Assembly (NCBI RefSeq): GCF_003479405.1
Contig: NZ_QUHB01000013.1
Span: 1-45,206 of the forward strand
DNA length: 45,206 nucleotides
Direction: 5' to 3'
Source: Eubacterium sp. AF16-48
Lineage (GTDB): Bacteria > Bacillota > Clostridia > Lachnospirales > Lachnospiraceae
In this document: positions 1 through 45,206 of the stretch, piece after piece
How positions within the stretch are numbered: the stretch's first letter is position 1
Layout: the number at the start of each line of letters is the position of its first letter
Program-made: the position numbers and the translations under genes
Notes under the pieces: model-generated
Database searches by the model: none
Seen by the model: only the letters and a program-made list of their open reading frames with translations
What the model was told of the DNA's origin: nothing

Positions 1-60
1 GTAGGAAAGAAGTCTTACACAGGAAAATGGTCAAAAGCTAAAAAGGTTAAAGTTAAATAA
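1..60 (+). CDS. C-terminal end of a Lys-rich fibronectin-III-like secreted protein (partial)
   Basis: The window opens inside a reading frame ending in TAA at 58-60. Its last 19 residues (VGKKSYTGKWSKAKKVKVK) match the C-termini of the next two genes, which end in GKWSKAKRVKIKK and SKWSKVKKVKIKK. At least three tandem paralogues with the same basic C-terminal domain therefore lie here. Only the terminal strand of the fibronectin-III-like fold is visible, so nothing can be said about the N-terminal part. A terminator follows at once. Confidence 0.75.
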   Translation, partial: VGKKSYTGKWSKAKKVKVK

Positions 61-80
61 CTGAAATAGTTTCTTTACAT

Positions 81-114
81 AAAAACGGAGGTGGGTTTCT
101 GCCTCTGTTTTTTT
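81..114 (+). terminator. Intrinsic terminator
   Basis: A G/C-containing stem (CGGAGG pairing with CCTCTG, flanked by A and T runs that also pair) ends in seven T residues. It lies 20 bases after the stop codon of the partial gene. Confidence 0.75.
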
Positions 115-193
115 GTCGGAGAAAATCTGATTAGCAGTAATTCTTTAGTGGATTTGGACAATATATATAATGATAATATGGTAAAAATATACC

Positions 194-222
194 TTGTTAT
201 TTAAATTCCATAATGGTAGAAT
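194..222 (+). promoter_or_regulatory. Likely sigma-A promoter for the leader and gene at 344
   Basis: TTGTTA at 194-199 and TAGAAT at 217-222 are separated by exactly 17 bases. Transcription from about 229 would give a leader of roughly 115 nt carrying the structured motif that follows. The assignment rests on box similarity and spacing only. Confidence 0.45.
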
Positions 223-246
223 GAATGTGATTATTTTGAACAGATA

Positions 247-325
247 GGAAACTAAACGAACGAAGTTCGCTTATAGACATGTTTCCGATAAAATGCCGCT
301 GACCGGAGGGAGGAGGCACTACATA
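247..325 (+). promoter_or_regulatory. Candidate structured leader RNA (copy A of a 45-nt conserved motif)
   Basis: GGAAAC (247-252) can pair with GTTTCC (281-286), enclosing a small hairpin (CGAAC-GAA-GTTCG). A second helix, TGCC with GGCA, follows and encloses CTGACCGGAGGGAGG. The segment 281-325 matches 19334-19378 at 37 of 45 positions without gaps, although the downstream genes differ. It ends just before the ribosome site of the gene at 344, a position suited to translational control. I could not match it to a riboswitch class I know. Copy B lacks the 5' GGAAAC half. Confidence 0.5.
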
Positions 326-343
326 TTTTACAGGAGGGAAAGA

Positions 344-1483
344 ATGAGGAAGACAATTGCGATATTATGTGCAGTTACCGTATTGGCAGGTTCAATGCCG
401 GCTATGGCAGATTATACAGCCAAAGCAGTGGAAACAGAAACTGAAACAGAATTTAATGGTGATATTATAAAGAATCCATGGGGAGAATTGTTTACGGAGA
501 CAGAAGCCCCAACTACAGAAGCCCCTACACCTGGTGAAACAACAACTTCTGGTAAGCCGGAAGTTACTACCAAGTACGATACAGATAAAATTGATCCTGG
601 AAGTCTTACATATGAGGATTTAATATGTGCAGAAAATTCGGATTTTAAAATAGGTTATTCAATAGTAAAATCAACTATTACAGGGGCGTCATTCTGGTAC
701 GGAGATGTAGGAACAACTTTACAGATTTCATTTTATGACCCTAAGGGTGAAGGTGCCAATGCAGATGTAACAATTAATGGACAGGCTCCGGCAGATGGTG
801 TAATTACTATGTTAGGCACAGGCATTATTAAGTTAAATCCAACATTATTACCTGATAATGCATATACAATAGTTAAGATTAAACTTGAAACAGAGGGAGA
901 ACTTATATTTGTTATTAAAAGAGGAAATCCTTCAGAGGCACCAACGGAAGCACCTACAGTAACGCCAACGGAAGCCCCAACAGTGGCACCGACGGAAGCC
1001 CCAACAGTAACGCCAACGGAAGCCCCAACAGTGGCACCGACGGAAGCACCTACAGTGGCACCGACGGAAGCCCCAACAGAGGCACCAACGGAAGCACCAA
1101 CAGTAGTACCGACAGACAAACCAACGGTAGTTCCAACAAATAAGCCGACAGTAAAGCCTACACAGCAGGCAACTACTAAGAAGGTTACAGTAAAGAGAGT
1201 AAAGGTTAAATCTGCTTCAAAGAAAAAAGTATCTGCAAAAGTAAAAATATCCCTTAAGAAAGTAAAGGGAGCAAAGAAATATAAAGTACAGGTTTCAACA
1301 TCAAAGAAGTTTAAAAAAGTTCTTGTAAAGAAAACTGTTAAGAAAGCAAAATTTACTATAAAAAGCAGAAAATTAAAGAATAAGAAAAAATTATATGTAA
1401 GAGCAAAAGCTGTTAAAGTTGTAAACAAAAAAGTATACACAGGAAAATGGTCAAAGGCTAAGAGAGTAAAAATTAAGAAATAA
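344..1483 (+). CDS. Secreted protein with PT-repeat linker and Lys-rich fibronectin-III-like C-terminus
   Basis: The 379-aa product starts at ATG 344, because CAGGAGGG stands just upstream and the longer in-frame start at 293 lies inside the leader motif. A signal peptide covers about residues 1-22. It is followed by NGDIIKNPWGELFTETE, which recurs in the next gene. Residues about 85-205 form an all-beta domain I cannot name. A Pro/Thr linker built of TEAPTV-type repeats (DNA about 940-1130) joins it to a strongly basic fibronectin-III-like domain (last ~95 residues, ending GKWSKAKRVKIKK). No LPXTG or membrane anchor is visible, so the basic domain may hold the protein on the wall by charge, which is inference. 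The function is unknown. It is probably co-transcribed with the gene at 1504. Confidence 0.75.
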   Translation: MRKTIAILCAVTVLAGSMPAMADYTAKAVETETETEFNGDIIKNPWGELFTETEAPTTEAPTPGETTTSGKPEVTTKYDTDKIDPGSLTYEDLICAENSDFKIGYSIVKSTITGASFWYGDVGTTLQISFYDPKGEGANADVTINGQAPADGVITMLGTGIIKLNPTLLPDNAYTIVKIKLETEGELIFVIKRGNPSEAPTEAPTVTPTEAPTVAPTEAPTVTPTEAPTVAPTEAPTVAPTEAPTEAPTEAPTVVPTDKPTVVPTNKPTVKPTQQATTKKVTVKRVKVKSASKKKVSAKVKISLKKVKGAKKYKVQVSTSKKFKKVLVKKTVKKAKFTIKSRKLKNKKKLYVRAKAVKVVNKKVYTGKWSKAKRVKIKK

Positions 1484-1503
1484 ACAGGAGGATTAGTAAT
1501 AGA

Positions 1504-2073
1504 ATGAAATTGTATAAGAAAATAGCAATGTATGCATTAGTTGCAACTTTATCCTTAGGAACATTTGGAGTGTTATCTTTAAGTGCCAAAGGAGCAAATG
1601 GCGACTATGATGGAGATATAATAACAAATCCGTGGCATGAATTATTCACCACAACATCCAATACAGGAGACTTGCCGGTAGATGAAACCACAACACATAA
1701 CAGAGGAGACTTACCAACAGTTGTACCTACAAAAAACAACAATCAGGCAACCACTAAAAAGAATGATACAAAAGTTAAGGTTAAGGCAACTGCTGTAAAA
1801 TCAGCTAAGAAATCTAAAAAGGCAGCTAAGATTAAAATATCTCTTAAAAAAGTAAAGGGAGCAACAAAATATCAGGTTCAGATTTCAAAAAGCAAAAAAT
1901 TCAAAAAAGTTGTTTTGAAGAAGACAGTAAAGAAAACAAGTTTTACACTAAAGAGCAAAAAATTAAAGAACAAAAAGAAATTGTATGTAAGAGCAAGAGC
2001 TTTGAAGAAAGTCGGAAAGAAGACATACACAAGCAAATGGTCTAAAGTGAAAAAAGTGAAAATAAAAAAGTAA
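1504..2073 (+). CDS. Small secreted Lys-rich fibronectin-III-like protein
   Basis: This 189-aa paralogue of the preceding gene follows it after 20 bases. It has a signal peptide (about residues 1-31), the shared motif DGDIITNPWHELFTTTS, a short Thr-rich linker, and the same Lys-rich C-terminal domain (about residues 90-189, ending SKWSKVKKVKIKK). It lacks the middle beta domain and the long PT repeat of its neighbour, so it looks like a minimal version. AGGAGG lies 12 bases before the ATG, which is rather long spacing. The role is unknown; a secreted, wall-associated or matrix protein is the most that can be inferred. Confidence 0.72.
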   Translation: MKLYKKIAMYALVATLSLGTFGVLSLSAKGANGDYDGDIITNPWHELFTTTSNTGDLPVDETTTHNRGDLPTVVPTKNNNQATTKKNDTKVKVKATAVKSAKKSKKAAKIKISLKKVKGATKYQVQISKSKKFKKVVLKKTVKKTSFTLKSKKLKNKKKLYVRARALKKVGKKTYTSKWSKVKKVKIKK

Positions 2074-2086
2074 TGAAAATCGTACC

Positions 2087-2152
2087 TTGAAGTATGTTAA
2101 TAACAACTACATAGAAAAAGATTATGATTGGGTAAATACAATCGTAAAATAA
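2087..2152 (+). pseudogene. Remnant of the C-terminal module of a GH16/CotH-type protein
   Basis: A short frame with no start reads KYVNNNYIEKDYDWVNTIVK and then TAA (2150-2152). It matches the last residues of the gene at 2295-5909 (KYVNSSYKEGDYDWGNIVVK). Upstream the frame is lost. This is the 3' stub of a further paralogue removed by deletion or recombination. The terminator that follows probably belonged to that gene and now serves the gene at 1504. Confidence 0.7.
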
Positions 2153-2160
2153 AGTAAAAT

Positions 2161-2208
2161 CTCCCTTCCGAAAAAGAACAGATATTTTCGGAGGGGAAGT
2201 TTTTTTTA
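2161..2208 (+). terminator. Intrinsic terminator
   Basis: CCGAAAA and TTTTCGG form the stem, extended by CCC/GGG pairs, with a run of eight T after it. It closes the block of Lys-rich genes and the remnant. Confidence 0.8.
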
Positions 2209-2294
2209 GAATAGGTAAGCAAATTTCATATTACATTGAGTATTAAATTGTAAAATGTTAATCTATAAAAAAGAATGTAAATAGGAGGGGGCAT

Positions 2295-5200
2295 ATGTTT
2301 AAAAAGGTTATGTCATTGCTTACTGCTGTAGCTGTTATAATAGCAGGAATACAGTTTACACCGGCTAATAAAGTCAATGCGGCGGTAACATCATCAGGGG
2401 GAAGCGGATCATGGAAATTAGTATGGTCTGAGGATTTCAACGGAAATGTAGGAAGTGGCGTTGATACTTCTGTATGGAATTATGATACCGGAAACAGCGG
2501 ATGGGGAAATAACGAAATTCAGAATTACACAACAAGTACAAATAACGTTTATATTGCAGATACATCATGGGATTCGGAGTCTAGTGACGGCAGATGTCTT
2601 GCAATTAAGGCACAGAGAGAAAATGGACAGATTACATCAGGAAGACTGACAACAAAGGGAAAGCAGTTTGCAAGATACGGAAAAATTGAGTGCAAAATGC
2701 GAGTTCAAAATGGCAGTCAGTCAGGAGTGTGGCCTGCATTCTGGATGATGGGTGAAAATGGAAACTGGCCTAATTGTGGCGAAATTGACATTATGGAACA
2801 CAGAAACACGGAAAACACTGCAATTGGTACATTACATTGGAATCCGGGTACTTCATTATGGGATTCATATAATCATGTGTATGCAGGAAGTGAAACAAAC
2901 GGTCAGTTTGGTTACATAGGAAGTATTGAACAGTGGCACAGATATTCAGTGGAATGGTATGGAGATGTAATGAAATGGTTTGTAGATGATACATGCTATG
3001 AAACCATGAGTATTTCAAGTGCAGCAATGGAAGAATTTCAGCGAAATCATTATATTTTGTTAAACCTTGCCATTGGAGGTCCAAATACACCGTTTACCCA
3101 GTATCAGACTGTAAGTGACAGCTTTTCCAATGCGATTATGTACGTTGACTACGTAAGAGTATATCAGGGTTCAGATTCTGACTTTGTAATAAATAAAAAG
3201 ACAGAAAACGTTACTCAGCCTACACAGGTAGATGACGGATACACAACATGTGCATCAGATAATACTGTAAACCTTGGAAGCTGGAATTACTATGTAGGTT
3301 CATCTTGGGCAGGAACTGCAGCAAGATATAAAGGTGGTTCAGACTTAAATGATTTTTCATTGAAAGTTACGGCAAGCGGCGGACAGGAATGGGGAATGAA
3401 TGCCCATACAAAGAAATTAAGTGTTACACCGGGACACACATATTCATATAGTGTAACAGTTAATTCCAATCAGGCAGGAGCTTCGGTCTTCATGAAGGAT
3501 GAAGTTGGAGATATTAATTTTGGCACAAAAACATTAGTATCAGGAGATAATGTTTATTCAGGAACATTTAAACCTACCAATGACACGGTACAGTTTATGT
3601 TTGATTTAGGAAAAGTTGCCGCAGGAACTACATTAAACTTTAAGAATGTAACTCTTACGGATACTACTCCTTCAGTAATTGAAACAACGAAAGCACCTGA
3701 ACCGACAACTGTTAAGCCGGTTACAGGTGATGAAGAATGGATAACAGTAGACAATTCAAATAACATGTATTCATATGCAAGTGCAGATAACATTACTGTT
3801 GTAAATGTACAGCACCCGGGATTTGCCAATGCAGATGGAATATACATGAGTACAAAGGTAGCCATAGGTTACGTTACAATTAATGGAAATAAAGTAGGAA
3901 ATGAATCAGTGGCAATTGACGGTGCAGGAGCGGTTGTATATTTAACAGCACTTTCAGGGACATCAACAGTGGCATATTATGCACAGGATGGAACTTTACT
4001 GGGAAGCGTTAACATTAAAAAGAATGAAACCGTACCTGAAACAACTGAGGCTGTAACAGAAGCTACTACAGAGAGGGAAACTCATGACATGAGTAAAGAC
4101 CCGGACGATATATCAAGAATTTATGTAGTTACAGATGATGCTAATCCAACAATCACAAAGGAAAGTAAAACACCGGGTACAATAACCGTTATAGGTGGAG
4201 AAGACGGTGTGAATTCCGTAAGTGATACAGGAACAATTAAATTAAGAGGAAATTCAACATCTTTGGCAGATAAAGCCGCTTACAATATATCCTTTAGTTC
4301 TAAGCAGACATTATTTAGTGGTGCTAAGGCAGCTAAAAAGTGGTGCCTTTTGGCAAATGCATTTGATAAGACCCTTATCAGAAATAAACTTGCAATGGAA
4401 CTTGGAAAAGAATTGGGAATGGTGGCAACACCGGAGGAACATTATGCAGACCTATACATTAACGGACAGCTTAAGGGAACATATCTGGTAAGTGAGCCGG
4501 CAGACAATGGAAGATCAGGAGTTTCTTATGATGAAACAAATGATAAGGAAATGATGTTTGAGTTAGAGGCTGACAGAGAAGAAGCAGGAGCTACATATTA
4601 TACAACAAATCTTGGTGTAAGATTCGTAGTGGAGGATCCGGAAGGCTTAGGAACAGACACTGCTAAGTATTCAAACTGGGTGAACACATTATCAGCTTTT
4701 GAAACGGCATTAACCGATACGTCTTCAGACAAAGTGTTAGACTGCATAAATGTAGATTCATTTGTGGATATGTATATTGTAAATGAATTATTTAACACGG
4801 TTGATTTTGGTTACAGTTCAGTTAAGTTCTATACAAAGGAAGATGCAAAGGGAAATACAATTATATATGCAGGGCCTTTGTGGGATTTTGATTTGTCATC
4901 AGGAAATTCATCTGTGGAAGAATGTAGAAAGACAGATGCTTTCAGATGTCAGCAGGTAAATACGTGGTTTGGATACTTAATGAAGAATAGTACCTTTAAA
5001 AATAAGGTTATTTCAAAATTTAGGTCAATGCAGCCACAGATTCAGAATCTTTACAGCGAAAATTCTTTAGGAATTAGCAGAATAAATGCTAACTTGAATT
5101 ATATGGGAAAATCAAAAGACAGAAACTATTCGGCAATAAGTGAAGGCGGTGCAGGCTGGAGCCAATCAACACCGGATTCGGCTGAATACAAATATTACCC

Positions 5201-5909
5201 ATATGGATATAGTACATTGTCACCATACATTAATTATACATATGATGAACATGTTGAATATCTCACTAACTGGTTAGAAACAAGAAATAAATGGATGTGC
5301 AGCCAGTGGAATATTAATTATAATACAGCGGGAAGTGAAACAATCAGTACAGACATTGATATTACAGGATATCAGATGACCTCTTCATTAAACGGCATAG
5401 CAGGAAATATGGGTATGCGTGTTGTATATGAGGTAGAGCCTACAGTTAATGGAAAGGAAGTTTCCGAAAAAGGACTTATTTACGGACTGGTTTATGGAAA
5501 CAATCCAATAAGTGAATCAGATTTAACATATGATTCATCCAGCGATTACGTAAAGAGATATATGGCTACCGATGCAGGAAAGTCAAGTGTTCAGTTAGGA
5601 GATTCAGAAACAGCATCATACTATGTAATGACAATGAGCTGTGATGCAGGAGATGGAACAGATAATGTAACAGCTAATGCATTTACTGCTAAATACTATG
5701 TAAGAGCATATGCAAAGTTAGCAGATGGCTCCATAGTTTACAGTAATGTGGATTCATATACTGTATACGATATTGCAGATTATATTTATCAGAATCAGTT
5801 AGTAAGCAACAAGTCTTCATATGACTATTTATATACTAAAATATTGAAATATGTAAACAGCAGTTATAAAGAGGGAGATTACGACTGGGGAAACATAGTG
5901 GTAAAATAA
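2295..5909 (+). CDS. Secreted GH16 beta-glucanase fused to a CBM, a CotH kinase-like domain and the shared C-terminal module
   Basis: The 1204-aa product has a signal peptide (1-30). A GH16 domain (about 39-292) carries the family signature EIDIME with E163, D165 and E168, the expected nucleophile, helper Asp and acid/base; GH16 members of this type usually cut beta-1,3- or mixed-linkage glucans. A CBM4/9-like domain (about 310-455), a Thr-rich linker, a small beta domain (about 478-575) and a second linker follow. A CotH-like domain (about 605-1010) shows IKLRGNSTS, KWCLLAN and GPLWDFDL; CotH proteins are atypical secreted protein kinases. Residues about 1019-1204 are the module shared with four neighbours. 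AGGAGGGGG precedes ATG 2295. Joining a glycosidase to a CotH domain is unusual. Confidence 0.88.
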   Translation: MFKKVMSLLTAVAVIIAGIQFTPANKVNAAVTSSGGSGSWKLVWSEDFNGNVGSGVDTSVWNYDTGNSGWGNNEIQNYTTSTNNVYIADTSWDSESSDGRCLAIKAQRENGQITSGRLTTKGKQFARYGKIECKMRVQNGSQSGVWPAFWMMGENGNWPNCGEIDIMEHRNTENTAIGTLHWNPGTSLWDSYNHVYAGSETNGQFGYIGSIEQWHRYSVEWYGDVMKWFVDDTCYETMSISSAAMEEFQRNHYILLNLAIGGPNTPFTQYQTVSDSFSNAIMYVDYVRVYQGSDSDFVINKKTENVTQPTQVDDGYTTCASDNTVNLGSWNYYVGSSWAGTAARYKGGSDLNDFSLKVTASGGQEWGMNAHTKKLSVTPGHTYSYSVTVNSNQAGASVFMKDEVGDINFGTKTLVSGDNVYSGTFKPTNDTVQFMFDLGKVAAGTTLNFKNVTLTDTTPSVIETTKAPEPTTVKPVTGDEEWITVDNSNNMYSYASADNITVVNVQHPGFANADGIYMSTKVAIGYVTINGNKVGNESVAIDGAGAVVYLTALSGTSTVAYYAQDGTLLGSVNIKKNETVPETTEAVTEATTERETHDMSKDPDDISRIYVVTDDANPTITKESKTPGTITVIGGEDGVNSVSDTGTIKLRGNSTSLADKAAYNISFSSKQTLFSGAKAAKKWCLLANAFDKTLIRNKLAMELGKELGMVATPEEHYADLYINGQLKGTYLVSEPADNGRSGVSYDETNDKEMMFELEADREEAGATYYTTNLGVRFVVEDPEGLGTDTAKYSNWVNTLSAFETALTDTSSDKVLDCINVDSFVDMYIVNELFNTVDFGYSSVKFYTKEDAKGNTIIYAGPLWDFDLSSGNSSVEECRKTDAFRCQQVNTWFGYLMKNSTFKNKVISKFRSMQPQIQNLYSENSLGISRINANLNYMGKSKDRNYSAISEGGAGWSQSTPDSAEYKYYPYGYSTLSPYINYTYDEHVEYLTNWLETRNKWMCSQWNINYNTAGSETISTDIDITGYQMTSSLNGIAGNMGMRVVYEVEPTVNGKEVSEKGLIYGLVYGNNPISESDLTYDSSSDYVKRYMATDAGKSSVQLGDSETASYYVMTMSCDAGDGTDNVTANAFTAKYYVRAYAKLADGSIVYSNVDSYTVYDIADYIYQNQLVSNKSSYDYLYTKILKYVNSSYKEGDYDWGNIVVK

Positions 5910-5928
5910 ATGGCACACAAATAGTACA

Positions 5929-5966
5929 TAAAGAGCTAAATACGAAGGAGGGTATTTGGCTCTTTT
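5929..5966 (+). terminator. Intrinsic terminator
   Basis: AAAGAGC and GCTCTTT form the outer stem, with AATAC/GTATT inside, followed by a short T run. It stands between the GH16 and GH76 genes and suggests they are at least partly separate units. Confidence 0.7.
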
Positions 5967-5989
5967 AAAATAAAAAAAGGAGGTACAAA

Positions 5990-8900
5990 ATGAATAAGTT
6001 TAAGAAATTTATTTCATTATTGCTTGTTGCAACCATGATTGTTACATTTTGCCCTAATGTTAGCATAGGACAAAGTGTTGAAGTAAAAGCCGCAACTTCA
6101 GGAATAACTAATGGTGCAACTTACACAATTGTATCTGCATATAATGGAAAGGCAATAACCCAGACTGACCTTTCAACATTTTATGCAAATTGCGTAGTTT
6201 GGAATACAGATGCAATGAGTAATTTAGCAAGATGGACATTAAAGGAAACGGGAGATTATTACAATATTACCAATGCAGTATCCGGTAAGAGCATAAAAAT
6301 AACCGGAAAAAATAATGGGGATAATATGGATTTAAACGGTAATGATAATTCTGATAACTACAGATGGAAACTGGTGCCTATTACATCAGGAACCTATGCA
6401 GGATGTTATTATATTGTTTCAGCGGTAAAGAATGATAGCGGTGAGGAAGAATATGCTGAAATTATTAGTGACGATGATAAAAAGGATACCGACGGTGCCC
6501 AGGTCAGATTATGGACAAAGGCAAAAAGCGTAGATTATGAGCCACGTCAGATATGGAGAATCCAGAAAAGTGACGTGGAGGATGCAACCTTTACAGAGGC
6601 AATGGCTGATAAGGCATTAGAGGCATTTAAAAATAAGTATTATGTAAAAAATTCAACCACAGGATATAACAGTTTAGGTGGCGGTTTCTGGGGAATTGCC
6701 GAAGTTATGGAAGCTATGCTTGATGGTTATGAAACTACAGGTAAATCTATTTATAAAGAAATGTTTCAAAATACATATAAAGATTTCATAGCAAGAAACG
6801 GAGATTACTGGTCAAATAATGATTTTAATGATGATATAGCCTGGGCTGTACTTGATTCAGTAAGAGCATATTTATTATTTGGAGACCAGAGTTACTTAGA
6901 TATTGCAAAGAAAAACTGGGACTTTATGTATAAAAGAGGAACAGAAGGAAGAACAGACGGACTTATCAGATGGTCTCATGAAAGCGGAAGAGGTGACGGA
7001 ACCACATCATGTATTAATGGTCCTGCCACAGTAGGAGCTTGTTATCTTGCAATTGCAACAGGTGATGAAAGTTACTATACCAAGGCAAAAAGCGTATTTG
7101 ATGCATGGAGAAACAGTTCATTGTATGTAAGAGAAGGTGATGATGCAGGACATGTATGGGATAGTCCAGGAAACAACTGGCGTTCTACATATAATCAGGG
7201 AACTTTCCTTGGAGCTGCAATTATGCTTTATGAAAAATATGGAACACAGCAGTATTATGATGATGCATGTAATGTAATGGCAAATACGGTAAAAGGCCTT
7301 TGTTACAATAATATTCTTAAGGAAGAGAACACAAACTCCGGTGACCTTTCAGGTATGCGTGGTATCCTTATGAGATATATGAGAAAGTTCATTGTAGATT
7401 TTAATAAAGGCGAGTATCTTTCATTCTTTAAGGACAATGCAAAAGTAGCATGGATGAATAGTAATTCAAAGGGAATTATGCAGTGTTCATGGCAGAAAAA
7501 GGCAGCAGAAGATGCTACATGGGATTCTTTTGCAGCATATAATGCTATTTCACTTATGGCAAATATTCCTACATATGCAGATAGTTTAGAGAGAGATGCA
7601 TATTCAAATATTGAAGCGGAAGATTTGGATTACTGTAAGGGACTTATTTCAGAAAATTCCAGTGGAACTAGTGGTGGCAGAAGTTTAGGAGGCGTAATGA
7701 ACGGAAACTATGCTGCTTACTATAACATTGATTTTGGAGATGCAGGAGCATCAAAGTTGACTTTCAAGTATTCAAGAAGTACCGAAAAAGAAGGTGCAAA
7801 TGGAACCATTGAATTTAGACTGGGAAGTACAACAGGTCCTCTTATAGCAAAGGCAAGTATTGAAAATACGGGAACATGGCAGAATTGGAAAGAAGTTACA
7901 ATTGATACGGCACGTATTACAGGAGTACAAAATGTATATGTAGTATTTAAGGCGGATACTACTCATGTTTGCAATTTTGACTATTTTAAATTTGCAAAGG
8001 CAACAAATGATGACCAGGGATACTTTTTCTTAAAGTCAGATTCATCTAATCAGTATGCAAAGTGTAAAAATGGAAGCAGCGATACAACAATTGTGGCGTC
8101 CAGCGACAAGAGAGATGAAGGGGAACAGTTTAAGATAATTAAGAACAGTGACGGAACAGTTTCCTTTAAGTCATTAATATCCGGAAAATATATATGCATG
8201 GTAAGTGAAGGTTCATATCTTACTGCAAGTACATCAGCAATTTATAACGGAGAAAAGTTCGTTATAGAAAGATATGCATCAGATACAAGTAAGAGTAAAC
8301 AGTTTGCCATTAAATCCATTGCCAATGGAAAATATCTGGCAGTTGATCCAAGTGGAGATAAGGCAATTCTTTCAACTTCCGACAGTATAGGAGGTTCATG
8401 GGAGACATTCCATATGGAAACTGTAAACGGTGAATGGATAGTACCGGATGGAACTATTTTGGTAGACAGCGCATATAAAGATGCATTCTCAAAAATAGAA
8501 GCTGAGAAAACAGACGATTTCAACGGAACAATTAATTATGATACATACCTTGGAAATACCAATGATGGAGAGTGGGCAAGATACGATAGTGTAAGATTTA
8601 CTAAAACTGCAAAGAGCATCATAATGAGATATTCAGTAAGAGGTAAGATTGCTACCGGAAAGGTTTCATTGTATTTAGACAGTTTAGACGGAACACCTGT
8701 CGGTGAATTTTATCTTACAGAAACAGCTGAGGACAGTTGGGATGCATATGTTGAAAAACAGTTTGCGCTGAAAACTGAAATAAGCGCCGGAGTACATAAT
8801 GTATATCTTAAATTTACACCGGACAGTGGAAAGACACATGTAGGAAATATTGACTATTTCTTATTTAGCGATGAAGCTTATGTGGAACCGACTATGGAAA

Positions 8901-9442
8901 GTGGAAGCATTAAAATAGAAGGATATCAGATAAGTGCTACCCGCAAAGGCAGCAGGGTTGTCGGTTCAGTAGAACCGACAATAGACGGAAAGAATGTTGT
9001 AGGATGGGGATTAATTTACGGAGTAAATAAAGCAGGTGGAAACACCTTTAATATCTCTGATGATGATATGCGTGTAAACAGTGACAGTAAGTATGTTGCA
9101 GCTTTAGATTCCACATCGCAGGGAACAACAGATACTGTATTTGGAAGCTCAGACACAGCTACATATTTTGTAAGGACAACGTTATTTGGTTCATTTACTT
9201 CGGTAGAGTATTCGGCAGAATACAAAATCAGAGCCTATGCAAAATTGTCAGACGGAACTTACAGATACAGCACTGTTAAGAGTTATTCAGTATATGATAT
9301 TGCAGATGTTTTGTATAAGAATGTTAAGATGAATACAATCACTGCACATGAGTATCTTTACAACAGCATTTTGAAAGTTGTAAATCCAAATTATGCTGAG
9401 GTTGATTACAGCTGGGGAAATGATTTAGTAGGAACAAATTAA
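5990..9442 (+). CDS. Secreted GH76 endo-alpha-1,6-mannanase with beta-trefoil and CBM6 modules
   Basis: The 1150-aa product has a signal peptide (about 1-35) and an N-terminal ricin-type beta-trefoil-like region (about 36-195). The GH76 domain (about 205-530) carries the paired catalytic aspartates D281-D282 in NDDIAWAVLD; GH76 enzymes cut alpha-1,6-mannan backbones such as yeast mannan. Then come CBM6-like (about 540-672), fascin/trefoil-like (about 680-815), CBM6-like (about 828-965) and the shared C-terminal module (about 973-1150, starting IEGYQIS and ending near VDYSWGNDLV). AAAGGAGG precedes ATG 5990. Next to a GH16 glucanase, it points to fungal cell wall as substrate, which is inference from the pair. 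Confidence 0.88.
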   Translation: MNKFKKFISLLLVATMIVTFCPNVSIGQSVEVKAATSGITNGATYTIVSAYNGKAITQTDLSTFYANCVVWNTDAMSNLARWTLKETGDYYNITNAVSGKSIKITGKNNGDNMDLNGNDNSDNYRWKLVPITSGTYAGCYYIVSAVKNDSGEEEYAEIISDDDKKDTDGAQVRLWTKAKSVDYEPRQIWRIQKSDVEDATFTEAMADKALEAFKNKYYVKNSTTGYNSLGGGFWGIAEVMEAMLDGYETTGKSIYKEMFQNTYKDFIARNGDYWSNNDFNDDIAWAVLDSVRAYLLFGDQSYLDIAKKNWDFMYKRGTEGRTDGLIRWSHESGRGDGTTSCINGPATVGACYLAIATGDESYYTKAKSVFDAWRNSSLYVREGDDAGHVWDSPGNNWRSTYNQGTFLGAAIMLYEKYGTQQYYDDACNVMANTVKGLCYNNILKEENTNSGDLSGMRGILMRYMRKFIVDFNKGEYLSFFKDNAKVAWMNSNSKGIMQCSWQKKAAEDATWDSFAAYNAISLMANIPTYADSLERDAYSNIEAEDLDYCKGLISENSSGTSGGRSLGGVMNGNYAAYYNIDFGDAGASKLTFKYSRSTEKEGANGTIEFRLGSTTGPLIAKASIENTGTWQNWKEVTIDTARITGVQNVYVVFKADTTHVCNFDYFKFAKATNDDQGYFFLKSDSSNQYAKCKNGSSDTTIVASSDKRDEGEQFKIIKNSDGTVSFKSLISGKYICMVSEGSYLTASTSAIYNGEKFVIERYASDTSKSKQFAIKSIANGKYLAVDPSGDKAILSTSDSIGGSWETFHMETVNGEWIVPDGTILVDSAYKDAFSKIEAEKTDDFNGTINYDTYLGNTNDGEWARYDSVRFTKTAKSIIMRYSVRGKIATGKVSLYLDSLDGTPVGEFYLTETAEDSWDAYVEKQFALKTEISAGVHNVYLKFTPDSGKTHVGNIDYFLFSDEAYVEPTMESGSIKIEGYQISATRKGSRVVGSVEPTIDGKNVVGWGLIYGVNKAGGNTFNISDDDMRVNSDSKYVAALDSTSQGTTDTVFGSSDTATYFVRTTLFGSFTSVEYSAEYKIRAYAKLSDGTYRYSTVKSYSVYDIADVLYKNVKMNTITAHEYLYNSILKVVNPNYAEVDYSWGNDLVGTN

Positions 9443-9460
9443 AATTTAATATAATTTAAT

Positions 9461-9507
9461 GAAGCTGCCATACGGGATAACATCAAAGCCGGTATGGCAG
9501 TTTTTTT
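9461..9507 (+). terminator. Intrinsic terminator
   Basis: CTGCCATAC pairs with GTATGGCAG and is followed by seven T. It ends the GH76 transcript. The next 190 bases hold an A-rich stretch and no gene; a TATAAT-like box near 9632 has no convincing -35 partner. Confidence 0.85.
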
Positions 9508-9700
9508 CTGATTTAGTTTACAAACTATCTTAATAGAGTTGAACGTTAAACCTAAAAAACGAATAAAAACACATAAAAAAAAGGACACCTGAAATAAAAA
9601 AATGTCACTCTAAATAATAAAAAATTAAGTTTATAATTAACATGTATAAATGTTTGCCATAGGCAGATAACAAATTTGGATCATTAAAGGAGGGAAAAAA

Positions 9701-12700
9701 GTGAAAGGATTAAAAAGGGTAAAAACATTTTTAACGTTGTTCCTTTCAGTCTGTATGGTATTCACATCAGTAACACCAACAGATTTAACTAAAGTCTTTG
9801 CAGAAGATGTAAAGACCACAGTGTATTTTTACAATGCTTCAAATTGGAGTGGAGTAGGAATACATGGGTACAATGACAGTGTAAGCGGTCAGTACACAGG
9901 AGACTGGAACACGACATTTATGGAAAAGGATGGAGATACAGGCTGGTATAAATATGAAATTAATGCAGATGTATCTAAAAATTATATTGATGTTATATTC
10001 TTTGATAAGGGTGACCCGGAAGGAGATCATGCTACACATAGAAGCCTATGTAAGGTAAATGACAGAGAGTATGTTTATTTTTCCATGAATGGTGCCAAGT
10101 ATTGTTCTAAGCTTGCAACAGAGGTGGCTTTAGGAAAGGTAGGAAGTTCCAAGGTTAAGAATGCTTTTTCAGGAACAAAAATAGCAGGTAATGTTATTGA
10201 GGCAGAGGACAATGACGATAAACATGCAGATATTAATAATGAAACAAACACAGATTACGGTCAAAGTGGTACAGGAAATATAGCCCATGTAAATGACGGA
10301 ACCTGGACTATGTATAATGTTAACTTTAACCGTGCAGCTTCAAAGTTTACAATAAGATATTCTGCAAAAAGTACAGTTGCAGGGGGAACTGTCAATGTAT
10401 ATTTAGACAGTATGGACAGCACACCTGTGGCAACTGTTGAAGTAACAGAGACAGGCTCAGAATGGAGTAATTTTGTATATAAAACAGTAGATGCCAACAT
10501 ACCGTCAGGTATTCATCAGGTGTACCTTAAATATTCCACATCTAAGGACTGGTGTGCTAATGTAGATTGTTTTTATTTTGAATCACCTTATGTGGATGCA
10601 GTAGGAACTCATGAAATAGAAAATGCTCATGAGACAATTTTAGGTCCGGCTAATGGCAGGGAAGTAAGTAGTAGTGGTAATTTCTCAAATGGAGCAGCCA
10701 TTGGAGGTTTAAATACATGGGAGGCAGATGGCAGAGCCTACACTACCACATATGTTAATGCCAAAAATGCAGGTACATACACATTTAAATTAAAGTATTC
10801 ATTAGAATGTGGAAAGGACACAAGAATTGATTATAGGATAAATGGTGATACTGACAGAGATTGGAGATCATGGACTTTAAAAGACCACAGTTCTTCATGG
10901 GATGAGGTAAAGGAATTTACAACTACGGTTTCACTTAAAAAGGGAATAAATGCCATTGATATTACAGGAGCCGTTAATACCGGTACTGATTGGAAATGGG
11001 TACGTTTAGATAACTTTGAACTTTCATATGTTTCTGAAAATAATTACAGCAAAAAAGCTTTCAGTTCAAGGGAAAATGTAGAATTAAACGGAGTACAGTT
11101 AGATGCAGGCCCTAAATCCTCAGGCAACATTGGAGGAGATGAAGGGGGAAAACTTACAGGTATAAAAGGCGAAGGATATGCAGAATATGATGTATATTTT
11201 GACAGAAAGGCATCAGGAGTAACCCTGTCATATTCTGTTGCAACGGATTGTGGTGGAACTGTTGAAATGTATGTGGATTCCATGAGTGGAGCACCGGTTA
11301 CAACCTTTGACTGTAACGACACTACAGGAGGTTGGAGCGCTTATGTAACCAAAACGGTGGATGTAAATATACCTGATGGAAACCATAAAATTTACTTTAA
11401 GGTAATACCTAGAATTGCCAACAGTTATTCAGTAAACCTGGGATGGTTTAAGTTTGCATATACTCCGGAAGAAATGAATATAAGACATGAAGCAGAAAAT
11501 GCCCATGCATATACTAAAGGTTCGGCATCAGGTGAATATAGCCTTGAAGTATTTTCAAATTATTCAGGAAAAACAGCTATAGGTGGCATGAATACATGGC
11601 CAAAGGACGGACGTGCATATCTTACACAGTATGTAAATGTAAAAGAAGATGGTTGTTATAACATAGTTGTGGGATACGCAAATGGTGGAGAATACGATAC
11701 CAACATTGATGTTCGTGTAAACAGTTCTGATGATAGTGCATGGAAAAGTATTTCTGCACCAAAGACAGGTGGCTGGAACAGTGTAGGTGAAATAAAAGCA
11801 ACTGTAGAATTAAAAGCAGGAGTTAATTATATTGATATTACCGGTGCTTCAAATATCTTGTACAACAAAGATAATGCATGGCAGCAGGTAAATATTGATT
11901 ACTTTGACATAGAGGATGACAACATTGCCAAAGGAAAAAAGGCATACGCTGAAAGTGAACAAAAAGAGGGCGAAACAGTTTATCCGGCAGATAATGCAGT
12001 TGATGGAGACAGTTCTACAAGATGGGCAAATAATAACGAAGGCGGATGGATTTATGTAGATTTAGAAAGCCTTTATGAAATAGAACGTGTAGAGGTATTG
12101 TTTGAAACAGCATATGCAAAGAGTTTTGAAATACAGACTTCAAAGGATGGAAAAACATGGGTTACATCAAAAACAGTTTCATCGGAGGATTTTATAGGGG
12201 ATAAAAATATTAAAAATGACGGGACTTATAATGGAAAAGTATTGTACACATCAAAAGACACATGCCTTGGAAAGGCAAGATATGTAAGAATTAAAGCTAA
12301 TGAAATGAATTCTTATCATAAGAAAATGTCTATATATGAGTTAAAGGTATATGGTACAAAAGTTCCGGGTTATCTGACAGATGTGGCAGTAAATAAGGAT
12401 ATAACATGTGATAGTGCAAGTACCGTAAATCCTGCAAAGTATGCTACAGATGGAAAAGATACAACTAAATGGACAGCAGGCAGCACACACCCTGAATATA
12501 CAATTGATTTAGGCAGGGAATATGGATTACGCAGTATAGATTTAAAGTATTCTAATGCTTATGCTAAGTCATTTAAAATTGCAACATCTAATGATGGAAC
12601 AAATTGGAAGGATTTAAAAAATGTTTCTCAATGGACTGAGCCGGGTAGTGCATCAGGATTAGGTGGAGACAAGATATTAGGATATAGTTTTCATTTTGAT

Positions 12701-15700
12701 GAGGTTAAAGCACGGTATGTTAAACTGTACGTTGATGAATGTGCAGACACCTCCCTTGGAATATCATTATATGAATTTGAAGTTTGGGCTAAGGATAATC
12801 AGAAGTCTGATTATTGGAATGAAGTAGGCAGCAAATCCCTTGGTGTTTACCCTGTATCAAAATTACAGGATACAAAATACGAAAATTCAGTAAGTGATAC
12901 ATATCCTTTAGGCGTTATAGATTCATCCCTTGTAACAGGAGATATCCTGTTATCAGGTGACACATATGAGGTTGTGTATGATTCAGGCAACAGAAATGTG
13001 TTCTTCTATGTTAATCCAAGAGACATAAACGTAGATTACGACAAGCAGGAAGTATTCTGGTCTAATGGTAATAGCGGAGCATCTCTGTGGGGAGCTGACA
13101 ACCACGATGAAAATATTGCAAAATATATTGCAAAACAACAGGCAACGGTACAATATCAGTTACCGGAAAATTTGGATTTTGGTGACAGTGATTATGTAAC
13201 TACACAGATTGGATGCAGAATATATAATCGTTCGGATATTGGAACTGACGGATATCCTGTAAGTGGAGCAAAACCGGTATTTTCAATAAAATTTAATCTT
13301 AAAATACTAAACTCCCATGGAATTTACATTGAGGATTCAATTATGAAAAATGGTACCCTTAATGTAAAGAATGCAGGTTCAGATACAACTTATTCATGGG
13401 AAAAAAGTGAAGATGGTAAAAATTGGCAGACAGTATCAGAAAAGAGAAAAGATGTACAGGTTATAAGTAATAATGGAGCGAGGGTAAATGTTGCTGATGA
13501 CTTAGGTGGAGGATACTACTATAGAGTTAAAGCCGAAAATGGCAAGTGGTCACAGCCTTATCATGTTCAGTATTATAACGATGTTCAAAACGGTGATTTT
13601 GAGTTTCCTGCAATGTTTTCACATGATGAGGAAAAAGATAAGTCAATGGATGCAAGATTCCCATATAACTCAAATGGTGATGAGCAGCAGTATCCTAACG
13701 GATTTGACGGATTATTCTGGAAAACAACAGGACCGGGATATTACAACACCCGTAACCGCCATAAAACAACTCATGATATTGAAATTGTAAATGGAAGAAA
13801 CTTAAGAACTGACAGTGAGACAAAACAGCAGGTCGGATTCTCGGTTTCACAAAAAGATATGTATGGTGATAATTCCCATGGCGACCAGTTCGCAGAATTA
13901 AACTGTGAGGAACAGGGAGCATTATATCAGGATATACTTACAACACCGGGTTCAGAATGTTACTGGGATTTAGACCATGCAGCAAGAAGGGTATCAAATG
14001 GAGCAACAAACTCCATGCTTGTTGTGGCAATGTCTACTAATGATGCCTTAAATTACACAAAGGATACTGAAATTGAAAAAATTGTTACTGCTGCTACAAA
14101 TCAGGGAGTTACAGATGCAGTATCAACTGAATACGAGAACGGAAAGGTAATTACTTTAGATAATGGAGTACAGGCTACAGTTTGGAAAGTTACCAGCACC
14201 GCTACAGCAGGTGAGTGGAAACATAATAGTGGTAAATATACAGTACCTGTTGCTGACAAGAACTATTTAACAAGATTTTTCTTTGTATCTATTGATGGTA
14301 CAGATGGAAACAGAACAATAGGTAACCTTCTTGACAATGTAACTTTTGAACAGAAGAAGCAGTACAAGATTAAGTATGTTGTAAACGGGGAAGAAGTATA
14401 TACAACAACAGGTATTGTTGCCCCTTATGACAGAGTAGACATACCGGATACTCTTCCGGAAGATGTTAAGGATAGTGATGGAAATCACATTAATCTTTCA
14501 GAATACACGTTAAAAGAAAGCAACATATTAAAATATAAGAGGGATTCAGAAGGAAACATTATATATGATGGAACAACTCCTCGTACAGAAGAAAAGGGAT
14601 ATTACATTGATAATAATGACAGAAGATTTACTGTAGCGTATGACCATGATACATTAATTCTTTACTATCAAAGTGGAATAGTTACCCTTACCAAAAGAGT
14701 GGAGGGACTGACGGAAATACCTGATGATTATAAGGTAAAACTTACCGTAAAAGATGGAGATACTGAAAAGTATTCAAAGACTTTTGCAAAAAGTGATTTT
14801 ACTGCAATTGATAATGCAGACGGTGAGACATCAGATAGTTTCTTTGCAACAGTTTCTTTTGAAGCAGCAGGTGTTTTAGATTCAGGAAAGACATATACGG
14901 TAACAGAGGAAGAGGTTAAAACGATGATTGGAACTTCATTCTATCTGTCACAGGTAACAGCCGGAAAAACAGTGAATAGTGTTCCTGTTTCTAAATTATC
15001 AGAAACCTCTGTTTCATATAGTGGTACAGCTTTTGTATATAACCCAAATACTGATAACAGCGAGTTATTTGTAAATACATATAAGCCAACCCACAAAGTA
15101 ACCATTGAGAAGAAGGTTGCAGGAAATATGGGGGAACAGGAAAAGCTATCAAAGAGTTTTAGCTTTACGGCAGGTATTGCATTAGGAATGGAAAGCGTAA
15201 ATGCTGTATTGTGTACAGATACTTCTGTTACAAACAGTGAAAAAGGAAAGTACAAATTTAGCTTGAAAGATGGAGAAAGTATTTCATTTATTGTATATGA
15301 CGGATGTGCCATAACAGTTACTGAAACGAAAGAGGAATGGTATTCTACTACTTATACAGTGGGTGGAGTGGATACTTCAATAAATAAAGAAGCTAAGGTT
15401 GAAGATAATTTCGACCCATTAGTGACAACAAATGCAATTAATAAAGATGTAAATATCTTATGTACAAATACAAGTGAAGACTTAGGTGATGTAGAAGTAC
15501 AGGGATATCAGATGAACGTCAGCAATGTAAAGGGAGCACCGGCTGAGTTCTCGCCATCATTCAGAGTTGTTTGCCGTGTAAGCAAAAATACAATTAAGAG
15601 AAGAAAAGTTGTAAAGGCAGGAGTTATTTTTGGAACAGCCAACGCAGTGGGAACAGGAGCAGATGCAGTTAAGAATCTGACGATTCCTAAATCCTCAAAT

Positions 15701-16528
15701 CTGAACAATGACGGAACAGCAGGAGCAGAAAAGGACGGTGTAGATGGAAAAATAAAGGATAATATATATTATCACGAAGAGACCACAGGTGGATATTATG
15801 GAGACTGGACAACAAGAGAGGACGACCCACATCCATATACACATTGGAATTATTATGCTCTTACTTTCTATGCTACATCCTATATGTATGGAATGTTGAC
15901 ACAGAATTTAACATACCGTGCATATGCAGTTGTAGAGGGAACGGCAGATAATTATGATTATCAGGAAGATGGCAAATACTATAAGTATGAGTATGGCAAT
16001 GACATATATACAATTAATATGTACGAAATTGCCCGGAACCTTTATGAGAATCAGAAAATGAGTACACAGACTGCTCATAACTATCTGTACAATAACGTTC
16101 TTAACATAGTAAATATGGACAAAAACAGATTACAAATTGCCAATGCCATGATGGTTAAACTTAATATTAAATCTAAAGGTCATGATTATAATCTTGTAAA
16201 TGCATGCTACAAAAGTATGTATGATTATGTACATTGTCTTGGAGGATATAAGTATAGTCAGAGGGAAAGTTCAGTGCCAAATAAAGATTTTGCCATGAAG
16301 AAGTACAATACAGACGGAAGTATTGGTGATTATAATAAAGAGCTTCTTGAAAGGTTAAATACGGCTTCAGGCACAAAATATGATACTCTGTCCCAGTGGA
16401 TTTACTACGAAGTTGAAAAAACAGAGGTAAACAAATCACCGGGCAAATACTATACAGGATACTACAGAATGTCACAATATTCCTGGAACAACGGAATAAT
16501 AACAGATTATGATGTGGATGAAGAGTAA
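9701..16528 (+). CDS. Giant secreted multi-CBM protein with prealbumin-like domains and the shared C-terminal module
   Basis: The 2275-aa product starts at GTG 9701 after AAAGGAGGG. Visible order: signal peptide (1-34); CBM26-like starch-binding fold (about 37-140); CBM6-like (165-295); CBM35-like (300-445); CBM6-like (450-590); CBM35-like (595-735); two F5/8-type-C/CBM32-like domains (740-888, 889-1030); an unassigned region (1032-1290); a lectin-like domain starting NGDFEFP (about 1297-1550); a region with repeat-like beta strands (1555-1655); two prealbumin/SpaA-like domains (about 1658-1795 and 1798-1925); and an expanded form of the shared module (about 1927-2275). I see no catalytic domain. 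It may be a glycan-binding scaffold or adhesin. Domain limits are estimates by eye. Confidence 0.82.
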   Translation: MKGLKRVKTFLTLFLSVCMVFTSVTPTDLTKVFAEDVKTTVYFYNASNWSGVGIHGYNDSVSGQYTGDWNTTFMEKDGDTGWYKYEINADVSKNYIDVIFFDKGDPEGDHATHRSLCKVNDREYVYFSMNGAKYCSKLATEVALGKVGSSKVKNAFSGTKIAGNVIEAEDNDDKHADINNETNTDYGQSGTGNIAHVNDGTWTMYNVNFNRAASKFTIRYSAKSTVAGGTVNVYLDSMDSTPVATVEVTETGSEWSNFVYKTVDANIPSGIHQVYLKYSTSKDWCANVDCFYFESPYVDAVGTHEIENAHETILGPANGREVSSSGNFSNGAAIGGLNTWEADGRAYTTTYVNAKNAGTYTFKLKYSLECGKDTRIDYRINGDTDRDWRSWTLKDHSSSWDEVKEFTTTVSLKKGINAIDITGAVNTGTDWKWVRLDNFELSYVSENNYSKKAFSSRENVELNGVQLDAGPKSSGNIGGDEGGKLTGIKGEGYAEYDVYFDRKASGVTLSYSVATDCGGTVEMYVDSMSGAPVTTFDCNDTTGGWSAYVTKTVDVNIPDGNHKIYFKVIPRIANSYSVNLGWFKFAYTPEEMNIRHEAENAHAYTKGSASGEYSLEVFSNYSGKTAIGGMNTWPKDGRAYLTQYVNVKEDGCYNIVVGYANGGEYDTNIDVRVNSSDDSAWKSISAPKTGGWNSVGEIKATVELKAGVNYIDITGASNILYNKDNAWQQVNIDYFDIEDDNIAKGKKAYAESEQKEGETVYPADNAVDGDSSTRWANNNEGGWIYVDLESLYEIERVEVLFETAYAKSFEIQTSKDGKTWVTSKTVSSEDFIGDKNIKNDGTYNGKVLYTSKDTCLGKARYVRIKANEMNSYHKKMSIYELKVYGTKVPGYLTDVAVNKDITCDSASTVNPAKYATDGKDTTKWTAGSTHPEYTIDLGREYGLRSIDLKYSNAYAKSFKIATSNDGTNWKDLKNVSQWTEPGSASGLGGDKILGYSFHFDEVKARYVKLYVDECADTSLGISLYEFEVWAKDNQKSDYWNEVGSKSLGVYPVSKLQDTKYENSVSDTYPLGVIDSSLVTGDILLSGDTYEVVYDSGNRNVFFYVNPRDINVDYDKQEVFWSNGNSGASLWGADNHDENIAKYIAKQQATVQYQLPENLDFGDSDYVTTQIGCRIYNRSDIGTDGYPVSGAKPVFSIKFNLKILNSHGIYIEDSIMKNGTLNVKNAGSDTTYSWEKSEDGKNWQTVSEKRKDVQVISNNGARVNVADDLGGGYYYRVKAENGKWSQPYHVQYYNDVQNGDFEFPAMFSHDEEKDKSMDARFPYNSNGDEQQYPNGFDGLFWKTTGPGYYNTRNRHKTTHDIEIVNGRNLRTDSETKQQVGFSVSQKDMYGDNSHGDQFAELNCEEQGALYQDILTTPGSECYWDLDHAARRVSNGATNSMLVVAMSTNDALNYTKDTEIEKIVTAATNQGVTDAVSTEYENGKVITLDNGVQATVWKVTSTATAGEWKHNSGKYTVPVADKNYLTRFFFVSIDGTDGNRTIGNLLDNVTFEQKKQYKIKYVVNGEEVYTTTGIVAPYDRVDIPDTLPEDVKDSDGNHINLSEYTLKESNILKYKRDSEGNIIYDGTTPRTEEKGYYIDNNDRRFTVAYDHDTLILYYQSGIVTLTKRVEGLTEIPDDYKVKLTVKDGDTEKYSKTFAKSDFTAIDNADGETSDSFFATVSFEAAGVLDSGKTYTVTEEEVKTMIGTSFYLSQVTAGKTVNSVPVSKLSETSVSYSGTAFVYNPNTDNSELFVNTYKPTHKVTIEKKVAGNMGEQEKLSKSFSFTAGIALGMESVNAVLCTDTSVTNSEKGKYKFSLKDGESISFIVYDGCAITVTETKEEWYSTTYTVGGVDTSINKEAKVEDNFDPLVTTNAINKDVNILCTNTSEDLGDVEVQGYQMNVSNVKGAPAEFSPSFRVVCRVSKNTIKRRKVVKAGVIFGTANAVGTGADAVKNLTIPKSSNLNNDGTAGAEKDGVDGKIKDNIYYHEETTGGYYGDWTTREDDPHPYTHWNYYALTFYATSYMYGMLTQNLTYRAYAVVEGTADNYDYQEDGKYYKYEYGNDIYTINMYEIARNLYENQKMSTQTAHNYLYNNVLNIVNMDKNRLQIANAMMVKLNIKSKGHDYNLVNACYKSMYDYVHCLGGYKYSQRESSVPNKDFAMKKYNTDGSIGDYNKELLERLNTASGTKYDTLSQWIYYEVEKTEVNKSPGKYYTGYYRMSQYSWNNGIITDYDVDEE

Positions 16529-16549
16529 TCAGATACGGAGGTAGTAAAA

Positions 16550-16720
16550 ATGAGAAAATTATACGAAACACCTGAAATCCTGGTTACCAAGTTTGATGTT
16601 AATAAAAGGGTTATGGTGGAATTAGAAACAGGAAACGAAAAGCCGGGAGACAGATGGAATGCCGGAGTGGATATAATAAGTGGTAATTACGTTCCTCCGG
16701 ACTTAGATTTGCTTGGTTAG
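16550..16720 (+). CDS. Short peptide of the YETPEI-FDVN family (56 aa)
   Basis: This small gene lies 21 bases after the giant gene and 43 before the next, with CGGAGG correctly placed before ATG 16550. The product begins MRKLYETPEILVTKFDVN and continues RVMVELE, then a Gly/Asn-rich tail ending DLDLLG. It shares YETPEI, a Val at the same place, FDVN, Arg and MV with the peptide at 19400-19573, while the C-terminal halves diverge. It has no signal peptide or membrane segment and no Cys. A conserved leader with a variable tail is reminiscent of peptide precursors, but no maturation gene is nearby. The function is unknown. Confidence 0.65.
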   Translation: MRKLYETPEILVTKFDVNKRVMVELETGNEKPGDRWNAGVDIISGNYVPPDLDLLG

Positions 16721-16763
16721 TGCGGTTTTTAGCATATAAGACGTATAGGAAAGTGAGATAAAT

Positions 16764-19019
16764 ATGAAAGTAATATATAAAAAAATAATTGCATTTATCT
16801 GTGTGCTATCAATGATTGTATCAACTTTTGCAATGAATCCCGGTACTGTAAGTGCAGGTACTGATGAAGACGGATTCACTCAGCTTTCAACAACAAAAAA
16901 CGTTGAACAGGCATTGGGAAAATGGTCAAAGATATATAAGGCAAGTACATGGGCACAGCCTACAGATGTATCCATAAAAGGAGAAGGAGCTTCTTTTGAT
17001 GATTTAGCAATCAAAATTAACTCCTCAAATGGGGCTACAACAGGTGATGATAGGTGGGCAATACAGGTACACTATCCTGTGTCAGGACTTGACCCGGCAA
17101 AAACATATAAATGTACCATAAAGTACACATCAACAAAGGCAGGAAATATGTTATATAAACCTGATGGAATAGCAGGTAGGAATGATAATATTTATCCGGC
17201 AGTTGAAGGTGAAAACACTATAACAGATACAATTACGGGAGTGACAGGTTTTACGGCGGTGTTTGCATTATGTGGTATGCCGAATGGATGTATAGTGGAT
17301 TTTACATCAATTTCAGTTGTAGAGGAAAGTGAAGAAACAACTACAGTTTCGGAACCGGTTACAACGCCGGAAATTAAAGACGGAACAGAATTGCTTAAGG
17401 ACACGGAATTTGAGGAAGGCAATGTTACTCATTGGGATGAATATGGTGGAAATAAATACACTAATCAGGGCAATGGAAAGTTAAAAGTTGAAATTCCGGC
17501 TTATGAAAGTGGTGATAACTGGGCAACACAGTTAGTTCAGAAGAATATTCAGTTGTATGAAGGTAAATGGTATGTGGCGCAATTTAAAATCACTTCTGAT
17601 GTGGATAAGTCATTTCAGCTTTTGATTCAGAGTGATGGAAACAATGGTGGTGACTGGACAGTATTTGCTAAGGAGGATGTTGATGTTTCGGCAGGGGAAA
17701 CTAAAACAGTTCAGATACAGTTTCAGGCAAATCAGAGCACAGCAGCTAATGTATTGTACGGAATAATGATGGGTTACATTAATGGTGCCAGTAAAGCAGC
17801 CAATGTTACAATTGAGAATGTAAGCCTTAAGGTGTATAACGATGAACAGCAAATTAGCGGAACACAAACTGTTTTACTTGCCAGTGATGATGTTTCAGTA
17901 TCAGGCTTTCAGATGAAAACTAACTGGTCTGAGGAAGATGAAAATCAGGGATTAGTGGGATTTAGAACAGTATGTAAGGCACCAAACATTGGCGGTAGAA
18001 TTACAGTTGGAAAGGTTTCCTACACAGTTGCTAAATTTGGAACTCTTTATACAATAGAGCCGGACCAGGGTATTCCTGATGGAACATCCTTTACAGCTTC
18101 AGGAACATTATTAAAAAGTTACAATTTAAATGATGAAACAGCAGAAACTGTTAATCCTTTTACTCTTGCAGCTACAGCTACGGAAAATGCCATTAAGGAG
18201 AAGGACGATACATATTCATCATATGTACAGACAATGCAGGATACAATTGATAACCTTCACCCGGGAAATAAAATACATGTAAGAGCTTTTGTGGTAACAA
18301 CAGGTGGAACAATAATTTACAGTACAAAATCTGTTTCTACATGTATTGCAAGGGTGGCATCATACATGTATCAAAAGAGTCTGGCATCTAATTACAGAGG
18401 CCATGAATATCTTTATAAAAGTATTCTAAACGTAGCACAGTTTGTTCCGGCAGAAAAGTATACGGGATATTTTACAACTAAAGGTAATCCATATTACAGA
18501 GATTCTAAGGTTGTGTATGGATGGAATGACAATCTGTATACACCGGATGGTGACGATTATATGAATATAAAACCGGATGTATTTTTGGGAAAAGACTATC
18601 TAAGTGCTACTACAGGCTATAGTGGTGATCCGGCTAGTGTAAATAAAAATACCAGAGGTGGGGTTATAAGCATTTCAGGTGTTAAATATGATAATGGTAT
18701 TTCCACAAATGCCAATGGTTACTTTGAATATAGCGTTCCTAAGAATGCAAAATACTTTATGGGAATTGCAGGTATAGATGATAGTGTGGTAAGTGATGCT
18801 AACTATGGCAAGGCATCAGTTAAATGTGAAGTATCTTTTGACGGTTCTACTGCAATAACTACAGGTGTATTAACCTACGGAAAGTCACAATACATTAAAG
18901 TGGAAGTTCCACAGGGTGCCACTAAGGTGACAATTAAATTTAATGATGCAGGAGATGGAATCACCTGCGACAGAGCTTCCATGGGAAATGCCGGATGGTT
19001 GGTTGATAAAAACTATTAG
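16764..19019 (+). CDS. Secreted CBM4/9-like and NPCBM protein with the shared module
   Basis: The 751-aa product has a signal peptide (1-32), a beta-sandwich resembling CBM4/9 (about 33-190), a Thr/Pro linker, a clearer CBM4/9-like domain (about 207-365, starting ELLKDTEFEEG), the shared module (about 377-592, from VSVSGFQMK to VVYGWNDN) and, unlike its neighbours, a domain after the module. That last domain (about 605-751) fits NPCBM, with FMGIAGIDD and a terminal region of the expected form. No catalytic domain is present. AGGAAAGTGAG stands before ATG 16764. It likely binds polysaccharide outside the cell together with the hydrolases upstream. Confidence 0.8.
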   Translation: MKVIYKKIIAFICVLSMIVSTFAMNPGTVSAGTDEDGFTQLSTTKNVEQALGKWSKIYKASTWAQPTDVSIKGEGASFDDLAIKINSSNGATTGDDRWAIQVHYPVSGLDPAKTYKCTIKYTSTKAGNMLYKPDGIAGRNDNIYPAVEGENTITDTITGVTGFTAVFALCGMPNGCIVDFTSISVVEESEETTTVSEPVTTPEIKDGTELLKDTEFEEGNVTHWDEYGGNKYTNQGNGKLKVEIPAYESGDNWATQLVQKNIQLYEGKWYVAQFKITSDVDKSFQLLIQSDGNNGGDWTVFAKEDVDVSAGETKTVQIQFQANQSTAANVLYGIMMGYINGASKAANVTIENVSLKVYNDEQQISGTQTVLLASDDVSVSGFQMKTNWSEEDENQGLVGFRTVCKAPNIGGRITVGKVSYTVAKFGTLYTIEPDQGIPDGTSFTASGTLLKSYNLNDETAETVNPFTLAATATENAIKEKDDTYSSYVQTMQDTIDNLHPGNKIHVRAFVVTTGGTIIYSTKSVSTCIARVASYMYQKSLASNYRGHEYLYKSILNVAQFVPAEKYTGYFTTKGNPYYRDSKVVYGWNDNLYTPDGDDYMNIKPDVFLGKDYLSATTGYSGDPASVNKNTRGGVISISGVKYDNGISTNANGYFEYSVPKNAKYFMGIAGIDDSVVSDANYGKASVKCEVSFDGSTAITTGVLTYGKSQYIKVEVPQGATKVTIKFNDAGDGITCDRASMGNAGWLVDKNY

Positions 19020-19031
19020 GAGTAAACTACT

Positions 19032-19256
19032 AAATATACTAATTGGGTAAATACTCTTACAAATTTTGAAACAGCACTGAAAAATACATCTTCAGATGAC
19101 GCTCTTAAATATATTGATACAGATTCCTTTGTGGATATGTATATAGTTAATGAGTTGTTTAAAACCGTGGATTTTGGCTATAGTTCAGTTAAATTCTATA
19201 CGAAAAAGGATTCATCAGGAAATGAATGGATATGTTCTCAGTGGAATATAAACTAA
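19032..19256 (+). pseudogene. CotH-domain remnant with an internal deletion
   Basis: A 74-codon frame without a start begins KYTNWVNTLTNFETALKNTS and contains SFVDMYIVNELFKTVDFGYS. It is closely related to the CotH part of the gene at 2295-5909. After SSGNE it jumps to WICSQWNIN, which in the intact gene comes well over 100 residues later, past the GPLWDFDL motif. The N-terminal part and the middle are therefore gone. A terminator follows directly. Confidence 0.85.
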
Positions 19257-19267
19257 AAAGTTAAAAA

Positions 19268-19308
19268 GAAAGCGCATTGGACTTTTACGAGGCCGGTGCG
19301 TTTTTTTG
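19268..19308 (+). terminator. Intrinsic terminator
   Basis: AAAGCGCATTGG pairs with CCGGTGCG plus T residues (with G-U pairs), followed by seven T. It ends transcription from the CBM genes and the CotH remnant. Confidence 0.8.
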
Positions 19309-19333
19309 ATTTAAAAAGCAAAAAAATAAAAAT

Positions 19334-19378
19334 GTTTCCGACGAGTTGCCGCTGACCGAAGGGAGGGGGCGGTACATA
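19334..19378 (+). promoter_or_regulatory. Copy B of the conserved 45-nt leader motif
   Basis: The 45 nt match 281-325 at 37 positions with no gaps, including GTTTCCGA, TGCCGCTGACCG, AGGGAGG and TACATA. It lies 21 bases before the short peptide gene at 19400. The upstream GGAAAC and hairpin seen in copy A are missing; instead a terminator lies 25 bases upstream. It is either a truncated copy or shows that the 45-nt core is the functional unit. Confidence 0.5.
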
Positions 19379-19399
19379 GTATGATAGGAGAATGATATT

Positions 19400-19573
19400 A
19401 TGAAACGTAATAAATATGAAACACCGGAAATTGTTGTCAATAGATTTGATGTTAATACAAGAACCATGGTAGATATAATTGATGGTGATGTTGTTACAAA
19501 ATCAGATCAGGATTTGTCAATTCCGGAAGTTACCACATTACCTAACTTACCACATTCAGGTGGAGGAATGTAA
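19400..19573 (+). CDS. Short peptide of the YETPEI-FDVN family (57 aa)
   Basis: ATG 19400 follows TAGGAG at normal spacing. The product begins MKRNKYETPEIVVNRFDVNT and continues RTMVDIIDGD, ending in a Pro/Gly-rich tail (PHSGGGM). The first 24 residues align without gaps to the peptide at 16550-16720; the rest does not. It has no signal peptide or Cys. Copy B of the leader motif lies directly upstream, and a gene made almost only of the shared C-terminal module lies downstream. The function is unknown; a regulatory, signalling or accessory peptide is possible. Confidence 0.62.
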   Translation: MKRNKYETPEIVVNRFDVNTRTMVDIIDGDVVTKSDQDLSIPEVTTLPNLPHSGGGM

Positions 19574-19620
19574 TAAACTAAAATATTTTAGTGATATATA
19601 ATATATAACAGGCAATTAGA

Positions 19621-19656
19621 TTACGCATCGATGTTTTTATTAATGTCGGTGCGCAA
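19621..19656 (+). promoter_or_regulatory. Hairpin between peptide gene and 262-aa gene
   Basis: TTACGCATCGATG and its downstream partner ending GTCGGTGCGCAA form a stem of about 11 pairs with G-U pairs and one mismatch. No T run follows, so it is a weak terminator at best; it may be an mRNA processing or stability element. Confidence 0.4.
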
Positions 19657-19689
19657 TTTGTAAAAACAGGATTTATGAAAGGATAAAGT

Positions 19690-20478
19690 ATGTTAAAGAA
19701 AGCGGGAAATATTTTTATTATATTAGCATTTATTGCTTTAGGTGGAATTATGGGAAATTGTGTAAAGGCAGAGGAAACCCTTATAAGCTCTAAAGTAGGA
19801 ATAACCGGTTTTCAAATAAGAATGTCTAACAATACAGATGAGTTAAACATTGCTTTCAGGGTAGTGGGAAATGCACCGAACAAGGGAAGTATTATAACTT
19901 TAAATGGTGTGGATTACAAAGTAAAGGAATATGGAACCATATACACACTTGACCCTAATACAACAGGCTACGAAAGTAAAGATAAGTTAAATAATACATA
20001 TACATTACTTGACCCTACGGATTATTCATCCCTTAATATGGGCTTTAGGTACAGAGGAATAAAAAAATATAATTTTAATGGAAATAATTTAAGTCCTACA
20101 TTTGGGTATATGGAGGAAAAAGGAATAGCCATAAACTGGAATATTGATGATAAAGAAAATACATATTATGTGCGTACAATGGAAATGATGAATGATTTTG
20201 TGGCTAACAGTATTCATATAAGAACCTTTGTTACGGCAGAATATAATACCGATGGCGAAGCTAAAACAGCTATTATATACAGCGAAAACGTACGTTCCAT
20301 ATCAGTAGCACAAATAGCAAATTATTTCTATTTAAATAACATGGCAAATAATCAAAATCAGCATAATTACATATACAATAACATACTTCATAATACAGAA
20401 GTTTTAAGCAGGAAAAATCCTTATTATTTAAAGCAACCTGTGGAATATGGCTGGAATGGGGGAGTTGTAAATCCTTAA
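19690..20478 (+). CDS. Secreted protein consisting of the shared C-terminal module alone
   Basis: The 262-aa product has a signal peptide (about 1-27, ending CVKA) and then only the module seen at the C-termini of four larger neighbours. It starts VGITGFQIRM, contains YYVRTMEMM, IRTFVT, NYIYNNIL and ends VEYGWNGGVVNP. It is closest to the version in the 751-aa protein; both share AFRVVGNAPN/GFRTVCKAPN, a GxxYxVxxxGTxYT segment and a Y-G-W-N end. A free-standing copy shows the module folds by itself and marks its limits. GAAAGGA precedes the ATG. The function is unknown; cell-surface attachment or assembly of the larger proteins is inference. Confidence 0.75.
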   Translation: MLKKAGNIFIILAFIALGGIMGNCVKAEETLISSKVGITGFQIRMSNNTDELNIAFRVVGNAPNKGSIITLNGVDYKVKEYGTIYTLDPNTTGYESKDKLNNTYTLLDPTDYSSLNMGFRYRGIKKYNFNGNNLSPTFGYMEEKGIAINWNIDDKENTYYVRTMEMMNDFVANSIHIRTFVTAEYNTDGEAKTAIIYSENVRSISVAQIANYFYLNNMANNQNQHNYIYNNILHNTEVLSRKNPYYLKQPVEYGWNGGVVNP

Positions 20479-20572
20479 GGGGAAATAAGATTTTGGTTAA
20501 GAGTTATGTGTATGTTCAGGTGGGCTTAAGATTATATGGGCAAATCTTTATGAAAATTACCAGAAAATGTTT

Positions 20573-20942
20573 ATGAAATCAATGATTTCCTGGCTCAATT
20601 CACTGATTACAGCCTGTGAAGTGTCGATTCCTACCGGGAATTTTTTATGAAATCAATGATTTCCTGGCTCAATTCACTGATTACAGCCTGTGAAGAAGCG
20701 ACTTCTACCGGGAATTTTTCATGAAATCAATGATTTCCTGGCTCAATTCACTGATTACAGCCTGTGAAGAAGCGACTTCTACCGGGAATTTTTCATGAAA
20801 TCAATGATTTCCTGGCTCAATTCACTGATTACAGCCTGTGAAGAAGCGACTTCTACCGGGAATTTTTCATGAAATCAATGATTTCCTGGCTCAATTCACT
20901 GATTACAGCCTGTGAAGTATCGATTCCTACCGGGACATTTAC
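20573..20942 (+). repeat. Five tandem copies of a 74-bp repeat
   Basis: Copies start at 20573, 20647, 20721, 20795 and 20869. Copies 2-4 are identical; copies 1 and 5 differ mainly in one block (GTGTCGATTCC or GTATCGATTCC instead of GAAGCGACTTC). Each has a perfect inverted repeat GAAATCA-A-TGATTTC, and copies 2-4 have a second one, AGAAG-CGA-CTTCT. On the plus strand each copy is open as a 25-codon frame (MKSMISWLNSLITACE plus a variable end) whose TGA overlaps the next ATG. On the minus strand a frame ending SQEIIDFMKNSR is also open. No good ribosome site is present, so a structured non-coding repeat is the safer reading. Confidence 0.9.
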
Positions 20943-21028
20943 GAAAAATCACTTTTTCCCGGTTTGCTGCATTATTTATTATGTGGGTGTTTTAATTGTT
21001 TGATATATATAATAAATTATATTACTAT

Positions 21029-21070
21029 ATGGTTGACAACCATCAAACTTTATCATAAAATAAAGTTTGA
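21029..21070 (+). promoter_or_regulatory. ileS promoter inside two palindromes
   Basis: TTGACA (21033-21038) and TAAAAT (21056-21061) are 17 bases apart. The -35 box lies within the perfect palindrome ATGGTTG-A-CAACCAT (21029-21043). The spacer and -10 box lie within TCAAACTTTA...TAAAGTTTGA (21043-21070). Transcription would begin near 21068-21071, directly before the T-box leader. The palindromes could be operator sites. Confidence 0.65.
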
Positions 21071-21325
21071 TATATGAATAAAAAAGACTTTGATAGAGAC
21101 AGTAATTTATCAGTAAAAATCAAAGAGAGTCCGTTGATGGTGAGAGCGGATATGAGTAGCTGATATATGAAAATCACTCTGGAGTTGCAACCCGAAGTAT
21201 TTTCGTAGGCGTTGACGGTATCCTCCGTTAAAGGGAGCACATATAAAGGGTTATTCCGAGTATGCTGTTAAAGGTGGTTAAACGAAAATTACAGGCTTTC
21301 GTCCTTTGCAGGACGGAAGCCTTTT
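21071..21325 (+). promoter_or_regulatory. ileS T-box: T-box leader (Ile) controlling ileS
   Basis: The leader has a basal helix (CTTTGAT with ATCAAAG), the stem I distal loop TGATGGTGAGAG, a specifier loop region with ATC (Ile) at 21173-21175, and the antiterminator core AAAGGTGGTTAAACG (about 21270-21284), which matches the conserved T-box sequence that binds the tRNA acceptor end. A terminator hairpin follows. Uncharged tRNA-Ile would favour antitermination and ileS expression, as known for this family. The T-box core is somewhat divergent from AGGGTGGTACCGCG. Confidence 0.88.
21294..21325 (+). terminator. T-box terminator hairpin
   Basis: GGCTTTCGTCC pairs with GGACGGAAGCC around a 6-nt loop and is followed by TTTT. 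It is the alternative to the antiterminator of the T-box. Confidence 0.85.
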
Positions 21326-21348
21326 ACGCGTTGGCAATGAGCCTTGCT

Positions 21349-21407
21349 CCACAGAATAAATAATCAAGGCATATGCTTGCATAATGCCCTGATTATTTAT
21401 TCTGTGG
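21349..21407 (+). repeat. 59-bp near-perfect inverted repeat
   Basis: CCACAGAATAAATAATCA pairs perfectly with TGATTATTTATTCTGTGG. The stem continues with GGCAT/ATGCC after one mismatch, leaving an 11-nt loop. It lies between the T-box terminator and ileS and would form a very stable RNA hairpin. No T run follows. It may be a small mobile hairpin element or an RNA processing site. Confidence 0.85.
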
Positions 21408-21426
21408 AATAGGGCGAAGCCCGCGA

Positions 21427-21599
21427 CGAAATAGACCGAAGGTCTATGAGTACGCAAGGCTCAATGCTGGAGAAACGAGGCGAAGCCCGCGGCGAAATAG
21501 ACCGAAGGTCTATGAGTACGCAAGGCTCAATGCTGGAGAAACGAGGCAAAGCCCCAGGCGAAATAGACCGAAGGTCTATGAGTACGCAAGGCTCAATGC
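21427..21599 (+). repeat. 66-bp tandem repeat, about 2.6 copies
   Basis: Copies start at 21427, 21493 and 21559. Each holds the hairpin ATAGACC-GAA-GGTCTAT and the segment GCAAGGCTCA, whose reverse complement occurs at about 21338-21347. Because 66 is a multiple of three, both strands stay open and give artificial 22-residue protein repeats. I read it as non-coding leader sequence of ileS. Confidence 0.85.
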
Positions 21600-21660
21600 C
21601 GAAACCAAGCAAAGCTGACCATTACGGTCTTATGTAAAATAGAAATGAAAGGAGTACAAA

Positions 21661-24600
21661 ATGTACAAGAAAGTATCAACCAATCTTAACTTTGTTGAGA
21701 GGGAGAAACAGACAGAGAAGTTCTGGAGAGATAATGACATTTTCAAGAAGAGTATGGATAGCCGTAAGGAAGGAGAAACATATACATTCTATGACGGACC
21801 TCCTACAGCTAACGGAAAACCACATATCGGTCACGTATTAACACGTGTTATTAAAGATATGATTCCACGTTACCAGACTATGAAGGGTCATATGGTACCA
21901 CGAAAAGCCGGATGGGATACCCATGGATTGCCAGTAGAATTAGAAGTAGAAAAGAAACTTGGACTTAACGGAAAAGAACAGATTGAAGAATACGGAATGG
22001 AACCTTTCATTAAACAGTGTAAGGAATCCGTTTGGAAATATAAAGGCATGTGGGAAGACTTCTCAGGAACAGTTGGTTTCTGGGCAGATATGGATAACCC
22101 ATATGTAACATATGATGACAATTTTATTGAGTCAGAATGGTGGGCTCTTAAAACTATCTGGGATAAAAAATTATTATATAAAGGATTTAAAATCGTTCCT
22201 TATTGTCCTAGATGTGGAACACCTCTTTCATCACAGGAAGTGGCACAGGGATATAAGAGTGTTAAGGAGCGTTCAGCAATAGTAAGGTTCAAGGTGGTAG
22301 GAGAGGATGCTTATTTCCTTGCATGGACAACAACACCTTGGACACTTCCATCTAACGTTGCATTGTGTGTAAACCCTAACGACACATATATTAAGGTTAA
22401 GGCTAATGACGGTTACACATATTATATTGCAGAAGCTTTAGCAGATAACGTACTTGGAAAATTAGCTACAGATGATGCACCGGCATACGAAGTTCTTGAA
22501 ACTATGAAGGGTGCTGATTTAGAAAGAAAAGAATACGAGCCATTATATGATTGCGCTAAGCAGGTGGCAGACAAGCAGAGAAAGAAAGGCTTCTATGTAA
22601 CATGTGACACATACGTTACAATGAGTGATGGTACAGGAATTGTTCATATTGCACCGGCATTTGGTGAGGATGATGCCAATGTAGGACGTAAATACGAACT
22701 GCCATTTGTACAGTTTGTAAATGATAAGGGTGAAATGACAGAAGAGACACCTTTTGCAGGTCTGTTTGTTAAAAAAGCAGACCCTGAGGTTTTAAAAGAC
22801 CTTGATGCTAAGGGACAGCTTTTTGATGCACCTAAATTTGAACATGATTATCCACACTGTTGGAGATGTGATACACCACTTATTTACTATGCAAGAGAAT
22901 CATGGTTTATTAAGATGACAGCAGTTAAAGATGATTTAGTTGCAAATAATAATACAGTTAACTGGATTCCAAAATCAATTGGAGAAGGACGTTTTGGAAA
23001 CTGGCTTGAAAATGTTCAGGATTGGGGTATTTCAAGAAACCGTTATTGGGGTACACCACTTAATATTTGGGAATGCTGTGACTGCGGATGTCAGGAATCA
23101 ATTGGTAGCAGGGCAGAGTTAGCAGAAAAAAGTGGAAATCCGGATGACGCAAAGGTTGAACTTCACAGACCATATATAGATAAGGTTACTTTTAAGTGTA
23201 AAGAATGTGGCGGCACAATGAAGAGAGTACCGGAAGTTATTGACTGTTGGTTTGACAGTGGTGCAATGCCATTTGCACAGCATCATTATCCGTTTGAAAA
23301 TAAGGAATTATTTGAACAGCAGTTCCCGGCAGACTTTATTTCAGAGGCTGTAGACCAGACAAGAGGATGGTTCTATTCACTTATGGCAGAGTCAACATTG
23401 TTATTTAACAAGGCTCCATACAAAAACGTAATTGTTTTAGGACATGTTCAGGATGAAAACGGTCAGAAGATGAGTAAGTCAAAAGGGAACGCAGTTGATC
23501 CTTTTGAGGCATTAGAAAAATATGGCGCAGATGCAATCAGATGGTACTTCTACATTAATTCAGCACCATGGCTTCCAAACAGATTCCATGGTAAGGCAGT
23601 GGAAGAAGGACAGCGTAAATTTATGGGTACACTTTGGAACACATATGCATTCTATGTATTATACGCAGAAATTGATCAATTTGACCCAACTAAGTACACT
23701 CTTGATTACGATAAATTATCAGTAATGGATAAGTGGTTATTGTCAAAGATGAATTCTATGGTTAAGGCTGTAGATGACAATCTTGGAAATTACAGAATCC
23801 CTGAGGCTGCAAGAGCACTAGACGATTTTGTTGATGAAATGTCAAACTGGTATGTAAGACGTTCAAGAGAAAGATTCTGGGCAAAGGATATGCCACAGGA
23901 TAAGATTAATGCTTACATGACACTTTATACAGCTTTAGTTACTGTGGCAAAGGCAGCAGCACCTATGATTCCGTTTATGACAGAGGATATTTACCAGAAC
24001 TTAGTTAGAAGCGTGGATAAGAGTGCTAAAGAATCAATTCATCTTTGTGACTTCCCGAAGGTTAATGAAGCTCACATTGACAAAGAATTAGAAGAAAACA
24101 TGGAAAGAGTTCTTAAGATAGTAGTTCTTGGACGTGCCTGCAGAAATAAATCAAATATCAAAAACAGACAGCCTATTGGAAAGATGTTTGTAAAGGCAGG
24201 ATTTGAATTACCTGAATTCTTTAAGGAAATAATTACAGAAGAATTGAATATAAAAGAAGTAGAGTTTACTGAGGATGTAAGAGCGTTTACATCTTACTCA
24301 TTTAAACCACAGCTTAGAACAGTAGGACCTAAATACGGTAAATTCTTAGGGAAGATTAAGGAAGCATTGGCAAACCTTGACGGAAATGCAGCAATGGATA
24401 AAATAAATGCCGGTGAACCGTTGACCTTTGATTTTGACGGAAATGAAGTGGTTCTTGAGAAAGAGGATTTACTTATAGATATGGCACAGGTTGAAGGCTA
24501 CGTTTCAGAAAGTGATGGCAATGTAACAGTAGTTCTTGACACAAATCTTTCAGAAGAGCTTATTGAAGAAGGCTTTGTAAGAGAAGTTATCAGTAAGATT

Positions 24601-24819
24601 CAGACAATGCGTAAGGAAGCCGGATTTGAAGTAATGGATAAGATTATAGTGAATGTAGATAAAAATGCTAAAATTGAGGACATTATTAACAACAATCTTG
24701 ACGAAATTAAATTAGAAGTGTTGGCAGAAAAGGTAGAATTTGGTAAAATGAGTGGGTATAGTAAAGAGTGGAATATCAACGGTGAAAACGTAAGTTTAGG
24801 CGTTGAGAAGATCTCTTAA
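21661..24819 (+). CDS. ileS: Isoleucyl-tRNA synthetase
   Basis: The 1052-aa cytoplasmic enzyme attaches isoleucine to tRNA-Ile. The class I signatures are visible: HIGH at residues 55-58 (in GKPHIGHV) and KMSKS at 603-607. The editing (CP1) domain with TTTPWTLPSN and the anticodon-binding C-terminal part are complete. The length and the opening YDGPPTANGKPHIGH resemble the eukaryote-like (type 2) IleRS found in many Clostridia, a type often less sensitive to mupirocin; that property is known of the family and not shown here. GAAAGGAG precedes the ATG. A T-box and a long repeat-rich leader lie upstream. Confidence 0.97.
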   Translation: MYKKVSTNLNFVEREKQTEKFWRDNDIFKKSMDSRKEGETYTFYDGPPTANGKPHIGHVLTRVIKDMIPRYQTMKGHMVPRKAGWDTHGLPVELEVEKKLGLNGKEQIEEYGMEPFIKQCKESVWKYKGMWEDFSGTVGFWADMDNPYVTYDDNFIESEWWALKTIWDKKLLYKGFKIVPYCPRCGTPLSSQEVAQGYKSVKERSAIVRFKVVGEDAYFLAWTTTPWTLPSNVALCVNPNDTYIKVKANDGYTYYIAEALADNVLGKLATDDAPAYEVLETMKGADLERKEYEPLYDCAKQVADKQRKKGFYVTCDTYVTMSDGTGIVHIAPAFGEDDANVGRKYELPFVQFVNDKGEMTEETPFAGLFVKKADPEVLKDLDAKGQLFDAPKFEHDYPHCWRCDTPLIYYARESWFIKMTAVKDDLVANNNTVNWIPKSIGEGRFGNWLENVQDWGISRNRYWGTPLNIWECCDCGCQESIGSRAELAEKSGNPDDAKVELHRPYIDKVTFKCKECGGTMKRVPEVIDCWFDSGAMPFAQHHYPFENKELFEQQFPADFISEAVDQTRGWFYSLMAESTLLFNKAPYKNVIVLGHVQDENGQKMSKSKGNAVDPFEALEKYGADAIRWYFYINSAPWLPNRFHGKAVEEGQRKFMGTLWNTYAFYVLYAEIDQFDPTKYTLDYDKLSVMDKWLLSKMNSMVKAVDDNLGNYRIPEAARALDDFVDEMSNWYVRRSRERFWAKDMPQDKINAYMTLYTALVTVAKAAAPMIPFMTEDIYQNLVRSVDKSAKESIHLCDFPKVNEAHIDKELEENMERVLKIVVLGRACRNKSNIKNRQPIGKMFVKAGFELPEFFKEIITEELNIKEVEFTEDVRAFTSYSFKPQLRTVGPKYGKFLGKIKEALANLDGNAAMDKINAGEPLTFDFDGNEVVLEKEDLLIDMAQVEGYVSESDGNVTVVLDTNLSEELIEEGFVREVISKIQTMRKEAGFEVMDKIIVNVDKNAKIEDIINNNLDEIKLEVLAEKVEFGKMSGYSKEWNINGENVSLGVEKIS

Positions 24820-24844
24820 ATAAAAGAGCAGTAAATTGTTTATA

Positions 24845-24885
24845 ATTAAGGGGGACGGTGTATAAAGCATACCGTTCCCCTAATT
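24845..24885 (+). terminator. Hairpin between ileS and glgP
   Basis: GGGGGACGGT pairs with ACCGTTCCCC around an 11-nt loop, with A/T pairs extending it at the base. There is no clear T run after it, so it may only partly stop transcription or protect mRNA ends. The glgP ribosome site GGAGAG follows 7-10 bases later. Confidence 0.55.
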
Positions 24886-24900
24886 GGAAATGGAGAGAAA

Positions 24901-27378
24901 ATGGCAAGTAAGAATTTAGTTAGTAAAGAGGAAGAATTCAAGTCAGAGTTTAAGCGTAGAGTTAAGGATGAGGCAAAAATGCTCTATCGTAAGACTTTAG
25001 ACGAAGTAAGTGACAGACATAAGTTTGTATGTGTTGCTTACGCAGTAAAGGATATTGTAATTGACCAGTGGATTGCTACACAGAAGGCATATGATAAAGC
25101 GGATGGGAGAACACTTTATTACCTTTCTATGGAGTTCCTCATGGGAAGAGCATTGGGCAATATGATAATCAATTTATCAAGCAGAAATGAAATTAAGGAA
25201 GCAATTGAGGAATTAGGACTTGACCTTAATGTTATTGAGGATCAGGAACCTGATGCGGCTCTTGGAAACGGTGGTCTTGGAAGACTTGCAGCATGTTTCC
25301 TTGACAGCCTTGCTACACTTAATTATCCGGCATATGGATGTGGAATCAGATATAAATACGGAATGTTCCAGCAGAAGATTGAAGATGGATTCCAGAAGGA
25401 AATTCCGGAGGATTGGTTAAGACATATTAATCCGTTAGAAATTAAACGTGAAGAATATGCATGTGAAGTAAGATTTGGTGGTCACGTTAATATTGAATAC
25501 AGGGATGGAAGAAACTTCTTTGTTCAGGAAGGATATCAGGCAGTAATGGCTGTTCCTTACGATATGCCTATAGTTGGATATGGAAATAATGTAGTAAATA
25601 CCCTTAGAATATGGGATGCAGAGCCTGTTGTACATTTTAACCTTGAAGAGTTTGACAAGGGTGCATATATGGCAGCAGTTGAGCAGGAAAATCTGGCAAA
25701 GACAATTACAGAAGTTCTTTATCCTAATGACAATCATTATGCAGGAAAAGAACTTAGACTTAAACAGCAGTATTTCTTTGTTTCTGCTTCACTTCAGACA
25801 GCAATTAAGAAATATTTGAAAAATCATGATGATATAAAGAAATTACATGAAAAAGTAGTTTTCCAGATGAACGATACACATCCGACTCTTACAGTAGCAG
25901 AACTTATGAGACTGTTAATGGATGAATATTATTTAGGATGGGATGACGCATGGGAAGTTACAACAAAGTGCGTAGCTTATACTAACCATACAATTATGAG
26001 CGAAGCTCTTGAAAAGTGGCCAATTGAATTGTTCTCAAGACTTCTTCCAAGATGTTACCAGATTATTGAGGAAATCAATAGGAGATTCTGTCAGGAAATT
26101 GAGCAGAAGTATCCTGGAAATCACGAAAAGGTTGCAAAGATGGCTATTATTTATGATGGTCAGGTTAAAATGGCACATCTTGCTATTTGTGCAGGTTATT
26201 CAGTAAACGGTGTTGCAAAGCTTCATACTGAAATTCTTAAAAAGCAGGAGCTTAAAGATTTCTATGAAATGATGCCGGAGAAGTTTAATAACAAAACAAA
26301 CGGAATCACTCAGAGAAGATTTTTACTTCATGCAAATCCACTTTTAGCTGACTGGGTTACAAATAAGGTGGGAGATGACTGGATAACAGACCTTCCAAAG
26401 ATTAAGGGAATTGAAATTTATGCTGATGATAAAAAGGCACAGGCAGAGTTTATGAATATTAAATATCAGAATAAATTACGTCTGGCTAAATATATTAAAC
26501 AGCATAACGGAATTGAAGTAGACCCGAGATCAATATTTGACGTACAGGTTAAGAGACTTCACGAATATAAACGTCAGTTACTTAATATTTTGCATGTTAT
26601 GTATTTGTACAATCAGATTAAAGATCATCCGGAAATGGAATTCTATCCAAGAACATTTATTTTCGGAGCTAAAGCAGCAGCAGGATACAAGATTGCAAAA
26701 CTTACAATTAAATTAATAAACAGTGTTGCTGATGTTATTAATAATGATGCATCAATCAACGGAAAAATTAAGGTTGTATTTATTGAAAATTACCGTGTAT
26801 CAAATGCAGAAATTATATTTGCAGCATCTGATGTCAGCGAACAGATTTCTACTGCATCTAAAGAAGCTTCAGGAACAGGTAATATGAAGTTTATGTTAAA
26901 CGGTGCTTTAACATTGGGAACAATGGATGGAGCTAATGTGGAAATTGTTGAAGAAGTTGGTGCAGAGAATGCATTTATTTTCGGTATGTCATCTGATGAA
27001 GTTATTAGTTATGAAAATAACGGCGGATATGATCCAATGGAAATTTTCAATTCAGATATGGATATTAGAAGAGTGCTTATGCAGTTAATTAACGGCTTCT
27101 ATTCACCACAGAATCCTGAATTGTTCAGACCTATTTACAATTCACTTCTTACAAAAGAAGAGACAGGTGTTGCTGACAGATACTTCATCTTAAAGGATTT
27201 CCGTTCTTATGCAGAAGCACAGAAGAAGGTAGAAGAAGCTTACAGAAACGAAGAAGGCTGGGCTAAATCAGCTATACTTAATGTTGCAAATGTAGGCAAG
27301 TTTACATCTGACAGAACAATTGAAGAATATGTTGATGATATATGGCATCTTCAAAAAGTTGAAGTAAAGATGGACTAA
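24901..27378 (+). CDS. glgP: Glycogen/maltodextrin phosphorylase
   Basis: The 825-aa cytoplasmic PLP enzyme releases glucose-1-phosphate from alpha-1,4-glucans using phosphate. The length is normal for the family. The PLP-binding motif EASGTGNMKFMLNG is intact, with the Schiff-base lysine at K663. The N-terminal DAALGNGGLGRLAACFLDS and the central RLHEYKRQLLN motifs also match. GGAGAG precedes ATG 24901. It stands alone between a hairpin and a strong terminator, with no other glycogen genes nearby. Whether glycogen or maltodextrin is the main substrate cannot be read from the sequence. Confidence 0.96.
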   Translation: MASKNLVSKEEEFKSEFKRRVKDEAKMLYRKTLDEVSDRHKFVCVAYAVKDIVIDQWIATQKAYDKADGRTLYYLSMEFLMGRALGNMIINLSSRNEIKEAIEELGLDLNVIEDQEPDAALGNGGLGRLAACFLDSLATLNYPAYGCGIRYKYGMFQQKIEDGFQKEIPEDWLRHINPLEIKREEYACEVRFGGHVNIEYRDGRNFFVQEGYQAVMAVPYDMPIVGYGNNVVNTLRIWDAEPVVHFNLEEFDKGAYMAAVEQENLAKTITEVLYPNDNHYAGKELRLKQQYFFVSASLQTAIKKYLKNHDDIKKLHEKVVFQMNDTHPTLTVAELMRLLMDEYYLGWDDAWEVTTKCVAYTNHTIMSEALEKWPIELFSRLLPRCYQIIEEINRRFCQEIEQKYPGNHEKVAKMAIIYDGQVKMAHLAICAGYSVNGVAKLHTEILKKQELKDFYEMMPEKFNNKTNGITQRRFLLHANPLLADWVTNKVGDDWITDLPKIKGIEIYADDKKAQAEFMNIKYQNKLRLAKYIKQHNGIEVDPRSIFDVQVKRLHEYKRQLLNILHVMYLYNQIKDHPEMEFYPRTFIFGAKAAAGYKIAKLTIKLINSVADVINNDASINGKIKVVFIENYRVSNAEIIFAASDVSEQISTASKEASGTGNMKFMLNGALTLGTMDGANVEIVEEVGAENAFIFGMSSDEVISYENNGGYDPMEIFNSDMDIRRVLMQLINGFYSPQNPELFRPIYNSLLTKEETGVADRYFILKDFRSYAEAQKKVEEAYRNEEGWAKSAILNVANVGKFTSDRTIEEYVDDIWHLQKVEVKMD

Positions 27379-27396
27379 TTGAATATATGAAATTAT

Positions 27397-27442
27397 AAAA
27401 AAAGATATATGCAGTGTTTAAGGGCTGCATATATCTTTTTTT
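27397..27442 (+). terminator. Strong intrinsic terminator
   Basis: AAAGATATATGCAG pairs with CTGCATATATCTTT, preceded by A residues and followed by T residues, so it could work in both directions. It ends the glgP transcript. Confidence 0.9.
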
Positions 27443-27542
27443 GTGAGCTAAGGCAGGTTGAGGAGATGCTACATACTGGGGCAAATGTGTTATGAGAGGC
27501 TTACCTGCCGGTTTCTGTTGATTTTAAGTGAAATAAGGATAA

Positions 27543-28325
27543 TTACAGGATTCTAGATTTTGTAAATGTGAAAAGAAATTAAGATATGCTCCTAAGGGCA
27601 GTATTTATGCTATTGAAAATAAAAATACATATCAGTATTATTGGCAAAGAGAGGACGGAACCCGACAATATATTAATAAAAGTAATAAGGACATAATTCC
27701 GAAGCTTGTTCAGAAAGAATATGAAAAAAGGGTATGGACAATTATTCAAAATAATCGGAATTGTATAGAGAATATGCTAAACAAATATGAGTTTAAAGAG
27801 ACAATGAAGGCGTATGAAGATATTTCTCACAAGAAAAAAATGTTTATAACCCCTTATGTATTATCAGATAAAGAATATGCTGTTACATGGCAACAGGAGC
27901 AGAATGAATTAAAAGAACAAAACATGAGTAAAGTAAGTGAAAAGTATATTTTAATTGGTGGAGATAATGCAATAATAACTGAAAAAGGGGAGGCGGTTCG
28001 CTCAAAGTCTGAAAAGATAATTGCTGATAAATTATATATGAAGAAAATACCATATGTTTACGAGCAACCCTTGTATTTAAAGGGATATGGATATGTGGTG
28101 CCGGATTTCAAAATACTCAATGTAAGAACAAAAAAAGAATATTATCTGGAGCATTTTGGAATGATGGATGATTATGAATATGCGAAAAATGCAATAAAGA
28201 AAATAGAATGTTTTCAGAAAAATGAGATATATCCCGGGGAAAAACTGCTGATAACCTTAGAGGCATCAGATTCACCGCTCAATATGATTATTTTAGAAAA
28301 AATGGTAAATAAGTATCTTTTGTAA
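27543..28325 (+). pseudogene. 5'-truncated PD-(D/E)XK nuclease-like gene
   Basis: The frame is open from 27543 to the stop at 28325 but has no ATG, GTG or TTG before ATG 27774, which lacks a good ribosome site and would give 183 aa. The part before that ATG already reads like protein of this family (APKGSIYAI, then YQYYWQREDG). The later part has VRSKSEKIIADKL, VVPDFKIL and YYLEHFGMMDDYEYAKNAI, the pattern of a common clostridial hypothetical family with a nuclease-like core. The normal N-terminal ~60 residues are missing. The 100 bases after the glgP terminator hold only an inverted repeat (GGCAGGT/ACCTGCC, 27452-27509). The protein is probably not functional, or starts unusually. Confidence 0.6.
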
Positions 28326-28331
28326 TGTAAT

Positions 28332-29441
28332 ATGTACACGTCTTTTTTGACATTATTACAAATATATTATAAAGAACACATATATGGGAGAAAAAAGATT
28401 AAAGTAAAAAATAAATATGTAATTTTGTATGGAACCTTAGTTATATTATTTCCGGTGATACTTACAATGCTTTTAGGCAGGATTAATAGCAAACCGGAAA
28501 ATGATAATAATATAGTTTTGTCAGGTAAGTATGTAATCTTATCTGATGATACAGTTACAAAAAAAATAGATGTAGAATATTTTATTCCCTGTGTATTAAT
28601 GGCGCAGTTACCTATTGACAGCCCTCAGGAGCTATTAAAGGCACAGGCGGTGGTAATAAGAACATATATTATAAATAAAATGGGAAAGAAGGACTCAATA
28701 AATGCAAAGGAATTGTCCTTACCTTATATAAGCTATGGAAAGCTGAGGGAGATGTGGTTTGCTAAATATAAAAAGAATAATTTGAGAAATATAAGGGGAA
28801 TATTATGTAACATATCAGGAATGGGAAAAAGCATACCCTACAGGGAAAATACACAATACTTATATGGAATTATTAAAAAAACAAATGGCATGGTGTTAAA
28901 AAGTAATGGTGAGATAATACTTCCTCTATTTCATCAAACCAGTAACGGACAAACCAGAAGTGGCAGTGAAGTTCTGGGAAAAAAATATGAATACTTAAAA
29001 AGAGAAAAATGCGGGAATGATATTCAGCAGGAAAATTACATAGGAATAAAATATTTTGAAACCGGGGAGTTTGGAAATGTGCTTAAGGAACAGGGAATTA
29101 TAGCCTATAAAGATAAGAAGGAAATTTTTGTGGACAAAAATGTTAGTACAAAGGAGCTGTTAGGGCTTATTGATATTAGCAACAGGGACAAAAGCGGCTA
29201 TGTGAAAATTGTAAAAATCGGAGATACGGTTGTGGAAGGAGGTGTTTTTGCAAAGGCTCTGGGATTGCAATCCACTGACATGACTATTGAAGAATATGAA
29301 AAGGGGATAAGAATTACCACAAAAGGTGTAGGTCATGGCTTTGGAATGAGTCTTACATATGGTGCAGGCCTTGCAGGGGAAGGAAAAACCTGGAAGGAGA
29401 TTTTGGAAAGGTTTTATGATGCTTCTATAGTGGAAAATTAA
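28332..29441 (+). CDS. spoIID: Stage II sporulation protein D (SpoIID/LytB-like)
   Basis: SpoIID is a membrane-anchored peptidoglycan lytic transglycosylase needed for engulfment of the forespore. The 369-aa product has a transmembrane helix (about residues 28-49). The SpoIID core carries QELLKAQAVVIRTYI (including the expected catalytic Glu), LPLFHQTSNGQTRSG and GVGHGFGMSLTYGA. The start is uncertain: ATG 28332 has no good ribosome site and the ~27 residues before the helix are not typical, so translation may begin further in. The neighbour downstream is the engulfment partner type SpoIIQ, as in other Clostridia. Confidence 0.9.
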   Translation: MYTSFLTLLQIYYKEHIYGRKKIKVKNKYVILYGTLVILFPVILTMLLGRINSKPENDNNIVLSGKYVILSDDTVTKKIDVEYFIPCVLMAQLPIDSPQELLKAQAVVIRTYIINKMGKKDSINAKELSLPYISYGKLREMWFAKYKKNNLRNIRGILCNISGMGKSIPYRENTQYLYGIIKKTNGMVLKSNGEIILPLFHQTSNGQTRSGSEVLGKKYEYLKREKCGNDIQQENYIGIKYFETGEFGNVLKEQGIIAYKDKKEIFVDKNVSTKELLGLIDISNRDKSGYVKIVKIGDTVVEGGVFAKALGLQSTDMTIEEYEKGIRITTKGVGHGFGMSLTYGAGLAGEGKTWKEILERFYDASIVEN

Positions 29442-29496
29442 AATTAATTGCATAAATTTGTAATATAGCGGTCATACTATCAATGAGGTGATGAGT

Positions 29497-30282
29497 ATGG
29501 ATAAGAAATTTATTGCAGCAATCGTTGTCTGCGTGATGGCATTAACAGTAGTGGCCACAGGAACATATTTTATAGGACAGAAAGGTCAGAGAAATGTCGT
29601 TAATTTAAAAAAAGCAGAAAACGTTGCAACTACTGCAGATGATAAAAATGTAGAAGCAGCACAGAATGTAGTTGAAGAAACAACAACAGAAGGGGACCGT
29701 GTGGCAGATTTAGAAAGCTACTTTGGAACGGTAAAAAATGACACTAATGTAGCAGATGCAAATAAGGTAGTAGACGAAAACACTGAATCAAATGCCAAAG
29801 GTGATGATTATATGTATGGCTTGTCAGAAGCTGCTGCAGCACAAATAAAATCTCTTAAATTTGACAAAAACAGTAAGTTGTTGTGGCCGGTAGAGGGAAG
29901 CATATTAATCCCTTATGATATGGAAAGCACTGTATATTATTCAACATTAAATGAATACAAGTGTAATCCGGGCATTGTAATCCAAAGTGCTAAGGGTACT
30001 GCAATTAAAGCGGCAGCAGCCGGAGTTATTACTGCTATTGATGAAGATGACGAGTTGGGAGTATGCATAAATCAGGCAATTGGTAATGGGTATATTGCAA
30101 CCTATGGACAGATAGTAAATCCTGAGGTGGCAGCCGGAGATTATGTTGAGGCAGGTCAGACAATTGCTTATGTTAATTCTCCTACAAGATATTACACAAA
30201 AGAAGGAGACAATGTCTACTTTGGAATAGCTAAAGATGGTGAAACTGTTGACCCGTTAAATTTTATTAATTATGAAGATTAA
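29497..30282 (+). CDS. SpoIIQ-like degenerate M23 (LytM) domain protein
   Basis: I take ATG 29497 because GAGGTG lies six bases upstream; the product is 261 aa. An N-terminal transmembrane helix (about 5-28) is followed by an acidic linker and a C-terminal LytM/M23 fold (about 125-255). Where active M23 peptidases have a zinc-binding His followed by Asp, this protein has CNPGIVIQ, and no HxH is visible near the end (YFGIAKDG). It is thus probably not an active peptidase. Position after spoIID suggests the forespore SpoIIQ role, binding SpoIIIAH across the engulfing membranes. The name is by family and context; other LytM proteins cannot be excluded. Confidence 0.75.
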   Translation: MDKKFIAAIVVCVMALTVVATGTYFIGQKGQRNVVNLKKAENVATTADDKNVEAAQNVVEETTTEGDRVADLESYFGTVKNDTNVADANKVVDENTESNAKGDDYMYGLSEAAAAQIKSLKFDKNSKLLWPVEGSILIPYDMESTVYYSTLNEYKCNPGIVIQSAKGTAIKAAAAGVITAIDEDDELGVCINQAIGNGYIATYGQIVNPEVAAGDYVEAGQTIAYVNSPTRYYTKEGDNVYFGIAKDGETVDPLNFINYED

Positions 30283-30393
30283 CAGTAACACTTAACTAAA
30301 AACTGAATAGAATAAGATTATGAAAAGTCTATTGGCTGTATTTATAGGGTGCAGCAGGCAATAAGGTATTTACCTGTTGCTTTAAATAGATTT

Positions 30394-30434
30394 GGCTGTC
30401 ATAGATGCAAAAAAGCAAATATGGCAGCTTTTTT
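30394..30434 (+). terminator. Intrinsic terminator
   Basis: GCTGTCATA pairs with TATGGCAGC and six T follow. It ends the spoIID-spoIIQ-like unit. A smaller hairpin (AGCAGG/CCTGTTGCT) lies just upstream at about 30354-30381. Confidence 0.85.
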
Positions 30435-30448
30435 CTATTGCCTAAAGT

Positions 30449-32005
<1,557 letters not shown>

Positions 32006-32112
32006 AACTGATAATATAATTTTTGCATAAATTGGGCATATTAATAATACCATTCACTGCTATAATGTATTTTGATGTGGAAGAATTTTATACATTAAAA
32101 GAGGAGGCTATT

Positions 32113-32658
32113 ATGTATTCAGAAATTACAAAGCAGGCAGAAAATATTGCCAATGAAATTATAGAAAAGGCAAAATTAAAAAAAGGACAGATTCTTGTGG
32201 TGGGATGCTCCTCTAGTGAAGTTTGTGGTGACAAAATAGGAAGCAATTCTAATTTGGAAGTTGCCAAGGCATTGTTTAAAGGATTGTACAGTGTGCTGGA
32301 AGAAAAGGGAATATACTTAGCAGCACAGTGTTGTGAACATCTTAACAGGGCAATAGTAGTGGAGAGAGAAGCAGTTCCTTTTGCAGAAATTGTTAACGTT
32401 GTGCCACAGCCAAAGGCAGGTGGTTCTTTTGGAACTACGGCGTATAAGACATTTAAGAATCCTGTTGTGGTGGAAGAAATAAAGGCTGATGCAGGAATTG
32501 ATATTGGCGGCACTCTTATAGGAATGCATTTAAAGAAGGTTGCAGTTCCGGTACGTCTGGAAAACAATAAGTTAGGAGAAGCCCTGGTTTTGGCAGCAAG
32601 AGTAAGACCAAAATATATTGGCGGTGAAAGAGCTGTTTATGATGACAAATTAATGTAG
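32113..32658 (+). CDS. ywlG: YwlG / UPF0340 (TIGR01440) family protein
   Basis: The 181-aa product starts at ATG 32113 after GAGGAGG; upstream in-frame starts have no ribosome site. It matches the conserved Firmicutes family by VVGCSSSEVCGDKIGSNSN, AAQCCEHLNRAIVVERE, VPQPKAGGSFGT and DIGGTLIGMHLK. It is a soluble cytoplasmic protein whose biochemical role is not settled. A TATAAT box at about 32061 could give it its own promoter but has no good -35 partner. A terminator follows. Confidence 0.9.
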   Translation: MYSEITKQAENIANEIIEKAKLKKGQILVVGCSSSEVCGDKIGSNSNLEVAKALFKGLYSVLEEKGIYLAAQCCEHLNRAIVVEREAVPFAEIVNVVPQPKAGGSFGTTAYKTFKNPVVVEEIKADAGIDIGGTLIGMHLKKVAVPVRLENNKLGEALVLAARVRPKYIGGERAVYDDKLM

Positions 32659-32710
32659 AAATATAAAAAATATATTTTTCCGGGAGTTAATAATATCATA
32701 TTTAAAAAGA

Positions 32711-32750
32711 GTGATGTAATCCGAATAACACGGGCTACATCATTTTTTAT
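32711..32750 (+). terminator. Intrinsic terminator after ywlG
   Basis: TGATGTA pairs with TACATCA, followed by six T. Confidence 0.8.
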
Positions 32751-32768
32751 TGTGCGGACTTTAGACAT

Positions 32769-32810
32769 AGAAAAAGACTCTGTCTGATTACAGTCAAAGT
32801 CTTTTTTTCT
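32769..32810 (-). terminator. Convergent terminator for the minus-strand gene
   Basis: AAAGACT and AGTCTTT form a stem with T runs on both sides, so it can act in both directions between the converging ywlG and minus-strand gene. Confidence 0.7.
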
Positions 32811-32866
32811 ATCATTGCAATGCCTTATACAACCTGGGCATTTTTATATTATCACAATTATTTACT

Positions 32867-33514
32867 TTATATTTCGCTATATCCGTAGCCGTTTACTAAG
32901 GCATCAACAGACTGACCGGCTTTACACATAGGGCAGTCATGGGATGGATATGCCTCATAGTTTGGAATATCCTCAGCTCTGAACAAAGCATCGATTCTGT
33001 GTCCGTCAATGGAATCTACAGCACTGAAAATGGCGGATATCCCCTGAAGAATACCACCGTAATATTCAATACATTCAATACTGGTTCTTACTGTTTTGCC
33101 GGTAGTGGCAGAAGCTAAAAGAAGCAGTACATTTTTTCCGTAAATTTCAGGCTTTAAATTATCCCTGAAAATCATCTGACCGTTGGCATTAAACTCAGGA
33201 GTAACCACATAAATAGTCTTGTGGGCGTTCATGGATAATACTCCGGAACGGCTTAGTTCACTGGCAAGAAATGCACCTATGACTTCGCAATTGTCAAGGC
33301 ATACAATAGTATCGATAGGTTTTCCCATAACATTGTAGTAATCCTTTAGAGCAATGGCGATACGTTCAGCCTCGTTCTGACGGGTTTTCATGGTAGTCAT
33401 ATCCAGATAATAATTTAAGTGTGAATGTGTAGTAACAAAATGACCGTTAATTACCTTAATGGCAATATTTCTGTCTTTTCTGGCATAATATTTAACAATC
33501 TTGTTTTTAATCAT
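32867..33514 (-). CDS. Phosphoribosyltransferase-like protein (orotate PRTase-related)
   Basis: The 215-aa cytoplasmic protein has a type I PRTase-like core. VLLLLASATTGKTVRTSI occupies the place of the PRPP-binding loop, but the usual pair of acidic residues (as in VxVDDxxTTG) is replaced by LASATTG, so PRPP binding may be altered. The C-terminus has a CPMCKAGQ motif after a stretch of acidic residues and ends NGYGYSEI. Relatives in Lachnospiraceae are usually called orotate phosphoribosyltransferase. It stands alone, not with other pyr genes, so the substrate is uncertain. It has its own promoter, and a convergent terminator follows. Confidence 0.7.
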   Translation of the reverse strand: MIKNKIVKYYARKDRNIAIKVINGHFVTTHSHLNYYLDMTTMKTRQNEAERIAIALKDYYNVMGKPIDTIVCLDNCEVIGAFLASELSRSGVLSMNAHKTIYVVTPEFNANGQMIFRDNLKPEIYGKNVLLLLASATTGKTVRTSIECIEYYGGILQGISAIFSAVDSIDGHRIDALFRAEDIPNYEAYPSHDCPMCKAGQSVDALVNGYGYSEI

Positions 33515-33572
33515 AGAATTGTCCTCCCTGCTTGTAAATATTTAGTTTTATTCCGACCATAACTATAAGGAT

Positions 33573-33601
33573 ATTATACATACAAGAGAAGCTTTTTTCA
33601 A
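33573..33601 (-). promoter_or_regulatory. Promoter of the phosphoribosyltransferase-like gene
   Basis: Read on the minus strand, TTGAAA (33601-33596) and TATAAT (33578-33573) are separated by 17 bases and point to the gene starting at 33514. Confidence 0.7.
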
Positions 33602-33603
33602 TG

Positions 33604-33644
33604 AAAAAAATACTGAAATGAGAAAATTCCACTTCAGTATTTTA
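33604..33644 (-). terminator. Terminator of the surface-glycan operon
   Basis: On the minus strand AATACTGAA pairs with TTTCAGTATT and is followed by seven T. It lies directly after the flippase-like gene. Confidence 0.85.
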
Positions 33645-33665
33645 TATAATCTGTATTAAATAATT

Positions 33666-34622
33666 TTATTTGCTTGCAATGTTTTTCTTTTCCCTAAAAG
33701 CCATAATCTTAGTTATTATAAAGGCAATGAAAATAAGTATAAGCTCTGCCACAGTTGCCCATAATCTTGAAATAATAGATACGATTACAACGTAGCTGTT
33801 AGGCATTATAAGAGCAAGTCCAACAGCAATGATACCTTCTCTTACCCCAAGACCTGAAACAGTGAAAATGGCGAGAATACCGATTATTGCAGACAATCCA
33901 TAAATTCCACCACAGTAAAGGGCTTCACTGATTGGAACCGGATAAATGGAATAAACAAGCATGTAAAATCCCATTCCCACTATGAGCCAGTTACCAATAA
34001 ATAAAACAACAACCTTAATCATCTGAAGATATGTCATTGGAATTTCCATATCATCCTTCTTAATGGCTTTTCCAAGGATTCTTAAAAAGAAGTTAATAAT
34101 CTTTGGATTAATACAGATAAAGAAAACAACAATAAGAGCAACAACTGCCCACATGTAATCCTTTAAAACTGCATTAGGGAAAAAGAACAGAGATATAAGA
34201 AAGAGAAAAGCAGCTCCTAAGAGAGTGCATATGTTTTCAAGGAAAAAGCATATAGTAACTTTTCTCATTTTAACTCCGGCTTTTTCGTATGCCGGAATAC
34301 GTGCAGCTAACATAAAGACCTTCCCCGGAATGTATTTCCCAAGAATGGAGTAAAGATAGCTGACTACCGCATCCTTATATTTAATAGATGAATCATTTAA
34401 ATAAGTTATATAATGCCACAGTGACGCAAGAGTTATCTTGTAAATAAAATAGAAAATCATTGACAGGGCAAAAACACCCCAGTTCATTTTAAAATCAAGC
34501 TTCTTAATGTCATCAATGTTTGTGGCAAAATATTTTGCAAGAAAAATCACTACAAGAATAAGGAAAACAATTTTACTTATTTTGAGAATTTTATCTTTGT
34601 TATTTTTAAAATATTGTTTCAT
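33666..34622 (-). CDS. Flippase-like membrane protein (LPG-synthase TM / UPF0104 family)
   Basis: The 318-aa integral membrane protein has about eight hydrophobic segments and the family pattern: an N-terminal helix after KILKISK, YLYSILGKYIPGKVFML, and TVSGLGVREGIIAVGLAL. Members (MprF N-terminal half, AglD relatives) are thought to move lipids or glycolipids across membranes. There is no catalytic LPG-synthase domain. It is the last gene of a three-gene operon, nine bases after the pyruvyltransferase-FrhB gene, so it probably acts on a lipid-linked glycan made by the two upstream genes, which is inference. Confidence 0.82.
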   Translation of the reverse strand: MKQYFKNNKDKILKISKIVFLILVVIFLAKYFATNIDDIKKLDFKMNWGVFALSMIFYFIYKITLASLWHYITYLNDSSIKYKDAVVSYLYSILGKYIPGKVFMLAARIPAYEKAGVKMRKVTICFFLENICTLLGAAFLFLISLFFFPNAVLKDYMWAVVALIVVFFICINPKIINFFLRILGKAIKKDDMEIPMTYLQMIKVVVLFIGNWLIVGMGFYMLVYSIYPVPISEALYCGGIYGLSAIIGILAIFTVSGLGVREGIIAVGLALIMPNSYVVIVSIISRLWATVAELILIFIAFIITKIMAFREKKNIASK

Positions 34623-34631
34623 TATAATCTC

Positions 34632-36941
34632 CTAAAAACTAAGAAGTACCCTTATAAAGCACATATAGTAGTAAATAAACCAGGTTGGTTTTTTAGCAAG
34701 CTTATCGTAGTGCTTTTCTGAATACTTTTTGTTCTTTTCTGCAAGACGGAAGGCAAGCCTGTGATTCCATTTACATTTATCAGAGGTATCAAGTGCGGCA
34801 TTCATCTTAGCCTTAGCAGCATTAAACTTAAATACTAAAGCACGTTTCTGGCTTCTTACCATATCTCTGTCGCTAATATGCTCTGCATAAATGTCACCGT
34901 CTTTAATGGCACGTTCAAGAAAATCATAAGCCTTCTGAGTTCTGATAACACAGCTTGTGTGTTTAATAGGATTGCCCTTCATTTCTTTAAGCCAAATATC
35001 ACCAAAGCTTATATCACTGGAATTAGCATAGTGATCCTGACAGTACATACAACTGTCTTTTTCAAAAAAGTAGGCATTTTTGTAAGCACAAATAGTTTTT
35101 GAATATGAAAACTGCTTTTCGCTGCCGTCTTTGTATATAACACTTGAGGTACCACGCCAATGTCCACGTCTGTAATAAAGACGGGTAGCATCCTCAGATG
35201 GAATGCCTGACTTCTCCATGGAAAGAGTAGTAGCTTTTGGTGAGTGGGTACCACTGCAATATAATCCAAGTTTAAGAACAACCTTCTCTCTTAAAGCATC
35301 GTCCTTTTTTAGTATGGCATCTAATCCACGAAGCATACAAGGTGTCATAACAACCGCAACTTTTCCGTTAAAATTCTTTATTACATCAATATGTTTTAGA
35401 AGAGGAATAGTCATGTAAACAGAAGATGAAGCATCGCGTATTTCTTCTTCTGTAGTTGCAACATAAGTCTTGTATGATAATTCACCGTTTACAAAATCAG
35501 TTTTAGTTACCCATGCACCATCAATGTCTCCGTGCTTTAACAGATTACAAAGTAATGATGTAACCATACCGCCGGAAGCTGCATTGGCTCTGATTCCCTC
35601 ATTGGTTCCATATCCCTTCTTACATCCTATATGAGGACCGATATATTTATCAGGGTTTTTAAAATCCAGAAGTTTAGCTTTTTTGTAAGGCTTTGCCATA
35701 ATTTCGTCAATGATTTCGCTAATGTATTTAATATTATTTCTTGAACTTGCAAGAACACTGTCAAGATTTTTGTCAAGCTTTTTACGAATATCATCTTCTG
35801 CTGAAACAAAGTCGTTAAAGCTTTTTTCAAGCTCTGACAATTCCAATTTAGAAAAGTCAATGGCGTACTGACCCAGCTCAAACATATCAAGAACTTCCTG
35901 ATATTTATGACTCCAGCCAATAAGAAGTACAGGAACCTTCTGCTCAAGGGAACCAATCATGGCATGGAATCTTGAAGCTACCAGAAAACGGCATTTTCCG
36001 ATATATGCCCTGATTTCTTCTGCATCCATTTCCTTGTGATACCAGCGAACCTTATCCTTGTCAGCTACATCAGCATAAATGGCATCTCCCACCATCAGGT
36101 CATTGTTTCTTGACTTTTCACTGTTAACTCTTGCAGCATTGGCAATTAGAACAACATTATATCCTTTAGAATTTAACCAGTTAATAAAAGAAACCATGGT
36201 ATCCTTGTAGGCAATTCCCATTTTTGTACATTTCTTCTCCACAACTGAACTAATGGAAAGCCCCACAACATTGTCATTGTAAAAAGAATCTTCACTGCAA
36301 ACCCTGTTTACTTCCTCATTCCAATATGGACTGTCTTCCATGGAAAAAGCTCCGTCGGCGCAGAGCTTTACATTATCCTTAACGCCGATGCCCATAAGGT
36401 TATCATAGGTTTTCTGACCACGGGCACAGATAAGTTTTAACTTTGGCAAAATCCATTTAGCAAGAAATTTGTTATATGGATTTTTGAAAGTACCAAGAGC
36501 CTGTGAATATTTAACAACGGGAGTTCCTACAAGCATAGGAACAGCGGCACATACAAAAGCGTATGTGTTCATTACAAATCCACGGCTGTCTACAAAAGAA
36601 ATACCTGCTTCGTCTACAACCAAATCGGTTTTTAAGTAAGTTTTTATTATTTTATTTTTTGCAATAAGTTTTTTTATAGGAGGACACCATTTTAAAAGCT
36701 TATATAAAACGGCCAAAGGAAAAGCTATAAATAGAAGCTGTTCCGGTTTGGTAGAAGTTATATTAATAAAGTCGTAAGGCAACTGCTTTTTGTCCTCGCC
36801 CGGATACACAGACATAAGATTAATGTTAAGTCTGTCGCCGTAAATATCATGCAACTGCTTTATTGAACTTTGAAGCATTGCGGCAGCTCCCTTGTTACCA
36901 CTGTATGAAGCTGCAGTAATGCCGATAAAAACGTCTCTCAT
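34632..36941 (-). CDS. Polysaccharide pyruvyltransferase-FrhB fusion protein
   Basis: The 769-aa product joins two enzymes often found as neighbours. Residues about 1-385 form a polysaccharide pyruvyl transferase (WcaK/CsaB type): start FIGITAASYSGNKGAAAM, and VASRFHAMIGSLEQKVPVLLIGWSHKY later. Residues about 420-700 form an F420-hydrogenase beta-subunit (FrhB)-like domain with ASGGMVTSLL, VMTPCMLRGLDA and C631-x2-C634 in CMYCQDHYANSSDISFGDIW. The ferredoxin segment usual before FrhB is missing. Such pairs occur in exopolysaccharide loci, where pyruvyl groups modify sugars. The start codon follows directly after the upstream gene's stop, indicating coupled translation. Confidence 0.85.
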   Translation of the reverse strand: MRDVFIGITAASYSGNKGAAAMLQSSIKQLHDIYGDRLNINLMSVYPGEDKKQLPYDFINITSTKPEQLLFIAFPLAVLYKLLKWCPPIKKLIAKNKIIKTYLKTDLVVDEAGISFVDSRGFVMNTYAFVCAAVPMLVGTPVVKYSQALGTFKNPYNKFLAKWILPKLKLICARGQKTYDNLMGIGVKDNVKLCADGAFSMEDSPYWNEEVNRVCSEDSFYNDNVVGLSISSVVEKKCTKMGIAYKDTMVSFINWLNSKGYNVVLIANAARVNSEKSRNNDLMVGDAIYADVADKDKVRWYHKEMDAEEIRAYIGKCRFLVASRFHAMIGSLEQKVPVLLIGWSHKYQEVLDMFELGQYAIDFSKLELSELEKSFNDFVSAEDDIRKKLDKNLDSVLASSRNNIKYISEIIDEIMAKPYKKAKLLDFKNPDKYIGPHIGCKKGYGTNEGIRANAASGGMVTSLLCNLLKHGDIDGAWVTKTDFVNGELSYKTYVATTEEEIRDASSSVYMTIPLLKHIDVIKNFNGKVAVVMTPCMLRGLDAILKKDDALREKVVLKLGLYCSGTHSPKATTLSMEKSGIPSEDATRLYYRRGHWRGTSSVIYKDGSEKQFSYSKTICAYKNAYFFEKDSCMYCQDHYANSSDISFGDIWLKEMKGNPIKHTSCVIRTQKAYDFLERAIKDGDIYAEHISDRDMVRSQKRALVFKFNAAKAKMNAALDTSDKCKWNHRLAFRLAEKNKKYSEKHYDKLAKKPTWFIYYYMCFIRVLLSF

Positions 36942-37907
36942 TTATTTCTGCTCCTGTTTGTCTTTTTCAGAATCATAATCTAATTTACGTACATGATACT
37001 GTACATCCTCAAGAATCTTTCGGTTAGCGGCAATGTTGTCAGCCTGAAGTGCAATAATAAATGTCTGAACACCCATAAGAATGAATGTGCTTGCTAATAT
37101 AAGCGACTGGATGTGACCATTTCCACTTCCCATAAACATATATACAAGGAATCTTATTCCAAGGGTAACACCTAAAAGAAAAAGGATTCCACCTATAATT
37201 CCAAAGAACTTAAGAGGCTTGTACATCATAAATGATCTTACAATAGTAACAGTGGAACGCTTAACGTAACCAAACATACTACTGAATAATCTTGATTTTC
37301 TAAGTTCAGGGTTAGTTCTGATAGGAACAGATGTCATTGCCATCTTTGTTCTTCCTGCCTGAACAATAGTCTCTAAAGTATATGTGTATTCATTTACAAC
37401 ATTAAGTCTCATAGCAGCTTCACGGCTGTATGCCCTAAATCCGCTAGGAGCATCAGGAATATCTGAATGAGATGCAACTCTTACAGTCCAGCTTCCTAAA
37501 TGCTGAAGTTTTTTCTTTAAAGGTGAGAAATGTGCCGTGTTATCAATAGGACGTTCACCTATTACAATGTCAGCTTTTTCGTCTAAGATAGGACGAACAA
37601 GTTTCTCAATATCATCTCCGCAATACTGATTATCAGCATCAGTGTTTACAATAATATCTGCACCATTTCTAAGACATGCATCAAGTCCTGCCATAAATCC
37701 CTTAGCCAGACCTTTATTCTGTTTGAAGTTTACTACATAGTTTACTCCCCAGTTCTTTGCAACTTCTACAGTATTATCCGCACTGCCGTCATTGATAATT
37801 AAGTATTCTATTGTGTCAATACCGTCGATGTGTTTAGGCAAATCATTTAAAGCGATTTCCAAAGTTTCTGCCTCGTTATAACAAGGCACCTGAATAATAA
37901 GTTTCAT
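36942..37907 (-). CDS. GT2 glycosyltransferase with two C-terminal membrane helices (GtrB/DPM1-like)
   Basis: The 321-aa membrane enzyme has a GT-A fold: IIQVPCYNEAETL, EYLIINDGSADNT and the metal-binding NTDADNQY. This resembles dolichyl/undecaprenyl-phosphate glycosyltransferases. Two transmembrane helices (about 235-260 and 270-295) and a charged tail follow. It probably transfers a sugar from a nucleotide donor to a polyprenyl phosphate. It heads the minus-strand operon, with AAGGAG before the ATG and a strong promoter upstream, and its stop abuts the start of the pyruvyltransferase fusion. Confidence 0.9.
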   Translation of the reverse strand: MKLIIQVPCYNEAETLEIALNDLPKHIDGIDTIEYLIINDGSADNTVEVAKNWGVNYVVNFKQNKGLAKGFMAGLDACLRNGADIIVNTDADNQYCGDDIEKLVRPILDEKADIVIGERPIDNTAHFSPLKKKLQHLGSWTVRVASHSDIPDAPSGFRAYSREAAMRLNVVNEYTYTLETIVQAGRTKMAMTSVPIRTNPELRKSRLFSSMFGYVKRSTVTIVRSFMMYKPLKFFGIIGGILFLLGVTLGIRFLVYMFMGSGNGHIQSLILASTFILMGVQTFIIALQADNIAANRKILEDVQYHVRKLDYDSEKDKQEQK

Positions 37908-37959
37908 TGTTTTCTCCTTATTAATAGTTTCTTTTATCCATAATCACATAGATAGAGTT

Positions 37960-37988
37960 AGTATAAGTCCCGTGACGAAAAATGTCAA
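37960..37988 (-). promoter_or_regulatory. Strong promoter of the surface-glycan operon
   Basis: On the minus strand TTGACA (37988-37983) and TATACT (37965-37960) are 17 bases apart and about 50 bases before the GT2 start codon. Confidence 0.8.
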
Positions 37989-38056
37989 TGTAACAAATTT
38001 TTAATTATGATGTGAATATGCTACTAATTATTATTAACTTCTTTCTAATTAAAATT

Positions 38057-38085
38057 GACATTTGATTAGATATTTTTTAAGATAT
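38057..38085 (+). promoter_or_regulatory. gatCAB promoter
   Basis: TTGACA (38057-38062) and TAAGAT (38080-38085) are 17 bases apart, divergent from the glycan operon promoter and 58 bases before the gatC start. Confidence 0.75.
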
Positions 38086-38143
38086 AAGTTAAGTGTAAAA
38101 ATTATGCCTTTTTGTGTGGAGGGCATAGTACAAGGAGGTAATG

Positions 38144-38440
38144 ATGGCTAATATCATTTCAGATGAAACAATTGAGTATGTTGGAATTTTGGCAAAGCTG
38201 GAATTGTCTGACGAAGAAAAGGAAAAAGCAAAAGCAGATATGGGAAAAATGCTTGACTATATTGATAAGTTAAATGAATTAGATACAAGCAGTGTTGAGC
38301 CTATGAGTCATGTTTTTCCTGTTAGCAATGTATTCAGGGAAGACGTTGTAACAAATGGCGATGACAGGGACAATATATTAAAGAATGCACCGGAAGAAAG
38401 AGATGGTGCTTTTGTAGTTCCAAAAACTTTTGAAGAATAA
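38144..38440 (+). CDS. gatC: Asp-tRNA(Asn)/Glu-tRNA(Gln) amidotransferase subunit C
   Basis: The 98-aa product starts at ATG 38144, since AAGGAGG (38132-38138) is too close to the ATG at 38141. GatC wraps around GatA and joins the GatCAB complex, which converts mischarged Glu-tRNA(Gln) and Asp-tRNA(Asn) to the amide forms. Typical features are [31 protein letters not shown] and the end VVPKTFEE. It is the first gene of the gatCAB operon, 30 bases before gatA. Confidence 0.95.
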
Positions 38441-38470
38441 TAGTTTTTATAAACATTAGGAGATTTGTAT

Positions 38471-39943
38471 ATGAGTTTAATGAGTTTAACAGCTGTTGAA
38501 CTGGGAAAGAAGATTAAGAGCGGCGAAGTTAAGGTTAAAGATGCGGTTCTTGATGCATTCGCCCAGATTGAAGCAGTGGAGGAAAACATTAACAGTTATG
38601 TTACTGTTTTAAATAAGGAAGAGATTTTAAAAAAAACAGAAGAAGTGCAGAAAAAGATTGATGCAGGAAAACTTACATCACCTCTTGCAGGTGTACCTGT
38701 GGCAATAAAGGATAATATGTGTACAGAGAATGTTTTAACTACATGTAGTTCAAAGATTCTTTCAAATTTTTATCCCACATATACGGCAGAAGCGGTTTTG
38801 AAGTTAGAAGAAGCCGGTGCCATTATAATAGGAAAGACTAACATGGATGAATTTGCCATGGGAAGTACAACGGAAACATCCTATTATGGAGTAACAAAGA
38901 ATCCATTTAATACGGAACATGTTCCGGGAGGTTCTTCAGGTGGTTCCTGTGCGGCAGTTGCAGCAGAGGAATGTTCATATGCTTTAGGTTCAGACACCGG
39001 TGGTTCCATAAGACAGCCAAGTTCTTTCTGTGGAGTAACAGGTATTAAGCCAACATACGGAACAGTTTCCCGTTACGGACTTATTGCCTATGGTTCATCT
39101 CTTGACCAGATTGGACCGGTAGCAAAGGATGTTACTGACTGTGCTACCATTCTTGAAACAATAGCAGGATATGATTCAAAGGATTCTACATCAGTTAAAA
39201 GAGAAAAATATGATTTTACATCAGCCCTTGTTGATGATGTGGCGGGAATGAAGATTGGTATTCCGAAGGATTACTTTGGAGAAGGTCTTGATAAAGAAGT
39301 TAAAGAAAGCATAATGAATGCCGTAAAGGTATTAGAAGAAAAAGGTGCCATAGTTGAAGAGTTTGATTTAAGTCTGGTTGAATATGCCATTCCTGCATAT
39401 TATGTTATTGCGGCAGCAGAGGCAAGCTCAAACCTTGCAAGATTTGACGGAGTAAAATATGGCTATAGAACTAAGGAATATAACGGTCTTCACAATATGT
39501 ACAAAAAAACACGTTCTGAAGGATTTGGTGAGGAAGTAAAAAGAAGAATAATGCTTGGCTCATTTGTTTTAAGTTCAGGATATTATGATGCATATTACTT
39601 AAAGGCACTTAGAACAAAAGCCTTAATAAAGAAAGCTTTTGATGAGGCGTTTGCTAAGTATGATGTGATTATCGGACCGGCGGCACCTACTACAGCACCA
39701 AAGTTAGGGGATAGTTTGTCAGACCCGATTAAAATGTACCTTGGAGATATATATACTATTTCCGTCAACTTAGCAGGTCTTCCGGGAATCTCGGTTCCTT
39801 GCGGCATGGATAGTAAGGGACTTCCAATTGGAATGCAGATTATTGGAGACTGCTTTAAGGAAAATAATATAATAAGAGCAGCATATGCATTTGAACAGTC
39901 AAGAGACTACAACAGATGTGATATTGCCAAAGAAAGAGATTAG
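38471..39943 (+). CDS. gatA: Asp-tRNA(Asn)/Glu-tRNA(Gln) amidotransferase subunit A
   Basis: The 490-aa amidase subunit releases ammonia from glutamine for the GatB reaction. The amidase signature is complete: the catalytic Lys in VPVAIKDNM, and GGSSGGSCAAVAAE through SDTGGSIRQPSSFCG holding the Ser-cisSer pair. ATG 38471 fits the ribosome site TAGGAGA; an upstream TTG would be too near it. The gene ends 11 bases before gatB. Confidence 0.97.
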   Translation: MSLMSLTAVELGKKIKSGEVKVKDAVLDAFAQIEAVEENINSYVTVLNKEEILKKTEEVQKKIDAGKLTSPLAGVPVAIKDNMCTENVLTTCSSKILSNFYPTYTAEAVLKLEEAGAIIIGKTNMDEFAMGSTTETSYYGVTKNPFNTEHVPGGSSGGSCAAVAAEECSYALGSDTGGSIRQPSSFCGVTGIKPTYGTVSRYGLIAYGSSLDQIGPVAKDVTDCATILETIAGYDSKDSTSVKREKYDFTSALVDDVAGMKIGIPKDYFGEGLDKEVKESIMNAVKVLEEKGAIVEEFDLSLVEYAIPAYYVIAAAEASSNLARFDGVKYGYRTKEYNGLHNMYKKTRSEGFGEEVKRRIMLGSFVLSSGYYDAYYLKALRTKALIKKAFDEAFAKYDVIIGPAAPTTAPKLGDSLSDPIKMYLGDIYTISVNLAGLPGISVPCGMDSKGLPIGMQIIGDCFKENNIIRAAYAFEQSRDYNRCDIAKERD

Positions 39944-39954
39944 GAGGGAGCAAA

Positions 39955-41385
39955 ATGAAAGCATACGAGACAGTCATTGGACTTGAAGTTCATGTAGAGT
40001 TAGCAACGAAAACAAAAATATTCTGCTCCTGTTCAACGGAATTTGGAGGAGCACCAAATACACATACATGCCCTGTTTGTACAGGTATGCCGGGTTCACT
40101 CCCTGTTTTAAATAAGCAGGTGGTTGAGTACGCAATGGCAGTAGGACTTGCTACAAATTGTGACATTACAAGAAACGGAAAATTTGACAGAAAGAATTAT
40201 TTCTACCCGGACAATCCACAAAACTATCAGATTTCCCAGTTGTACAAGCCTATTTGTACTAACGGATACGTTGAAATCAAAGGTGATAATGGAGAAACTA
40301 AGCAGGTTAGGATACATGAAATTCATATGGAGGAAGATGCGGGAAAATTAATTCATGACGATTTTTACGATTGCTCATTAGTGGATTTAAACCGTTCAGG
40401 TGTGCCTCTTATTGAAATTGTATCTGAACCGGATATGAGAAGTGCAGATGAGGTTGTTGCTTATCTTGAAAAGCTTCGCCTGATTATTCAGTATCTTGGA
40501 GCATCTGACTGTAAGCTTAATGAAGGTTCCATGAGAGCTGATGTAAACTTATCAGTCAGAGAGGTTGGAGCTAAGGAATTTGGTACAAGAACTGAAATGA
40601 AGAACCTTAACTCATTTAAGGCAATTGCCCGTGCCATTGAAAATGAAACGGAAAGACAAATTGATTTAATTGAAGCAGGTGAGAAGGTTATTCAGGAAAC
40701 AAGAAGATGGGATGATACAAAGGAGTATTCCTACGCAATGCGTTCGAAGGAAGATGCTCAGGATTACAGATATTTCCCTGACCCTGATTTAGTTCCTGTA
40801 ATTATCAGTGAAGAGTGGCTTCAGGAAGTAAAATCCCGCGAGCCTGAATTTAGGGACGAAAAAATGGCAAGATATGTGGAAGAGTTTGAACTTCCTGAAT
40901 ATGATGCGGATATTATCACATTGTATAAGCCTTTAGCTGATTTATTTGAAGAAACAGTTGCCCTTGGCAACAAGCCTAAAGAAGTAAGTAACTGGATTAT
41001 GGGCGAAACAATGAGACTTTGCAAGGAGGAAGGCATTGATCCTGACCAGATAAAGTTCTCAGCAGCAAATCTCTCAAAGCTTATTAAGCTTATTGAAGAT
41101 AGTGTTATCAACAGAGGCGCTGCAAAAGAAGTTTTTGAAGAAATGTTTAAGACAGACGTTGATCCTGAAAAGTACGTGGAAGAACATGGCATGAAGCAGG
41201 ATAACGACGAGGATGCTTTAAGAGAAATAGTAAAGAAAGTTATTGAGGAAAATCCAAAGGCAGTGGAAGATGTACGCTCCGGAAAAGGTAAGGCAATTGG
41301 TGCTTTAGTAGGTCAGACTATGAAGGCAACTCAGGGTAAGGCAAATCCGGCAGTGGTAAATAAATTATTAAAGGAACTTTTATAA
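39955..41385 (+). CDS. gatB: Asp-tRNA(Asn)/Glu-tRNA(Gln) amidotransferase subunit B
   Basis: The 476-aa subunit binds the mischarged tRNA, activates the side-chain carboxyl with ATP and transfers ammonia supplied by GatA. Family motifs are the start YETVIGLEVHVEL, FCSCSTEFG, KNYFYPDNPQNYQISQL and EMKNLNSFK. The YqeY-like tail domain lies at the C-terminus and ends NPAVVNKLLKELL. AGGAGGG precedes ATG 39955. It closes the gatCAB operon; a terminator comes about 150 bases later. Confidence 0.97.
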   Translation: MKAYETVIGLEVHVELATKTKIFCSCSTEFGGAPNTHTCPVCTGMPGSLPVLNKQVVEYAMAVGLATNCDITRNGKFDRKNYFYPDNPQNYQISQLYKPICTNGYVEIKGDNGETKQVRIHEIHMEEDAGKLIHDDFYDCSLVDLNRSGVPLIEIVSEPDMRSADEVVAYLEKLRLIIQYLGASDCKLNEGSMRADVNLSVREVGAKEFGTRTEMKNLNSFKAIARAIENETERQIDLIEAGEKVIQETRRWDDTKEYSYAMRSKEDAQDYRYFPDPDLVPVIISEEWLQEVKSREPEFRDEKMARYVEEFELPEYDADIITLYKPLADLFEETVALGNKPKEVSNWIMGETMRLCKEEGIDPDQIKFSAANLSKLIKLIEDSVINRGAAKEVFEEMFKTDVDPEKYVEEHGMKQDNDEDALREIVKKVIEENPKAVEDVRSGKGKAIGALVGQTMKATQGKANPAVVNKLLKELL

Positions 41386-41457
41386 TTAAGACAGCAAATT
41401 AAATAGAGGAATAGGGAAAGGGTGTTCTGGTAATAGGTGTTTTGGATTGAACCCATG

Positions 41458-41508
41458 CCAGGGACAATTTAAAAAATCTATAGGAATTTTAAATTGTATC
41501 ATTCCCGG
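41458..41508 (+). repeat. CCAGG-hairpin-CCCGG element
   Basis: CCAGGGACAATTTAA pairs with TTAAATTGT and TTCCCGG, giving an A/T-rich hairpin bounded by G/C ends. The layout resembles the element at 41611-41650 and, on the opposite strand, the 74-bp units at 20573-20942. The 70 bases before it hold nothing I recognise. Confidence 0.5.
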
Positions 41509-41537
41509 ATGACTATAAAAGAATTAAGTTCAAAACA

Positions 41538-41583
41538 TAAAAGGGTTAAGTTCTGCGATTAGGCAGGATTTGATCCTTTTTTT
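41538..41583 (+). terminator. Intrinsic terminator after gatCAB
   Basis: AAAAGGGTTAAGTTCTGC pairs (with G-U pairs) with GCAGGATTTGATCCTTTT and ends in a run of seven T. Confidence 0.75.
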
Positions 41584-41610
41584 GTTTATAGTTATGGGCA
41601 AGACAATTAA

Positions 41611-41650
41611 CCAGGAAAATAGCAATTTTATAGTTAAATCCCGGTAGAAA
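41611..41650 (+). repeat. Diverged single copy of the 74-bp repeat core
   Basis: It runs from CCAGGAAAATAG to AAATCCCGGTAGAAA. The reverse complement of each 74-bp unit runs from CCAGGAAATCAT to AAATTCCCGGTAGAA over nearly the same length. Both ends match well and the middle keeps its A/T-rich character, so the element appears dispersed in the genome. Confidence 0.5.
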
Positions 41651-41670
41651 TTCATATTTTATTTATTATG

Positions 41671-41754
41671 TAGTAGCCCAGTACACCTCACTAGAGTTAA
41701 TTTCAGCTACAATAGTAGCCCGGTACACCTCACTAGAGTTAATTTCAACTATTA
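41671..41754 (+). repeat. 42-bp direct repeat, two copies
   Basis: Units start at 41671 and 41713 and share TAGTAGCCC, GTACACCTCACTAGAG and TTAATTTCA with only a few changes. The next 100 bases are rich in GCATCTTC-type words (five GCATCTT between 41803 and 41858), with no gene. Confidence 0.8.
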
Positions 41755-41874
41755 CAGAACCCTCACATCAAGCATTACTTTTGTATTTCCCTTGCATCTT
41801 CCACGCATCTTCCACTTCAAAAGCGCTTCAAAAACACGCATCTTACGCATGCATCTTCACCTTCAAAATCAGTA

Positions 41875-41903
41875 TTGATTTTCTTTCACCTTAGAATTAT
41901 AAT
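41875..41903 (+). promoter_or_regulatory. purF promoter
   Basis: TTGATT (41875-41880) and TATAAT (41898-41903) are 17 bases apart. Transcription from about 41910 gives a ~110-nt leader before purF. Confidence 0.75.
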
Positions 41904-41950
41904 GTATGCGTGGTGTCAAAGCCGCAACTGAAAAATATTTTAGACTTATG

Positions 41951-42005
41951 AAGGAGAAAGGTGAAAAATAAATAGATTTATTTTCATTCTTCTCTTTTAT
42001 TTTTT
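41951..42005 (+). terminator. Attenuator-like hairpin in the purF leader
   Basis: GAGAA with TTCTC and TGAAAATAAA with TTTATTTTCA form a long A/U-rich stem followed by TTTTATTTTTT. It lies after the promoter and just before the purF ribosome site (GAGGGAG), where premature termination would control purF and purB. No known purine aptamer is evident in the 40 nt before it. Confidence 0.55.
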
Positions 42006-42018
42006 GAGGGAGAAAATA

Positions 42019-43461
42019 ATGGAACAGAGAGATGTTAGTATGACTTGGGAACCGGATAAGCCTCATGAAGAATGTGGAGTGTTCGGTATTTATGATTTTG
42101 ATGGCAATGATGTTGCTTCCACTATTTACTATGGATTATTTGCACTCCAGCACAGAGGACAGGAAAGCTGTGGTATTGCAGTATCAGACACCAAAGGCCC
42201 GAGAAAAGTAGACCTGTTAAAAGGAATGGGACTTGTAAATGAAGTTTTTGACCAGAATAATATTAGCAGTCTAAAGGGAAATATAGGCGTGGGACATTGC
42301 AGATATTCCACAGCAGGTGACAGCATTCCAGGTAATGCACAGCCATTGGTACTTAACTATGTAAAGGGTACATTGATGCTTGCCCATAACGGAAATCTTA
42401 TTAATGCCAATGAACTTCGTGAAGAATTAGCATATACAGGAGCTATTTTTCAAACAACCATCGATTCAGAAGTTATTGCTTATCTTATAGCAAGAGAAAG
42501 AATCAAAACCAAAACAGCTGAGCAGGCAGTAGTAAATGCAATGAAAAAACTTAAAGGTGCCTATGCTTTAGTTGTATCCAGCCCTAGAAAATTAATTGGT
42601 GCAAGAGACCCATATGGATTTAAACCCCTTTGCATTGGAAAAAGAGATAACGCTTACATTCTTGCGTCAGAAACCTGTGCCCTTGATACTATTGGTGCAG
42701 AATTTGTAAGAGACGTTGAACCGGGAGAGGTAGTAACCATAGACGAAAAAGGAATACGTTCTGACAAGTCTATGTGTCTTAAACCGGATGAACAGGCAAG
42801 ATGTGTTTTTGAATATATATATTTTTCAAGACCGGATACATATATTGATGGCGTAAATGTTTACGACTCAAGAATTATGGCAGGTAAGTTCTTGGCAATG
42901 GACAGTCCGGTGGATGCAGACATAGTAGTTGGTGTTCCGGAATCAGGAAATGCTGCAGCAATGGGATACGCAATGCAGTCAGGAATACCTTATGGAACAG
43001 CATTTGTTAAAAACAGTTATGTGGGACGTACATTTATTAAGCCACAGCAAAAAAGCAGGGAGTCAAGTGTACGTGTTAAATTAAATGTGTTAAAGGAAGT
43101 AGTAAAAGGCAAGAGAGTTATTATGATTGATGACTCAATTGTAAGAGGAACCACAAGTGACAGAATTGTGCAGATGGTAAGAGATGCAGGAGCTACAGAG
43201 GTTCATATGCGTATCAGTTCACCGCCATTTATCAGTGAATGTTACTTTGGAACAGATATTCCATCTAAGGATCAGCTTATTGCAAATCATAGAACCATAG
43301 ATGAAATAAGAGATGTAATCGGTTGTGACAGCCTTGGTTATTTAAAGGTTGAACGATTAGAGGAACTGTCCGGAGGACAGGCTATATGTAAAGGTTGCTT
43401 TACGGGAGAATATCCGTTAGAACCGCCTACTGAAGATATTAGAGGCGTATATCAGAAATAA
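42019..43461 (+). CDS. purF: Amidophosphoribosyltransferase
   Basis: PurF makes 5-phosphoribosylamine from PRPP and glutamine, the first step of purine synthesis. The product (480 aa from ATG 42019, after GAGGGAG) has a short propeptide ending HEE, before the nucleophile Cys of CGVFGIYDF that is exposed by self-cleavage in this family. The glutaminase part has LQHRGQESCGIAV and GHCRYSTAGD. The PRTase part has the PRPP loop VIMIDDSIVRGTT, and the end has CKGC, part of the Cys set that holds the Bacillus-type 4Fe-4S cluster. It forms an operon with purB 27 bases later. Confidence 0.96.
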   Translation: MEQRDVSMTWEPDKPHEECGVFGIYDFDGNDVASTIYYGLFALQHRGQESCGIAVSDTKGPRKVDLLKGMGLVNEVFDQNNISSLKGNIGVGHCRYSTAGDSIPGNAQPLVLNYVKGTLMLAHNGNLINANELREELAYTGAIFQTTIDSEVIAYLIARERIKTKTAEQAVVNAMKKLKGAYALVVSSPRKLIGARDPYGFKPLCIGKRDNAYILASETCALDTIGAEFVRDVEPGEVVTIDEKGIRSDKSMCLKPDEQARCVFEYIYFSRPDTYIDGVNVYDSRIMAGKFLAMDSPVDADIVVGVPESGNAAAMGYAMQSGIPYGTAFVKNSYVGRTFIKPQQKSRESSVRVKLNVLKEVVKGKRVIMIDDSIVRGTTSDRIVQMVRDAGATEVHMRISSPPFISECYFGTDIPSKDQLIANHRTIDEIRDVIGCDSLGYLKVERLEELSGGQAICKGCFTGEYPLEPPTEDIRGVYQK

Positions 43462-43488
43462 CAGCGCAAAGCGCAACAAGGAGGATTT

Positions 43489-44919
43489 ATGAACGACAGA
43501 TATAACAGTCCATTATCAGAGAGATATGCAAGTAAAGAAATGCAGTACATTTTTTCACCTGACATGAAATTTAAAACATGGAGAAGATTATGGATTGCCC
43601 TTGCAGAATCAGAGATGGAGTTAGGTCTCAACATTACTCAGGAACAAATTGACGAGTTAAAGGAACATGCAGAAGACATTAATTACGATGTTGCAAAGGA
43701 AAGAGAAAAAATCGTACGTCACGATGTAATGTCACATGTGTATGCATATGGTGTGCAGTGTCCTAAAGCTAAGGGAATTATTCACCTTGGTGCAACCTCA
43801 TGTTATGTTGGGGACAATACAGACATTATTGTAATGACTGAAGCCCTTAAACTTGTTAGAAAGAAACTTATAAATGTAATTAATGAATTAGCTAAGTTTG
43901 CTGATAAATATAAATCACAGCCTACACTTGCCTTTACACATTTTCAGCCGGCACAGCCTACAACAGTTGGTAAAAGAGCAACATTATGGCTTATGGAATT
44001 AAAGCTTGATTTAGATGATTTAGATTATGTATTAGATGGAATGATGCTTTTAGGAAGTAAGGGAACAACAGGAACACAGGCAAGTTTCCTTGAACTTTTT
44101 GAGGGTGACCATGAAAAGATTAAAGAATTAGAAAAGAAAATTGCAAAGAAAATGGGATTTGAGAAGTGCTTCCCTGTATCAGGACAGACATATTCAAGAA
44201 AAATGGATACAAGAGTTCTTAATATATTAGCAGGTATTGCAGCAAGTGCTCACAAGTTCTCAAATGATATCAGATTATTACAGCACTTAAAGGAAATTGA
44301 GGAACCTTTTGAAAAAAATCAGATTGGTTCATCAGCTATGGCTTATAAGAGAAATCCAATGAGAAGCGAGAGAATTGCTTCATTGGCTAACTATGTAATG
44401 GTTACAGCATTAAATCCTGCCATTACATCAGCTACACAGTGGTTTGAGAGAACATTAGATGACTCAGCTAACAAGAGACTTAGTGTTCCGGAATCATTCC
44501 TTGCAATTGATGGAATTTTAGATTTGTACTTAAACGTTGTGGATGGATTGGTTGTTTATGATAAGGTTATTGAAAAGAGACTTATGAGTGAACTTCCGTT
44601 TATGGCAACAGAAAATATTATGATGGATGCAGTTAAGGCAGGAGGAGACAGACAGGAACTTCACGAGAAAATCCGTGAACTTTCAATGGAGGCAGGAGCT
44701 AACGTTAAGCAGAAGGGGCTTGATAACAACCTCCTTGAACTTATTGCTAATGATGAAGCTTTCAATATGTCATTAGAAGACCTTCAGAAAACCATGAATC
44801 CAAGTAAGTATGTGGGACGTTCACCTGAACAGGTAGACGAATTCCTTGCCAATGAAATAAATCCTATTTTAGAGGCAAACAAAGACATACTTGGAATGAG
44901 CGCGGAAATAAACGTGTAA
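43489..44919 (+). CDS. purB: Adenylosuccinate lyase
   Basis: The 476-aa cytoplasmic enzyme removes fumarate from SAICAR and from adenylosuccinate, two steps of purine synthesis. The fumarase/aspartase-superfamily signature GSSAMAYKRNPMRSER is intact, as are HLGATSCYVGDNTD and TLAFTHFQPAQPTT. The length matches the longer PurB type found in Clostridia and animals. AAGGAGG precedes the ATG, 27 bases after purF. A strong terminator follows. Confidence 0.96.
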   Translation: MNDRYNSPLSERYASKEMQYIFSPDMKFKTWRRLWIALAESEMELGLNITQEQIDELKEHAEDINYDVAKEREKIVRHDVMSHVYAYGVQCPKAKGIIHLGATSCYVGDNTDIIVMTEALKLVRKKLINVINELAKFADKYKSQPTLAFTHFQPAQPTTVGKRATLWLMELKLDLDDLDYVLDGMMLLGSKGTTGTQASFLELFEGDHEKIKELEKKIAKKMGFEKCFPVSGQTYSRKMDTRVLNILAGIAASAHKFSNDIRLLQHLKEIEEPFEKNQIGSSAMAYKRNPMRSERIASLANYVMVTALNPAITSATQWFERTLDDSANKRLSVPESFLAIDGILDLYLNVVDGLVVYDKVIEKRLMSELPFMATENIMMDAVKAGGDRQELHEKIRELSMEAGANVKQKGLDNNLLELIANDEAFNMSLEDLQKTMNPSKYVGRSPEQVDEFLANEINPILEANKDILGMSAEINV

Positions 44920-44931
44920 ATCCAAAGGTTG

Positions 44932-44975
44932 AAATAAAATAACTTTTCCAGCTCGCTGAGAAAAGTTATTTTATT
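44932..44975 (+). terminator. Intrinsic terminator after purB
   Basis: AATAAAATAACTTTTC pairs with GAAAAGTTATTTTATT around a 10-nt loop. The long A/T stem with flanking A and T can act in both directions. Confidence 0.75.
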
Positions 44976-45035
44976 AACAACCTGCAAACACATAAGGATG
45001 AAAAAATTTTCGCAAGAAAATTTTGAAAATCCGCA

Positions 45036-45167
45036 TGTGTGCAGAATTGCGCAAGTTGCGAAGCAACGAAGCAATTCGTGGATTTACACGATATGTAAAA
45101 GACAGAGTGTGTGCAGAATTGCGCAAGTTGCGAAGCAACGAAGCAATTCGTGGATTTACACGATATG
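45036..45167 (+). repeat. Two 60-bp direct repeats with nested hairpins
   Basis: Identical 60-bp copies lie at 45036-45095 and 45108-45167. Each contains GAATTGC...GCAATTC enclosing GTTGC-GAA-GCAAC, and then CGTG...CACG. They lie between the purB terminator and the next gene and would give two identical structured RNA elements in its leader. Confidence 0.88.
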
Positions 45168-45197
45168 CAGAATATAAAATGAAAGAGAGGAAACAAA

Positions 45198-45206
45198 ATG
45201 AAACCT
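45198..45206 (+). CDS. Start of a following gene (partial)
   Basis: AGAGAGG is well placed before ATG 45198, and three codons (Met-Lys-Pro) follow before the window ends. The product cannot be told. Confidence 0.4.

Follow-up and report, generated by a model that had tools for sequence, protein, structure and literature searches.

The window, i.e., the whole 45,206-nucleotide stretch of Eubacterium sp. AF16-48 DNA analyzed here (contig NZ_QUHB01000013.1), carries a cluster of seven genes, all on the + strand (293-20478) and each encoding a protein with an N-terminal signal-like sequence. This cluster sits upstream of a T-box-controlled isoleucyl-tRNA synthetase gene (ileS; 21661..24819, +; Pfam), which borders it and served as a syntenic marker (T-box leader at 21081..21309, +, E = 5e-21). 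The products of the first two genes have a Lys-rich Fn3-like domain at their C termini: the gene at 293..1483 (+; PF04886, E = 7e-9) encodes a secreted-type protein with a PT-rich linker and the Lys-rich C-terminal domain at ~1169-1480, without the module described below, and the gene at 1504..2073 (+) encodes a secreted-type protein with its Lys-rich C-terminal domain at 1753-2070. The same domain occurs on many secreted-type proteins at other loci (L069, L074, L085, L086, and L090) and is possibly a charge-based retention domain.

The next five genes hold the module to which this study is devoted. All five open reading frames lie where an earlier annotation made from the letters alone (the sequence-only reading) had placed them, and their front parts are as different as it had claimed. 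The gene at 2295..5909 (+) encodes a secreted-type protein in which Pfam recognizes GH16 (residues 96-246) and CotH (residues 648-1001) domains, with the module at the end (copy 1, residues 1019-1204; 5349..5906, +). It is followed by a secreted-type protein that combines GH76 with CBM6, CBM35, and ricin-type lectin domains (5990..9442, +; Pfam), also ending in the module (copy 2, residues 970-1150; 8897..9439, +), and by a giant secreted-type carbohydrate-binding protein (9701..16528, +) with CBM26, four stretches of CBM6, two of F5/8 (all by Pfam), and a DUF7601 domain (15092..15394, +; E = 1.3e-11) ahead of the terminal module (copy 3; 15479..16525, +). An FctA-like stretch precedes DUF7601 in the giant at a subthreshold score (E = 0.006; 17.8 bits versus a cutoff of 22.1). 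The secreted-type protein encoded at 16764..19019 (+; Pfam) consists of CBM4_9, an internal module (copy 4, residues 371-595; 17874..18548, +), and an NPCBM domain (residues 612-743; 18597..18992, +; E = 4.5e-21). Finally, the gene at 19690..20478 (+) encodes a 262-aa protein made, as announced, of a signal peptide and the module alone (copy 5, residues 31-262; 19780..20475, +). In these five proteins, no LPXTG-type motif lies near the ends and Pfam shows no SLH or choline-binding repeat, in agreement with the sequence-only reading.

Two GA-cis RNAs (RF02987) lie near both ends of the secreted-protein cluster, one at 240-327 (E = 1e-10) preceding gene 293 and the other at 19287-19380 (E = 7e-8) preceding the 262-aa module gene; seven loci of relatives yielded no such RNA at gathering score. 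The listed ATG of gene 293 falls inside the first of these RNAs, and a likelier start, judged by eye, is the downstream Met at ~344, past that RNA, which would give a normal-looking signal peptide. A Clostridiales-1 RNA (RF01699, E = 4e-21) is located at 44917-45086, where the 43489 gene ends.

Homology and predicted fold of the module

The five segments are one module: each of the copies listed above was found by a leave-one-out profile built from the other four, with E values from 4e-14 to 1e-25 (2295, 1.1e-25; 5990, 3e-23; 9701, 3.9e-14; 16764, 8.1e-20; 19690, 1.0e-17). As a control, 1000 shuffles of the left-out module were searched in each run, the best shuffle over the five runs reaching E = 0.009, and the rest of the 22 proteins of the window were absent from the best 8 matches listed per run. 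The modules of the 2295 and 5990 proteins are 46% identical. The landmark residues pointed out earlier are real, as seen across 57 aligned copies: no copy deviates at G9, R20, G38, or Y140, and at least 90% conserve each of Q11, Y41, R112, Y124, H151, Y155, I158, L159, and Y166. Module length is ~170 to 230 residues and reaches 349 in the giant, where the proposed expansion takes the form of a long insertion ahead of the final Y-S-W. The description of the module as C-terminal applies to most carriers and fails for the 16764 protein, in which NPCBM follows it; a C-terminal location is thus usual but does not define the module.

The module apparently corresponds to no described family in the sequence databases searched. 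Pfam, NCBIfam, and PDB sequences gave no significant match, in agreement with the earlier suggestion that it is undescribed. With Pfam at E values up to 10, the five modules gave weak matches only (best, 0.066), with neither an Fn3 family nor dockerin (PF00404) among them. The CBM_15 match to the copy of one relative (E = 0.014) is under the cutoff, NCBIfam has nothing over the module, and no PDB sequence matches it better than E = 0.4. The fold is predicted to be an Ig/Fn3-like beta-sandwich closed by two C-terminal helices; the models of copy 2 (pLDDT 94.4, pTM 0.86) and copy 5 (pLDDT 80.8) were examined, and among the many Ig-like folds, those of CBM56 and CBM21 may be similar to the predicted one.

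A possibly broader clostridial C-terminal beta-sandwich was noticed in secreted proteins at three loci (L108, L112, and L116), with no Pfam model at E values up to 10. Profile comparison aligned it to the sandwich part of the module with 95% probability over 112 columns, the alignment ending ahead of the two helices. This link is tentative because the segments were picked by the module's own profile and because L111, a DNA polymerase I, scored equally in that search; L111 was a weak class-level match due to chance.

Distribution and carriers of the module

Searched with a profile of 57 rows (E ≤ 1e-5), the module was found in 3 of the 299 genomes of the family sample, the query's own center genome among them and one being a weak partial match (G270, E = 5e-7). 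All three genomes of the neighboring genus have it, with 66, 58, and 59 copies. In the genus to which a record titled Lachnospira belongs, it was found in 21 of 23 genomes (1 to 41 copies); the two without a match are G293 and G318. At the class level, the 390 further genomes searched contained 8 with matches, all of them weak (E = 2e-5 to 9e-4) and at least one due to chance, and at the order level a second profile found three clear and three weak carriers among 392 genomes. The module hence marks the Lachnospira group, to which clear copies are confined in the genomes sampled, and it has been massively duplicated in part of this group, other members having few copies.

The vicinity of ileS recurs in the loci of relatives, which are mostly metagenome-assembled genomes (MAGs) by title. 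A giant and a 16764-like module protein are directly upstream of ileS in two loci titled Lachnospira (L047 and L049), and one module protein is in that place in a third (L048). In genome G006, nine module genes, among them those of a giant and of a 262-like protein, are clustered ~9 kb from ileS on contig C22 (79.6 to 126.9 kb; loci L071 to L074); on the upstream side, the cluster begins with two basic-Fn3 genes.

Among 160 nonredundant complete carriers (15 of 256 dropped), the module is C-terminal in 141, alone in 7, right after the signal peptide in 5, and internal in 7, and two copies occur in 2 proteins. Simple script heuristics predicted a signal peptide in 30/30 carriers and a later membrane helix in 0/30 in 786 kb of G006. 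In a redundant set of 227 complete carriers (12 of 239 dropped for open ends), neither an LPXTG-type motif (0/227) nor a later transmembrane segment (0/227) was found; sortases are present in 23/23 genomes, yet the module proteins lack a sortase motif.

A Pfam scan of 40 carriers, hand-picked from the module open reading frames of L001 to L049 with near-duplicates and incomplete ones left out, gave the following members per family, one protein possibly counting in several: GH18, 8; GH16, 7; CBM5/12, 7; Glyco_hydro_cc (which we take to be GH128), 4; GH81, 3; GH76, 2; alpha-1,3-glucanase (presumably GH87), 2; GH43, 2; subtilase, 1; and CotH, 1. From these assignments, the main substrate of the carriers would be the fungal or yeast cell wall; the Lachnospira group is usually regarded as pectin users. 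GH81 occurs in 26/26 genomes of the two genera, with up to 8 copies, compared with 1/40 other family members. The Lachnospira group thus looks equipped for beta-1,3-glucan with or without many modules, and the GH81 enzymes are independent of the module, since G293 and G318, among these 26 genomes, have no module match.

Alternative ends and a cohesin operon

The module and the basic (Lys-rich) Fn3-like domain, which has matches in 46 of 150 family genomes, are alternative ends of related proteins, as argued by their exchange on GH81 enzymes and by like fronts outside GH81. Their median net charges are -2 (57 copies) and +32 (34 proteins), respectively, and profile comparison detected no homology between them (14% probability over 17 columns), so that this is a replacement of one by the other and not a divergence. 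Among 1728 open reading frames and proteins (a redundant set), 256 have the module, 72 have the basic domain, and none has both. Likewise, 40 GH81 genes hand-picked from 101 matches divide into 10 that end in the module, 18 that end in the basic Fn3-like domain, 12 with neither, and none with both. By eye, the 12 with neither comprise eight F5/8-like ends, two lysine-rich Big_2-like ends, one gene cut off in a basic-looking domain, and one from outside the group.

The tree of GH81 catalytic parts, which the program flagged for long branches, requires at least 3 changes of the module label when built from 40 rows and at least 4 when built from 42, after addition of two long module-bearing forms absent from the first tree; all of these changes, be they gains or losses, are forced by well-supported branches. 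In one GH81 group of single copies, the module is present in G004 and G006, the basic Fn3 domain in G293 and G316, and neither in G005, G321, and G322, a pattern expected of orthologues. In the largest GH81 group, the module-ended and basic-ended enzymes are paralogues, both being present in G314 and G321. Outside GH81, within a single G006 cluster, a protein with the module is 77.7% identical over 305 aa to one with the basic domain, proteins of G006 and G004 with similar fronts and different ends are 67.7% identical over 744 aa, and two L001 genes with different ends are 66% identical over 283 aa.

Locus L031 (209-8292) presents three neighboring single-cohesin proteins followed by a dockerin/LRR protein. 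The three consist, respectively, of a signal peptide, the module, and a cohesin (407 aa); of a long, by eye uncleaved-looking hydrophobic N-terminal helix and a cohesin (302 aa); and of Big_2 in a Lys-rich stretch, a collagen-like stretch, and a cohesin (421 aa). The module seems to stand here in the place of a membrane-type anchor, provided that the helix is indeed uncleaved and the basic domain wall binding, and the operon looks like a miniature cellulosome-like system with three different attachment modes in a Lachnospiraceae MAG. Cohesin-dockerin pairing is not the module's own mechanism, because cohesins (PF00963) are rare in carriers: they were found in only 6/23 genomes and not in G006, which has 58 modules. 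Dockerins were found in 7/15 genomes, with 1 to 3 matches each.

Proposed role and alternative explanations

Altogether, the exchange with the basic domain, the series of anchors in L031, and the absence of any other recognized anchor argue for the module as a lineage-specific, noncovalent surface-retention module working in a CBM37-like manner, a reading to which we give a probability of roughly 55%. The enzyme families vary (GH16, GH18, GH43, GH76, GH81, alpha-1,3-glucanase, subtilase, and CotH) and the module is constant. We propose that, after export, the folded module binds an envelope component of its own cell, be it a surface protein or a glycan linked to the wall. This would keep the enzymes and glycan-binding proteins, a large number of which are of fungal-cell-wall type, on the cell and let them work side by side. 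The basic Fn3 domain (+32) would achieve this through its charge, and the module (-2) would require a specific contact. The sequence-only reading had offered the module either as the way in which these proteins stay on the cell, which is the best-supported proposal here, or as a secretion or assembly tag; the tag, if understood as a C-terminal sorting signal, is disfavored since 5 of 160 copies directly follow the signal peptide and 7 of 160 are internal.

The main rival holds that the module is a new substrate-binding CBM, most likely for a fungal-wall polysaccharide, to which it would target the enzymes. We regard this as possible though doubtful. The 40 scanned carriers are rich in fungal-wall-type enzymes, the predicted fold may be similar to CBM56 and CBM21, among other Ig-like folds (with the subthreshold CBM_15 match), and the giant and the 16764 protein hold only binding-type Pfam domains. 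Against it, the same module accompanies chitin, beta-glucan, alpha-glucan, and mannan enzymes as well as a subtilase and proteins of the CotH kind; it is rarely present twice (2/160), whereas CBM6 is repeated in the giant; on related enzymes, the basic domain takes its place; and in L031 it stands in series with a membrane-type helix. A protein-protein docking domain joining a surface scaffold, with a dockerin-like logic, seems improbable to us. Dockerins have a high copy number and occur once per enzyme, and the module resembles type I dockerins in both respects; moreover, the 262-aa protein might serve as a subunit for assembly, and the module is also found on a cohesin protein. Nevertheless, the five modules have no dockerin match, cohesins are absent from the 58-module relative and from 17 of 23 genomes, and no multicopy partner domain was noticed in a nonsystematic look through about a quarter of one genome.

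Two further explanations have far less in their favor. Ig/Fn3-like folds are common spacers, and the module might be a passive end cap or spacer without a ligand; this is very unlikely in view of up to 66 copies per genome, of the near-invariant polar residues Q11, R20, R112, and H151, and of a stand-alone version found in relatives at 60 to 87% identity. Least probable of all is a C-terminal secretion or sorting tag read during export: 141 of 160 modules are indeed C-terminal, but the N-terminal and internal copies counted above differ from a T9SS-CTD-like signal in not being C-terminal, the module is predicted to be a full folded domain, and the signal peptides of the 30 carriers in G006 look ordinary.

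The retention reading finds its closest precedent in CBM37. CBM37 is described as unique to Ruminococcus albus, with 77, 51, and 102 copies in three strains, and its reported function is the attachment of enzymes to carbohydrates of the bacterium's own cell wall, many of the Ruminococcus flavefaciens orthologs of the CBM37 enzymes bearing dockerins instead; it occurs in tandem in several proteins, 11 to 18 per strain (PMC4081043). R. albus 7 is credited with 64 CBM37 proteins and with 35 (elsewhere 34) binding-module proteins without a catalytic domain (PMC4300822). The module is like CBM37 in being lineage limited, in having many copies per genome, and in being found on many enzyme types and on noncatalytic proteins. 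It is clearly swapped for the basic end domain, partly between paralogues, and this might parallel the dockerins of the R. flavefaciens orthologs, the attachment role of the basic domain being putative. The likeness to CBM37 is one of genomic signature, taken from the description of CBM37; a tblastn search of the module against a plasmid collection including the R. albus 7 plasmids gave no match, and no sequence was identified as CBM37 there. The two differ in host group, the module's carriers being often of fungal-wall types, and in arrangement, the module being duplicated in 2/160 carriers versus the tandem CBM37 proteins in each strain. Fibrobacter succinogenes has a basic terminal domain (FPm-1) on many secreted hydrolases of one lineage (PMC3079729); it is like the module as a shared terminal domain, and it would be closer to the Lys-rich Fn3-like domain of genes 293 and 1504 than to the neutral module, since it is basic by name. 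We regard the module as a new domain family with a probable CBM37-like role and a past of alternation with another end domain.

A bolder model, which we consider rather unlikely at present, is that the Lachnospira group has a dedicated cell-surface machine for fungal walls, in which chitinases, beta-1,3- and alpha-1,3-glucanases, mannanases, proteases, and giant glycan-binding proteins would be held via one new module on one new receptor. In such a machine, the 262-aa protein would be an assembly or capping subunit, and the whole would have partly displaced an older, charge-based retention by the Lys-rich Fn3 domain that is widespread in the family.

Retention of secreted enzymes on the cell is often unexplained in Gram-positive gut bacteria without cellulosomes. 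With one apparently undescribed module present in up to 66 copies per genome in a group from gut and rumen, a single pull-down could expose both the organization of the exoproteome and the receptor, and the exchange between the module and the basic Fn3 domain supplies matched natural pairs for testing the role of each. Our study also points to fungal or yeast cell walls, through the set of enzymes concerned, as a target of the Lachnospira group. The retention role, if true, would constitute a parallel to the surface-attachment modules of other rumen bacteria.
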